A stretch of DNA of 64,000 bases from Pyropia yezoensis (taxonomy: Eukaryota; Rhodophyta; Bangiophyceae; Bangiales; Bangiaceae): contig CM020618.1 of the NCBI GenBank assembly GCA_009829735.1, positions 3,532,882 to 3,596,881 of the forward strand, written 5' to 3'. Below the pieces are notes generated by a model. That model made no database searches. It was not told the origin of the DNA and saw only the letters and a list, made by a program, of their open reading frames with translations. This document shows positions 1 to 64,000 of the stretch, piece after piece; the stretch's first letter is position 1, and each line of letters opens with the position of its first letter. The position numbers and the translations under genes are program-made.

Positions 1-149
1 TTGAGGAGAGGGGCGGTCAACGTGACCGCCTCCACATCCGCGTTACGTACTCGATGGGGGACAGCAAGTCGCGCCCCCAACGCCGAGACGTGCGTTTACG
101 CACCCCCTCTCAGGGCCGACCGGGTCGGTCGGAACTGAGGAGAGGGGAG
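1..149. other. Left flank of element A; possible 3' end of another A-type element
   Basis: No gene is visible. A purine run (GAGGAGAGGGGAG) lies directly against the LTR that starts at base 150, as a polypurine tract would, and TGAGGAGAGGGG occurs at 2-13 and again at 137-148. A 7-bp stem hairpin (GCGGTCA acg TGACCGC) lies near the start. The equivalent flank of the related copy at 35842 has no such purine run. This may be the 3' tail of a second family A element sharing the LTR; that is inference. Confidence 0.3.
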
Positions 150-618
150 TGTGGCAGTATTGACCCCCAGGTAGGGGGGCAACACGTGCCATGCAAGGGG
201 CGGCAGGCCACTAGCCTGATCCGCTCCTTCCCCTGCATTTCGGTCCATATTCCCTAAGTTTGGGATAGTTAGCTTAGTAGTAAGTCCAACTTGGATTTGA
301 GGGTTTTCTGCATTTATCGTCTTGAACTTTCGTGTGGCCCGGTGGGCAGGTGCTGGGGTGGGAGATTCTGAGTGGCGAGATTCCGAGTGGACCCTGGGGG
401 GATAAGGGGAGGGACAGCGGGGCTTGGCCCTGCGTCCCCGTCCCGACCAAGAAACTGTTGGACCACACACCATCCTCTTGTTTGTCCGTGGGGGGTTTGC
501 CCCACAACAGGGACAGAGTGTGTGCGACTTGCACATCTTCCGGTTCCCCCGACACGGGAGGCAGCCCTTGTACACCGCCCCAACTTGGGTGTCGTGTGTG
601 CAAGTGGTTTTTGCCACA
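150..618 (+). repeat. 5' LTR of element A (469 bp)
   Basis: Starts TGTGGCA and ends TGCCACA, a 7-bp terminal inverted repeat. It matches the 469-bp LTR at 35842-36310 with scattered substitutions. It is followed after two bases by the primer binding site, which fixes it as a 5' LTR. Confidence 0.88.
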
Positions 619-620
619 TT

Positions 621-638
621 TGGTGGAGCAGCAGGGGA
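621..638 (+). promoter_or_regulatory. Primer binding site of element A
   Basis: TGGTGGAGCAGCAGGGGA, complementary to a tRNA 3' end carrying CCA and an acceptor stem whose 5' strand would read GGAGCAG. The identical 18-mer follows the 5' LTR of every intact family in the window. I cannot assign the tRNA without the host's tRNA set. Confidence 0.8.
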
Positions 639-737
639 CAGAGGTAAACTTTACCTCCGGGTGCACCCGGGTGTAGGGGGCCCTCTGTCTCAGAGGAACG
701 GTGGACTTGGACCGTGTCATACGGATCGTCAGCCAAC

Positions 738-2661
738 ATGGCTAGTTCGGACCCCCCGTCGTCCGGGGAGTACACGGGTGACGCACGTACTTCAGTGCCT
801 TTGAATACTGGTGAGACACAGGTGGGTTTACCTGGGGTCGCAGAGGGACTAGAGGTCCCTCAAGCCAGCAGGACTGGAAGTGCGGGCGGGCAACAGGCCA
901 CCCCGACTCAGTCGGGAGTTCACTCGGGTGACACTTCTGATGTGGGTGGGCCGAAGTCTGGCCACCGTGTGGTATACTCAACGGGAACGTCCCAAGGGGT
1001 GAGGACTGTCCCCGCGGGTTCCACTCGGGTTGGAGCCATCTTTGGCTTGGAGCCGTCGCCAACTAGGCTTTCGGAGGACGGCGGACCTCCGTTGGTCGGC
1101 GATGGGCTCGCGCCCAGGCCCCCGGTTGAGACCCCTGAGGAACGTGGTTACCCCTCAGGTGGACTCCCGGAGGCGGACCGAGACTCAACTGGAGTCGTCA
1201 ATCCACTCATTGCGGAAACTGTCCGTCAGGAGGCGACCAATGTGTTGCGGCAGACTTTGCCGGACCTGGTGGTCACGATGACGAATACTATTCTGAATCA
1301 GATTGTGGCGAGTTTGCCCGAAGGCCTTAATGTCCAGACCGGATCGGGGCTTTCGAGCCCGCAGGTGCAGGGGGAATCCCTCTTGACGCCTACCTCTGGT
1401 CGCCCCGAACTGGGGGCGACACCTGTGACTCCCAACGAGGGAGCCACACCATACTCGGTGGGGCGTACGCCCTTCATGGGGGAGTTTCCCCCGTCAACGC
1501 CGGCGGCTACACCAAGCGCGCCGCGCCGGACTACAGGCACTGAGGGTGAACTTACCCCAGTGCCACAGCGGCTGTTCCCTCAACGTGAGGTGCCGCCTAA
1601 GATCCAGGTAGCCAACCCGGTCTACCAGAGGATCTTTGACTGTGAGACCTACGCCCTCCACAACAAGTCGGTGGCGTATGGTCCTGACCAGGCCCGAGCC
1701 ATGGGCCGTGCCAAGAAGAATGCACTTCATTCTTTTGGGCACAAAGCGGAGTGGGATGGAACTCCCCCCCTCCGTGTCTTTGAGTTCCTACGTCGTTTCA
1801 CAAAAGCCTGTGACGACAATGCCATAAGTGAAGGCATGGCTTTTTACATGCTACAGGAATTTACGAAGGGAGACCTGCGGACAGAACTTGTGTCCGTCAT
1901 GCCCAGCTCCTCAAGTGGAGGCGCTGGGGAGGTGACGTCCTATTTGGAGCTCGTAAACTGGTTGTTGAGGGCTATGGTTGATGAAGCGGCGTTGGCTTCT
2001 CAAGTCGAGGAGTTTACGCAAGCCCATCAGGAAGAGGCGGAGGACGAGTTGTCCTTTGCGGAGCGAGTCCGTAAGCTCAACAATCTTTGTGGGTTTCTTC
2101 ATCCACAAGCTGTGGTGAAGAGTCGGTTTGTGGAGGGACTCCATTGGTCAGTCCGGATGGAGATCCGGGAGCATAACACTGCCCGGGCGACCCTGGCCGA
2201 GTTGGCCAGGTTCGCTTACCGCAGAGGTGAGGCCTACCGCAAGTTGCGGGAGGAGCAACGCCAGGAGCGTCAGGCCGAGTTGGCCAAGGAACGGGAGGAG
2301 GCGCGCCAGGCCAGAGAGTCGAGAGAGGCACGCCGAATCCGCAAGGAGAGGATGGTAGCTGCCGTGGGAACTTCTCAGGGCATCTCTTCGTCTTCCCCAG
2401 TTGGGAAGACCACTCCGGGAACTGACAATCGGTGTTGGAACTGCAACTCCGATGGACACTGGGCGTGTGATTGCCCCAAGTTGAGTAAACGCATCCAACA
2501 ACTTGTTAGGAATGCGAGTAAGAAGTCGGCTACGAACGAAGTACGTTCACGCCGCGAGCGTGGGTCTCGTCCGGTGGTGGCGGTCGCCACACCCTCGACG
2601 AAGGGGGCGGACACGTCGTCCTCAGACTCGTCGTCTTCCCCTTCGTCCTCAGATTCGGACG
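738..2661 (+). pseudogene. gag: gag of element A, split by insertion of element B
   Basis: Gag structural protein of a Ty3/gypsy element: it would form the particle and bind RNA. The start is the first ATG (AACATGG context) after the LTR. A low-complexity N-terminal third is followed by the capsid-like region (about residues 290-490, with FEFLRRFTKACDDN), an Arg/Glu-rich helix (EEQRQERQAELAKEREEARQ), a CCHC zinc knuckle CWNCNSDGHWACDC near residue 580, and a Ser/Asp-rich tail. Reading runs into the B LTR and stops at 2804 with a foreign tail. The true last codons lie at 12317-12339. Closely matches the intact gag at 36430-38376. Confidence 0.88.
2657..2661 (+). repeat. Target-site duplication GGACG, left copy
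   Basis: GGACG directly precedes the B LTR and recurs directly after the other B LTR at 12312-12316. The uninterrupted target is seen in copy F (38349-38353), where gag reads through GGACG without a break. Confidence 0.95.
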
Positions 2662-3232
2662 TGTGGTATAAAACTCGATCCTCTCAGACACGTGTCAATA
2701 TCCCTCGGGGGAAAGGGACAGGTAACACAGAAAGGGGAACTACGAGAATGGTATGCCTGTTGCCTCACGTGCCTGCTCGCAGAGCAAACAGATACGCACG
2801 GTAGTGCACACGGGGAAGAGGAAAGCAAACGCGCAGTTGTCTTTTTCCTGAGGGCGCGGGCCAAGGGCGCCTCGCTGTCCCTCTTAACGTGCATCTGGGG
2901 GAGCCTCGGCACGTTGGCCAGGTAGCCCCCCCATAACCCCGAGTGGCCCCGACCCGAGTCTAACCTCGTCAGGTCGGGGGCCACTATCACTACTAATTCT
3001 ATTCCCACTCACTAATCTCACACTCAAATTCTCTCAAATCAAGTCCCTCACAAGTATGCAAAAACCCATCAGCAATCCCTCTCTCACGTGTGGATAGCGT
3101 AGTCCACCGCATCCCAGTGCCGGGCACGGGCCACGGCCGCCAACCATCACCACACGGCGGGCGTGTTCTGGCACCTGGTGCCCTCTGGTTGTAGTCCCGG
3201 GTCGGCGCCAAGTCGGGGCCAGGGATGCTACA
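2662..3232 (-). repeat. 3' LTR of element B (571 bp)
   Basis: Begins TGTGG and ends CTACA on the plus strand. It matches 11741-12311 along its whole length with no difference I can see. On the plus strand, that is antisense to the element, TATAAAA occurs at about 2667-2673; I see no equally good TATA box in the sense direction. Confidence 0.95.
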
Positions 3233-3247
3233 TAGCTCCCTCCCTAG
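3233..3247 (-). promoter_or_regulatory. Polypurine tract of element B
   Basis: Read on the minus strand, AGGGAGGGAGC lies two bases from the 3' LTR, the position expected for the primer of plus-strand DNA synthesis. Confidence 0.6.
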
Positions 3248-3416
3248 TCCGGCACGTCCTCGGGCCGAACCAGGTGCCACCGTGCACAGCCTCGAGCACG
3301 TCCACACCGGTGCCGAGGTCGAGCGTCTTCACCCTGGTCACGATCACCTGCTCCGGTTCTCTGCCCCCCTTCTCTCCTTCACCTTGGCCCTCGCGTTCCC
3401 CCGGAGTCTGGACGTC

Positions 3417-5327
3417 ATGTCCAGTTCCGAGATCCAAGCTGGGCCCGTGGTTCCGGCGGCGAGTGTTGCGGAGGAGAACTCGGGTAGTCGCGCCCCTCTC
3501 CTGCCTCCGGTTCCTCGGGTGTCGATGTCGGCGCCGGTCGCCACGGCGGGGACGGATCGGGTTCCCCCGGCTTCTGTGATGCACCCGGTCGAGACCCCCC
3601 CGGTGGGTCTCCCGGAGATGCTTCTTGGGCAGGACCCTCTGGCGGCCCGGCGCTACTCCACGGTGGTCGGCAACGCCGGCGCGGCCCAGTGCCAGCAGGA
3701 TTGCTTGGACCTCTGGCGCAAGGAACTCCAGCGCGGGGTCTTGACAGAGATGGATAAGGCTCGTCTTCACACGGCGGACCAGATGCGCCTGGCACAAGAC
3801 CGCTCCCAGAGCTTCTCGGGTTCCTCCTGGGTTGCTCGTCTGGAGGATCTCCCCTTCGCGCTGGTGCTGGATCTGCCCTTGACCGAGCGTCGCGTGTCCG
3901 CGTCCGTTCTCCGGTGGCCGGAGGAGGAAGGGTACGTCCACCGGGCGCTCAAGGTCTGGGACGAGGCGCTCAAGGGGTCGGGGAGCCTGAACTGCGACCC
4001 CCGTCCGAGCATGGTCGCTCTGGAGCCGCCTTTCCTGACCCGGAAGTACTCCAAGTTGTCACCGGCACGGGAGCAAGGCGAGCGACGCGGCCGCCAGCGT
4101 GACTTCCTCGTAAGCTGCAACCATCAGGAGTTCTGGAAGCTGGATAAGGCTAACCGGGCGGCGTACTACCCCAAGGTCATCCCGCAGCAGCAGGAAGTCG
4201 AGATCCCGGTCGGGTTTGCTCCTTCCAGCATCCCCTTCACCTGGTACTTCTTGGACGCCTTGACTCAGGCGTCGATCAAGGGCTTCTTCCACTCGATCCC
4301 GTACATGATGTACACGTCCGAGATGACAGTCTTGGCGGCCAACCACTGGCTTCACGAGGTCTTGGTGTGCAACCGGCTTTGGTTTCTCCCTGACCTCCTG
4401 ATGGTCTGGATTGTCGACAAGTTGACCGTCGACTTCCTGTGCAGCCAGGACGAAGAGTACAAGGGGCTCTTCCAGGCGATGATTGACTTCTGGCGTCTGG
4501 TGCCGGTGCATGACCGGAACTTCTTGAACGCGATTGCCGACCAGAACCGCCCGCGTCGGGATGGCTTCGGTTGGGCGCAGGTGGTCTACCAGTCTTCTCC
4601 GGCCAAGGTGCAGCTGGCGACGCCGCTTCCGGCGTGGCCGCAGCTAGGTAGCTTTCCTGCCCCGGCCGCCCTTGATCTTCTGCCAGTTGGGCCGCCGGTG
4701 CAGGAGTCGGGATGGGCCGCGGCGGTCGGTCAGGCGTCTGCGGCGGCTCCGCTTCCTCCTGTTGCACCTGTCGCCCCGGTGGCCTCGCCTGAACCGTCGC
4801 CGGCGCGTTCACGCCCTGTTCCGGCTGTGCCGGTACTTCAAGCTCCTCCGGCACCGCGCCTGTCTGCGGCGAGTCTGGGGGTGACCGTGCGGTCGCCTAC
4901 TACTCCAGCCGCTCCGCCTCGGACGCCTTCTTCCAACGCCGGCGGCGCTGTGCCTCCGCTGGAGTTGGGTACTCCGGTTTCGGGGGCCGTTGTGGACCGT
5001 CCGGTGGTGTCATCCTCGGGGCGGTTCGAGATTCCGGCGCCGACTCTGCGCCTTACCCGCTTCCGGGTGCCTGACTGGTACCTGATCCAAGGTGGTCCGA
5101 CATGCGACCAGTACGACGTCGGTATGATTGAAGACCAGCTGGGTCGTCTTCCGGTGCAGGTTGAAGGCGTTGGGTCCTCCCTGGTGCTGGGTACTTACGC
5201 CAGCGTCTTGAACAACGTGGTCGACCGGGTGTTTGCTTGCGCGGACAGCGGCCAGATGTCGAACAGCCCGGTGGTTGGCGAACTTTTGGCGACCTTGACG
5301 CGGCATGGCTTGGCCCAGCAGTGGTGA
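3417..5327 (+). CDS. Convergent antisense protein of element B (637 codons incl. stop)
   Basis: Large open frame antisense to gag and pol, between pol and the 3' LTR. The frame is open from 3225, but the first ATG is at 3417. N-terminal 90 residues are Pro/Ala/Ser-rich; residues about 100-390 look globular (many Trp, Phe and Leu, no zinc motif or clear membrane segment); a Pro/Ala-rich linker follows, then a folded-looking C-terminal block (about 550-636). A core at residues 300-339 (T300, E302, T304, A308, L312, V315, R320-L321, L324-P325, I332, V338-D339) aligns without gaps over 33 positions with the family C antisense protein. The TGA stop after QQW is followed in frame by 68 more protein-like codons to TAG at 5532-5534. 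Function unknown; not a gag, pol or env that I recognise. Confidence 0.75.
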   Translation: MSSSEIQAGPVVPAASVAEENSGSRAPLLPPVPRVSMSAPVATAGTDRVPPASVMHPVETPPVGLPEMLLGQDPLAARRYSTVVGNAGAAQCQQDCLDLWRKELQRGVLTEMDKARLHTADQMRLAQDRSQSFSGSSWVARLEDLPFALVLDLPLTERRVSASVLRWPEEEGYVHRALKVWDEALKGSGSLNCDPRPSMVALEPPFLTRKYSKLSPAREQGERRGRQRDFLVSCNHQEFWKLDKANRAAYYPKVIPQQQEVEIPVGFAPSSIPFTWYFLDALTQASIKGFFHSIPYMMYTSEMTVLAANHWLHEVLVCNRLWFLPDLLMVWIVDKLTVDFLCSQDEEYKGLFQAMIDFWRLVPVHDRNFLNAIADQNRPRRDGFGWAQVVYQSSPAKVQLATPLPAWPQLGSFPAPAALDLLPVGPPVQESGWAAAVGQASAAAPLPPVAPVAPVASPEPSPARSRPVPAVPVLQAPPAPRLSAASLGVTVRSPTTPAAPPRTPSSNAGGAVPPLELGTPVSGAVVDRPVVSSSGRFEIPAPTLRLTRFRVPDWYLIQGGPTCDQYDVGMIEDQLGRLPVQVEGVGSSLVLGTYASVLNNVVDRVFACADSGQMSNSPVVGELLATLTRHGLAQQW

Positions 5328-5679
5328 GAAACCTTCACCGGCTTCCAGGGGCGCCGACGGGCATATCTGGATGAGCGGGAGCCCCCGGCAACTACCGGTA
5401 CTACTCCGATGGCGTCATACCGGGATGCACCGCGTCCACCGCACTACGTCATCCCGTCTTCCTCCGGTTCCCGTCGTGCCGCGGAGGCAGCGCTGGAGGA
5501 CACTCCCGCGGCTCAGCGTCCGCGCCGGGAGTAGTAGTTGGAGGCAAGGAGGGTGAGGGTCTTGGGAGAAGAGAGGAGGGAAGAGGCGGAGAGAAGGGTT
5601 GCCCGAGCGGGTGCTTGTTTTCCTTGATTGTTCCATGCTTGTATTGCGTGTTCTCCTTGATATACCCGTTCCCTTCTTC
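5328..5679. other. Spacer between convergent antisense ORF and pol of B
   Basis: Bases 5328-5534 continue the antisense frame past its TGA with coding-like composition (rich in Arg, Pro, Ala and Ser). Bases 5535-5679 hold purine-rich then T/C-rich sequence and no gene I can support. Both transcripts should terminate here. Confidence 0.5.
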
Positions 5680-8600
5680 TCAATCCTCTTGTTCCGCATC
5701 CGTTGCGGATGAACTCGGCTCGTCCCGAGGGTCTTGGTTGGCCCCATCCTCTTGGTCCTCCTCCGAGTCCGACTCCAGAATCTTGCCGGCTATGGCCACT
5801 GGAGTGCCCTCTATCCCGTTCCGTCGCGTGTAGGCACAGACATCCGCGATGGGTAGCCGGTTTGAGGGTTCCCAGGTATCATCTGCCGGGTTAAAACCGA
5901 ACCAGCGTACTCGCAGGTACAGGCGTCCGTCTCTCCAGGCATGGTCCACAAACTTGACGTAGACAAATTCCCGACCTTCTTCTTGGGATAGCCAGGGTAC
6001 TGCGGCCCGCTTGCGCCGGGTCAAGTCCCGTTGGCTTGGCGGTGGAGCTCGGGTGACATGGTCGCTGCTCACGCGGTACGGGGAGCCATCCACGTCTAGA
6101 AGAAAGGTCCAACCGTCCGTATTCAGGATCTCATAAGGTCCATCCGTCTTCGAGTCCAGCTTCCCCCGGGTCTTGCTATGGTTGTCCACAAAAACCCAGT
6201 CGCCACCACCCAGTTCCTTGTTCTTTTCCCGAACGCCCTTGTCATAGCCCCGCTTGTATCGCTTCTGGGTCTTCGAGATTGACTCCTTGACTCTTGGGAG
6301 CAGGAGCTTCAGTTGTTCCAGGAACTCATCCTTTGCCTTGGGACCTGACTTCAGTGCAGGCTGGAGACCGTCTGGTATTCTTTCCAGGGAGAAGTTGGTC
6401 AGCCGCCTTGGGGTGACAAAGTCGAGTGGAGCGACCCCCGTTGTCCGGTGAACTCGGGAGTTGTAGGCTAGAGTGAGGACAGCCAGGAGCTCGTCCCAGT
6501 CTTCTTGGTGCTCCTCCACGTAGTGCCGTAGCATGTCTACTAGGGTCCGGTTGAATCGTTCCACCTGGCCGTTCGTTTGAGGGTGGTACGTCGTAGTGTA
6601 CAAGTTCTTGATGCCCATCAGGTCACAGACTCCTTGGAAGAACAGGGATGCAAACTGGGGACCGTTGTCGGTTAAGACGGAGTCTGGAGGGCCGTAGGCA
6701 GCTATCCAGTACTCGCAGAAGGCTGACGTGACATCCAGAGCCGTGATGGTCCTCAGCGGGATTGCTCGAGTGAACTTGGAGAACCGGTCACATATGATGA
6801 GCAGGTATATGTTGCCACTGGATGTTTCAGGTAGGGGCCCCAGGATGTCCATGCTTAAGCTGGCAAAGGGCTCCGCCGCAGGGAATAGGCGTAGCTTAGA
6901 AGTCTTCTTCCTCTGGGACAACCGGTTCCTTGCACACGAAACACAAGCCTCCAGGTACTTATGGACGTCACTGGCCATGGTTTCCCAGTAATAGTGTCGT
7001 CTCATGGAAGCATACATCCGATTGATACCAGGATGTCCGGCCTGGGGAGACGAGTGCTCCAGGCGTAGGATGTCAGCTCGTAGGCCCCGGGGTACGTAGA
7101 CTTGAGTGGCCCCATCGAAGGGTGACACCCGTACTAGGAGTCCGTCCGTAGACTCGGAGAAACGACTGTTCCGGTTCAGGTCCATTTGGTGGCGAAGCTC
7201 CAAGCATTGAGGATCCGTCAGTTGTGCCTCCAGCATCCGGTGAATGGTCACCGGTTGATGAGCTTCAGGTGTCTCATACAGGGGAGCGTGCCAGCCACGT
7301 CCGACATTCGGGAGGATGAAGCAAGGTATGTCCTCCGGGATAGGACCGGTATCGGCTGCAGGAGTCTCCAGCCAGGACATGGTGTCGGCGCAGTGGTGCT
7401 CCCTCCCTGCTCTGGTGCACACCTTGTACTTGAACTCCGAAAGGCGTAGGCGCCACCGGGCGACCCTTCCTTGACTGCTGTCCATACATAGCAGCCACCT
7501 TAGGCTGGCGTGGTCCGTCCGGATGAGGAACTCTTGTCCTTCAAGATATGGCCGTAACAGGAAGCAAGCCCAGACGACTGCCAAGCACTCGCGCTCGGTC
7601 GTGGAATAGTTATTCTCAGCTGGAGTCAAGAAGCGACTGTAGTAGCCTATCGGGAGAAAGTGCCCATCAGGTTGCTGCTGGAGTAGTGAGCACCCCACCT
7701 GGACGCCACAGGCATCCGTCTCCAGAACAAACTGGCCCTCCCGCTTGGGTAACGCCAGTACTGGAGTGGTGGTCAGGCGCTTCTTGAGCTCTTCGAAGGC
7801 CGCGGTCTGCTTCTCGTCGAACACCGGGAGTTGTGCGGGAAGCTTCTTGCTGGTCAGCTTGGTCAGTGGCCGGGCAATCAGAGCATAGTCCCGTACGAAC
7901 CGGCGATAGACGTTGCACATACCCAGGAAGCTCTTGAGTTCCGTCTGGGTCTTAGGTTGCCGTGCATGCCGGAGGGCCTTGATGTTCTTCTCATTGACTC
8001 GGAGCTCCCCCGGACTCAGCACATGCCCCAGATACTCCACCTCAGTCTCAAACAGGTGGCACTTCTCGGCCTTGAGGGTAACTCCAGCCTTGGACAGGAG
8101 GGCCAGGACCTCCCGAAGGTGCTCCAGGTGTTCCGCTGGGGTCTTGGAGAAAACGATAATGTCATCCAGGTAGACCAAACATGTTCTCCACCTTAGCCCG
8201 GACAGGATGATGTCGATGGCTCTTTGGAAGGTCGCCGGAGCATTGGTGAGACCAAAAGGAAGACGTTTGCAGCGGAATAGTCCCAGGTGGCACGTGAAGG
8301 TGGTCTTGTCCTTGTCCTCGTCAGCCAGAGGGATCTGCCAGTAACCGGCATTACAATCCAGCGTCGAGAAGAGGGTGGCATCACCAAGAAAGTCGAGGCA
8401 ATCATCCATCCGGGGTATCGGGTATACGTCCTTGACTGTCATCTCGTTCAGGCGCCGGTAGTCAACGCAGAAACGGAAGTGACCGCCGGTTTTCGGGACG
8501 ACTACCACCGGGAAAGCCCACTCGCCATCAGACGGCTCGATAACATCCATCTTGAGCATCTTGTTAACCAGCTTCTCAATCTCATCCCGGCGATGAGGTC

Positions 8601-9774
8601 CGGCCCGATATGGTTGCATGTGCACTGGCTTAGCTTCCGGCTTGAGTTGAATCCGGTGTAGAGTGGCGTCCATCTTGCCCAGCTCTCCCGACCACAGGTG
8701 CCGATATTCCTGGAGAAGCTTCTCCAGTGCCTCCTTTAAGTCGGGAGGGACATTTTCTTGCTTGACCTTCGGCATCCCGGGTGGTGCTTGTTCGGGTTTC
8801 GGAGTAGCGCTGCCAGCCTGCTCTTGCTTCGGAGGTACGTCTAAGGCCGTCAAGTTGGATGCCAGTTCTTGTTGCAGGTTCAGGAGGTCTTCCTTGCTCA
8901 TAGCACGGGCGGATCCCCGGTAAGGCTCTGCTGTACCAACTCGGGTGCCCTTGGCGAGGGTTATTGGCTTCCGGCTCACGTTGACGATTAGCACCGAGAA
9001 CGGGGTGTGCCTTTCTACCTTCTTGTGATGTCCGTGGGCCAAGTATAACCGGTGTTTCGCCAGAAATTCCTTACGTCCGTAGATCAGGCATTGACCTGCA
9101 ATCCGGGTCGTTACTTGAACCTTGGTCTCCGAGCGAGGAGGTAGGAGCACCGGTTTGAAGAGAGTCAAGGTAGAGGGTGGGATGCGTTCCCTCTTGCTCT
9201 TGGCTACACAAACCTTGGCGTCCAGATGTTCCAATACCGTTGACACAAACCCATGGTTGAACTGGACCTTCCCTTCTCCGGGTAGGATGCTCTTGTCATG
9301 CTGCTTCTGGAAGTCCCAGCCTAGGATGAGGGGGACTGATAGGGTCTTGACTACTAGAAAGGGAAAAAGCATTGGTTCATTGTTGACATAGATGGCGACA
9401 GGAAGACGGCCAAGCGGTCGTAGGGTTTGACCCGAAGCGTCGACGATATGGGTCCGGGTAGGCGCTCTCCAGGCATGTCGACGCCAGCCCGAAGGTAACA
9501 GGTTCCCAGTGATGACGCTTGGTCCGGCTCCCGTGTCAACCACCGGCGTAACAGCTTGGGGGAGGCTATCCCCCACACGCATACGAGCATTAATCTTGAG
9601 GTTTTCTTTACGCAGGACGAGCAATGTCCCCTTGAACACACAGGGTGTCCAGGCGGCTACCGGTTGAGCAGGTAACCGCCGTCCTTTCTCCCGGTACGCA
9701 AGGGGAGAACGGGTAGAAGTACCCTGCCGTTGGAGATTCGGGAAGACGCTTGGGGAGAGCGCCTGCCCTACTCG
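5680..9774 (-). CDS. pol: pol polyprotein of element B (PR-RT-RH-IN-chromodomain)
   Basis: Aspartic protease, reverse transcriptase, RNase H and integrase in the Ty3/gypsy order. Reading from 9639: protease DTGAG at about 35-39; RT with FRFCVDYRRLNE and catalytic YLDD near 490-493; RNase H with ETDACG, TEREC and RTDHASL; integrase with an HHCC zinc site (H..H..CVSCARN) and DDE residues in MDILGPLP, TDNGPQF and NGQVERF. The C-terminal chromodomain-like segment (VKFVDHAW...LRVRWFGF...DDTWEP) is followed by an acidic tail. There is no ATG near the start: the frame is open back to the end of gag in the -1 frame, so pol should be made as Gag-Pol by frameshifting at 9774-9780. No stop or frame break is seen. 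Confidence 0.95.
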   Translation of the reverse strand, partial: RVGQALSPSVFPNLQRQGTSTRSPLAYREKGRRLPAQPVAAWTPCVFKGTLLVLRKENLKINARMRVGDSLPQAVTPVVDTGAGPSVITGNLLPSGWRRHAWRAPTRTHIVDASGQTLRPLGRLPVAIYVNNEPMLFPFLVVKTLSVPLILGWDFQKQHDKSILPGEGKVQFNHGFVSTVLEHLDAKVCVAKSKRERIPPSTLTLFKPVLLPPRSETKVQVTTRIAGQCLIYGRKEFLAKHRLYLAHGHHKKVERHTPFSVLIVNVSRKPITLAKGTRVGTAEPYRGSARAMSKEDLLNLQQELASNLTALDVPPKQEQAGSATPKPEQAPPGMPKVKQENVPPDLKEALEKLLQEYRHLWSGELGKMDATLHRIQLKPEAKPVHMQPYRAGPHRRDEIEKLVNKMLKMDVIEPSDGEWAFPVVVVPKTGGHFRFCVDYRRLNEMTVKDVYPIPRMDDCLDFLGDATLFSTLDCNAGYWQIPLADEDKDKTTFTCHLGLFRCKRLPFGLTNAPATFQRAIDIILSGLRWRTCLVYLDDIIVFSKTPAEHLEHLREVLALLSKAGVTLKAEKCHLFETEVEYLGHVLSPGELRVNEKNIKALRHARQPKTQTELKSFLGMCNVYRRFVRDYALIARPLTKLTSKKLPAQLPVFDEKQTAAFEELKKRLTTTPVLALPKREGQFVLETDACGVQVGCSLLQQQPDGHFLPIGYYSRFLTPAENNYSTTERECLAVVWACFLLRPYLEGQEFLIRTDHASLRWLLCMDSSQGRVARWRLRLSEFKYKVCTRAGREHHCADTMSWLETPAADTGPIPEDIPCFILPNVGRGWHAPLYETPEAHQPVTIHRMLEAQLTDPQCLELRHQMDLNRNSRFSESTDGLLVRVSPFDGATQVYVPRGLRADILRLEHSSPQAGHPGINRMYASMRRHYYWETMASDVHKYLEACVSCARNRLSQRKKTSKLRLFPAAEPFASLSMDILGPLPETSSGNIYLLIICDRFSKFTRAIPLRTITALDVTSAFCEYWIAAYGPPDSVLTDNGPQFASLFFQGVCDLMGIKNLYTTTYHPQTNGQVERFNRTLVDMLRHYVEEHQEDWDELLAVLTLAYNSRVHRTTGVAPLDFVTPRRLTNFSLERIPDGLQPALKSGPKAKDEFLEQLKLLLPRVKESISKTQKRYKRGYDKGVREKNKELGGGDWVFVDNHSKTRGKLDSKTDGPYEILNTDGWTFLLDVDGSPYRVSSDHVTRAPPPSQRDLTRRKRAAVPWLSQEEGREFVYVKFVDHAWRDGRLYLRVRWFGFNPADDTWEPSNRLPIADVCAYTRRNGIEGTPVAIAGKILESDSEEDQEDGANQDPRDEPSSSATDAEQED

Positions 9775-11528
9775 TTTCCCGGGTCCGAGGAGTCCTTAGA
9801 GGTTTCGGTCTCCAGGTCGAAGTCCGTAGGAGCTTCCCTTGCCAGAGCCTCCGTGATGCTCTTTAAGGTTGCCACTCGGATTGCATGTACCTGTGCCTTG
9901 TCCATCTTGGAGGGTGCCCGCCGGTCAGCCCAGTTGACCGCCTTTGCAAACACCAGTCCTTGACGCTTGAGCTTCTCCTGGAGGTCCTTGGGAATGGTCG
10001 GGCACTGGTAGGACATGTGATCCTCCTTCTGGCACAGCCAACAAGACCGGAACCGCTGGTTCTTGACTTGCTTGGGGGCGACCAGGGATGGTTGCTCCTT
10101 AGAAACGAAGCCGCCCCACTTGTCCCCTGACCCCATGGGTGAGGCCTCGCCAACTGCGAGTACTGGTACAGGGCTATCACCTCCCTTATACTTGTCGGGT
10201 CCGGGTCGAACTCGCGACAACGGCTTGGGAGTTGATACCATGGGAGCTTGGAGGGCCCTGGCTTGCCGGTACTTGCCCTGGGTGTAGGCCATCAACTGCT
10301 GGAAGGTGTGCTCTTGATGTTCCTGGTTGTAGTTCTCCGCATCCACTTGAAGACATTCAGGAAGCCCTTCCGAGAAGATCATCTTGAGCCTGTCCTCAGG
10401 GTAAACGTTGCCACAAGCATCGCTCATCTTCCGGACACGACGGGCGAACGCCTCTGGAGTCTCTTGTCTTTCCATGGTTGCCCGGTTCAGCCTGCCGACT
10501 GCTTTACGCAGAGAGTCCGCGTCAGCGTAGGTGGACAGGAGCCAGTTGACCGCCTCCGGATAACTCGCGACGGTACGTCCGACAATGTGTCCGGCAGAGT
10601 CTGGTAGAGCCTGTGCAAACCGCTGTTCCGCTTCTCCGGTCATGAAGTTAACCAGGAGGTAGAGAGCCTTGCCCTCGGACACATCGTTGTCATTGCATGC
10701 CTTGACAAACCGGCGCAGGAAGGCAAAGATAAGCGCCGGTCTCTTCCCGGAAAACTTAGGATGTCCCTCGAAGCTCGGCTGCATTCGCCGGTTCAGGGAC
10801 GCCATCTTCTTGGCCATCTTCCGGGTGTAACCTTGGTCTTGGTTCTCCAGCCGGTAGTTACCCCAATACGTGACCTTGTTCAGGGTGGCATCTCCCACTT
10901 GGTGGGCAGGGAAGTCAAACTCGACTAGCCTGCGCCGGGTGGGACCGGGAGATGCATCCCAATCATATCCCTCCTCAGAGCTGGAGGAACTGGTCTCGCT
11001 GGTGCTAGAGCGACGGCGATGACGCCGACGCCTTCGGCTGCTCCGGTTACCGGTCTTGGAGCCCCCCGCCCCATAGGATGCAAGGGGAGGAAAAGCTTGG
11101 CCGGTCCCAGGAGTCGAGGTCTCAGGGAGACCCGTAGAACCAGTCACAACGGTGCCTCTGGCATCGCTAGTGCCCACAGGAAGAGGTGTATACACCCAGC
11201 TGCCATGTGTGGGTCCAGGAGTAAACACACCAGGGGCTATCCCTGGAGGTTGAGGAGTAGAACCGACAGGAGGGAGACGTCTGCTGCGAGCGGACTCAAA
11301 CGCCGTTGACCCCGGGGTGGCTCCCACAGGAGGAACAGCCGGAGGAACGGGAGCAGGTGGTGCTTGGCCGCCTGTGGACTCCAGTCCGCTACCGGATGTC
11401 ACACCCAGGTCTGCTTCACCCGTAGGGAGAACGCCGGGTTGGGCACCGTCCCCCGCGGTGACCAGGGATGCGTCAAGGGACGCGGGGTCTACCCCTTCGG
11501 GCACCGTCGTGCCAGGGAGGGTAGCCAT
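9768..11528 (-). CDS. gag: gag of element B (586 aa)
   Basis: Gag structural protein. The start chosen is the ATG beginning MATLPGTT; the open frame continues upstream but only with non-ATG codons. A Pro/Gly/Thr-rich N-terminus and an Arg-rich plus Ser-rich stretch (SSRRRRRHRRRSS) precede a capsid-like region (about residues 230-430, with FAFLRRFVKACNDNDVSEGKALYLL). A CCHC knuckle CWLCQKEDHMSYQC lies near residue 520. It ends DPGNE then TAG, with the slippery heptamer directly before the last codon. Intact. Confidence 0.92.
   Translation of the reverse strand: MATLPGTTVPEGVDPASLDASLVTAGDGAQPGVLPTGEADLGVTSGSGLESTGGQAPPAPVPPAVPPVGATPGSTAFESARSRRLPPVGSTPQPPGIAPGVFTPGPTHGSWVYTPLPVGTSDARGTVVTGSTGLPETSTPGTGQAFPPLASYGAGGSKTGNRSSRRRRRHRRRSSTSETSSSSSEEGYDWDASPGPTRRRLVEFDFPAHQVGDATLNKVTYWGNYRLENQDQGYTRKMAKKMASLNRRMQPSFEGHPKFSGKRPALIFAFLRRFVKACNDNDVSEGKALYLLVNFMTGEAEQRFAQALPDSAGHIVGRTVASYPEAVNWLLSTYADADSLRKAVGRLNRATMERQETPEAFARRVRKMSDACGNVYPEDRLKMIFSEGLPECLQVDAENYNQEHQEHTFQQLMAYTQGKYRQARALQAPMVSTPKPLSRVRPGPDKYKGGDSPVPVLAVGEASPMGSGDKWGGFVSKEQPSLVAPKQVKNQRFRSCWLCQKEDHMSYQCPTIPKDLQEKLKRQGLVFAKAVNWADRRAPSKMDKAQVHAIRVATLKSITEALAREAPTDFDLETETSKDSSDPGNE
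9774..9780 (-). promoter_or_regulatory. -1 ribosomal frameshift site GGGAAAC (B gag-pol)
   Basis: On the minus strand the gag frame reads CCG GGA AAC GAG TAG, giving a canonical X XXY YYZ heptamer one codon before the stop. A -1 slip gives GGG AAA CGA and an open path of about 47 codons into pol. The absence of any pol ATG makes the shift the simplest route. Confidence 0.82.
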
Positions 11529-11718
11529 GTTGGTCTCTTGACAGCCACAGTCCAGTTGCCTGCGTGTCCAAAGATCGCCAGACCACAAGAGAGGGGTTGG
11601 AGAGCCAGGAATGGGATTCCCGTGAACGGGTGCAAATAATTCCCAAACCACAGAAAAAGACAGAACAGGAACAACCCAACCGCTGCTCCCAAATGTCTCT
11701 TCTCAAACACTCCAATCA

Positions 11719-11736
11719 TCCCCTGCTGCTCCACCA
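11719..11736 (-). promoter_or_regulatory. Primer binding site of element B
   Basis: On the minus strand, four bases after the 5' LTR, TGGTGGAGCAGCAGGGGA, the same 18-mer as in families A and C. Confidence 0.85.
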
Positions 11737-11740
11737 AATA

Positions 11741-12311
11741 TGTGGTATAAAACTCGATCCTCTCAGACACGTGTCAATATCCCTCGGGGGAAAGGGACAG
11801 GTAACACAGAAAGGGGAACTACGAGAATGGTATGCCTGTTGCCTCACGTGCCTGCTCGCAGAGCAAACAGATACGCACGGTAGTGCACACGGGGAAGAGG
11901 AAAGCAAACGCGCAGTTGTCTTTTTCCTGAGGGCGCGGGCCAAGGGCGCCTCGCTGTCCCTCTTAACGTGCATCTGGGGGAGCCTCGGCACGTTGGCCAG
12001 GTAGCCCCCCCATAACCCCGAGTGGCCCCGACCCGAGTCTAACCTCGTCAGGTCGGGGGCCACTATCACTACTAATTCTATTCCCACTCACTAATCTCAC
12101 ACTCAAATTCTCTCAAATCAAGTCCCTCACAAGTATGCAAAAACCCATCAGCAATCCCTCTCTCACGTGTGGATAGCGTAGTCCACCGCATCCCAGTGCC
12201 GGGCACGGGCCACGGCCGCCAACCATCACCACACGGCGGGCGTGTTCTGGCACCTGGTGCCCTCTGGTTGTAGTCCCGGGTCGGCGCCAAGTCGGGGCCA
12301 GGGATGCTACA
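11741..12311 (-). repeat. 5' LTR of element B (571 bp)
   Basis: Partner of 2662-3232, same length and apparently same sequence. On the minus strand it begins TGTAGC, ends CCACA, and is followed by the primer binding site. Confidence 0.95.
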
Positions 12312-12316
12312 GGACG
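12312..12316 (+). repeat. Target-site duplication GGACG, right copy
   Basis: Second copy of the 5-bp duplication flanking element B. Family A gag resumes here with GGACGCCAAGTC. Confidence 0.95.
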
Positions 12317-12326
12317 CCAAGTCGGC

Positions 12327-12333
12327 GGGAAAC
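12327..12333 (+). promoter_or_regulatory. -1 ribosomal frameshift site GGGAAAC (A gag-pol)
   Basis: Gag frame GCG GGA AAC GAA TGA; the -1 frame GGG AAA CGA ATG enters pol. The gag stop overlaps an ATG in the pol frame (ATGA), so reinitiation is an alternative. It is now cut off from the rest of gag by element B. Confidence 0.75.
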
Positions 12334-12335
12334 GA

Positions 12336-15300
12336 ATGACCGTTGGGGCTGGTCGTCCGAAGCTCACAGCGGCAGCCTCGGCAAAGTGGGCCAAGAGGAT
12401 ATATCAACCGTGTCGGATACTGCGGCGACCTAAGGGGGTCCGCCCACCTCGGGTAGGACTCCCCAAGACCGTAAACCCACGTCGGGTCATCGCGGTGCTG
12501 ATGGGTGAGAACTTCCAGGTGGCTGGACGGGTGCAACTTGCCCGCGGTCGTGCCTGCTGTGCCCGTATCGTACTTGATACCGGGTCAGGAGCCTCCTTGA
12601 TACGCAAGTCGCTATTACCAAAGGAGGTGAAGCTCCAACGCTGGAGGTCCAAAGCTGACCATATGATTGACATCAATGGTGGGGTACTTCCCATCGTTGG
12701 CGCCGTGACCCTACCAACTAGGTTCGGGACCCATGGGGTCGACGTGACCTATAGTGTAGTTGAGAATATATCGGTACCCCTGCTTCTCGGTACCCCTTAT
12801 GTCGTAACACAAGTGCCTTTGATTTGTGGTCCTGAGTACTGGGTCAAGTCGATGAATGGGGAAACCATCCCCATCCTTGGTAAGGGAAAGTCTGTGGCTC
12901 CTGTGACAGTGTCACAGTCGAAGCCTGTTTGCTCTGTGAGGGAAGGGTTTACTGCTACCCTGCGTTTAGCCCGGATAGTCACGTTGCCCCCCACCTCGGT
13001 GGCGCACGTTGATGTTGTAACTGATTATACGGGGAACGGGTTGGTGCACCCTTACCCCCGTCTTGCTCGCAAGCACCAAGTGCATGTTGCCCTTGGCACG
13101 ATGGACTCCAAAGCCGGAGTCCCGTGGAGGATCCAGGTGATGAACCTGAGCTCGTCGCCCCAGTACTTCAAGTCGGGAGCCAAGTTCGGCTATATCGACC
13201 AACACGAGGGACCGGTAGTAGCGGTCACCCTCAACGCGGGCGCAAGTAGCGACCCGAAGTCCGGAAAGGAGAAGCATCACGCCAAGTCGGCCGCCTCTCC
13301 TCGGCCCCATGTGAACATGGAGGGCGTCCCCCCCAGGTTGAGGGTTCAAGTTGAACGCCTCTTGGACCAATATCACAAGTTGTGGGATGGTCAATTGGGA
13401 CTCATGAGAGCCACCCAACACCGGATCGAGTTGAAGCCCGGTGCACCCCCTATACGCCAACAACCGTATAGGGGAGGACCCTGTTCAAGGGCCCTCGTTA
13501 AGGAGCAAGTTGCTCGCATGGAGGCCCTCGATGTGATCGAGGCCAGCAACGACGAGTGGGCGAGTGCGGTGGTTATCGTCCCCAAAGTTGATGGGACCCC
13601 CCGGTTCTGTACTGACTACCGTAAGCTCAACGAGAGCACGGTGAAGGACAGTTATCCCCTACTTAGGATGGACGACTGTCTGGACTCTCTGGGGGAGGCG
13701 AACGTGTTCTCTACCCTGGACTGTAACGCGGGGTACTGGCAAATTCCCATTGCCCGGGAGGACAGGCATAGAACTACCTTTACCTGTCACTGTGGTACCT
13801 ACCAGTGCAAGCGTCTACCGTTTGGTCTGTGTAACGCGCCGGCAACTTTCCAGCGCGCTATGGACATGATTCTGGCCGGAGTACGGTGGCAGATCTGTCT
13901 CGTGTACCTAGACGATATCATTGTGTTCTCCCGAAGTCCGGAGGAACACATTGGCCATCTTGGCCAGGTGTTCAAGCTACTTGCTGACGCCGGTGTGTCA
14001 CTGAAGGCGAGTAAGTGCCACCTCTTCACTCAAGAGGTGGAGTACTTGGGACATGTTGTCCGTCCGGGGCGTCTCAGTGTCTACGAGAAAAACTTGAGGG
14101 CCATCCGTAAGGCTCAGTACCCCCGGACCCAGACCCAGATGAGGAGCTTCCTCGAGATGTGTAACGTGTACCGACGTTTCACCAAGGGCTTCGCCAAGGT
14201 GGCAAAGCCGTTGAATGAGCTAGTGAGCTCAACGCTAGCGAAGAACCTGCCTCCTCCAAGTCGGGTGGAGCAGGAGTCCTTTGAGACTCTTCGGGACCTT
14301 CTGCTGAAGCCCCTTATCTTGGCTATTCCCAGGTTGGGAGGCCACTACATACTGGATGTGGACGCTAGCTACGACCAACTTGGTTGTGTGTTGCTTCAGC
14401 AGCAGCCGGACAAGGAGTACTTGCCGGTAGGATACTTCAGCAAGGGGCTAAACTCGGCCGAGAAGAACTACGGAGTCACCGAGTTGGAAGGACTCGGAGT
14501 GGTGTGGGCGGTGACGTCACTTCGTCACTACCTAGAGAGTGAAAAGTTCTTCATCCGCTGTGACCACCGCGCGTTGCAGTTCATCTTCAAGTCGGACTGT
14601 ACGAACACTCGTCTCAACCGGTGGAGGGTGCGACTGGCACCCTTCAACTTTGATAGTGAGTACCGACCTGGCAGGCAACATGCCCTTGCCGACGGCCTCT
14701 CTCGGGTACCTACCGAGGGGCTGGACACTAACCCAGTCGATGAGGACATCCCCATCGTGGGGGTAGTCACGCGCTCGGGTCAGGCGTTGAACCCCGAGGC
14801 GCCAGGGAACAAGAAGTACTTGCCCCTGTCCCTGGACGAGGTGGTGAAGGCCCAGGCCGAGGATCCCTTCTGCAAGTCGCAGAGGGATACACTGGAGACA
14901 GTGGCGGAGACGCGGTTCTTTCTGGGAGACGATGGCCTCCTCCTGAGGAGGGGGGTATTCCACGGGACCGAACAACTTGTCGTCCCCGCATCCCTCAAGG
15001 ACAGTATCCTTGAGAGGGAGCACAACGCTCCCACGGGTGGACACCTGGGGTCTAGTAAACTGTACCAGACCCTGAGGACCAGGTACTACTGGCCGTCCAT
15101 GGTGGTGGACATCTACAGTTGGGTGGCTGCCTGCACAAGTTGTGCACAGAACCGTCTGATGGAACGGCGGCCTAGTACGGCTATGCTATTGTTCCCGGCC
15201 AAGGAGCCCTTCGCCGCGTTGGCGACGGACATCCTTGGGCCACTGCCAGTGACCGAGGAGGGCAACCAGTACCTCCTGGTCATCTGTGACCGCTTCACGA

Positions 15301-16319
15301 AACTTACGCGAGCGATCCCACTGGCAGAGATCACGGCCATGTCGGTCGTGTCAGCCTTCCTAGATCACTGGGTTGCCGCGTATGGCATTCCGGATAGTAC
15401 ACTATCGGACAATGAACCGCAATTTGCGTCTGTACTGTTTCAGGGAGTGCTGGATATGTTGGGGATTAAGGCAAACTACGCTACCCCCTACCACCCGCAA
15501 ACCAACGGGCAGGTGGAGCGCTTCAACAAAACTATTTTTAGGCAGCTGCGCCACTATGTGAGTGAGCATGTGAAGACGTGGGACCAATACATTTCTATTC
15601 TTACCACTGCCTACAATTCGCAGGTTCACTCATCTACCGGGGAAATACCCCTCGCTTTTGTGACTCCCCGTCGCGTGCGGTCTATTGCTGTGCGGCGGTC
15701 GCTCCCAACTAGGGAGGATGGCGGCAGTACGCCTACTCCTACTGAGAGTAAGGCGGAGTTCGCTGCTAGGCTTGAAAACCTCATCCCTAAAGTCAGGGCT
15801 GAGATGGACAAAGCACAAAAGCGCTACAAGCGTACCTTTGACAAAAAGGTGCGCAATGCTAAGCATATCCCCGAGCAGGGTGACTGGGTACTGGTACACG
15901 CACACACCCCAACTGGGGGTAAGTTGGTATTCCAGACGAAGGGGCCGTACCAGGTCCTTCGTACTGATGGGCGGCGCTTCACCATCGAAAGTGACGATGG
16001 GGTCCGCACAGTGAACGGACAGGACGTGGTCAAAGTTGCACCACCGCCTGCAGGCGACCCAGCTTGGGCGCGTGCTTTGGAAGCGTGGCGCCTCCCCTCA
16101 CTACCTGCGGCCAAACAGGGCCCGCAGGAGGACGTGTTCGATAAGTTCATCGACCACGGATGGGATGAAGTCACTGACCGCCTTATGTTGAGGGTGCGTT
16201 GGTTTGGCTACAAAGCCAAGGATGATACGTGGGAGTATGTGGAGGACCTTCCCGCTGAGAAGGTCCGGGCGTCCTCTGCCCGGAGTGAGATAGACCCTAG
16301 CAGCCCTCCCTCAACGTGA
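12336..16319 (+). CDS. pol: pol polyprotein of element A (1327 aa open frame)
   Basis: Protease DTGSG at residues 81-85; RT with FCTDYRKLNE and YLDD at 524-527; RNase H with DVDASYDQLG, TELEG and RCDHRAL; integrase with an HHCC zinc site (EREHNAPTGGH...CTSCAQN) and a DDE core at TDILGPLP, SDNEPQF and NGQVERF; chromodomain-like end (DKFIDHGW...LRVRWFGY...DDTWEYVEDLP). The frame is open throughout, but the second Asp motif reads SDNEPQF where copy F and family B have DNGPQF, and LEMCNVYRRF replaces LGMCNVYRRF, so activity may be reduced. It begins at the gag stop in the -1 frame. It is stranded from gag by element B, so this locus cannot make Gag-Pol normally. Confidence 0.92.
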   Translation: MTVGAGRPKLTAAASAKWAKRIYQPCRILRRPKGVRPPRVGLPKTVNPRRVIAVLMGENFQVAGRVQLARGRACCARIVLDTGSGASLIRKSLLPKEVKLQRWRSKADHMIDINGGVLPIVGAVTLPTRFGTHGVDVTYSVVENISVPLLLGTPYVVTQVPLICGPEYWVKSMNGETIPILGKGKSVAPVTVSQSKPVCSVREGFTATLRLARIVTLPPTSVAHVDVVTDYTGNGLVHPYPRLARKHQVHVALGTMDSKAGVPWRIQVMNLSSSPQYFKSGAKFGYIDQHEGPVVAVTLNAGASSDPKSGKEKHHAKSAASPRPHVNMEGVPPRLRVQVERLLDQYHKLWDGQLGLMRATQHRIELKPGAPPIRQQPYRGGPCSRALVKEQVARMEALDVIEASNDEWASAVVIVPKVDGTPRFCTDYRKLNESTVKDSYPLLRMDDCLDSLGEANVFSTLDCNAGYWQIPIAREDRHRTTFTCHCGTYQCKRLPFGLCNAPATFQRAMDMILAGVRWQICLVYLDDIIVFSRSPEEHIGHLGQVFKLLADAGVSLKASKCHLFTQEVEYLGHVVRPGRLSVYEKNLRAIRKAQYPRTQTQMRSFLEMCNVYRRFTKGFAKVAKPLNELVSSTLAKNLPPPSRVEQESFETLRDLLLKPLILAIPRLGGHYILDVDASYDQLGCVLLQQQPDKEYLPVGYFSKGLNSAEKNYGVTELEGLGVVWAVTSLRHYLESEKFFIRCDHRALQFIFKSDCTNTRLNRWRVRLAPFNFDSEYRPGRQHALADGLSRVPTEGLDTNPVDEDIPIVGVVTRSGQALNPEAPGNKKYLPLSLDEVVKAQAEDPFCKSQRDTLETVAETRFFLGDDGLLLRRGVFHGTEQLVVPASLKDSILEREHNAPTGGHLGSSKLYQTLRTRYYWPSMVVDIYSWVAACTSCAQNRLMERRPSTAMLLFPAKEPFAALATDILGPLPVTEEGNQYLLVICDRFTKLTRAIPLAEITAMSVVSAFLDHWVAAYGIPDSTLSDNEPQFASVLFQGVLDMLGIKANYATPYHPQTNGQVERFNKTIFRQLRHYVSEHVKTWDQYISILTTAYNSQVHSSTGEIPLAFVTPRRVRSIAVRRSLPTREDGGSTPTPTESKAEFAARLENLIPKVRAEMDKAQKRYKRTFDKKVRNAKHIPEQGDWVLVHAHTPTGGKLVFQTKGPYQVLRTDGRRFTIESDDGVRTVNGQDVVKVAPPPAGDPAWARALEAWRLPSLPAAKQGPQEDVFDKFIDHGWDEVTDRLMLRVRWFGYKAKDDTWEYVEDLPAEKVRASSARSEIDPSSPPST

Positions 16320-16408
16320 GGGAGGGCCGAGCAACAGTGCCAAGAGAGTGCTTCAAGTCGACGTGGTACTCAGAGTGGCTTTTAACTACAGCCCTAACCC
16401 TCACACTC

Positions 16409-16942
16409 TCACAACACATGCAGCTGCCAACTAGGCATGCATGCTAGACTCTCCAACCCACGGCCCTCGCCCTCACGTGGAGGCGAGCGGCGAGACCCAC
16501 GCCGATAACGGTCTCCACTTGTTGGAAGGGGCGGCGGCTCCAAGTCCGAACCGTCGCGCCCTTCACGGTCGCGCAAGTGGCGCCGACCGTGGCTACTCTT
16601 TTGCCTGGTTTTGCGCGCAAGTTTGCGACGCAGACGCCGGACCGACTCCGACTCTGACGGAGTCGAGGACTCCGAGACGGAGTAAGACAACTCGTCTTCC
16701 GACACGGAGGGAGAGCGCCGCGAGTGTCGGCGACGACGGCGAGGAGGCGAGTATGCCCGGCTCGCGCGACGTTTGCCACGCCCAAGTGGGGCTGGCTGGG
16801 GCATAATAGCCCCAATGCGAGCCAGCTCGGCCGTCATAAACTCCGCCACCGACTCGCAACTCGCGGTCGCCACTGCTGTACGAACGCGCTCCTCAAGTTG
16901 AGGAGTCTCGGAAGTTTGAAGGGTTGCGGTCGACGCAGCCAA
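16409..16942 (-). pseudogene. Antisense reading frame downstream of A pol (remnant)
   Basis: A 177-codon open frame convergent with pol, stopping 90 bp from the pol stop. It has no ATG at its upstream end; the first in-frame ATG gives MTAELARIGAIMPQ. The product is Arg/Ser-rich (SPPRRRRRHSRRSPSVSEDE) with a short helical start (LEERVRTAVATASCESVAEF). The DNA between pol and this frame, and most of the frame, recurs after pol in copy F, so it belongs to the family rather than to the site. It may be the remains of an antisense gene like those in B and C, or a trapped gag fragment. I see no sequence match to the B or C antisense proteins. Confidence 0.4.
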
Positions 16943-17092
16943 CCAGTAAAATGGTGCGCACCAACGTGGTGATCATCATCTCTGAGGTTAGAGGCGTGGG
17001 CGGTAACACCAACTTGGGGTATACCGTCGGGAGGGTGGCCCCCAGGTTGGTGGACACCGGGGTGGACGACTCAACGGCCACGCTAATCGGGA

Positions 17093-17102
17093 TGCTCCAC
17101 CA
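17093..17102 (-). promoter_or_regulatory. Truncated primer binding site next to a C-type LTR
   Basis: On the minus strand the LTR end GCTACA is followed by T and TGGTGGAGCA, the first 10 nt of the shared 18-nt primer site, after which similarity stops. A 3' LTR should not be followed by this, so the LTR at 17104 carries the junction of a 5' LTR. Confidence 0.6.
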
Positions 17103-17103
17103 A

Positions 17104-17466
17104 TGTAGCACAATAGGAATCCGTCGCACGTCCACTCTCAGGGAACACTCACCAAGGGGGATCGGCACCAACGTCACCGGGAGGCCAAGGTTGCTGTCCT
17201 TGGAGCGCAAGCCACGGGACCAAGATGGGAGCCCAAATGGGAGGGGTTTGTTGTTCTACCTTGGCCGGCGGTGGATTCGCCACCGGCCCCCTCGTTATAA
17301 ACCCTCGGAGACACTACTAACTACCCTCCACCCCAAGATGCAAGTCCCTCTGGTCATACGTAACTTATAGATACCGTGACCAGTACGAACTATCAAATTG
17401 AAAGTTTAGGGTTAGAAGTAGCCCCCCTAATATTAGGGTTACAATACGGCCAACCATATTGCTACA
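17104..17466 (-). repeat. Left LTR of C1 (363 bp), mosaic
   Basis: Starts TGTAGC and ends GCTACA. Its U3 half (about 17370-17466) matches the right LTR of C1. Its U5 half matches the C3 LTR instead: it shares CACTCTCAGG, ATTGTGCTACA (minus sense) and the GGCCCCCTCGTT block, where the right LTR has the C2 variants. It is followed by a partial primer site. Confidence 0.88.
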
Positions 17467-17480
17467 TATCCCCCCCTTAG
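17467..17480 (-). promoter_or_regulatory. Polypurine tract of C1
   Basis: On the minus strand CTAAGGGGGGGATA abuts the LTR. The same tract precedes the C3 3' LTR at 63921-63934. Confidence 0.65.
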
Positions 17481-18057
17481 ATTCGGCCCGTCCTCGGGTC
17501 GAGTTGCATTCGGGTTACCGAATGTAAGTGGGTCGCGTGACCGTTTACCAGTCGGGTGGGGCTTTGCGCCCCGTCGCGACAGACACCCCTTTTCGAGGTT
17601 GTCTGAGGGGGGTGCCCCCCTTTGTGTGGTACACACACGATCCGATTTCCGGACCGTTAAATTCCCGATGCGGGTTCTGTTTACGACCCCCCTTTCCGAG
17701 GGGTGGTGCAAGCGGATCCGCCACCAGGTGTCTGGTGGTAGGGGAGCCCCTCTCGTGTTACCGAGTGAATGGGGGCGGCCGCTCCCGCTTTTCGCGGGGG
17801 CGGCTTCGAAATGAACCCCTCTTGGTTGCCCCGTACGGTGGTGTGGCCCCGGCCCGCCCAGGTGCCTGGGTGGAGCCCGTTCGTAGCCTCGTGGGGCGCG
17901 GGTTGACCCGCGCGCCTGAGGCGCTTCTCGTGGCCGTTTGTGGTCATAAGCGCGGGCGCCCGCGCTTCCCTGGCTCGTCCGCGCGAGCGTTCCTCGTACC
18001 GGGTCGAGCCGGCCTGGGCTTTTCTGCAAGGGGCGCCCCTGCCACCCCGGTTGCACC
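17481..18057 (+). other. Leader of the C1 antisense gene, an array of short hairpins
   Basis: No ORF I trust. It holds a series of near-perfect inverted repeats: 17507-17524 (7-bp stem), 17857-17870 (6-bp), 17896-17913 (GCGCGGG ttga CCCGCGC), 17912-17924 (5-bp), and 17948-17967, a perfect 20-nt palindrome. Further ones such as GTGTG gta CACAC lie between. The corresponding leader of C3 (63349-63920) is similar but diverged. The promoter of the antisense gene, or a structured 5' UTR, should lie here. Confidence 0.6.
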
Positions 18058-20421
18058 ATGTCGGACCCCCAGGTACCCGGGGGCGAGGACGACCTCCTGC
18101 CTGAAGAGGGGGAAGAGGTGATGGTGGACGACGTTCCCGTCTCCGCCACCGCCGCCGAGTGCTTCCTAGCGAGCTCGTCGGAGGACGAGGACGACCGGGT
18201 GACCGTTCGTGTGGCCCCGGACGGCGCGCCGGGCGGGTTGTCGTCCGTGTGTAGCGGCACGACGGCTCCGTCGGGTGGCGGACAACCGCGTGCAGCGGTG
18301 GCTTCTACCGCTTCTCCTCCGGCGGCCCGGGTGGCTTCTGTCGCCGGTGCCGGCGCGGCTCTACCTCAAGACGGTGTCGCCGGCGTGGCGGATGGTGGTG
18401 TTGGCACCCCGTCCAGTCCGGCGGGTCAAGACGGCGCGGGTGCCCGCCCGGTTGGTGTGTCCGCTGCGGCGGGTAGCGGGTCTACCCGTGCTGCCCCCGT
18501 GGTACCCACGTCGGGTCCGGGTGGCGGCGATGCTCTGCCCGCGGTGCCGCGGGCGTCTGGTGGTCAAGGTGGGTCTACACCGATGGCTGTGGACTCCGGT
18601 AGTTACTCCGGGCGGGCGCCCGTCCTTCTTCTTCCTCCTCGGCCGCGTGCGACTCCGGCGCCGGCCCCTCTTCCGGTGGGGCATCCCCCGGCGCCCCCTA
18701 TTCTTCCTGGTCCTGCCCGGGCTGCCCCGTTGGGTGGCGGCGTCGCCGTGGCGGCGGGTCAACCCGCCATGTCGATGTTCGACTTGGTGGCTCGGGTTCG
18801 AGGCCTGACTGTGCAAGAGTCAATGGAGTCCGATGGGCGGATGCGGGTGGACTTCCACCTGCCCCATCCCCGTGGAGAGTCCTCCCGGCGCGTCAAGGTG
18901 GACCCGAGTTGGGAGCGGGAGTTGGTGCGGCTGGTCAACCAGCCGAACGCGGTGCGAGTGGAACACCATTGGATCCTGAGTCAGCCGGACGACCGGCATG
19001 CGCAGCTCTGGCGTGCTCGGGTGAGACGGGGTGAGGTCTACCTCGACCCCGCCTTCGGGGTATGCGACCTGATTGCTCCCGCGTTGCCGCGGGAGATTGA
19101 CTACCCGGCTAGTGCTCGGGGGATTGCGGCGGCGGCGGAGCCGGTTGCGTTTGGGGAGACGGTGGGCAGTACCGGTCGGTATCCCGACTTTGATTACTAC
19201 CCGGGGGTATCCCCGTATCTGTCGTTGACGGCTCCCTACCCGCCTATGGCGGGGTTGAAGTCGGCGTCGAGTTGGCGACGTAACCATGGTGTCATGGCGG
19301 ATGCGTTTCGCACGGATATAACGTGTGCGTTGCAGACCGGCAACGGTCGTGCGCCGGTATACACTCCCTTGCGCCCGCCGCTATGGCAGGAAGGGTGGGA
19401 ACCCGCCCCTGCTTTCCGGTTTGACACCGGCTCCTGTCTCCGATACTTCGGGAGTGTGTTGGCCTTCCGGCCGGTCCACCCGTTGCAGGGTACCCTTGAG
19501 GTTACCCTCGGGCAGGCGTCCTCCTTCTTGCTGTCCGTCCGCCGGCAGGGGCGCCTGTTTCATCTTCCGACGGGTGTCCGTCGGCACATCGCGCAGTTGG
19601 GCGTGGACCTGATAGCTGCCAAGACCGGGTTGGCCCGGGAGTTCGAGGCTCTGCTGGCTGTTCACGATGCCATGAACTGGGCTGGGGTGTTGGCCCTTCC
19701 CCCGTACCGGGACCCGCAGGCTGGGGCTACCCCCTTGCCTCGTCACTCGTTGCGTATCCGGCGTACTCAGCCGGGTGAGCCTAGTTGCCATGGGTGGGCG
19801 TCCACCGAGGCCGTTCCTGACCTGGGTATTCCCATGGTTATCCATGACCCTCTTCAGGTCCTTGCCCCGTGGTTCGGTAACCCGATACCGGCGGCGGTTG
19901 GCCGTCGTCCCCGAGAGTGGGGCTCTGCGGGTGGGGAGCGTGAGGTGTCCCGTCGTCGGGCGGAGCCCCGCCGGGGTTACGGTGGAGCCCCTTCGGTAGG
20001 GTCCTACCGAGCCTCGTATCAGGTGCCACCGGCTCCGGTGGTAGCCGTGTCGGCTCCTCTGGCTCCTCTGGCTGCGCCATTGTCCGCTCCCGCCCCTGTC
20101 ATGCAAGACGGGGGTCTCCGTCTCTGGTATGAGGGCGTTGACGCTCTTGTTGCCCGCGCAATGCGGGAGGGTCTCTATGTTAGCTGGGGGGGTATCCCCC
20201 CAGGTGCTGCGCTAGTTGGGTCAGCGCGTTGCTTCGGTGGTGTGCTTGACCGCCTCCAAAAAGCTCTGGAGGACGTGGAGGCTGGCCGCAGCACCCTCGT
20301 CCAGCTATGCACCGAGGTAACTCGGGTGATTGACCGTCGTGAGATTGCCGACCGGTGGAGCACGGAAGTATACGCGCTTACGCGTGAGTGGCCTCCCTCG
20401 GGCAGTGGGTCTACCCACTGA
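18058..20421 (+). CDS. Convergent antisense protein of C1 (787 aa)
   Basis: Intact frame antisense to gag and pol, starting at an ATG in the context CACCATGT. Residues 1-235 are acidic, then Pro/Ala/Gly-rich and probably disordered. Residues about 238-610 look globular (SMFDLVARVRGLTVQESMES onward, with many Trp, Tyr and Arg). Then a Pro/Ala-rich linker and a helical C-terminal block (about 690-775, with LDRLQKALEDVEAG). The core T479, E481, T483, A487, L491, V494, R499-L500, L503-P504, I511 and V516-D517 lines up with the B antisense protein. The C3 copy is nearly identical over the globular part but differs by indels in the N-terminal third. No catalytic motif recognised. It is open although gag and pol of the same copy are broken. 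Confidence 0.78.
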   Translation: MSDPQVPGGEDDLLPEEGEEVMVDDVPVSATAAECFLASSSEDEDDRVTVRVAPDGAPGGLSSVCSGTTAPSGGGQPRAAVASTASPPAARVASVAGAGAALPQDGVAGVADGGVGTPSSPAGQDGAGARPVGVSAAAGSGSTRAAPVVPTSGPGGGDALPAVPRASGGQGGSTPMAVDSGSYSGRAPVLLLPPRPRATPAPAPLPVGHPPAPPILPGPARAAPLGGGVAVAAGQPAMSMFDLVARVRGLTVQESMESDGRMRVDFHLPHPRGESSRRVKVDPSWERELVRLVNQPNAVRVEHHWILSQPDDRHAQLWRARVRRGEVYLDPAFGVCDLIAPALPREIDYPASARGIAAAAEPVAFGETVGSTGRYPDFDYYPGVSPYLSLTAPYPPMAGLKSASSWRRNHGVMADAFRTDITCALQTGNGRAPVYTPLRPPLWQEGWEPAPAFRFDTGSCLRYFGSVLAFRPVHPLQGTLEVTLGQASSFLLSVRRQGRLFHLPTGVRRHIAQLGVDLIAAKTGLAREFEALLAVHDAMNWAGVLALPPYRDPQAGATPLPRHSLRIRRTQPGEPSCHGWASTEAVPDLGIPMVIHDPLQVLAPWFGNPIPAAVGRRPREWGSAGGEREVSRRRAEPRRGYGGAPSVGSYRASYQVPPAPVVAVSAPLAPLAAPLSAPAPVMQDGGLRLWYEGVDALVARAMREGLYVSWGGIPPGAALVGSARCFGGVLDRLQKALEDVEAGRSTLVQLCTEVTRVIDRREIADRWSTEVYALTREWPPSGSGSTH

Positions 20422-20875
20422 GGAGTGCTATTGGTTGTGAGGGAGAGGGCCCCGGTGACCCATATGGTGGCCGGGTAGTAGTGAGTATAAACTCATCCCC
20501 TTTGGGGGCATTGCTTGCCTCTGTTTGCTGCCCTGGGGAGTACCCCTTCTGGCTCAGTGGTGCCTTGCCTCCCGCCCAACTTCTTTCGGTTGGTTCATGC
20601 TTGGGGAGGTCATCCTCCCTCACTTTGTGTCTTGGCTAGGGGAGGTCATCCTCCCGTGTAAGCCCCCTAGTTACTTCGATATTATCGAAGTTAGCCTTTA
20701 CCTTTAAGTTAACTTATTAAGGTTCAGGTTTTACTTAGTTGCCTAAGCTTGGTTCGACTTAGAAACCTAAGTCTGATTTGACTTAGAAACCTAAGTCTGC
20801 CGTAACCATGTCACGCCCTACTTAGTAGGTATAAGCCTCACCCCCCAACAGCCGAAGTCGGTGTCGGTTGGGTTG
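20422..20875. other. Hairpin-rich spacer between convergent antisense ORF and pol (C1)
   Basis: No ORF. From left to right: two copies of GGGGAGGTCATCCTCCC (each itself a GGGAGG tcat CCTCCC hairpin); an almost perfect ACTTCGATA/TATCGAAGT palindrome; TAAGTTAACTTA; then CTTAG...CTAAG hairpins including two copies of GACTTAG aaac CTAAGTC; and, next to the pol stop, a longer stem-loop CCCAAC...GTTGGG. Likely bidirectional transcript ending or RNA processing; inference. Confidence 0.6.
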
Positions 20876-23833
20876 TTACAGTAGGCGTCGTCGCCTCATG
20901 TAAGGCATGAGGAGTTGGCGGGGTATATTCGCCGCCTGTTCCCAGGTGAGTGAGTCGTATCCGACCCACATAACCTTCACGTACCAGGGTCCTGGTAGGT
21001 TCGGGTCGGTGTGTCCGACCACGCTCTCTACTTGGTATGGAATCCCATCCGGTCCCACCGGGTCATCTGACCGGTGGGTTGTAAGAGCTTCATGTAGCAA
21101 CCCAGCCGGTACCGGCTGAGGCTGTTCCGGCTTCGGAGCAGGTGTGACATCATTCACACTGATGCGTTGGATCTCCGTATCGGAGTGTAAGATAACAGAG
21201 TGGTCATCTCTGTGGAGAATCTGGTACGGTCCCTTGACCGGTTGCATGAGCTTGTTCCCCCGGAACTTCTGGTGTCTGATATAGACCCAGTCACCTGTCA
21301 TCAGGGTTGCGTTGCGCACCCGTAACCGGGCGTCGAAGTTCTTCTTATATCGAAGTTGTGTTCTGTCAAGGGCACCCTTGAGCTTAGGAATCATCCACGA
21401 TAGCTTGGCCAACCAAGCTAGGTGGATACGTTCGGCCGGTCGGCCTTTCGGTGTATCATACCGAGTGCACCTGCCTGGTGGCAGCAGCAGGTTACCGACG
21501 CCCAGTGGCATGACCAACTCCAGCGGAGCGATGTTCGTGCTCCGATGCGGCCTGGCATTGTATGTCAGGGTGAGTACGGACAGAAGCCTGTCCCAAGTGT
21601 TCGTGTGCTCTGCCACGTAGCACTGTAGCATCTTGACGATGGTGCGGTTGAACCGCTCCACCTGCCCGTTGGTTTGCGGGTGGTAGTCGGATGCCCGACG
21701 TGGTTCGATACCGAACATGCCCAGGACCTTAGTGCAGAATGCTGACGTAAGGTTTGCTCCGTTGTCGGAGAGGAGTTGCTTCATGACTCCGTATGCACTG
21801 ATCCAGTGGTCAATCACTGCGTTCATGATGGTGTATGCCGTATCATTCGGGATGGCTGCCGCTCGTGACAGCTGAGTGAAGCGGTCAGACATGACCTGGA
21901 TGTACCTGTTCCCTTCTTCCGTTACCGGAAGTGGCCCGAGTATGTCGATAGCGACTTGCTCGTTGGGCCCATCGGGTGGGAATAGCTTCATGGCAGACGC
22001 CTGCCTATGTAGACTCATGCGGTTACGCGCACAGGGGTGGCATCCCCTTACGTGGTCGACCACGTCGACGGCCATTGCTGGCCAGTAGAAGAACCTTCGC
22101 ATTGCTGCGAACATACGTGAACCCCCCGGGTGTCCGGCTGTGGGGTTCTCGTGTTCTCGTTCCATGACGGCTTGCCGTAAGGACACGGGAACCACGACTT
22201 GATGTCGTCCATCGGCGGGTGCCCGCCGGTATATGATTCCGTCTTCGTTCTCGGAGAAGATGCCGGCCGTACCGGCCAGGAGGTTAGCGCGATGACGTCT
22301 ACAGTCGTCGTCATTGGCTTGTGCCTCGCGGAAGTCCGCGAGGGTTAGTGGGCATGCTCGGTGTGCCATGGTATGGTCAACCATACCTTGGGTAGCGTTA
22401 CCCACCATGCAGACCGGTACCACCGGGATGTCCTCGTCCACCGGGCGGGTATCCCCGCTCGGGGTGTCGAGTCGAGACAATGCGTCTCCGAGATGGTGGG
22501 TTGACCCAGCCTTATACACGGTACGGTAGTCGTGCTCGGCCATTTTTAGCCTCCATCGGGCTAGCCTCCCATGGCTATCGGAATCCTTGTCACCAAGGTT
22601 GAGGAGCCATCGTAGGGGTTCGTTGTCGGACCTCACGATGAACCTGGAGCCCTCCAGGTATGGACGGAGCAGTTGCACTGCCCATACAACTCCGAGGCAT
22701 TCACGCTCGGTGGCACTATATTTACGCTCAGCCGGGTTGAGTGTCCGGCTGAAGTATCCTACCGGACGTAGGTCCGGGATAACGTTATCGGTACCGATCA
22801 AGGTCTCCCCCTGTAGCAGGGTGCATCCCACTTGGGTGTCGCACGCATCGACATCGATGACGAAGGTACCCCGTCGGTGCGGTAACGCAAGGACGGGTGG
22901 GGATAGTAGGGCTCGCTTCAGCGACTCGAAGGCCTCCTCTTCGCTAGGCGAAGGGGGTTGGAGTACCTTGGGCAGGGTACTGCTCGTAAGAACCGTTAAC
23001 GGTTTAGCTATCCGAGCGAAGTCCTTGACGAACCGTCGGTATACATTGCACATTCCCAGGAAGCTCTTGAGCTGTGTCTGGGTGTTAGGGAACCGGGCAT
23101 CCCGGAGTGCCCGGGTATTGGCTTCGAGTACCCCTAGTTTACCAGGGGTTATCTGGTGGCCCAGATACTCGACCGTCTGTTGGAAGAAGGCCCACTTCTT
23201 CTGACGCAGGGCTACCCCGGCGTTCCGCAAGGGGGTGAGTACCTCGTCCACATGTTGCACATGGTCATCCATGTTACGCGAGAAGACGATAACGTCATCG
23301 AGGTACACTAGGCAGTTACGCCACTTCACCCCCGACAGTATAATGTCGATAGCCCGCTGGAATGTAGCGGGGGCGTTGGACAATCCAAAGGGCATCCTTT
23401 GGAACTCGTACACTCCACTGTGACAGACGAATGCCGTCTTGGGGATATCCTCGTCCACCACCGGGATCTGCCAGTATCCGGCATTGCAGTCGATGGTGGT
23501 AAACACCGTAGCTTCCCCCAGGGAGTCGATGCATTCATCCATCCTTGGTAAGGGGTATGAGTCCTTCTTGGTAACCAAGTTGAGGCGTCGATAATCGATG
23601 CAAAACCGAGGGGTTTGATCCTTCTTCGGTACGATAACGACTGGGGCACCCCACTCCGACATCGAAGGTCGGATCACCTTAGCTTCACTCATCCTCTTCA
23701 CTTCTCCATCAACGATCTCTCGTTGCATAGGTCCCGCTCGGTGCGGTTGTGACCGGGCTGGGCGTGCGCCTCGTACCAGGTCAATACGATGTTGGGTTGC
23801 CCCAATGGTACCCAAGGCTCTCCGCCTGTCCAC
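20876..23833 (-). pseudogene. pol: pol of C1, RT-RNase H-integrase-chromodomain part
   Basis: RT with FCIDYRRLNL and YLDD, RNase H (DVDACDTQVG, TEREC, RSDNEPL), integrase (zinc site ending CHPCARN; DDE at IDILGPLP, SDNGANL, NGQVERF) and a chromodomain-like C-terminus (YQVESVVGHTDP...YVKVMWVGYDSLTWEQ), ending MRRRRLL. It is out of frame with the protease ORF at about 23815-23824, where two extra bases are present relative to C3. C2 has the same lesion. Confidence 0.88.
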
Positions 23834-25044
23834 ATGACGTCATGCTTTCTTAACATCCGTCGTACCCCTTCGGCTACCGAAGGGGGAAGGTGGTCGAGGT
23901 CAGCCTCGGCCCGTGCCTTCAATGCTTCTTGGTCCTTCGGCGGAATATCCGCCGGTAATGATGGTCGACTAGGCTTCCCGTCATCGGGTTGCTGTCGCTC
24001 GGTGGTCTCGGCGACCGCCAGCACCTCAAGTGGGTCCACTTGACCTTCCTTGTCAGGGGTAAGGACATCTCCTTCGTAGAGCTCAGCAATCCCGAGGATA
24101 GTTCCCTTCGGGAGGGTGACTGCCTTACGGCGATAGTTCGCCATCACTAGGAGGGACGACCCTCCTGATGGGTGGTCTATGAGACCGTTGGCCATGGTCA
24201 ACCCATGGCGCTTGTACGTCCGCAGGTTGCACCGGACTCTGCAGATGCCTGCGAGGTCGCAGTTAACCGGGAGGACTGTCTCCGACAACGGCTCAAAGCG
24301 AGTTCGCTTGGCCAACCGAAGTGTCTTCGGCTCGACACTTGCGTACACCTCAGCCACGTTAACGTGGCTCCCTTGTAGCGTCAGGTCCCTGACGATAGCC
24401 GTGTGTCCTCGCTTCGTCCCGTCGGCTTCTTGAAGCTCGACGGTCCTCCGGCCTGGCCGGATTGTATCAACGTGAACGTTGATGAAGGTGCACCCCAGTA
24501 TGCAGGGCACCGATAGGGTCTCACACACCAGGAAGTCGACTTCCGTGGTGAGTTCCCCGATGGTAACCCGCAGCGACATCGCTGCGGTCGTACGAATGAG
24601 GCGACCATTCGCGTCCTTGATGGTGGGTCCCCGAGTCACTCTGACTCGCGGAAGCCACTTGTCCGGGAGGGTATCCTTCCGGATAAGGTTGGGTCCAGCC
24701 CCTGTATCCAGTACCGGGTAGTACGATCGTGTCGACTGGGGGTCAACCCCCAGTGTGGCTGATACCTTGAAGTTCTCCAAGGCAAACAGCACGTGGCCTA
24801 CACCGATATCCGGTGTAGCTCGGGCATCCTGAACAGGGCCCTTGTCTGGTTCCATGTGACGGGGCTTCCCGTCCTCTCCTCCCAACCTTGGTGGTTGGTC
24901 ATCAATCCCCTGACGCCGTGTCGTCGGGGCCGGAAGGTGTACCCGGGGGTTGATGCGGCGTCGGCTCAACCGCGCTCTCCGTGGGGCTTTCCCCGCGGTA
25001 CTCCGGGGTGGCTTGCTTGGGTTACCCCAGCGCCCCCCGGTCAT
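23698..25044 (-). pseudogene. pol: pol of C1, protease part (448 codons)
   Basis: N-terminal part of pol with protease motif LDTGAG near residue 114, followed by the long linker to RT. The frame runs past the shared 2-bp lesion into nonsense and overlaps the RT frame by 135 bp. It starts at an ATG eight bases after the gag stop; in C3 this segment is continuous with RT. Confidence 0.85.
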
Positions 25045-25058
25045 CCTTCCTCTTACTC

Positions 25059-25065
25059 GTTTTCC
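25059..25065 (-). promoter_or_regulatory. Degenerate frameshift site GGAAAAC (C1)
   Basis: At the position where C2 and C3 have GGGAAAC, C1 reads GGAAAAC (Gly to Glu in gag). The P-site codon can no longer re-pair fully in the -1 frame, so frameshifting should be weakened. Confidence 0.65.
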
Positions 25066-26039
25066 GCCCTTGGTAGGGTGCTGTCCGCCGGGACATCCGG
25101 CTGTGGAGGTGCCTCCTCGACGGCCAGTACTCCACCTGGAGCTGGCTGCCTACCCGGTGCGGGTCCGGGTGCTCTGGCGGGATACCCCCCGGTGGACGCC
25201 TTGCGGTGCGCCGCTGCCCGCCGAGACTCCTCGGGGATGAGTGGGCAGGAAGACACCCAGTGCTGGGGATCCCCACACAACATACATCCGGACGTGCCGG
25301 TCCCTCCTTGAGTTCGCATCGGGGTAGCCCCGTAGCTGCGGTTGCCTCCCTCGGGCGCCCGAGAGCCTGCTCCCTGGTAGGCCTTGGGTCCTTGGGTCAA
25401 CCGGAACATGGACTCCCCCAACCGGTTGGGTCGGCCCGCAATCTGCGGGGGTGCCTCCGTGCGCACCGCCCATGTTGGCAAGGGTTGGTGAGGGTTACCC
25501 GTCACCGGGGAGTACCCCGTAGTCCGCACATACGGGACGCGCCGTCCCGTTCCTCCGTTGACCTGGAACTGGGTTCCAGTCGGGGCGATGTACGCTACCG
25601 TACCATGTTCATCCATCACCGGCGTCGCCAGTAGCAACAGGTGGCCCTGTTGGTCAACTAGAGGTTCATCCTCGCCCGTAGGGGTCTGTTCGGTCGCCAC
25701 CAGTACTGGTGCGGCCTTACGTTCCACCTTCTCTGGCCTCGGTACCGGGGTAAGACTGGGTTTGCCTCCCCCACCCTTGGGCTTCGGGGCCAAGGCACAC
25801 TCCGGGTGTAGAACCCGGTAGGCGTCCCCTAGGGACTTGCACATATGCATCAGTCGACTGAAGTTCGTCCGTGCCGTATTGGCTCCCCGAGTCGATATCC
25901 GCACGTAGTTGGGTACTCCTGCGAACAGGATGGCCCGTAGCTCCCCTTCTCCGAGGAGCTTCCCCAGCTCGTAGTCGAGCTCTTGGATCCGGCGTCCAAA
26001 CATCTCCTCATCCTCCCAGCTCTGGGCGGTGGCAGTGCG

Positions 26040-26083
26040 CAGGGCCCGGTAGTGGTCCTCGCAGGGCCCGGTAGTGGTCCTCG
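26040..26083 (-). repeat. 22-bp tandem duplication in C1 gag
   Basis: Two exact adjacent copies of a 22-bp unit (plus strand CAGGGCCCGGTAGTGGTCC...). The same duplication is in C2 (44439-44482) and absent from C3. Confidence 0.92.
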
Positions 26084-27464
26084 CACTTGTCCTCACTGAG
26101 GTAACTGCTCAGCAGCTCCTTGAGAATCCCACGGTAATCCATGGGGGTGGCCGCGACCCTCATTCCCGGCATCGGGGATGCCTGGCGAAGAATGCCTCGC
26201 ACCCGTTCATCAACAAAGAACGGGAGGATCTCCAGGGCCAGCCCCTCGTTGATGAGCGCCTTGTCTGCGGCTGCCTTGAAGCTAGTCAAGAAGCCGATGA
26301 CTGCCAACGGACGTCCGTTGGAGCCCCCGAACATAGGGACTCCCTTCATAAGGGTCTGCATAGAGCGGATCGCTCGGTGCGACGTATTACGCATCGATTC
26401 CGATACGGTGGTAGATCGGTCTTCCAAAAGATAACTTTCGGGAGTCAGTACCGACCTGAAGACTTCGTTGACGATCTCCGTGTCAGCGTCCTGGATATCC
26501 AGTCGCTTAGCCAGTTGATGAGCAAACTCATCGGACTCCATCCGCTTCAGTAGGCTCGCAGTTACCTGCGCGGTCATAGCTTCCACCACTGAAGATGGTA
26601 ATTCAGGCGTCGGCTTCTCGGGAACCCGAGTTGCCTGGCCTCCTTCGTCGGGGGGGTACTGTGAGAGGGTACCCCCTCCGCCAATAACCGACTCTCCACC
26701 GGCGTAAATATCCGCCGGGTCGTGTCCGCGGAGTCCGCTTCGGGTGCTCCGAGCGTATCGCTCCGTGTGACTCCGTTCCAACTCTGCCGACGAGTCGGAC
26801 CCATACCCCATTGTGTCCGGGGGTTGTCCAGGAGTCGCAACACCGGGGTTGACCCTGGTGGACTCAGAAAGTAGTCCGGCCGGTTCGAACCGTACTGGTG
26901 TGGGAGGAACACGACGGGGTCCCGTCGTGTGGCGTGTTGACATCAACACTGCCATCGCGTCCTCTGTCCGCTCCTGGCGAGCGTCGAGTCCGGAAAACCG
27001 GGCCTCGATGCGGGCCATTGATGCCATCAGGGAATCCCCTGGTGAAGGAGGCGGCGGAGTGAGGTCGGTCGACGACAGTTGAGGCAGGCCCCCGCCTCCT
27101 GCCGTCCGAGCCGTGCCAAACGTCGATCCGGCACCTGAGAGCATTGGCGTCTCAATGTTGTCGATCGGGTTCCCGATCTCGGTTCCCGTAGTCACCTCCG
27201 GGGTCGGCGTCGACGCCGATCCGTCATCTTGAACGTTCCCCGTCTCTTGGGTAGACATCGTCACAATCAGTCTACCGACGTAACAATCACCACGAATAAG
27301 AGAGCGAGGGGGTAGATTGGGGAGAGTAACAGTAGATCACAGTCAAAGGTAAAAACTCAACACAATCGATCAGGTCGCAACAACACGAGTACAAGAAAAG
27401 GACCGGATCCCTATCCGTGTGCCAGGGCCGAAGACGGCGTCACCACAAGGGTGACGGAAACCCG

Positions 27465-27482
27465 TCCCCTGCTGCTCCACCA
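27465..27482 (-). promoter_or_regulatory. Primer binding site of C1
   Basis: One base from the 5' LTR; the same TGGTGGAGCAGCAGGGGA as in families A and B. Confidence 0.85.
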
Positions 27483-27483
27483 A

Positions 27484-27846
27484 TGTAGCGCAATAGGGAT
27501 CCGTCGCACGTCCCCTCTCAGGGAACACTCACCAAGGGGGATCGGCACCAACGTCACCGGGAGGCCAAGGTTGCTGTCCTTGGAGCGCAAGCCACGGAAC
27601 CAAGATGGGAGCCCAAATGGGAGGGGTTTGTTGTTCTACCTTGGCCGGCGGTGGATTCGCCGCCGGCCCCCACGTTATAAACCCTCGGAGACACTACTAA
27701 CTACCCTCCACCCCAAGATGCAAGTCCCTCTGGTCATACGTAACTTATAGATACCGTGACCAGTACGAACTATCAAATTGAAAGTTTAGGGTTAGAAGTA
27801 GCCCCCCTAATATTAGGGTTACAATACGGCCAACCATATTGCTACA
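27484..27846 (-). repeat. 5' LTR of C1 (363 bp)
   Basis: TGTAGC...GCTACA. A sense-strand TATA box candidate (GGTTTATAACG) lies at about 27675-27681. Variant sites match the LTR of C2. Confidence 0.92.
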
Positions 27847-29090
27847 CAGTGATGCTTCACTCGTTGTTGCAGATCAAGGCGATCTCCATCCCCGCGCGGA
27901 GGCGACGAGAATGTCTTCGAGGTGTTGAGTATCTCCACCCACCAGGACTGGCTCTCCCCACAAGTCACGGGCCCGGGTCCCACTTGCACCTGGTGTTTGT
28001 TGTGATGTAGGGATTTCCCATTAATTCCCATGCCTAATACTTAAGGAATAATATCTGAGACCTCTCCTTACAGATCCTGCCGAACCATTTCCTGGCAAAT
28101 TGCATCAACTCCCTGTATTGTGGGGCATGACGCGGTGTACCTTCCAGACTCAAGATGAGTCAGCCGCTGTCTCACGGTGTCTGCCGGCCGCACGACAGCA
28201 GCCATCGACAGCCCATCATGGCCTGTCGAAAGGCGCCACCTTCAGCACCCATGACGAGCCACATCTGCCACAGCTGGCGAGTCCGTTAAACTGTCTTCGC
28301 TGCAGCATTGCAGCGATGTGACTGGCTAGCCGGCTGGCCGACTCGGTCGACTCGATCGAACCGTGCTTACACGCCTCTCGGACCATCGGGCCGAATGGCG
28401 TCTGGGGCCGGCCGGGGCGGCGTCCTAGGCGCCGCACGCCGGACCCCTTCGTTTGGGGCAAACTGGGGCTGCACTTTTCTAGTGCGCACGGCCGCCCATG
28501 CTTTGTTCTAAGAGCCATGCTGTATTTTTGGACGGTTATGTGCCTACCGGTGGCGCGACGGGGAAACGCATGCTTTGAGGCACCTCGGGTGCCCCGAAGC
28601 GAGTATATAGTGCGTGGGTGCCGGCGCCCTCGGGGAAGTCCGGGGGGGTAACCACAGACACAGACCAACGACGACCTTAACTCTTTGAACCGCCCTCGAT
28701 CACGCCTGACGTCGCGCCGTCTTCTTCCCCAGGCCCACCAAGGTCACCATCTCCATCCTCATCCCCGCAACCTGTCGCCCTATTGGCTTGCACAGGTCGC
28801 TGACACCATCACGAGTACGTTGAGGGCTGCCCAAGTGTGGGTGGTTTCTCAAATGTGGTAGCTTCAGATAGTTTGACTTTCTACCTGGCGGTGACTTGCG
28901 ATTCCGTTTTTGATTTGGCTCTCCCTGCGATTGTGCGGTCGCGTTGCCCCCTACGTTCGGCTAACCAAGGGCAGTGTAATACGAACGTAGCGGGTTCCAC
29001 GAATCACACCGAACGAACAATTTCCTGACGCAACCCTTGTGGTTCTTTTTCACGGAATGTGTCTTTTGGTCAACCGATTGACTAATCCAA
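27847..29090. other. Spacer without a supported gene
   Basis: Unique sequence right of C1. Open frames on either strand are short and lack recognisable domains. GAGTATATAGTG at about 28602 is a TATA-like candidate, preceded by small inverted repeats (CACCTCGGGTG). Nothing further can be supported. Confidence 0.4.
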
Positions 29091-29888
29091 GTGAGATCCA
29101 CATCAGATTCAGAATACTCTTCTTCAGCACTGGCGACCGGCCCGACATCCTCGGCGACCTCGGCGCGCGATACGGGGTCCACGTCACGTGGCACCCCCCT
29201 GGTGCGCACACCCTTGACGATCCGCGCACCCCCGACGGCCCGCGCACCCCCGACGGTCCGCGCACCCTCGACGGCCCGTGGCGCCTTCACGGCCCACAGT
29301 CCGTCGGCACGCGGCCCCCTGTCGGCACGCGGCCCGCCGTTGGCGCGCGCTCCCCCGCAGGCACTCTCTCGGCCGAGGGCGCACAACCCGCCGGCGGGCG
29401 CCCGCTCCATCCCTAACCCGACGGTCCCAGTCCGCCTCCCGTCGGCGGGCCGGGTCGAACCCAAGCCCCCTCTCTTTGGCGAGGGCAAGGGCCCAGCCCC
29501 CGAGGACACGGCAGCCCGGGTGAACCGTCGCCAGTTACTGCCCTCACAAGAACCGGGGCGCCGTTCCCCCGCCCCGCCGCCACCGGTGCTTGGTCACATT
29601 AAGCCAACCACCGCGCGCGGGGATAAGCAACGTGAGCAACACCAAGTTGCCAAGAGCCACCGTGGGGCGCAAGGGAAATTCCTTAGCAAACCGTGCGGTG
29701 TGCGGTGCAACAGCCTCACTGTGCTACGTGATCACCGCGGATCCTGTCGCCACCGTTACACAATGAACCGCCCGGAAACCCTTCCCCGTTGCGAACCCTG
29801 CGGTCTCGAATTTGAGTCGGTGGAACAATTCGAGCAGCAAACGCGTGGCAAGGATCATCACCGCACGCTGGCGCGCGGCACCGATTGA
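29091..29888 (+). CDS. Zinc-finger-like ORF, 5' end uncertain
   Basis: A 265-codon open frame with no ATG in its first two-thirds, so it is an internal exon or a decayed gene. The first 120 residues are Pro/Ala/Arg repeats produced by an 18-bp tandem repeat. The C-terminal 60 residues contain two Cys/His clusters: CGVRC...HRGSC..R and CEPCGLEFESVEQFEQQTRGKDH. The second looks like a U1/C2H2-type finger in which the first His is Gln. Nucleic-acid binding is likely from the fingers; the gene is not recognised. Confidence 0.4.
   Translation: MRSTSDSEYSSSALATGPTSSATSARDTGSTSRGTPLVRTPLTIRAPPTARAPPTVRAPSTARGAFTAHSPSARGPLSARGPPLARAPPQALSRPRAHNPPAGARSIPNPTVPVRLPSAGRVEPKPPLFGEGKGPAPEDTAARVNRRQLLPSQEPGRRSPAPPPPVLGHIKPTTARGDKQREQHQVAKSHRGAQGKFLSKPCGVRCNSLTVLRDHRGSCRHRYTMNRPETLPRCEPCGLEFESVEQFEQQTRGKDHHRTLARGTD
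29203..29355. repeat. 18-bp GC-rich tandem repeats
   Basis: About five imperfect units of CCGCGCACCCCCGACGGC up to 29293, then about three of GTCGGCACGCGGCCCCCT. The 18-bp length keeps frame and gives repeated RAPPT-like hexapeptides. Confidence 0.75.
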
Positions 29889-30216
29889 CACCTGTTGACC
29901 GCCCCTGGATCTGGCCTAGGAGTAGGGATGCGGTCATGGCGTGCCACGTACGTAATACTAGCCGTCATAACGGCACCCCCCATATTACGTCTGACCAAAG
30001 GGGTTACCGGTCAGGTCATTTCTGACGCCATAATACCGCCACGAGGCGTTTCGAGGGCATTGACGTATATAACAGATAATCAGTCCCATGAATTCCCCGC
30101 TGCCCGCTGCCCAGTCCCCACTGCCAGCGCCCGGCGTGACCGCCGACCGCAGCGACGGCGCGCCGTCATGACCGTCTCTATCGGCTGGTCCCTGTGTCCT
30201 GCGCCCCCGCAACGGG
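29889..30216. other. Spacer upstream of BED-finger ORF
   Basis: No ORF of note. GACGTATATAACAG at about 30062 is a plausible TATA box for the downstream frame. Short inverted repeats surround it. Confidence 0.3.
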
Positions 30217-30444
30217 TTGGCAGTACCCCCACCTTCTCTATCCGTGATGAGGTTGACCCCTCGCCCCCCCCCCCCCCGGCGCGGCAAGCGGGCCGTGTGG
30301 AGCTTTCTCAATGTTTGTCACCCCAACGGTAAGAAGAAGCTGACATGCAAGGCGCGCTCGTGCGGGTATGCCATACGCGATGACATTACTCGCTTTGAGG
30401 CCCACCTCCGTGCGTGTGGGAAGGCCCCCCACCCCAGTCAGTAG
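30217..30444 (+). pseudogene. BED-type zinc finger fragment (hAT transposase-like N-terminus)
   Basis: The end of this short frame reads VWSFLNVCHPNGKKK, then C-x4-C (CKARSC), then HLRAC: Trp at the start, two Cys, then His and Cys, the pattern of BED fingers found at the N-terminus of hAT transposases and some DNA-binding proteins. No transposase catalytic domain follows; a stop comes after PHPSQ and then a minisatellite. A run of 13-14 C upstream may have shifted the frame. Probably a relic. Confidence 0.45.
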
Positions 30445-31170
30445 CATCGCCCCACCATCAGCAGCATCCCTCCCCCCGCTAATGATTGAACGTCACCCCT
30501 CCCCCGCTCACCACACGCCCCGCCTCCCCATATCGGCAGCACCCGCCACCTTGCCTGTGCTTTATCCCTGCCCCCCCGGCCCCCACTGCATGCCCCCCAC
30601 CCCCATCAGCAGCACCCCACCTCCCGGCCGAGGCTGAACGACCCCCCCCCCCCTCTAGCCCACCACGAACTCCCCCCCCCACCATCAACAGCATCCCCCC
30701 GCACCGCTCGAGATTGAACGACCCCCCCCCCCCTCCCAGCCCATCACGCGCCCCCCCCCCCCCCATCAACAGCATCCACCCCCACCGCTCGAAGTTGAAC
30801 ACCAGCCCCAGCCCCCCACCCATCACACGTCGCCTCGATCCATCGGCAGCACCCGCCCTTGAGGATGAACGCCGCCTGCCTTCCCCCCACCAGAGTCACT
30901 CTCCTACAGAGCAGCACCCCATCCGCCGCTTGGGGTTGAACGCCGCCGCCCCCCCCCGCACCGCACTACCACCGCCTCCCCGTTTGAGGTTGAACACTTC
31001 GCATCCGACCAGGGCCACGCGGCTGCAGCCCGGACAAAGAGCGACGGCACGCACATCTTGAGGTCGCCCCCCCCCCCCCCCCCCCTGACAGCCCCGCGGC
31101 CCCCCGCAGACAGCAGCACCCCCGCCCTGCCCCACCCCCCCCCCCCTAGTGGCACCACCACGCGCGGCTG
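30445..31170. repeat. C-rich degenerate minisatellite with poly-C tracts
   Basis: Imperfect units of about 55-80 bp, each with a CATCAGCAGCA-like segment, a TTGAACG-like segment (about 30485, 30632, 30713, 30793, 30863, 30936, 30990) and poly-C runs of 8-16. Frames through it are not coding. Confidence 0.75.
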
Positions 31171-31850
31171 GAGAGGGGAAAGGGGGGTGGGGGGGGCATG
31201 AGTGTTGGGAAAGCGAGACGTGGAGAGATGCAGGAGGGGGGCGGCCGCAGGTCTTGAAGGTCGCAGAATGGAGGGAGATACTGCCGCTGTGAGCAAAGGC
31301 AATGAGCGTGGGGGGCGCGGGTGGGAACTGGTTGAGGCGGAAACGGACGCGGCGGGGAACCTGCTCGAGTAAGCACGGATCGCACATAGGGAAGTACTTC
31401 CATTGACTCTCTAGCCTGAACAACAACTCGCTCCCAGCGACGGCCCGTAACACTGTTCTTTCCATCTGACCGCTCGATGACGGGGAATGCAAGCGGGTCA
31501 ATTTTCATTGGCTCTGACACCGCAACCCTACCTAGGAGCCCGATTTTCCCCCCATTGATCCCCCCGCTTGGAAATCCGACACGGCCCGACTCGGGCCCGT
31601 GCACGGACGCTTCTGAGTAGTCCGCTCGTGTGATTTCTACCGAATTTCTTGTGCTTCTCGAAGTAGTGCTGCACTTCATGTGGAACGTTGCAGCAACTAC
31701 CGGAGCACTTATTCAAATCGTGTGCACCACTACTGCTGCAGACCATCTCCTATCCCACATCTCCGAGATCTTCCTTGGGGTCCTTCCGAGTCAAGTGTTG
31801 TGGAATCTGTGTGACAAGTTTGCTTGCCTTGGAGTTGAACCCAAGACGCC
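31171..31850. other. Spacer, possibly leader of the decayed gag downstream
   Basis: No supported gene, and no LTR pair or copy of the shared primer site was found here. Confidence 0.35.
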
Positions 31851-32663
31851 ATGGATGTATCAATCCCAGGGGGTGGCAACCGGGCCAAATCGGGCTCGGG
31901 CTCGAACGCACCGACCATGAAAGCCTGGACCCAGCTTACAGCGTTTGTCACGCAAGTGAGCGAACAACATGAGGCTCACAAGATGGAATGAGCGGACGCT
32001 AAGCAGCAACTGTCCGAAGCCAAGGCCAGGGCCACTACTACTGGCATGAAATCCGCGAGGCCGAACAAACCCGTGGATTTCTCCGGTAAACCCGTGACCG
32101 TTGAAGCGTGGAGCTCGCATATGGATTTCTACATGCGACTGACTGACCCCGACGATGCGTGCAGTATCACTTGCACCTTCCTCGACGGCAAAGCGTTCGA
32201 CTGGTGGAAGGTCTACTGTCAGACTGCAGCTGTCCCGAACTGGGAATCCTTCCGTTCTGCGCTAATCCGACGCTTCAGTCCACTGAACAAGTCACAAGCG
32301 GTACGAGACAAGCTGCACTCGTGGCGCCGAATCAAAGACTTCGGAACGTTCAACAGGACGTTTCTGAGCGTCCTCTTGGACATCTCTGACTTCACGGAAG
32401 CCCAGAAGATTGACCGCTACACCCTAGGCTGGAAGCGGGACATCTGGCACCCTCTTTGTCTCAAGACCTACTCAGATCTTGAATCTGTCATGACTGACGC
32501 TCTGCGCGTGGAGGCTGCCAAGGCTGGTGCCTCGACGCACCTTGACGGCGCACCTGCGAGGCCATCCACGACGGATGTCATTCCCATGGATATCTCCAGC
32601 ATCAAAATCGAGAAACTCACGCCTGAAGCGCGTCAGCGCTGCATGAGTGAAGGCCTCGGCTGA
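31851..32663 (+). pseudogene. gag: Decayed gag of a fourth Ty3/gypsy family
   Basis: Begins at the ATG of MDVSIPGGGNRAKSG, has an in-frame TGA after HKME at about 31989, then continues open for 205 codons from 32046. The second part carries a retrotransposon gag capsid pattern (FDWWKVYCQTAAVPNWESFRSALIRRFSPLNKSQAVRDKLHSW is the relevant stretch, residues about 50-95 of that part: WW, W..F..AL..RF.P). It stops at LTPEARQRCMSEGL, just where such Gags go on to the zinc knuckle. No pol follows. Confidence 0.75.
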
Positions 32664-34257
32664 GGTCGGATACGTCGAATGGTTCAAGGCGGTCCGCGAG
32701 GAAATGACCCAAGGGACCTTGCCGGCTGCACCGTCGGCCTGTGACCTGCTTGGGTCACCTCCGTACCTGAGCCGTCCCGGGTTTCAAGCTACCCAAGCCC
32801 CTCCGGTGTTCCTTCGGCACCATTGGGACAAGTCTCGGTTCCTGGTAGGGTGGAATCAACAAGAGTTTCCCAGCTGTTCGGCATCTACCCGAGGTCTCCA
32901 TTGCGTTCGGGTTCCCCACTGCTTTGAGAACGACGAGATTTCGCTCGCGGCTCTTGTGGGACTTCCTGCCGTTCAGTGTTACTTCACGGAACTTCTCCGT
33001 TCGTCGGTCGCGTTCGCGTGGTACGTGTTCCGAACGGAGTGGACCACCATCTGTGCCATGTATCATCTTGGCTTCGCTAGGCGTGAGGGCTACCTGTGCC
33101 TCTTCCCTCTGTCCCTTCGTACGTGGATCCTGCGTATCGGTACGCGTACGATCTGCAAGGGTCTCTGTGGCGTGGAAGACACAGCAGGGCGGGACCTGGA
33201 CGCCCTCCTGACCCTGAGTAACAAAGTGGTTTCCGTGGCGGGTCTCCATGCTCGTCTACTAAGTTCCGGGAGAATTCGCAAGGACCGTGTTTCCTTAGTG
33301 CAGATTCGGTTCCAGAGCCGGGACGGGGTATGGACGGCTCTAGTGGACAAGGACCTGGCCCCGCTAAGCCTGCCGTACTCGTCGGACGTGCTTAAGGGAG
33401 GCGAGTTCCTTGGGGACAAGGACGAGAACGCGGGCGAGTCGGACGAGGCCCGGCACGTGGGTATCCCTGGGGGTCAGGGCGCTCGGTCGTCGAGGTCAGT
33501 CGGTCATCGTTCCACCCCTCAAGAGGGTCGTACCGTGTACGTGGCAAACCTTCTGCTCCATGGGGACGTACTGGACGCGGAACTTATGGACCTGGAGGGA
33601 AACCTGACCACCCATGCAGTTCTTGGGCTACGTGGTTTCTTCGGGGGCCCCGCGGACGTCCTTGCTAACGCACATGTGGGGCCCCTGTTGTCGGCTTCCC
33701 TTCACGCGACGGTGAGCCTCGGGGCCCGCGTTGCCGATTGGATCCGGGCTCAAGGAGGGTCCAGCACCCGAGACTACAAAGGGCTACTGAGCGTGGTTGA
33801 CAGTGACGATATACGTGCGGACTTGAGGGCCGAGCTGGGAACCGCTAAAGCTCAGAACACTTCCAACGATGGTCAGCGCCCCATCATCCTCTCCCACGTG
33901 GATAGAGCTGGCCGACACTGTCAAGCCATCGCCGTAAACGCCCATCATCATGACGACATTTCTGGTACAGTCGTAGACACACCGCATGACGGGGTGCGCA
34001 TCGTCAATCAGATGTACGACATCCAGCACCACGTCACAGACACAGAGGCCCAGAACAAAAGGACCATCCACAGCGACGGGCACATACATGGTAGAAGATA
34101 TTGCATAAGGAGGACCAAGGCCACCGACGCTGTCCTCCGTGGCAGGACCACCCACAGGTGTAAACACTTGCCGCACCACCTGGTCCAAGGCCACCGCCGA
34201 GGCCATCCCTGCTACCGCCCCAGCCGGTATGGCAAACGCACTAGAGGCGGCTGCTGA
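32664..34257 (+). CDS. Uncharacterised long open frame
   Basis: Open for about 530 codons directly after the gag relic. No ATG marks a convincing start and I recognise no domain. Parts read like protein (VYVANLLLHGDVLDAELMDL and on to RVADWIRAQGG), while the last 150 codons overlap a competing antisense frame and are rich in His, Arg and Cys. It could be a captured or host gene or a chance frame in GC-rich DNA. Confidence 0.25.
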
Positions 34258-34413
34258 TGATGCGGGAAGGAGGGAGGAGTACGGGGCCAGCCAGGCAGCG
34301 GCTGCTGGTGAAAGGTTTGCGGGCGGGAAAATCTCGGGCAGGCCCGCCAGGTCGGCGCGAGACAGAAGCCGCGGCGGGAACGCGGCCAGGAAAGCTTGAA
34401 TAGAGTCATCCAT
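33784..34413 (-). CDS. Uncharacterised protein (209 aa), possible host gene
   Basis: ATG start (MDDSIQAFLAAFPPRLL). Ala/Pro-rich first third, then a hydrophobic middle (residues about 115-160, rich in Val, Ile and Met) that could include a membrane or buried segment. Same strand as the ORF at 34651-35829, 237 bp away. Overlaps the plus-strand frame above; only one is likely real, and I slightly favour this one because it has an ATG and ordinary composition. Confidence 0.35.
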   Translation of the reverse strand: MDDSIQAFLAAFPPRLLSRADLAGLPEIFPPANLSPAAAAWLAPYSSLLPASSAAASSAFAIPAGAVAGMASAVALDQVVRQVFTPVGGPATEDSVGGLGPPYAISSTMYVPVAVDGPFVLGLCVCDVVLDVVHLIDDAHPVMRCVYDCTRNVVMMMGVYGDGLTVSASSIHVGEDDGALTIVGSVLSFSGSQLGPQVRTYIVTVNHAQ

Positions 34414-34650
34414 CGTGCCGTCAACGGCAGCTATCGCTGCAGTTCTCAGAAAAGCGTGTGGTCACCTAAGACATGAAGGCGGAGACTAACAGGCTGTCTC
34501 GTCACAGGTGCGTCCGACCAGCATCCGTGCTGCAGTACAGAACCTGCCGCAGAAATAGCAACAGCCTATTGCCAACAGGGCGCGCGGGGGCTGTTGGGGA
34601 CGTCCACGACAAAATTTTCAGGTGGGCCCGCAAGCAAGGTAAGAGAGAAA

Positions 34651-35829
34651 TCAGGACGTACTAAGCATGCATGTACAGTACTTCAAGCCTGTTACCCGAA
34701 TTAAATCCTCCCTTCCTGAGTCGCCAGCGGACTCGTCGACGCGGGTGGACTCGTCGACGCGGGTGGACTCGTCGACGCGGGTGGACTCGTCGACGCGGGA
34801 GGACTCGTCGACACGGGTGGACTCGGCGTGCCCCCCGGCCCAACCGCCCCATCCGCCGCGTGAGGGCTCCAATGACTTGCCCACTGCCGCTGTCTCCGGA
34901 GATGTGCAGTTGTTGTCATTGTTGCTAGTGCCATCGCTGGGAGTCACAGAGGTTGTCGAGCGCGTTGCGCGCTTGACATGAGAGAAACAGGAGCTGGCAG
35001 GGCTGGGGGCGGACTCAGTCTTAGTCCCCAACCCACTCAAATATGCATTCGAACATGAAGTGTCGACGCTTGGCCCTGCCGTGCCGAAACGCCCACACGC
35101 CCCAACTCGCAGCAATGACTGCAAGTGGGAAACGGCCGCCACTAATGCGCTGTGATACGTCGCCGCGCGTTCAACCGTCTTGCGCCTGCTCTTGGTCACC
35201 ATCACGCACACGCCGTCGGTGCGTGTCACAGGAACGGCGTTGATGTCGTACCCCCCAATGGCAGCGGCAGCACCGGAGAGAAGAGTGTCCACCCAAGCCT
35301 TTGTGAAATCAACCCCCCCTGCAACTGGGCGAACTGTATGCTTCAACGAAGGACCACGGAGAAAGGAGGTCGCTCCCGCCCCGGGCATCTGCACAGCGGT
35401 CGCCTCGCGAGGTGGTAACGCCGCGGGGATGCAACACGTGGGGAGAGGGTGGCGAGCCATTGGTGCAGCACGCTTGACAAAGGTGGCGGCAACGGCGCGA
35501 AACACGGAAGTAGCCTCGTCTCTACCCGATGACTGCCAGCGGTGTGTGCCTGCGGCCAGGACGCTCGGGTCAGACAGAACCGCGACGAGCATGTGAAGAG
35601 AGACTGCCTCTTGGCAACAGGATAGCTTCTCGTGCAGAGTGAGAAGCGTATTGTTGTCACCCAGCGACATCAAGTTTGAAAAGAGACGAGTGACCTTCGA
35701 AACCATGGCAGGCGACACGTTGACCAGACCGCTTACGGCCAAGCGCCCCAGAGCAGCGAGCCCCAGAGAAGCGTGAGGAGGTCCAGCCGAAGCGTTGCCG
35801 TTCATCACACAGCAAAACAGCTCCGCCAT
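34651..35829 (-). CDS. Uncharacterised protein (392 aa), element F inserted just upstream
   Basis: Starts at the ATG of MAELFCCVMNGNAS, only 13 bp from the LTR of element F, so the insertion hits the leader or promoter, or an upstream coding part. Residues 1-270 look globular (SLGLAALGRLAVSGLVNVSPAM; TFVKRAAPMARHPL; FTKAWVDTLLSGAAAAIGG). The C-terminal part is Ser/Thr/Asn-rich and contains a hexapeptide repeat STRVDE from five 18-bp units. No family recognised. Together with the neighbouring minus-strand ORF it is the best candidate for non-transposon coding sequence here. Confidence 0.45.
   Translation of the reverse strand: MAELFCCVMNGNASAGPPHASLGLAALGRLAVSGLVNVSPAMVSKVTRLFSNLMSLGDNNTLLTLHEKLSCCQEAVSLHMLVAVLSDPSVLAAGTHRWQSSGRDEATSVFRAVAATFVKRAAPMARHPLPTCCIPAALPPREATAVQMPGAGATSFLRGPSLKHTVRPVAGGVDFTKAWVDTLLSGAAAAIGGYDINAVPVTRTDGVCVMVTKSRRKTVERAATYHSALVAAVSHLQSLLRVGACGRFGTAGPSVDTSCSNAYLSGLGTKTESAPSPASSCFSHVKRATRSTTSVTPSDGTSNNDNNCTSPETAAVGKSLEPSRGGWGGWAGGHAESTRVDESSRVDESTRVDESTRVDESTRVDESAGDSGREDLIRVTGLKYCTCMLSTS
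34730..34819. repeat. 18-bp tandem repeat, five units, in coding frame
   Basis: Units GACTCGTCGACGCGGGTG; the fourth has GAG for GTG and the fifth CAC for CGC. On the minus strand each encodes STRVDE or a close variant. Confidence 0.92.
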
Positions 35830-35841
35830 GTCCGTCACCAG

Positions 35842-36310
35842 TGTGGCAGTATTGACCCCCAGGTGGGGGGGCAACACGTGCCATGCAACGGGCGGCAGGC
35901 CACTAGCCTGATCCGTTCCTTCCCCTGCATTTGGGTCCATATGCCCTAAGTTTGGGATAGTTAGCTCAGTCGTAAATCCAACTTGGATTTGAGGGATTTC
36001 TGCATTTATCGTCTTGAATTTTCGTGTGGCCCGGTGGGCAGGTTCTGGGGTGGGAGATTCTGAGTGGCGAGATTCCGAGTGGACCCTGGGGGGATAAGGG
36101 GAGGGACAGCGGGGCTTGGCCCTGCGTCCCCGTCCCGACCAAGAAACTGTTGGACCACACACCATCCTCTTGTTTGTCAGTGGGGGGTTTGCCCCACAAC
36201 AGGGACAGAGTGTGTGCGACTTGCACATCTTCCGGCTCCCCCGACACAAGAGGCAGCCCTTGTACACCGCCCCAACTTGGGTGCTGCGTGTGCGAGTGGT
36301 TTTTGCCACA
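35842..36310 (+). repeat. 5' LTR of copy F (469 bp)
   Basis: TGTGGCA...TGCCACA, same length as the LTR at 150-618. Confidence 0.92.
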
Positions 36311-36312
36311 TT

Positions 36313-36330
36313 TGGTGGAGCAGCAGGGGA
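36313..36330 (+). promoter_or_regulatory. Primer binding site of copy F
   Basis: TGGTGGAGCAGCAGGGGA two bases after the LTR. Confidence 0.85.
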
Positions 36331-36429
36331 CAGAGGTAAACTTTACCTCCGGGTGCACCCGGGTGTAGGGGGCCCTCTGTCTCAGAGGAACGGTGGACTT
36401 GGACCGTGTCATACGGATCGTCAGCGAAC

Positions 36430-38376
36430 ATGGCTAGTTCGGACCCCCCGTCGTCCGGGGAGTACACGGGTGACGCACGTACTTCAGTGCCTTTGAATAC
36501 TGGTGAGACACAGGTGGGTTTACCTGGGGTCGCAGAGGGACTAGAGGTCCCTCAAGCCAGCAGGACTGGAAGTGCGGGCGGGCAACAGGCCACCCTGACT
36601 CAGTCGGGAGTTCACTCGGGTGACACTTCTGATGTGGGTGGGCCGAAGTCTGGCCACCGTGTGGTATACTCAACGGGAACGTCCCAAGGGGTGAGGACTG
36701 TCCCCGCGGGTTCCACTCGGGTTGGAGCCAACTTTGGCTTGGAGCCGTCGCCAACTAGGCTTTCGGAGGACGGCGGACCTCCGTTGGTCGGCGATGGGCT
36801 CGCGCCCAGGCCCCCGGTTGAGACCCCTGAGGAACGTGGTTACCCCTCATGTGGACTCCCGGAGGCGGACCGAGACTCAACTGGAGTCGTCAATCCACTC
36901 CTTGCGGTAACTGTCCGTCAGGAGGCGACCAATGTGTTGCGGCAGACTTTGCTGGACCTGGTGGTCACGATGACGAACACTATTTTGAATCTGATTGTGG
37001 CGAGTTTGCCAGATTGCCTTAATGTCCGGACCGGATCGGGGCTTTCGAGCCCGCAGGTGCAGGGGGAATCCCTCTTGACGCCTACCTCTGGTCGCCCCGA
37101 ACTGGGGGCGACACCTGTGACTCCCAACGAGGGAGCCACACCATACTCGGTGGGGCATACGCCCTTTACGGGGGAGTTTCCCCCGGAAACGCCGGCGGCT
37201 ACACCAAGCGCGCCGCGCCGGACTACAGGCATTGAGGGTGAACTTACCCCAGTGCCACAGCGGCTGTTCCCTCAACGTGAGGTGCCGCCTAAGATCCAGG
37301 TAGCCAACCCGGTCTACCAGAGGATCTTTGACTGTGAGACCTACGCCCTCCACAACAAGTCGGTGGCGTATGGTCCTGACCAGGCCCGAGCCATGGGCCG
37401 TGCCAAGAAGAATGCACTTCACTCTTTTGGGCACAAAGCGGAGTGGGATGGAACTCCCCCCCTCCGTGTCTTTGAGTTTCTACGTCGTTTCACAAAAGCC
37501 TGTGACGACAATGCCATAAGTGAAGGCATGGCTTTTTACATGCTACAGGAATTTACGAAGGGCGACCTGCGGACAGAACTTATGTCCGTCATGCCCAGCT
37601 CCTCAAGTGGAGGCGCTGGGGAGGTGACGTCCTATTTGGAGCTCGTAAACTGGTTGTTGAGGGCTATGGTTGATGAAGCGGCGTTGGCTTCTCAAGTCGA
37701 GGAGTTTACGCAAGCCCATCAGGAAGAGGCGGAGGACGAGTTGTCCTTTGCGGAGCGAGTCCGTAAGCTCAACAATCTTTGTGGGTTTCTTCATGCACAA
37801 GCTGTGGTGAAGAGTCGGTTTGTGGAGGGACTCCATTGGTCAGTCCGGATGGAGACCCGGGAGCATAACACTGCCCGGGCGACTCTGGCCGAGTTGGCCA
37901 GGTTCGCCTACTGCAGAGGCGAGGCCTACCGCAAGTTGCGGGAGGAACAACGCCAGGAGCGTCAAGCCGAGTTGGCCAAGGAACGGGAGGAGGCGCGCCA
38001 GGCCACAGAGTCGAGAGAGGCACGCCAAATCCGCAAGGAGAGGGTGGTTGCTGCCGTGGGAACTTCCCAGGGTATCTCTTCGTCTTCCCCAGTTGGGATG
38101 ACCCCTCCGGGAACTGACAATCGGTGTTGGAACTGCAACTCCGATGGGCACTGGGCATATGATTGCCCCAAGTTGAGTAAACGCATCCAACAACTTGTTA
38201 GGAATGCGAGTAAGAAGTCGGCTACGAACGAAGTACGTTCACGCCGCGAGGGTGGGTCGCGTCCGGTGGTGGCGGTCGCCACACCCTCGACGAAGAGGGC
38301 GGACACGTCGTCCTCGGACTCGTCGTCTTCCCCTTCGTCCTCAGATTCGGACGCCAAGTCGGCGGGAAACGAATGA
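36430..38376 (+). CDS. gag: gag of copy F (648 aa, intact)
   Basis: Starts at the ATG of MASSDPPSSGEYT, as in copy A. Same plan: low-complexity N-terminus, capsid-like FEFLRRFTKACDDNAISEG, Arg/Glu-rich coiled segment, CCHC knuckle CWNCNSDGHWAYDC, Ser/Asp tail, end SAGNE then TGA. It shows the uninterrupted target site for element B. The TGA overlaps ATG of the pol frame. Confidence 0.9.
   Translation: MASSDPPSSGEYTGDARTSVPLNTGETQVGLPGVAEGLEVPQASRTGSAGGQQATLTQSGVHSGDTSDVGGPKSGHRVVYSTGTSQGVRTVPAGSTRVGANFGLEPSPTRLSEDGGPPLVGDGLAPRPPVETPEERGYPSCGLPEADRDSTGVVNPLLAVTVRQEATNVLRQTLLDLVVTMTNTILNLIVASLPDCLNVRTGSGLSSPQVQGESLLTPTSGRPELGATPVTPNEGATPYSVGHTPFTGEFPPETPAATPSAPRRTTGIEGELTPVPQRLFPQREVPPKIQVANPVYQRIFDCETYALHNKSVAYGPDQARAMGRAKKNALHSFGHKAEWDGTPPLRVFEFLRRFTKACDDNAISEGMAFYMLQEFTKGDLRTELMSVMPSSSSGGAGEVTSYLELVNWLLRAMVDEAALASQVEEFTQAHQEEAEDELSFAERVRKLNNLCGFLHAQAVVKSRFVEGLHWSVRMETREHNTARATLAELARFAYCRGEAYRKLREEQRQERQAELAKEREEARQATESREARQIRKERVVAAVGTSQGISSSSPVGMTPPGTDNRCWNCNSDGHWAYDCPKLSKRIQQLVRNASKKSATNEVRSRREGGSRPVVAVATPSTKRADTSSSDSSSSPSSSDSDAKSAGNE
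38364..38370 (+). promoter_or_regulatory. -1 ribosomal frameshift site GGGAAAC (F)
   Basis: GCG GGA AAC GAA TGA in gag frame; the -1 frame enters pol at CGA ATG ACC. Confidence 0.75.
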
Positions 38377-41300
38377 CCGTTGGGGCTGGTCGTCCGAAGC
38401 TCACAACGGCAGCCTCGGCCAAGTGGGCCAAGAGGAAGAATCAACCGTGCCGGATACAGCGGCTACCTAAGGGGGTCTGCCAACCTCGGGTAGGACTCCC
38501 CAAGAACGTAAACCCACGTCGGGTCATCGCGGTGCTGATGGGTGAGAACTTCCAGGTGGCTGACCGGGTGCAACTTGCCCCCGGTCGTGCCTGCTGTGCC
38601 CGTATTGTACTTGATACCGGGTCAGGAGCCTCCTTGATACGCAAGTCGCTATTACCAAAGGAGGTGAAGCTCCAACGCTGGAGGTCTAGAGCTGACCATC
38701 TGATCAATATCAATGGTGGGGTACTTCCCATCGTTGGTGCCGTGACCCTACCAACTTGGTTGGGGACCCATGAGGTCGACGTGACCTAAGGTGTAGTTGA
38801 GAATATATCGGTACCCCTGCTTTTGGGTACCCCTTATGTCGTAACACAAGTGCCTTTGATTTGTGGCCCTGAGTACTGGGTCAAGTCGATGAATGGGGAA
38901 ACCATCCCCATCCTTGGTAAGGGAAAGTCTGTGGCTCCTGTGACAGTGTCACAGTCGAAGCCCGTTTGCTCTGTGAGGGAAGGGTTTACTGCTACCCTGC
39001 GTTTAGCCCGGAAAGTCACGTTGCCCCCCACCTCGGTGGCGCACGTTGATGTTGTAACTGATTATACGGGGAACGGGTTGGTGCACCCTTACCCCCGTCT
39101 TGCTCGCAAGCACCAAGTGCATGTTGCCCTTGGCACGATGGACTCCAAAGCCGGAGTCCCGTGGAGGATCCAGGTGTTGAACCTGAGCTCGTCGCCCCAG
39201 TACTTCAAGTCGGGAGCCAAGTTCGGCTATCGACCAACACGAGGGACCGGTACTAGCGGTCACCCTCAACGCGGGCGCAAGTAGCGACCCGAAGTCCGGA
39301 AAGGAGAAGCATCACGCCAAGTCGGCCGCCTCTCCTCGGCCCCATGTGAACATGGAGGGCGTCCCCCCCAGGTTGAGGGTTCAAGTTGAACGCCTCTTGG
39401 ACCAATATCACAAGTTGTGGGATGGTCAATTGGGACTCATGAGAGCCACCCAACACCGGATCGAGTTGAAGCCCCGTGCACCCCCTATACGCCAACAACC
39501 GTATAGGTGAGGACCCTGTTCAAGGGCCCTCATTAAGGAGCAAGTTGCTCGCATGGAGGCCCTCGATGTGATCGAGGCCAGCAACGCCGAGTGGGCGAGT
39601 CCGGTGGTTATCGTCCCCAAAGTTGATGGGACCCCCCGGTTCTGTATCGACTACCTTAAGCTCAACGAGAGCACGGTGAAGGACAGTTATCCCCTACTTA
39701 GGATGGACGACTGCCTGGACTCTCTGGGGGAGGCGAACGTGTTTTCTACCCTGGACTGTAACGCGGGGTACTGGCAAATTCCCATTGCCCGGGAGGACAG
39801 GCATAGAACTACCTTTACCTGTCACTGTGGTACCTACCAGTGCAAGCGTCTACCGTTTGGTCTGTGTAACGCGCCGGCAACTTTCCAGCGCGCTATGGAC
39901 ATGATTCTGGCCGGAGTACGGTGGCAGATCTGTCTCGTGTACCTAGACGATATCATTGTGTTCTCCCGAAGTCCGGAGGAACACATTGGCCATCTTGGCC
40001 AGGTGTTCAAGCTACTTGCTGACGCCGGTGTGTCACTGAAGGCGAGTAAGTGCCACCTCTTCACTCAAGAGGTGGAGTACTTGGGACATGTTGTCCGTCC
40101 GGGGCGTCTCAGTGTCAACAAGAAAAACTTGAGGGCCATCCGTAAGGCTCAGTACCCCCGGACCCAGACCCAGATGAGGAGCTTCCTCGGGATGTGTAAC
40201 GTGTACCGACGTTTCACCAAGGGCTTCGCCAAGGTGGCGAAGCCGTTGAATGAGCTAGTGAGCTCAACGCTAGCGAAGAACCTGCCTCCTCCAAGTCGGG
40301 TGGAGCAGGAGTCCTTTGAGACTCTTCGGGACCTTCTGCTGAAGCCCCTTATCTTGGCTATTCCCAGGTTGGGAGGCCACTACATCCTGGATGTGGACGC
40401 TAGCTACGATTAACTTGGTTGTGTGCTGCTTCAGCAGCAGCCGGACAAGGAGTACTTCCCGGTGGGATACTTCAGCAAGGGGCTGAACTCGGCCGAGAAG
40501 AACAACGGAGTCACCGAGTTGGAAGGACTCGCAGTGGTGTGGGCGGTGACGTCACTTCGTCACTACCTGGAGGGTGAGAAGTTCCTCATCCGCTGTGACC
40601 ACCGCGCGTTGCAGTTCATCTTTAAGACGGACTGTACGAACACTCGTCTCAACCGGTGGAGGGTGCGACTGGCACCCTTTAGCTTTGATATTGAGCACCG
40701 ACCTGGCAGGCAACATGCCCTTGCCGACGGCCTCTCTCGGGTACCCACCGAGGGGCTGGCCACTAACTCAGTCGATGAGGACACCCCCATCGGGGGGGTA
40801 GTCACGCGCTCGGGTCAGGCGTTGAACCCCGAGGCGCCAGGGAACAAGAAGTACTTGCCCCTGTCCCTGGACGAGGTGGTGAAGGCCCAGGCCGAGGATC
40901 CCTTCTGCAAGTCGCAGAGGGATACACTGGATACAGTGGTGGAGACGCGTTTCTTTCTGGGAGACGATGGCCTCCTCATGAGGAGGGGGGAATTCCAAGG
41001 GACCGAACAACTTGTCGTCCCCGCATCCCTCAAGGACAGTATCGTTGAGAGGGAGCACAACGCTCCCACGGGTGGACACCTGGGGTCTAGTAAACTGTAC
41101 CAGACCCTGAGGACCAGGTACTACTGGCCGTCCATGGTGGTGGACATCTACAGTTGGGTGGCTGCCTGCACAAGTTGTGCACAGAACCGTCTGATGGAAC
41201 GGCGGCCTAGTACGGCTATGCTATTGTTCCCGGCCAAGGAGCCCTTCGCCGCGTTGGCGATGGACATCCTTGGGCCACTGCCAGTGACCGAGGAGGGCAA

Positions 41301-42354
41301 CCAGTACCTCCTGGTCATCTGTGACCGCTTCACGAAACTTACGCGAGCGATCCCACTGGCAGAGATCACGGCCATGTCGGTCGTGTCAGCCTTCCTAGAT
41401 CACTGGGTTGCCGCGTAAGGCATTCCGGATAGTACACTATCGGACAATGGACCGCAATTTGCGTCTGTACTGTTTTAGGGAGTGCTGGATATGTTGGGGA
41501 CTAAGGCAAACTACGCTGCCCCCTACCACCCGCAAACCAACGGGCAGGTGGAGCGCTTCAACAAAACTATTGTTAGGCAGCTGCGCCACTATGTGAGTGA
41601 GCATGTGAAGACGTGGGACCAATACATTTCTATTCTTACCACTGCCTACAATTCGCAGGTTCACTCATCTACCGGGGAAATACCCCTCGCTTTTGTGACC
41701 CCCCGTCGCGTGCGGTCTATCGCTGTGCGGCGGTCGCTCCAAACTAAGGAGGATGGCGGCAGTACGCCTACTCCTACTGAGAGTAAGGCGGAGTTCGCTG
41801 CTAGGCTTGAAAACCTCATCCCTAAAGTCAGGGCTGAGATGGACAAAGCACAAAAGCGCTACAAGCGTACCTTTGACAAAAAGGTGCGCAATGCTAAGCA
41901 TGTCCCCGAGCAGGGTGACTGGGTACGGGTACACGCACACACCCCAACTGGGGGTAAGTTGGTATTCCAGACGAAGGGGCCGTACCAGGTCCTTCGTACT
42001 GATGGGCGGCGCTTCACCATCGAAAGTGACGATGGGGTCCGCACAGTGAACGGACAGGACGTGGTCAAAGTTGCACCACCGCCTGCAGGCGACCCAGCTT
42101 GGGCGCGTGCTTTGGAAGCGTGGCGCCTCCCCTCACTACCTGCGGCCAAACAGGGCCCGCAGGAGTACGTGTTCGATAAGTTCATCGACCACGGATGGGA
42201 TGAAGACACTGACCGCCTCATGTTGAGGGTGCGTTGGTTTGGCTGCAAAGCCAAGGATGATACGTGGGAGTATGTGGAGGACCTTCCCGCTGAGAAGGTC
42301 CGGGCGTACTGTGCCCGGAATGAGATAGACCCTAACAGCCCTCCCTCAACGTGA
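38373..42354 (+). pseudogene. pol: pol of copy F, inactivated
   Basis: Same protein as the copy A pol, but broken by TAA at 38787, a 2-bp loss near 39230, TGA at about 39508, TAA at 40411, TAA at 41416 and TAG at about 41476. It still shows DTGSG, FCIDYLKLNE, YLDD, TELEG, the integrase zinc site, SDNGPQF (the normal form, unlike copy A), NGQVERF and the chromodomain-like end. Confidence 0.92.
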
Positions 42355-42443
42355 GGAAAGGCCGAGCAACAGTGCCAAGAGAGTGCTTCAAGTCGAAGTG
42401 GTACGCAGAGTGGCTTTTAACTACAGCCCTAACCCTCACACTC

Positions 42444-42676
42444 TCACAACACATGCAGCTGCCAACTAGGCATGCATGCTAGACTCTCCAACCCCATGGC
42501 CCTCGCCCTCACGTAGAGGCGAGCGACGAAACCCACGACGATAACGCTTCCCACCAGTCGGAGGAGGCGGCGGCTCCAAGTCGGAACCGCCGCGCCCCTC
42601 ACAGACGCGCAAGTGGCGCCGACCGTGGCTACTCTTCTGCTTGGTCTTGCGCGCAAGTTTGCGACGCAGACGCCGG
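42444..42676 (-). pseudogene. Antisense reading frame remnant downstream of F pol
   Basis: Matches the copy A antisense frame (LRRKLARKT.QKSSHGRRHLR and SDLEPPP) with one inserted base near its 3' end and is cut by the C2 LTR. It shows that the region belongs to family A. Confidence 0.45.
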
Positions 42677-43039
42677 TGTAGCAATATGGTTGGCCGTATT
42701 GTAACCCTATTATTAGGGGGGCTACTTCTAACCCTTAACTTTCAATTTGATAGTTCGTACTGGTCACGGTATCTATAAGTTACGTATGACCAGAGGGACT
42801 TGCATCTTGGGGTGGAGGGTAGTTAGTAGTGTCTCTGAGGGTTTGTAACGTGGGGGCCGGCGGCGAATCCACCGCCGGCCAAGGTAGAACAACAAACCCC
42901 TCCCATTTGGGCTCCCATCTTGGTCCCGTGGCTTGCGCTCCAAGGACAGCAACCTTGGCCTCCCGGTGACGTTGGTGCCGATCCCCCTTGGTGAGTGTTC
43001 CCTGAGAGGGGACGTGCGACGGATCCCTATTGCGCTACA
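42677..43039 (+). repeat. 5' LTR of C2 (363 bp)
   Basis: TGTAGC...GCTACA. The TATA-like site of other C LTRs is changed here (GTTTGTAAC for GTTTATAAC). Confidence 0.92.
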
Positions 43040-43040
43040 T

Positions 43041-43058
43041 TGGTGGAGCAGCAGGGGA
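43041..43058 (+). promoter_or_regulatory. Primer binding site of C2
   Basis: TGGTGGAGCAGCAGGGGA one base after the LTR. Confidence 0.85.
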
Positions 43059-44438
43059 CGGGTTTCCGTCACCCTTGTGGTGACGCCGTCTTCGGCCCTG
43101 GCCCACGGATAGGGATCCGGTCCTTTTCTTGTACTCGTGGTGTTGCGACCTGATCGATTGTGTTGAGTTTTTACCTTTGACTGTGATCTACTGTTACTCT
43201 CCCCAATCTACCCCCTCGCTCTCTTATTCGTGGTGATTGTTACGTCGGTAGACTGACTGTGACGATGTCTACCCAAGAGACGGGGAACGTTCAAGATGAC
43301 GGATCGGCGTCGACGCCGACTCCGGAGGTGACTACGGGAACCGAGATCGGGAACCCGATCGACAACATTGAGACGCCAATGCTTTCCGGTGCCGGATCGA
43401 CGTTTGGCACGGCTCGGACGGCAGGAGGCGGGGGCCCGCCTCAACTGTCGTCGACCGACCTCACTCCGCCGCCTCCTTCACCAGGGGATTCCCTGATGGC
43501 ATCATTGGCCCGCATCGAGGCCCGGTTTTCCGGACTCGACGCTCGCCAGGAGCGGACAGAGGACGCGATGGCAGTGTTGATGTCAACACGCCACACGACG
43601 GGACCCGTCGTGTTCCTCTCACACCGGTACGGTTCGAACCGGCCGGACTACTTTCGGAGTCCACCAGGGTCAACCCCGGCGCAGCTACTCCGGGACAACC
43701 CCCGGACACAATGGGGTATGGATCCGACTCGTGGGCAGAGTTGGAACGGAGTCACACGGAGCGATACGCTCGGAGCACCCGAAGCGGACTCCGCGGACAC
43801 GACCCGGCGGATATTTACGCCGGTGGAGAGTCGGTTATTGGCGGAGGGGGTACCCTCTCACAGTACCCCCCCGACGAAGGAGGCCAGGCAACTCGGGTTC
43901 CCGAGAAGCCGACGCCTGAATTACCATCTTCAGTGGTGGAAGCTATGACCGCGCAGGTAACTGCGAGCCTACTGAAGCGGATGGAGTCCGATGAGTTTGC
44001 TCATCAACTGGCTAAGCGACTGGATATCCAGGACGCTGACACGGAGATCGTCAACGAAGTCTTCAGGTCGGTACTGACTCCCGAAAGTTATCTTTTGGAA
44101 GACCGATCTACCACCGTATCGGAATCGATGCGTAATACGTCGCACCGAGCGATCCGCTCTATGCAGACCCTTATGAAGGGAGTCCCTATGTTCGGGGGCT
44201 CCAACGGACGTCCGTTGGCAGTCATCGGCTTCTTGACTAGCTTCAAGGCAGCCGCAGACAAGGCGCTCATCAACGAGGGGCTGGCCCTGGAGATCCTCCC
44301 GTTCTTTGTTGATGAACGGGTGCGAGGCATTCTTCGCCAGGCATCCCCGATGCCGGGAATGAGGGTCGCGGCCACCCCCATGGATTACCGTGGGATTCTC
44401 AAGGAGCTGCTGAGCAGTTACCTCAGTGAGGACAAGTG

Positions 44439-44482
44439 CGAGGACCACTACCGGGCCCTGCGAGGACCACTACCGGGCCCTG
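44439..44482 (+). repeat. 22-bp tandem duplication in C2 gag
   Basis: Two exact copies of a 22-bp unit (CGAGGACCACTACCGGGCCC...), as in C1 and unlike C3. Confidence 0.92.
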
Positions 44483-45456
44483 CGCACTGCCACCGCCCAG
44501 AGCTGGGAGGATGAGGAGATGTTTGGACGCCGGATCCAAGAGCTCGACTACGAGCTGGGGAAGCTCCTCGGAGAAGGGGAGCTACGGGCCATCCTGTTCG
44601 CAGGAGTACCCAACTACGTGCGGATATCCGCTCGGGGAGCCAATACGGCACGGACGAACTTCAGTCGACTGATGCATATGTGCAAGTCCCTAGGGGACGC
44701 CTACCGGGTTCTACACCCGGAGTGTGCCTTGGCCCCGAAGCCCAAGGGTGAGGGAGGCAAGCCCAGTCTTACCCCGGTACCGAGGCCAAAGAAGGTGGAA
44801 CGTAAGGCCGCACCAGTACTGGTGGCGACCGAACAGACCCCTACGGGCGAGGATGAACCTCTAGTTGACCAACAGGGCCACCTGTTGCTACCGGCGACGC
44901 CGGTGATGGATGAGCACGGTACGGTAGCGTACATCGCCCCGACTGGAACCCAGTTCCAGGTCAACGGAGGAACGGGACGTCGCGTCCCGTATGTGCGGAC
45001 TACGGGGTACTCCCCGGTGACGGGTAACCCTCACCAACCCTTGCCAACATGGGCGGTGCGCACGGAGGCACCCCCGCAGATTGCGGGCCGACCCAACCGG
45101 TTGGGGGAGTCCATGTTCCGGTTGACCCAAGGACCCAAGGCCTACCAGGGAGCAGGCTCTCGGGCGCCCGAGGGAGGCAACCGCAGCTACGGGGCTACCC
45201 CGATGCGAACTCAAGGAGGGACCGGCACGTCCGGATGTATGTTGTGTGGGGATCCCCAGCACTGGGTGTCTTCCTGCCCACTCATCCCCGAGGAGTCTCG
45301 GCGGGCAGCGGCGCACCGCAAGGCATCCACCGGGGGGTATCCCGCCAGAGCACCCGGACCCGCACCGGGTAGGCAGCCAGCTCCAGGTGGAGTACTGGCC
45401 GTCGAGGAGGCACCGCCTCAGCCGGATGTCCCGGCGAACAGCACCCTACCAAGGGC

Positions 45457-45463
45457 GGGAAAC
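45457..45463 (+). promoter_or_regulatory. -1 ribosomal frameshift site GGGAAAC (C2)
   Basis: GCG GGA AAC GAG TAA in gag frame; pol lies in the -1 frame. Confidence 0.75.
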
Positions 45464-45477
45464 GAGTAAGAGGAAGG

Positions 45478-48400
45478 ATGACCGGGGGGCGCTGGGGTAA
45501 CCCAAGCAAGCCATCCCAGAGTACCGCGGGGAAAGCCCCACGGAGAGCGCGGTTTAGCCGACGCCGCATCAACCCCCGGGTACACCTTCCGGCCCCGACG
45601 ACACGGCGTCAGGGGATTGATGACCAACCACCAAGGTTGGGAGGAGAGGACGGGAAGCCCCGTCACATTGAACCAGACAAGGGCCCTGTTCAGGATGCCC
45701 GAGCTACACCGGATATCGGTGTAGGCCACGTGCTGTTTGCCTTGGAGAACTTCAAGGTATCAGCCACACTGGGGGGTGACCCCCAGTCGACACGATCGTA
45801 CTACCCTGTACTGGATACAGGGGCTGGACCCGACCTTATCCGGAAGGATACCCTCCCGGACAAGTGGCTTCCGCGAGTCAGAGTGACTCGGGGACCCACC
45901 ATCAAGGACGCGAATGGTCGACTCATTCGTACGACCGCAGCGATGTCGCTGCAAGTTACCATCGGGGAACTCACCACGGAAGTCGACTTCCTGGTGTGTG
46001 AGACCCTATCGGTGCCCTGCATACTGGGGTGCACCTTCATCAACGTTCACGTTGATGCAATCCGGCCAGGCCGGAGGACCGTCGAGCTTCAAGAAGCCGA
46101 CGGGACGAAGCGAGGACACACGGCTATCGTCAGGGACCTGACGCTACAAGGGAGCCACGTTAACGTGGCTGAGGTGTACGCAAGTGTCGAGCCGAAGACA
46201 CTTCGGTTGGCCAAGCGAACTCGCTTTGAGCCGTTGTCGGAGACAGTCCTCCCGGTTAACTGCGACCTCGCAGGCATCTGCAGAGTCCGGTCCAACCTGT
46301 GGACGTACAAGCGCCATGGGTTGACCATGGCCAACGGTCTCATAGACCTCCCATCAGGAGGGTCGTCCCTCCTAGTGATGGCGAACTATCGCCGTAAGGC
46401 AGTCACCCTCCCGAAGGGAACTATCCTCGGGATTGCCGAGCTCTACGAAGGAGATATCCTTACCCCTGACAAGGAAGGTCAAGTGGACCCACTTGAGGTG
46501 CTGGCGGTCGCCGAGACCACCGAGCGACAGCAACCCGATGACGGGAAGCCTAGTCGACCATCATTACCGGCGGATGTTCCGCCGAAGGACCAAGAAGCAT
46601 TGAAGGCACTGGCCGAGGCTGACCTCAACCACCTTCCCCCTTCGGTAGCCGAAGGGGTACGACGGATGTTAAGAAAGCATGACGTCATGTGGACAGGCGG
46701 AGAGCCTTGGGTACCATTGGGGCAACCCAACATCGTATTGACCTGGTACGAGGCGCACGCCCAGCCCGGTCACAACCGCACCGAGCGGGACCTATGCAAC
46801 GAGAGATCGTTGATGGAGAAGTGAAGAGGATGAGTGAAGCTAAGGTGATCCGACCTTCGATGTCGGAGTGGGGTGCCCCAGTCGTTATCGTACCGAAGAA
46901 GGATCAAACCCCTCGGTTTTGCATCGATTATCGACGCCTCAACTTGGTTACCAAGAAGGACTCATACCCCTTACCAAGGATGGATGAATGCATCGACTCC
47001 CTGGGGGAAGCTACGGTGTTTACCACCATCGACTGCAATGCCGGATACTGGCAGATCCCGGTGGTGGACGAGGATATCCCCAAGACGGCATTCGTCTGTC
47101 ACAGTGGAGTGTACGAGTTCCTAAGGATGCCCTTTGGATTGTCCAACGCCCCCGCTACATTCCAGCGGGCTATCGACATTGTACTGTCGGGGGTGAAGTG
47201 GCGTAACTGCCTAGTGTACCTCGATGACGTTATCGTCTTCTCGCGTAACATGGATGACCATGCGCAACATGTGGACGAGGTACTCACCCCCTTGCGGAAC
47301 GCCGGGGTAGCCCTGCGTCTGAAGAAGTGGGCCTTCTTCCAACAGACGGTCGAGTATCTGGGCCACCAGATAACCCCTGGTAAACTAGGGGTACTCGAAG
47401 CCAATACCCGGGCACTCCGGGATGCCCGGTTCCCTAACACCCAGACACAGCTCAAGAGCTTCCTGGGAATGTGCAATGTATACCGACGGTTCGTCAAGGA
47501 CTTCGCTCGGATAGCTAAACCGTTAACGGTTCTTACGAGCAGTACCCTGCCCAAGGTACTCCAACCCCCTTCGCCTAGCGAAGAGGAGGCATTCGAGTCG
47601 CTGAAGCGAGCCCTACTATCCCCACCCGTCCTTGCGTTACCGCATAGACGGGGTACCTTCGTCATCGATGTCGATGCGTGCGACACCCAAGTGGGATGCA
47701 CCCTGCTACAGGGGGAGACCTTGATCGGTACCGATAACGTTATCCCGGACCTACGTCCGGTAGGATACTTCAGCCGGACACTCAACCCGGCTGAGCGTAA
47801 ATATAGTGCCACCGAGCGTGAATGCCTCGGAGTTATATGGGCAGTGCAACTGCTCCGTCCATACCTGGAGGGCTCCAGGTTCATCGTGAGGTCCGACAAC
47901 GAACCCCTACGATGGCTCCTCAACCTTGGTGACAAGGATTCCGATAGCCATGGGAGGCTAGCCCGATGGAGGCTAAAAATGGCCGAGCACGACTACCGTA
48001 CCGTGTATAAGGCTGGGTCAACCCACCATCTCGGAGACGCATTGTCTCGACTCGACACCCCGAGCGGGGATACCCGCCCGGTGGACGAGGACATCCCGGT
48101 GGTACCGGTCTGCATGGTGGGTAACGCTACCCAAGGTATGGTTGACCATACCATGGCACACCGAGCATGCCCACTAACCCTCGCGGACTTCCGCGAGGCA
48201 CAAGCCAATGACGACGACTGTAGACGTCATCGCGCTAACCTCCTGGCCGGTACGGCCGGCATCTTCTCCGAGAACGAAGACGGACTCATATACCGGCGGG
48301 CACCCGCCGATGGACGACATCAAGTCGTGGTTCCCGTGTCCTTACGGCAAGCCGTCATGGAACGAGAACACGAGAACCCCACAGCCGGACACCCGGGGGG

Positions 48401-49639
48401 TTCACGTATGTTCGCAGCAATGCGAAGGTTCTTCTACTGGCCAGCAATGGCCGTCGACGTGGTCGACCACGTAAGGGGATGCCACCCCTGTGCGCGTAAC
48501 CGCATGAGTCTACATAGGCAGGCGTCTGCCATGAAGCTATTCCCACCCGATGGGCCCAACGAGCAAGTCGCTATCGACATACTCGGGCCACTTCCGGTAA
48601 CGGAAGAAGGGAACAGGTACATCCAGGTCATGTCTGACCGCTTCACTAAGCTGTCACGAGCGGCAGCTATCCCGAATGATACGGCATACACCATCATGAA
48701 CGCAGTGATTGACCACTGGATCAGTGCATACGGAGTCATGAAGCAACTCCTCTCCGACAACGGAGCAAACCTTACGTCAGCATTCTGCACTAAGGTCCTG
48801 GGCATGTTCGGTATCGAACCACGTCGGGCATCCGACTACCACCCGCAAACCAACGGGCAGGTGGAGCGGTTCAACCGCACCATCGTCAAGATGCTACAGT
48901 GCTACGTGGCAGAGCACACGAACACTTGGGACAGGCTTCTGTCCGTACTCACCCTGACATACAATGCCAGGCCGCATCGGAGCACGAACATCGCTCCGCT
49001 GGAGTTGGTCATGCCACTGGGCGTCGGTAACCTGCTGCTGCCACCAGGCAGGTGCACTCGGTATGATACACCGAAAGGCCGACCGGCCGAACGTATCCAC
49101 CTAGCTTGGTTGGCCAAGCTATCGTGGATGATTCCTAAGCTCAAGGGTGCCCTTGACAGAACACAACTTCGATATAAGAAGAACTTCGACGCCCGGTTAC
49201 GGGTGCGCAACGCAACCCTGATGACAGGTGACTGGGTCTATATCAGACACCAGAAGTTCCGGGGGAACAAGCTCATGCAACCGGTCAAGGGACCGTACCA
49301 GATTCTCCACAGAGATGACCACTCTGTTATCTTACACTCCGATACGGAGATCCAACGCATCAGTGTGAATGATGTCACACCTGCTCCGAAGCCGGAACAG
49401 CCTCAGCCGGTACCGGCTGGGTTGCTACATGAAGCTCTTACAACCCACCGGTCAGATGACCCGGTGGGACCGGATGGGATTCCATACCAAGTAGAGAGCG
49501 AGGTCGGACACACCGACCCGAACCTACCAGGACCCTGGTACGTGAAGGTTATGTGGGTCGGATACGACTCACTCACCTGGGAACAGGCGGCGAATATACC
49601 CCGCCAACTCCTCATGCCTTACATGAGGCGACGACGCCT
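45478..49639 (+). pseudogene. pol: pol of C2, one shared frameshift, last codons replaced
   Basis: Protease part 45478-46824 (LDTGAG) and RT-RNase H-integrase-chromodomain part from 46689, out of frame because of the two extra bases near 46700 that C1 also has. The second frame is otherwise open and reads into the C3 LTR (ending at 49667) with a foreign tail VAIWLSVL after MRRRRL. YLDD, SDNGANL and NGQVERF are present. Confidence 0.88.
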
Positions 49640-50002
49640 TGTAGCAATATGGTTGTCCGTATTGTGACCCTAATATCAGGGGGGCTACTTCTAACCCTTA
49701 ACTTTCAATTTGATAGTTCGTACTGGTCACGGTATCTATAAGTTACGTATGACCAGAGGGACTTGCATCTTGGGGTGGAGGGTAGTTAGTAGTGTCTCCG
49801 AGGGTTTATAACGAGGGGGCCGGTGGCGAATCCACCGCCGGCCAAGGTAGAACAACAAACCCCTCCCATTTGGGCTCCCATCTTGGTCCCGTGGCTTGCG
49901 CTCCAAGGACAGCAACCTTGGCCTCCCGGTGACGTTGGTGCCGATCCCCCTTGGTGAGTGTTCCCTGAGAGTGGACGCGCGACGGATCCCTATTGTGCTA
50001 CA
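49640..50002 (+). repeat. 5' LTR of C3 (363 bp)
   Basis: TGTAGC...GCTACA followed by the primer site. TATA candidate TTTATAA at about 49805-49811. Confidence 0.92.
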
Positions 50003-50003
50003 T

Positions 50004-50021
50004 TGGTGGAGCAGCAGGGGA
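50004..50021 (+). promoter_or_regulatory. Primer binding site of C3
   Basis: TGGTGGAGCAGCAGGGGA one base after the LTR. Confidence 0.85.
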
Positions 50022-50227
50022 CGGGTTTCCGTCACCCTTGTGGTGACGCCGTCTTCGGCCCTGGCACACGGATAGGGATCCGGTCCTTTTCTTGTACTCG
50101 TGGTGTTGCGACCTGATCGATTGTGTTGAGCTTTTACCTGTGACTGTGACCTACTGTTACTCTCCCCAATCTACCCCCTCGCTCTCTTATTTGTGGTGGT
50201 CGTTACGTCGGTTGACTGATTGTGACC

Positions 50228-52411
50228 ATGTCTACCCAGGAGACGGGGAACGTTCAAGATGACGGATCGGCGTCGACGCCGACCCCGGAGGTGACTACGG
50301 GAACCGGGATCGGGAACCCGATCGATAACATTGAGACGCCAATGCTTTCCGGTGCCGGATCGACGTTTGGCACGGCTCGGACGGCAGGAGGCGGGGGCCC
50401 GCCTCAACTGTCGTCGACCGACCTCACTCCGCCGCCTCCTTCACCAGGGGATTCCCTGATGGCATCATTGGCCCGCATCGAGGCCCGGTTTTCCGGGCTC
50501 GACGCCCGTCAAGATCGGACGGAGGACGCAATGGCAGTGTTGATGTCAACACGCCACACGACGGGACCCCGTCGTGTTCCTCCCACACCGGTACGGTTCG
50601 AACCGGCCGGACTACTTTCGGAGTCCACCAGGGTCAACCCCGGTGTTGCTACTCCTGGACACCCCCCGGACACAATGGGGTATGGGTCCGACTCGTCGGC
50701 AGAGTTGGAACGGAGTCACACGGAGCGATACGCTCGGAGCACCCGAAGCGGACTCCGCGGACACGACCCGGCGGATACGTACACCGGGGGAGAGTCGGTT
50801 ATTGGGGGAGGGGGTACCCTCTCGCAGTACCCCCACGACGAAGGAGGCCCGGCAACTCGGGTTCCCGAGGTGCCGACGCCTGAAGTACCATCTTCAGTGG
50901 TGGAAGCTATGACCGCGCAGGTAACTGCGAGCCTACTGAAGCGGATGGAGTCCGATGAGTTCGCTCATCAACTGGCTAAGCGACTGGATATCCAGGACGC
51001 TGACACGGAGATCGTCAACGAGGTCTTCCGGTCGGTTCTTACTCCGGAACGTTATCGTTTGGAGGACCGCTCTACCACCGTATCGGAATCGATGCGTAAT
51101 ACGTCGCATCGGGCGATCCGCTCTATGCAGACCCTTATGAAGGGAGTCCCTATGTTCGGGGGGCCGAACGGACGCCCGTTGGCAGTCATCGGCTTCTTGA
51201 CTAGCTTCAAGGCAGCCGCAGACAAGGCGCTCATCAACGAGGGGCTGGCTCTGGAGATCCTCCCGTTCTTTGTTGATGAACGGGTGCGAGGCATTCTTCG
51301 CCAGGCATCCCCGATGCCGGGAATGAGGGTCGCGGCCACCCCCATGGATTACCGTGGGATATTGAAGGAGCTGCTGAGCAGCTACCTCAGTGAGGACAAG
51401 TGCGAGGACCACTATCGGGCCCTTCGCACTGCCACCGCCCAGTCCTGGGAGGATGAGGAGATGTTTGGACGCCGGATCCAAGAGCTCGACTACGAGCTGG
51501 GGAAGCTCCTCGGAGAAGGGGAGCTACGGGCCATCCTGTTCGCAGGAGTACCCAACTACGTGCGGATATCCGCACGGGGCGCCAACACGGCACGGACGAA
51601 CTTCAGTCGACTGATGCATATGTGCAAGTCCCTAGGGGACGCCTACCGGGTTCTACACCCGGAGTGTGCCTTGGCCCCGAAGCCCAAGGGTGAGGGAGGC
51701 AAGCCCAGTCTTACCCCGGTACCGAGGCAAGAGAAGGTGGAACGTAAGGCCGCACCAGTACTGGTGGCGACCGAACATACCCCTATTGGTGAGGGTGACC
51801 CTCTAGTCGACCAACAGGGCCACCTGTTGCTACCGGCGACGCCGGTGATTGATGAACATGGTACGGTAGCGTACATCGCCCCGGCTGGAACCCAGTTCCA
51901 GGTCAACGAAGGAACGGGACGGCGCGTCCCGTATGTGCGGACTACGGGGTACTCCCCGGTGACGGGTAACCCTCACCAACCCTTGCCAACATGGGCGGTG
52001 CGCACGGAGGCACCCCCGCAGATTGCGGGCCGACCCAACCGGTTGGGGGAGTCCATGTTCCGGTTGACCCAAGGACCCAAGGCCTACCAGGGAGCAGGCA
52101 CTCGGGCGCCCGAGGGAGGCAACCGTAGCTACGGGGCTACCCCGATGCGACCTCAAGGGGGGACCGGCACGTCCGGATGTATGTTGTGTGGGGATCCCCA
52201 GCACTGGGTGTCTTCCTGCCCACTCATCCCCGAGGAGTCTCGGCGGGCAGCGGCGCAACGCAAGGCATCCACCGGGGGGTATCCCGCCCGAGCACCCGGA
52301 CCCGCACCGGGTAGGCAGCCAGCTCCAGGTGGAGTACTGGCCGTCGAGGGGGCACCTCCTCAGCCGGATGTCCCGGCGGACAGCACCCTACCAAGGGCGG
52401 GAAACGAGTAA
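50228..52411 (+). CDS. gag: gag of C3 (727 aa, intact)
   Basis: ATG of MSTQETGNVQDDGSA chosen; a GTG two codons upstream is in frame. Ser/Thr/Pro-rich N-terminus, a helical segment (VVEAMTAQVTASLLKRMES), a capsid-like region about residues 290-480 (FLTSFKAAADKALINEGLALEILPFF; WEDEEMFGRRIQELDYELGKLL), a basic linker, CCHC knuckle CMLCGDPQHWVSSC near residue 655, end RAGNE then TAA. It lacks the 22-bp duplication, so this is the ancestral form of the C gag. Confidence 0.92.
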   Translation: MSTQETGNVQDDGSASTPTPEVTTGTGIGNPIDNIETPMLSGAGSTFGTARTAGGGGPPQLSSTDLTPPPPSPGDSLMASLARIEARFSGLDARQDRTEDAMAVLMSTRHTTGPRRVPPTPVRFEPAGLLSESTRVNPGVATPGHPPDTMGYGSDSSAELERSHTERYARSTRSGLRGHDPADTYTGGESVIGGGGTLSQYPHDEGGPATRVPEVPTPEVPSSVVEAMTAQVTASLLKRMESDEFAHQLAKRLDIQDADTEIVNEVFRSVLTPERYRLEDRSTTVSESMRNTSHRAIRSMQTLMKGVPMFGGPNGRPLAVIGFLTSFKAAADKALINEGLALEILPFFVDERVRGILRQASPMPGMRVAATPMDYRGILKELLSSYLSEDKCEDHYRALRTATAQSWEDEEMFGRRIQELDYELGKLLGEGELRAILFAGVPNYVRISARGANTARTNFSRLMHMCKSLGDAYRVLHPECALAPKPKGEGGKPSLTPVPRQEKVERKAAPVLVATEHTPIGEGDPLVDQQGHLLLPATPVIDEHGTVAYIAPAGTQFQVNEGTGRRVPYVRTTGYSPVTGNPHQPLPTWAVRTEAPPQIAGRPNRLGESMFRLTQGPKAYQGAGTRAPEGGNRSYGATPMRPQGGTGTSGCMLCGDPQHWVSSCPLIPEESRRAAAQRKASTGGYPARAPGPAPGRQPAPGGVLAVEGAPPQPDVPADSTLPRAGNE
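52399..52405 (+). promoter_or_regulatory. -1 ribosomal frameshift site GGGAAAC (C3)
   Basis: GCG GGA AAC GAG TAA; the -1 frame continues GTA AGA GGA AGG ATG ACC into pol. CCGGGG about 18 bases downstream can pair with CCCCGG about 30 bases later, a possible stimulatory stem. Confidence 0.78.
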
Positions 52412-52419
52412 GAGGAAGG

Positions 52420-54727
52420 ATGACCGGGGGGCGCTGGGGTCACCCAAGCAAGCCACCCCGGAGTACCGCGGGGAAAGCCCCACGGAGAGCGCGGTTGAGC
52501 CGACGCCGCATCAACCCCCGGGTACACCTTCCGGCCCCTACGACACGGCGTCAGGGGATTGATGACCACCCTCCAAGGTTGGGAGGAGAGGACGGGAAGC
52601 CCCGTCACGTTGAACCAGACAAGGGCCCTGTTCAGGATGCCCGAGCTACACCGGATATCGGTGTAGGACATGTGTTGTTTACCTTGGAGAACTTCAAGGT
52701 ATCAGCCACACTGGGGGTTGACCCCCAGTCGACACGATCGTACTACCCTGTACTGGATACAGGGGCTGGACCCAACCTTATCCGGAAGGATACCCTCCCG
52801 GACAAGTGGCTTCCACGAGTCAGAGTGACTCGGGGACCCACCATCAAGGACGCGAATGGTCGACTCATTCGTACGACCGCAGCGATGTCGCTGCAGGTTA
52901 CCATCGGGGATCTCACCACGGAAGTTGACTTCCTGGTATGTGAAACGCTATCGGTGCCCTGCATACTGGGGTGCACCTTCATCAACGTTCACGTTGATGC
53001 AATCCGGCCAGGCCGGAGGACCGTCGAGCTTCAAGAAGCCGACGGGACGAAGCGAGGACACACGGCTATCGTCAGGGACCTGACGCTACAAGGAAGCCAC
53101 GTTAACGTGGCTGAGGTGTACGCAAGCGTCGAGCCGAAGACACTTCGTTTGGCCAAGCGAACTCGCTTTGAGCCGTTGTCAGAGACAGTCCTCCCGGTTA
53201 ACTGCGACCTCGCAGGCATCTGCAGAGTCCAGTCCAACCTACGGACGTACAAGCGCCATGGGTTGACCATGGCCAACGGTCTCATAGACCTCCCAGCAGG
53301 AGGGTCGTCCCTCCTAGTGATGGCGAACTACCGCCGTAAGGCAGTCACCCTCCCGAAGGGAACTATCCTCGGGATTGCCGAACTCTACGAAGGAGATATC
53401 CTTACCCTGATAAGGAAGGTCAAGTGGAACCACTTGAAGTACTGGCGGTCGCCGAGACCACCGAGCGACAGCAACCCGATGACGGGAAGCCTAACCCATC
53501 GGCGGCTCCGGCGGACCTGCCGCCAAAGGACCAAGAGGCCTTGAAGGCACTGGCCGAGGCTGACCTCAACCACCTTCCCCCTTCGGTAGCCGAAGGGGTA
53601 CGACGGATGCTAAGAAAGCATGACGTTATGTGGACAGGCGGGGCCTTGGGGACCATTGGGGCAACCCCAACATCGTATAGACCTGGTACCAGGCGCACGA
53701 CCCGCCCGCTCACAACCGCACCGAGCGGGACCTATGCAACGAGAGATCGTTGATGGAGAAGTGAAGAGGATGAGTGAAGCTAAGGTGATCCGACCTTCGA
53801 TGTCGGAATGGGGGTGCCCCAGTCGTTATTGTGCCGAAGAAGGATCAAACCCCTCGGTTTTGCATCGATTATCGACGCCTCAACTTGGTTACCAAGAAGG
53901 ACTCATACCCTTTACCAAGGATGGATGAATGCATCGACTCCCTGGGGGAGGCTACGGTGTTTGCCACCATCGACTGCAATGCCGGATACTGGCAGATCCC
54001 GGTGGCGGACGAGGATATCCCCAAGACGGCATTCGTCTGTCACAGTGGAGTGTACGAGTTCCTAAGGATGCCCTTCGGATGTCCAACGCCCCCGCTACAT
54101 TCCAGCGGGCTATCGACATCATACTGTCTGGGGTGAAGTGGCGTAACTGCCTAGTGTACCTCGATGACGTCATCGTCTTCTCGCGTAACATGGATGACCA
54201 TGTACAACATGTTGACGAGGTACTCACCCTCTTGAGGAACGCCGGGGTAACCCTGCGTCTGAAGAAGTGCGCCTTCTTCCAACAGACGGTCGAATATCTG
54301 GGCCACCAGATAACCCCTGGTAAACTAGGGGTACTCGAAGCCAATACCCGGGCACTCCGGGATGCCCGGTTCCCTAACACCCAGACGCAGCTCAAGAGCT
54401 TCCTGGGAATGTGCAATGTATACCGACGGTTCGTCAAGGACTTCGCTCGGATAGCTAAACCGTTAACGGTTCTTACGAGCAGTACCTTACCCAAGGTACT
54501 CCAACCCCCTTCGCCTAGCGAAGAGGAGGCATTCGAGTCGCTGAAGCGAGCCCTACTAGCCCCACCCGTCCTTGCGTTACCGCATAGACGGGGTACCTTC
54601 GTCATCGATGTCGATGCGTGTGATACACAAGTGGGATGCACCCTGTTACAGGGAGAGACGTTGATCGGTACCGATAACGTTATCCCGGACCTACGTCCGG
54701 TAGGGTACTTCAGCCGGACACTCAACC
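52420..54727 (+). pseudogene. pol: pol of C3, left-contig copy ending at the gap
   Basis: Protease to RNase H part. Nearly identical to 56255-58562, but with single-base changes in short homopolymers (C loss near 53406, C gain near 53670, G gain near 53809, T loss near 54078) that break the frame. These look like consensus errors at a contig end rather than biology. Confidence 0.75.
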
Positions 54728-55227
54728 NNNNNNNNNNNNNNNNNNNNNNNNNNNNNNNNNNNNNNNNNNNNNNNNNNNNNNNNNNNNNNNNNNNNNNNNN
54801 NNNNNNNNNNNNNNNNNNNNNNNNNNNNNNNNNNNNNNNNNNNNNNNNNNNNNNNNNNNNNNNNNNNNNNNNNNNNNNNNNNNNNNNNNNNNNNNNNNNN
54901 NNNNNNNNNNNNNNNNNNNNNNNNNNNNNNNNNNNNNNNNNNNNNNNNNNNNNNNNNNNNNNNNNNNNNNNNNNNNNNNNNNNNNNNNNNNNNNNNNNNN
55001 NNNNNNNNNNNNNNNNNNNNNNNNNNNNNNNNNNNNNNNNNNNNNNNNNNNNNNNNNNNNNNNNNNNNNNNNNNNNNNNNNNNNNNNNNNNNNNNNNNNN
55101 NNNNNNNNNNNNNNNNNNNNNNNNNNNNNNNNNNNNNNNNNNNNNNNNNNNNNNNNNNNNNNNNNNNNNNNNNNNNNNNNNNNNNNNNNNNNNNNNNNNN
55201 NNNNNNNNNNNNNNNNNNNNNNNNNNN
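54728..55227. other. Assembly gap (500 N)
   Basis: Exactly 500 unknown bases, a conventional placeholder size. Sequence left of it equals that ending at 58562; sequence right of it equals that starting at 51391. Confidence 0.98.
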
Positions 55228-56246
55228 TGAGGACAAGTGCGAGGACCACTATCGGGCCCTTCGCACTGCCACCGCCCAGTCCTGGGAGGATGAGGAGATG
55301 TTTGGACGCCGGATCCAAGAGCTCGACTACGAGCTGGGGAAGCTCCTCGGAGAAGGGGAGCTACGGGCCATCCTGTTCGCAGGAGTACCCAACTACGTGC
55401 GGATTATCCGCACGGGGCGCCAACACGGCACGGACGAACTTCAGTCGACTGATGCATATGTGCAAGTCCCTAGGGGACGCCTACCGGGTTCTACACCCGG
55501 AGTGTGCCTTGGCCCGAAGCCCAAGGGTGAGGAGGCAAGCCCAGTCTTACCCCGGTACCGAGGCAAGAGAAGGTGGAACGTAAGGCCGCACCAGTACTGG
55601 TGGCGACCGAACATACCCCTATTGGTGAGGGTGACCCTCTAGTCGACCAACAGGGCCACCTGTTGCTACCGGCGACGCCGGTGATTGATGAACATGGTAC
55701 GGTAGCGTACATCGCCCCGGCTGGAACCCAGTTCCAGGTCAACGAAGGAACGGGACGGCGCGTCCCGTATGTGCGGACTACGGGGTACTCCCCGGTGACG
55801 GGTAACCCTCACCAACCCTTGCCAACATGGGCGGTGCGCACGGAGGCACCCCCGCAGATTGCGGGCCGACCCAACCGGTTGGGGGAGTCCATGTTCCGGT
55901 TGACCCAAGGACCCAAGGCCTACCAGGGAGCAGGCACTCGGGCGCCCGAGGGAGGCAACCGTAGCTACGGGGCTACCCCGATGCGACCTCAAGGGGGGAC
56001 CGGCACGTCCGGATGTATGTTGTGTGGGGATCCCCAGCACTGGGTGTCTTCCTGCCCACTCATCCCCGAGGAGTCTCGGCGGGCAGCGGCGCAACGCAAG
56101 GCATCCACCGGGGGGTATCCGCCCGAGCACCCGGACCCGCACCGGGTAGGCAGCCAGCTCCAGGTGGAGTACTGGCCGTCGAGGGGGCACCTCCTCAGCC
56201 GGATGTCCCGGCGGACAGCACCCTACCAAGGGCGGGAAACGAGTAA
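55228..56246 (+). pseudogene. gag: gag 3' fragment of C3, right-contig copy
   Basis: Corresponds to 51391-52411 with single-base homopolymer differences (T gain near 55405, C loss near 55513, G loss near 55529, C loss near 56120). Contains the zinc knuckle and ends AGNE then TAA. Probably the same DNA as 51391-52411 assembled twice. Confidence 0.75.
56234..56240 (+). promoter_or_regulatory. -1 ribosomal frameshift site GGGAAAC (right-contig copy)
   Basis: Same context as at 52399. Confidence 0.7.
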
Positions 56247-56254
56247 GAGGAAGG

Positions 56255-59200
56255 ATGACCGGGGGGCGCTGGGGTCACCCAAGCAAGCCACCCCGGAGTA
56301 CCGCGGGGAAAGCCCCACGGAGAGCGCGGTTGAGCCGACGCCGCATCAACCCCCGGGTACACCTTCCGGCCCCTACGACACGGCGTCAGGGGATTGATGA
56401 CCACCCTCCAAGGTTGGGAGGAGAGGACGGGAAGCCCCGTCACGTTGAACCAGACAAGGGCCCTGTTCAGGATGCCCGAGCTACACCGGATATCGGTGTA
56501 GGACATGTGTTGTTTACCTTGGAGAACTTCAAGGTATCAGCCACACTGGGGGTTGACCCCCAGTCGACACGATCGTACTACCCTGTACTGGATACAGGGG
56601 CTGGACCCAACCTTATCCGGAAGGATACCCTCCCGGACAAGTGGCTTCCACGAGTCAGAGTGACTCGGGGACCCACCATCAAGGACGCGAATGGTCGACT
56701 CATTCGTACGACCGCAGCGATGTCGCTGCAGGTTACCATCGGGGATCTCACCACGGAAGTTGACTTCCTGGTATGTGAAACGCTATCGGTGCCCTGCATA
56801 CTGGGGTGCACCTTCATCAACGTTCACGTTGATGCAATCCGGCCAGGCCGGAGGACCGTCGAGCTTCAAGAAGCCGACGGGACGAAGCGAGGACACACGG
56901 CTATCGTCAGGGACCTGACGCTACAAGGAAGCCACGTTAACGTGGCTGAGGTGTACGCAAGCGTCGAGCCGAAGACACTTCGTTTGGCCAAGCGAACTCG
57001 CTTTGAGCCGTTGTCAGAGACAGTCCTCCCGGTTAACTGCGACCTCGCAGGCATCTGCAGAGTCCAGTCCAACCTACGGACGTACAAGCGCCATGGGTTG
57101 ACCATGGCCAACGGTCTCATAGACCTCCCAGCAGGAGGGTCGTCCCTCCTAGTGATGGCGAACTACCGCCGTAAGGCAGTCACCCTCCCGAAGGGAACTA
57201 TCCTCGGGATTGCCGAACTCTACGAAGGAGATATCCTTACCCCTGATAAGGAAGGTCAAGTGGAACCACTTGAAGTACTGGCGGTCGCCGAGACCACCGA
57301 GCGACAGCAACCCGATGACGGGAAGCCTAACCCATCGGCGGCTCCGGCGGACCTGCCGCCAAAGGACCAAGAGGCCTTGAAGGCACTGGCCGAGGCTGAC
57401 CTCAACCACCTTCCCCCTTCGGTAGCCGAAGGGGTACGACGGATGCTAAGAAAGCATGACGTTATGTGGACAGGCGGGGCCTTGGGGACCATTGGGGCAA
57501 CCCAACATCGTATAGACCTGGTACCAGGCGCACGACCCGCCCGCTCACAACCGCACCGAGCGGGACCTATGCAACGAGAGATCGTTGATGGAGAAGTGAA
57601 GAGGATGAGTGAAGCTAAGGTGATCCGACCTTCGATGTCGGAATGGGGTGCCCCAGTCGTTATTGTGCCGAAGAAGGATCAAACCCCTCGGTTTTGCATC
57701 GATTATCGACGCCTCAACTTGGTTACCAAGAAGGACTCATACCCTTTACCAAGGATGGATGAATGCATCGACTCCCTGGGGGAGGCTACGGTGTTTGCCA
57801 CCATCGACTGCAATGCCGGATACTGGCAGATCCCGGTGGCGGACGAGGATATCCCCAAGACGGCATTCGTCTGTCACAGTGGAGTGTACGAGTTCCTAAG
57901 GATGCCCTTCGGATTGTCCAACGCCCCCGCTACATTCCAGCGGGCTATCGACATCATACTGTCTGGGGTGAAGTGGCGTAACTGCCTAGTGTACCTCGAT
58001 GACGTCATCGTCTTCTCACGTAACATGGATGACCATGTACAACATGTTGACGAGGTACTCACCCTCTTGAGGAACGCCGGGGTAACCCTGCGTCTGAAGA
58101 AGTGCGCCTTCTTCCAACAGACGGTCGAATATCTGGGCCACCAGATAACCCCTGGTAAACTAGGGGTACTCGAAGCCAATACCCGGGCACTCCGGGATGC
58201 CCGGTTCCCTAACACCCAGACGCAGCTCAAGAGCTTCCTGGGAATGTGCAATGTATACCGACGGTTCGTCAAGGACTTCGCTCGGATAGCTAAACCGTTA
58301 ACGGTTCTTACGAGCAGTACCTTACCCAAGGTACTCCAACCCCCTTCGCCTAGCGAAGAGGAGGCATTCGAGTCGCTGAAGCGAGCCCTACTAGCCCCAC
58401 CCGTCCTTGCGTTACCGCATAGACGGGGTACCTTCGTCATCGATGTCGATGCGTGTGATACACAAGTGGGATGCACCCTGTTACAGGGAGAGACGTTGAT
58501 CGGTACCGATAACGTTATCCCGGACCTACGTCCGGTAGGGTACTTCAGCCGGACACTCAACCCGGCTGAGCGGAACTATAGTGCCACCGAGCGTGAATGC
58601 CTCGGAGTCATATGGGCAGTGCAACTGCTCCGTCCATACCTGGAGGGCTCCAGGTTCATCGTCAGGTCCGACCACGAACCCCTACGATGGCTCCTCAACC
58701 TTGGTGACAAGGATTCCGATAGCCATGGGAGGCTAGCCCGATGGAGGCTGAAGATGGCCGAGCACGACTACCGCACGGTGTATAAGGCTGGGTCAACCCA
58801 CCACCTCGGAGACGCGTTGTCTCGACTCGACACACCGAGCGGGGATACCCGCCCGGTGGACGAGGACATCCCGGTAGTACCGGTGTGCATGGTGGGTAAT
58901 GCTACCCAGGGTATGGCTGACCATACCATGGCACACCTTGCGTGCCCATTGACCCTCGCGGACTTCCGCGAGGCACAGGCCAACGACGATGACTGTAGAC
59001 GTCATCGTGCTAACCTCCTGGCCGGTACGGCCGGCATCTTCTCCGAGAACGAAGACGGACTCATATACCGGCGGGCACCAGCCGATGGACGACATCAAGT
59101 CGTGGTTCCCGTGTCCTTACGGCAAGCCGTCATGGAACGAGAACATGAGAACCCTACAGCCGGACACCCGGGGGGTTCACGTATGTTCGCAGCAATGCGA

Positions 59201-60420
59201 AGGTTCTTCTACTGGCCAGCAATGGCCGTCGACGTGGTCGACTACGTAAGGGGATGCCACCCCTGTGCGCGTAACCGCATGAGTCTACATAGGCAGGCGT
59301 CTGCCATGAAGCTATTCCCACCCGATGGGCCCAACGAGCAAGTCGCTATCGACATACTCGGGCCACTTCCGGTAACGGAAGAAGGGAACAGGTACATCCT
59401 GGTCATGTCTGACCGCTTCACTAAGCTGTCACGAGCGGCAGCCATCCCGAATGATACGGCATATACCATCATGAACGCAGTGGTTGACCACTGGATCAGT
59501 GCGTACGGAGTCATGAAGCAACTCCTCTCCGATAACGGAGCAAACCTTACGTCGGCATTCTGCACTAAGGTCCTGGGCATGTTCGGTATCGAACCACGTC
59601 GGGCATCCGACTACCACCCGCAGTCCAACGGACAGGTGGAGCGGTTCAACCGCACCATCGTCAAGATGCTACAGTGCTACGGGCCGAGCACACGAACACT
59701 TGGGACAGGCTTCTGTCCGTACTCACCCTGGCATACAATGCCAGGCCACATCGGAGCACAAACATTGCTCCGCTGGAGTGGGTCATGCCACTAGGCGTCG
59801 GTAACCTGACGCTGCCGCCAGGCAGGTGCACTCGGTATGATACACCGAAGGGCCGACCCGCCGAACGCATCCACCTAGCTTGGTTGGCCAAGCTATCGTG
59901 GATGATTCCTAAGCTCAAGGGTGCCCTTGACAGAACACAACTTCGATACAAGAAGAACTTCGACGCCCGACTACGGGTGCGCAACGCAACCCTGGTAACA
60001 GGTGACTGGGTCTATATCAGACACCAGAAGTTCCGAGGGAACAAGCTTATGCAACCGGTCAAGGGACCGTACCAGATCCTCCACAGAGATGACCACTCTG
60101 TTATCTTACACTCCGATACGGAGATCCAACGCATCAGTGTGAATGATGTCACACCTGCTCCGAAGCCGGAACAGCCTCAGCCGGTACCGGCTGGGTTGCT
60201 ACATGAAGCTCTTACAACCCACCGGTCGGATGACCCGGTGGGACCGGATGGGATTCCATACCAAGTAGAGAGCGTGGTCGGACACACCGACCCGGACATA
60301 CCAGGACCCTGGTACGTCAAGGTTATGTGGGTCGGATACGACTCACTCACCTGGGAACAGGCGGCGAATATACCCCGCCAACTACTCATGCCTTACATGA
60401 GGCGACGACGCCTACTGTAA
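56255..60420 (+). CDS. pol: pol polyprotein of C3 (one late frameshift)
   Basis: Best C pol. Protease LDTGAG at residues 112-117; RT with FCIDYRRLNL and YLDD at 580-583; RNase H (DVDACDTQVG, TEREC, RSDHEPL); integrase zinc site (H..H..CHPCARN) and DDE at IDILGPLP, SDNGANL and NGQVERF; chromodomain-like end (YQVESVVGHTDP...YVKVMWVGYDSLTWEQAANIP), ending MRRRRLL. The protease and RT are in one frame here, unlike C1 and C2. One base is missing near 59682 (TACGGGCCGAGC against TACGTGGCAGAGC in C2), just after the catalytic Glu of integrase, which moves the last 248 codons to another frame; this may be a true mutation or a sequencing error. Confidence 0.9.
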
Positions 60421-60900
60421 CAACCCAACCGACACCGACATCGGCTGTTGGGGGTTGAGGCTTATACCTACTAAGTAGGGTGTGACATGGTTACGGCAGA
60501 CTTAGGTTTCTAAGTCAAATCAGACTTAGGTTTCTAAGTCGAACCAAGCTTAGGTAACTAAGTAGAGCTAAGCTTAGGTAACTAAGTAAAAACCTGAACC
60601 TTAATAAGTTAACTTAAAGGTAAAGGCTAACTCCGATAATATCGAAGTAACTAGGGAGCTTACACGGGAGGATGACCTCCCCAAGCCAAGACACAAAGTG
60701 AGGGAGGATAACCTCCCCAAGCATGAACCAACCGAAAGAAGTTGGGCGGGAGGCAAGGCACCACTGAGCCAGAAGGGGTACTCCCCAGGGCAGCAAACAG
60801 AGGCAAGCAATGCCCCCAGCGGGGGATGAGTTTATACTCACTACTACCCGGCTACCATAAGGGTTGCCGGGGCCCTCTCCCTCACAACCAATAGCACTCC
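60421..60900. other. Hairpin-rich spacer between convergent pol and antisense ORF (C3)
   Basis: Starts with a stem-loop directly after the pol stop (CCCAAC...GTTGGG enclosing CCGA...TCGG). Then four CTTAG gtnn CTAAG hairpins (two GACTTAG gttt CTAAGTC, two AGCTTAG gtaa CTAAGT) where C1 has three, then the TAAGTTAACTTA palindrome and two GGGAGG/CCTCCC-type elements. No ORF. Confidence 0.6.
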
Positions 60901-63348
60901 TCAGTGGGTAGACCCACTGCCCGAGGGAGGCCACTCACGCGTAAGCGCGTATACCTCCGTGCTCCACCGGTCGGCAATGTCACGACGGTCGACCACCCGA
61001 GTTACCTCGGTGCATAGCTGGACGAGGGTGCTGCGGCCAGCCTCTACGTCCTCCAGAGCTTTCTGGAGGCGGTCCAGCACGCCACCGAAGCAACGCCCTG
61101 ACCCAACCAGAGCAGCACCTGGGGGGATATCCCCCCAGCTAACAGAGAGACCCCCACGCATGGCGCGGGTAACAAGGGCGTCAACGCCCTCATACCAGAG
61201 ACGGGGACCCCCGTCATGTACGACAGGGGCGGGAGGTGACACTGGCGCAGCCAGAGGAGCCATAGGAGCCGACACGGCTACCACCGGAGCCGGTGGCACC
61301 TGATACGAGGCCCGGTAGGACCCTACCGAAGGGGCTCCACCGTAACCACGGCGGTACTCCGCCCGACGACGGGACACCTCACGCTCCCCACCCACAGAGC
61401 CCCACTCTCGGGGACGACGGCCAACCGCCGCCGGCATCGGGTTACCGAACCACGGAGCAAGGACCTGAAGAGGGTCATGGATAACCATGGGAATACCCAG
61501 GTCAGGAACGGCCTCGGTGGACGCCCACCCATGGCAACTAGGCTCACCCGGCTGAGTACGCCGGACAAGCAACGAGTGACGAGGCAAGGGGGAAGCCCCA
61601 GCCTGCGGGTCCCGGTACGGGGGAAGGGCCAACACCCCAGCCCAGTTCACGGCATCGTGAACAGCCAGCAGGGCTTCGAACTCCCGGGCCAACCCGGTCT
61701 TGGCAGCTATCAGATCCACGCCCAACTGCGCGATGTGCCGACGGACACCCGTCGGAAGATGAAACAGACGACCCTGCCGGCGGACGGACAGCAAGAAGGA
61801 TGAAGCCTGCCCGAGGGTAACCTCAAGGGTGAAGGTACCCTGCAACGGGTGGACCGGCCGGGAGGCCAACACACTCCCGAAGTATCGAAGGCAGGAGCCG
61901 GTGTCAAACCGGAAAGCAGGGGCGGGTTCCCACCCCTCCTGCCATAGCGGCGGGCGCACGGGAGTATATACCGGAGCACGACCGTTGCCGGTCTGCAACG
62001 CACACGTTATATCCGTGCGGAACGCATCCGCCATGACACCATGGTTACGTCGCCAACTCGACGCCGACTTCAACCCCGCCATGGGCGGGTAGGGAGCCGT
62101 CAACGACAGATACGGGGGTACCCCCGGGTAGTAGTCAAAGTCGGGATACCGACCGGTACGGCTCACCGTCTCCCCAAACGCAACCGGCTCCGCCGCCGCC
62201 GCAATCCCCCGAGCACTAGCCGGGTAGTCAATCTCCCGCGGCAACGCGGGGGCAATCAAGTCGCAGACCCCGAAGTTGGGGTCGAGGTAGACCTCACCCC
62301 GTCCCACCCGGGTGCGCCAGAGCTGCGCATGCCGGTCGTCCGGCTGACTCAGGATCCAATGGTGTTCCACCCGGACCGCGTTCGGCTGGTTGACCAGCCG
62401 CACCAACTCCCGCTCCCAGCACGGGTCCACCTTGACGCGCCGGGAGGATTCTCCACGGGGATGCACCAGGTGGAAGTCCACCCGCATACGCCCATCGGAC
62501 TCCATCGACTCTTGCACCGTGAGGCCTCGAACCCGAGCCACCAAGTCGGACACCGACATGGCGGGTTGACCCGCCGCCACGGCGACGCCGCCACCCAACG
62601 GGGCAACCCGGGCAGGACCAGGAAGAATCGGGGGCGCCGGGGGACGCACCACCGGCAGAGGGGCCGACGTCGGAGATGGACGAGGCCGAGGAGGAAGAAG
62701 AAGGGCGGGCGCCCGCCCGGAGTAACTCCCGGTGTCAACCGCCATGGGAGAAGGAGCGTCTTGACCGCTCGACGCCCGCGGCACCGCATGTACGGCACCG
62801 GCGCCGGCACCACCCGTCGGCGTAGCCCCCGCCTCGGAAGTGGAAGGCACTGGGACAGCCTCCGGAGCCGGAGCCCCGGCCGTGCGGACACCCGCACCGT
62901 CTTGACCCACCGCACCGGGTGTCGCACCGCCACCACCACCCGCGTCAACGTCGGGACCACCTCGAGGAGTCACCGCCCGGACACCCGGACCACCTTGACC
63001 AGCCGGAGTCGGCTGCGGGTCGCCACCTCCGCCGCAGGGCGGACCATCTTGAGGTAGCTGCGGTGAGCCGGCACCGGCACCAGGCCCCATCCGGGCAGCC
63101 GGCAGAGAGGGGGTGGAAGCCGCCACGCGCGGTTGACCGCCGGGTTGACCTCCGGCCGACGGCACCGTCGTGCCGCTGCACACGGACGACAGTCCTCCGG
63201 CCGACAGACGGACGGACACCGCAGGCCCGTCGTCGTCAGACGAGCTCACCCCGTAACGCGCGGCGTCGGGACCGACAGGCGCGTCGTCCTCCATCTCCTC
63301 CCCGATCAGGAGGTCTTCCTCCTCTTCAAGCACCTGGGGATAGGACAT
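60901..63348 (-). CDS. Convergent antisense protein of C3 (815 aa)
   Basis: Start placed at the ATG of MSYPQVLEEEEDLL, matching MSDPQVPGGEDDLL of C1; the open frame extends further upstream to 63630 without homology to a start. Acidic N-terminus, Pro/Ala/Gly/Thr-rich segment longer than in C1 by several indels, then a globular region almost identical to C1 (from SVSDLVARVRGLTVQESMES), Pro/Ala linker, and helical end LDRLQKALEDVEAG...STEVYALTREWPPSGSGSTH. Contains the core T.E.T....RLF.LP also found in the B protein. No domain of known function recognised. Confidence 0.78.
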   Translation of the reverse strand: MSYPQVLEEEEDLLIGEEMEDDAPVGPDAARYGVSSSDDDGPAVSVRLSAGGLSSVCSGTTVPSAGGQPGGQPRVAASTPSLPAARMGPGAGAGSPQLPQDGPPCGGGGDPQPTPAGQGGPGVRAVTPRGGPDVDAGGGGGATPGAVGQDGAGVRTAGAPAPEAVPVPSTSEAGATPTGGAGAGAVHAVPRASSGQDAPSPMAVDTGSYSGRAPALLLPPRPRPSPTSAPLPVVRPPAPPILPGPARVAPLGGGVAVAAGQPAMSVSDLVARVRGLTVQESMESDGRMRVDFHLVHPRGESSRRVKVDPCWERELVRLVNQPNAVRVEHHWILSQPDDRHAQLWRTRVGRGEVYLDPNFGVCDLIAPALPREIDYPASARGIAAAAEPVAFGETVSRTGRYPDFDYYPGVPPYLSLTAPYPPMAGLKSASSWRRNHGVMADAFRTDITCALQTGNGRAPVYTPVRPPLWQEGWEPAPAFRFDTGSCLRYFGSVLASRPVHPLQGTFTLEVTLGQASSFLLSVRRQGRLFHLPTGVRRHIAQLGVDLIAAKTGLAREFEALLAVHDAVNWAGVLALPPYRDPQAGASPLPRHSLLVRRTQPGEPSCHGWASTEAVPDLGIPMVIHDPLQVLAPWFGNPMPAAVGRRPREWGSVGGEREVSRRRAEYRRGYGGAPSVGSYRASYQVPPAPVVAVSAPMAPLAAPVSPPAPVVHDGGPRLWYEGVDALVTRAMRGGLSVSWGDIPPGAALVGSGRCFGGVLDRLQKALEDVEAGRSTLVQLCTEVTRVVDRRDIADRWSTEVYALTREWPPSGSGSTH

Positions 63349-63920
63349 GATAACGGGTGCGGAGTCCCCCGCGCCCACAAGCCGTCGACGGCTACAACCC
63401 GGTACGGCGGGATAACCGGGACGAGCCAGGGAAGCGCGGACACCCGCGCTTATGACCACAAACGGCCACGAGAAGCGCCGCAGGCACGCGGGTCGACCCG
63501 CGCCCCACGGGGCTACGACCGCGCTCCACCCAGGCACCTGGGCGGGACGGGGCCACACCCACACACGGGGTAAGTAAGGGGGGTCACCCCCAACCGCCCC
63601 CACGCAACGCGGGCAGCCCCCGCCCCCCACTCAATCGTCCACACGAGAGGGGCCCCCCTACCACCAGGCACCTGGTGGCGGATCCGCTTGCACCACCCCT
63701 CGGAAAGGGGGGGGCGTGAACAGCAACCCGCATCGGGAATTTAACGGTCCGGAAAACGGATCGTGTGTGTACCACACAAAGGGGGGCACCCCCCTGAGAC
63801 AACCTCGAAAAGGGGTGTCTGTCGCGACGGGGCGCAAAGCCCCACCCGACGGGTAAACGGTCACGCGACCCACTTACATTCGGTACCCCGAATGCAACTC
63901 GACCCGAGGACGGGCCGAAT
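63349..63920 (-). other. Leader of the C3 antisense gene
   Basis: Counterpart of 17481-18057, again rich in short inverted repeats (for example CCCAGG.CACCTGG and GTGTGTgtaCCACAC-type elements near 63530 and 63765). The antisense frame is open to 63630 but probably untranslated there. Confidence 0.5.
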
Positions 63921-63934
63921 CTAAGGGGGGGATA
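63921..63934 (+). promoter_or_regulatory. Polypurine tract of C3
   Basis: CTAAGGGGGGGATA abutting the 3' LTR. Confidence 0.7.
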
Positions 63935-64000
63935 TGTAGCAATATGGTTGTCCGTATTGTGACCCTAATATCAGGGGGGCTACTTCTAACCCTTAACTTT
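63935..64000 (+). repeat. 3' LTR of C3, first 66 bp
   Basis: Begins TGTAGCAATATGGTTGTCCG and follows the 5' LTR at 49640 without a visible difference to the end of the window. Confidence 0.9.

Follow-up and report, generated by a model that had tools for sequence, protein, structure and literature searches.

Evidence for an antisense third gene between pol and the 3' LTR in Ty3/gypsy retrotransposons of the red alga Pyropia yezoensis

In two families of LTR retrotransposon in the genome of Pyropia yezoensis, a long open reading frame lies on the strand opposite to gag and pol, between pol and the 3' LTR. Are such frames genes or a by-product of base composition, and if they are genes, what might their proteins do for the element? 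The window analysed here, a 64,000-nucleotide stretch of contig CM020618.1 (assembly GCA_009829735.1), is a nest of Ty3/gypsy LTR retrotransposons that fall into families A, B and C (Table 1). The antisense frames of B and C had been picked out in a sequence-only reading of this DNA, and their coordinates, strands and neighbouring LTRs bear out that placement. It is very nearly certain that they constitute a genuine third gene, convergent with pol, in these elements; the function proposed for it below is offered much more tentatively.

Table 1. Elements, genes and candidate promoter sites in the 64,000-nucleotide window
Feature	Position	Strand	Remarks
Element B	2662..12311	-	Inserted in element A copy 1; 5-bp target duplication GGACG
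B 3' LTR	2662..3232	-	571 nt; identical to 5' LTR 11741-12311
TATAAAA in B LTR	2667..2673	+ (antisense strand of LTR)	Possible promoter for antisense transcription, 750 nt upstream of ATG 3417; chance about 0.09
B antisense gene	3417..5327	+	636 aa from ATG 3417; ORF list, Markov simulation, relative P0006
B pol	5680..9795	-	PR, RT, RNase H, IN; sub-threshold chromodomain match
B gag	9768..11702	-	644 aa; sub-threshold zinc-knuckle match
Element C1	17093..27846	-	LTR repeats 98.4% identical; LTRs and domains present
C1 3' LTR repeat	17093..17466	-	374 nt; 98.4% identical to 5' LTR repeat 27473-27846
TATAAA in C1 3' LTR	17296..17301	+ (antisense strand of LTR)	762 nt before ATG; chance about 0.18
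C1 antisense gene	18058..20421	+	787 aa; opposite minus-strand gag-pol
C1 RT-RNase H-IN frame	20876..23839	-	Pfam
D, relic third member	32647..34257	+	536-aa open frame; residues 6-224 align with B frame residues 244-467
Element C2a	42677..49639	+	Left part only; C2b interrupts it before its antisense gene
Element C2b	49640..64000	+	Nested in C2a; 3' LTR from 63935, cut by window end
C2b antisense gene	60901..63348	-	815 aa, ATG end 63348; opposite plus-strand gag-pol

Element B has the paired LTRs, the target duplication and the order of gag and PR-RT-RNase H-IN that define a Ty3/gypsy LTR retrotransposon, with Pfam matches along pol in the order RVP (sub-threshold), RT_1, RT_RNaseH, H2C2 and rve. 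Because its LTRs are identical and it is flanked by the target duplication, B is taken to be a recent insertion. No target duplication flanks C1, and the 3' LTR repeat of that element ends in 11 nt (17093-17103) that match the beginning of the primer-binding site on the element's strand, which together possibly mark an aberrant end or a recombination product. The likely primer-binding site itself, GGTGGAGCAGCAGGGGA, is common to families A, B and C and occurs at six places (622, 11719, 27465, 36314, 43042 and 50005), once at the start of each of A1, A2, B, C1, C2a and C2b. Among the pols of A, B and C, identity over long alignments is about 41-49%, and between those of the elements that carry an antisense gene about 46%. 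The chromodomain PF00385 was matched at 15.4 bits in A and at 19.7 bits in B, scores under the cut-off of 25.1, and C1 gave no match.

Several features of the individual copies deserve mention. The gag of C2b is a single 731-aa frame; in C1 and the 99% identical C2a that region is split over overlapping frames, and the PR and RT-IN frames of these two copies overlap by 142 nt (20876-27336 and 43187-49667), so arranged either through a shared frameshift or through programmed frameshifting. A run of N at 54728-55227 in C2b is flanked by sequences (51391-54727 and 55228-58562) that are 99.7% identical, and this repeat seems to be an assembly artefact in which one stretch was written twice around the gap. 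Both copies of element A are interrupted after pol, and a 563-aa minus-strand frame (34651-36342), which has no Pfam match and has short tandem repeats near its end, runs across the start of the second copy. The antisense frame between pol and the 3' LTR is complete in B and in C1, confirming the position likened beforehand to that of Tat-lineage elements; in C2b the 3' LTR is cut at the window end.

Long frames could in principle arise from composition alone, as G+C-rich DNA yields long spurious frames and the window contains 51 frames that run for 200 aa or more from stop to stop. This explanation is already contradicted and can be given almost no credence. Two loci, B and C1, were subjected to first-order Markov simulation of the interval between pol and the LTR (1000 sequences each). 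The longest ATG frame reached no more than 429 aa in the B simulations, as against 636 aa observed, and no more than 406 aa in those of C1, as against 787 aa, so that 0/1000 simulated sequences matched the real frame at either locus; the dN/dS values and conserved relatives described below speak against it as well. When C1 and C2b are compared over the antisense gene, the antisense frame alone of the six is free of internal stops, the other five having 5 to 24 stops per sequence. The codon usage of the antisense frame is also the closest to that of gag-pol among the six frames, in all three genes, although by small margins.

Evidence for a protein product comes also from the pattern of substitution in family C, where a single pair of copies, C1 and C2b, supplies all dN/dS estimates for the antisense gene. 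By protein alignment (779 codons) dN is 0.085 and dS 0.224, a ratio of 0.38; by nucleotide alignment (777 codons) the ratio is 0.435 over the whole gene and 0.266 from codon 241 onward. In the latter portion there are 44.5 synonymous changes over 436 sites and 34.5 nonsynonymous changes over 1205 sites, and 47 of the 79 changes fall at third positions (p 2e-6). Fisher tests gave 2e-13 for the whole gene, 2e-8 from codon 241 and 4e-6 for codons 1-240. Ratios for the other five frames exceed 1 with a single exception on the minus strand (0.50 over the whole gene and 0.37 from codon 241), which has its third positions in common with the antisense frame. The C antisense protein is thus under purifying selection. 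A ratio near 1, which the sequence-only reading had named as evidence against a gene, was not found in this pair, and with frame lengths beyond chance in B and C1 its claim of a real accessory gene is upheld.

Elsewhere in the same pair dN/dS is mostly 0.09 in RT-IN, rising to 0.26 at the integrase end, 0.21-0.22 in PR, and 0.14 and 0.45 in gag. Two other pairs are too recent to inform: RT-IN of C1 and C2a, with a ratio of 0.64, differs by 4 synonymous and 8 nonsynonymous changes, and a portion of pol in two copies of A by 6 and 8 (0.40). Constraint on the C antisense gene is uneven, since ratios by block (protein alignment) range from 0.15-0.23 in codons 241-600 through 0.65 in 601-720 to 0.13 in the last block; the ratio in the N-terminus is about 0.45. 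From codon 241 the dS of 0.11 resembles that of gag-pol (0.06-0.17), and in the first 240 codons dS is 0.43-0.63, several times that of the remainder. Blastn leaves 17981-18540 of C1 wholly unaligned. As judged from these divergences, the first 240 codons would either have been exchanged with a more distant lineage or be hypervariable.

Relatives of the C protein extend beyond the window. A search with P0003 recovered P0004, from a Logan contig, and P0005, from Pyropia vietnamensis (E 5e-64), a red alga of the order Bangiales. A profile built from four sequences, scored against 7987 candidates (those sharing most words), found at least five proteins; those not yet recovered were P0007, P0009 and P0008, the last of them a further protein of P. 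vietnamensis. The C1 protein and P0005 are identical at 236 of 489 aligned residues, and within a 143-residue core they align with one gap. The C protein is conserved as far as P. vietnamensis. An acidic N-terminal block (approximately DDLL-EEE) is present in five of the seven C-type proteins (P0002, P0003, P0004, P0008 and P0009), the five that reach the N-terminus, where the first 60 residues contain 11 to 18 D+E against 1 to 3 K+R; the remaining two are shorter at this end, P0005 starting about 76 residues downstream of where P0008 does and P0007 within the core. For family C the accessory-gene reading is well supported. No relatives of P0001 or P0002 were confirmed in IMG/VR or in GTDB genomes.

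Both P. vietnamensis relatives, the products of MMPV_008444 and MMPV_009450, are annotated as hypothetical proteins, and LTR elements are known to capture cellular genes, as passages of PMC7264820 describe. The antisense gene might on those grounds be a captured host gene, or the Pyropia proteins might themselves be host genes, carried along without any function related to the element. This is rather improbable: the gene occupies one position in elements with pols as diverged as those of B and C, a third copy, also divergent, is found in DNA rich in repeats, and no Pfam match ties the protein to a known family. An accessory gene of the elements themselves remains the preferred reading.

For element B the evidence is of a different kind. 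Its antisense frame extends from stop to stop over 3195-5327, and the gene may start either at 3417 or at a second in-frame ATG upstream, at 3225, within the LTR. Sequence searching found one relative of the B protein, P0006, identical at 507 of 514 shared residues (7 differences). Since this close relative continues for 69 residues past the stop of the window's frame, the stop at 5325-5327 is probably premature, and a B copy that lacks the early stop exists. Frequent stops in otherwise intact elements had been proposed as a sign against a real gene; the two C copies are both open over the gene, but the single B copy ends early by comparison with P0006. The B protein lacks the acidic N-terminal block (5 D+E and 3 K+R in its first 60 residues). 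Its length, codon usage, the near-identical P0006 and a homologue elsewhere in the window (D, below) together suggest that B, too, carries an accessory gene.

D is a frame additional to those of the sequence-only reading. Its protein is clearly homologous to that of B by the alignment statistics: BLASTP gives E 8e-4, and 0/2000 shuffles equalled the real score, with z of 6.2 at full length and 7.6 for the core, although the C-terminal pieces are weakly alike (31/2000 shuffles). D sits in repeat-rich DNA. A gag relic (31992-32663), apparently of another clade, lies on the same strand and ends where the D frame starts; it matches Retrotrans_gag at 8e-8 and Ty3_capsid below the cut-off of that model. 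A search of the interval from 27.8 to 36.4 kb, at E up to 0.01, detected no pol of A, B or C type. With a gag relic on its own strand and no such pol nearby, D is a relic that may originally have had either orientation to gag-pol.

Whether B and D are in turn related to C is a harder question. A profile of B and D compared with C by hhalign scores 22.6, as against at most 19.3 in 100 column-shuffled controls, in a register that reads E-T-A-L-L-P-I, but the hhalign probability is 1.4%, and across all comparisons of B or D with C it is only 1.0-1.9%. In pairwise shuffling, core pieces of B or D against C at a gap-open penalty of 8 gave 17 and 24/2000, and D against the C2b core at a penalty of 11 gave 21/2000. 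The B core against four C-type proteins at a penalty of 11 gave 180, 71, 707 and 99/1000, and core to core 85/1000, none of them significant; D against C1, D against full-length C2b, and two C-terminal comparisons gave 98, 285, 785 and 117/2000. BLASTP returned E 0.63 for D with C, 1.6 for B with P0008, and 0.021 for B with C on a Pro/Ala stretch. A motif apparently shared at the N-termini of B and C (SG-RAP-LLPP-PR) was discarded (64, 130, 220, 258 and 645/2000 shuffles). The earlier claim that B and C share one protein plan is accordingly upheld in part: B has a homologue in D, and the B+D profile beats its 100 shuffled controls, but the hhalign probabilities are of the order of 1-2% and most pairwise shuffles are not significant. 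Homology of B and C is only suggestive on these alignments, and a single ancestral gene for B, D and C is plausible, though unproven.

The statement that the antisense proteins have no recognisable domain holds. Pfam searches with E limits of 0.1 and of 10 returned no useful match, and neither bZIP nor any other convincing Pfam domain was seen; HBZ, the antisense protein of HTLV-1, is by comparison a bZIP protein. TRP28 (PF04195) was not matched by hmmscan at E up to 10 in P0001, P0002, P0003, P0005, P0006 or two core pieces, a search in which the HMMER filters drop most matches above E 0.1, and a relation beyond its reach is possible. Matches to DUF6214 (E 0.1 for C2b and 0.04 for a C1 core piece) fall far under the cut-off and were taken as chance. 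The C2b protein had no match in a PDB sequence search; for B, three Rieske chains (E 0.08-0.6) aligned over the Pro/Ala linker and were attributed to composition. AlphaFold models lack usable confidence (mean pLDDT 29.3 from a seven-sequence alignment and 32.8 from a two-sequence alignment), and the protein plan therefore rests on composition and conservation. Scanned with a simple pattern for the basic clusters relevant to nuclear localisation, B and C1 show a single cluster apiece, and C2b lacks one.

Could the protein be structural, a second capsid-like or envelope-like product translated from its own mRNA and travelling with the particle? Helical segments dominate the (poor) AlphaFold models, and B has one borderline hydrophobic stretch by hydropathy (Kyte-Doolittle mean 1.72 over 19 residues), to which the C core has nothing comparable. 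No Retrotrans_gag, Ty3 capsid or envelope Pfam model matched any of the seven antisense sequences or pieces, whereas the gag relic beside D is readily recognised by Retrotrans_gag; a diverged capsid could nonetheless be missed, because that model fails to match the gags of B and C as well. On balance a structural role is unlikely. An acidic N-terminus, as in C, would suit a regulator acting in trans better than an enzyme or an envelope protein.

A regulatory role, by analogy with antisense genes elsewhere, is the likeliest function, but is held with some doubt. In the mechanism proposed, transcription toward pol would start from a promoter within the 3' LTR or immediately internal to it, giving rise to a separate antisense mRNA. 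The protein encoded by that message would be modular: a disordered N-terminus, which in C is acidic, would be followed by a conserved core, then by a Pro/Ala linker and a helical C-terminus. Acting in trans, and probably nuclear, it would adjust the element's transcription or later steps, along the lines proposed for gene23 of Grande and for retroviral antisense proteins. Candidate promoter sites are available: TATAWA occurs on the antisense strand of the B LTR and of three of the four C LTRs examined (the fourth lacks TATAAA there) and on the sense strand of none of the five, while looser TATAA matches are present on the sense strand of all four C LTRs. These TATA-like sites are compatible with chance, at the probabilities given in Table 1, and constitute a lead only.

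The same convergent layout would also allow the antisense transcript itself to be the active product, annealing to the genomic RNA and yielding double-stranded and small RNAs, with the frame secondary; passages of PMC7264820 discuss such a mode for plant elements. Selection at the codon level and the lone stop-free frame indicate a protein product, and an effect of the RNA alone is highly improbable, although both modes could coexist. Taken as a whole, the explanation that joins a genuine gene, an antisense mRNA and a regulatory protein acting in trans is judged evenly poised between right and wrong. More tentative is a history in which this previously undescribed protein family dates back to a common ancestor of several Ty3/gypsy lineages of red algae (B, C and D) and has stayed opposite pol while diverging far faster than pol, with a hypervariable acidic N-terminus under conflict with the host or between elements, as an independent counterpart of angiosperm TRP28 and of the retroviral antisense genes.

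PyRE10G of Porphyra, a copia-type element, was considered as a known relative and not adopted. In the literature searched (titles and the starts of abstracts, with few subscription journals covered) no red-algal antisense retrotransposon gene was found, and the passages on Porphyra or red algae in PMC2864245 and PMC2774666 mention none. The arrangement is already known; what look new are the protein family and its red-algal setting. Flowering plants have supplied most of the catalogued antisense genes in the interval from pol to the 3' LTR. In family C selection can be measured, and the Pyropia relatives open a way to direct tests of antisense transcription and function.

Among known systems, antisense ORFs of unknown function are reported for Grande, RIRE2, PvRetro13 and Boty of Botrytis in the relevant passages of PMC7264820. 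Boty, from B. cinerea, with its gene brtn, is likewise a non-plant LTR retrotransposon with an antisense accessory gene, in another host group, and the likeness is one of layout. HTLV has an antisense promoter inside the 3' LTR (PMC7264820). The B and C proteins give no bZIP match. A close parallel is the Retand/Tat group (gene23 of Grande, RIRE2 and Retand), in which, according to the pertinent sections of PMC11963269 and PMC7264820, a large ORF likewise occupies the space from pol to the 3' LTR, reads toward pol and encodes a protein of unknown function. The antisense ORF is described as a constant trait of Retand elements, with TRP28 encoded by all but two tabulated clusters, in those sections of PMC11963269; the survey covered Viridiplantae only, found Retand members among eudicots and Liliopsida, and classes their lineage as non-chromovirus. 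The elements of Pyropia differ in that TRP28 was not detected in the B and C proteins, that the named relatives are red-algal only, and that the pols of A and B, but not of C, have sub-threshold chromodomain matches. That a different protein, under purifying selection, occupies this spot in elements of a red alga suggests that LTR retrotransposons benefit from the slot itself.
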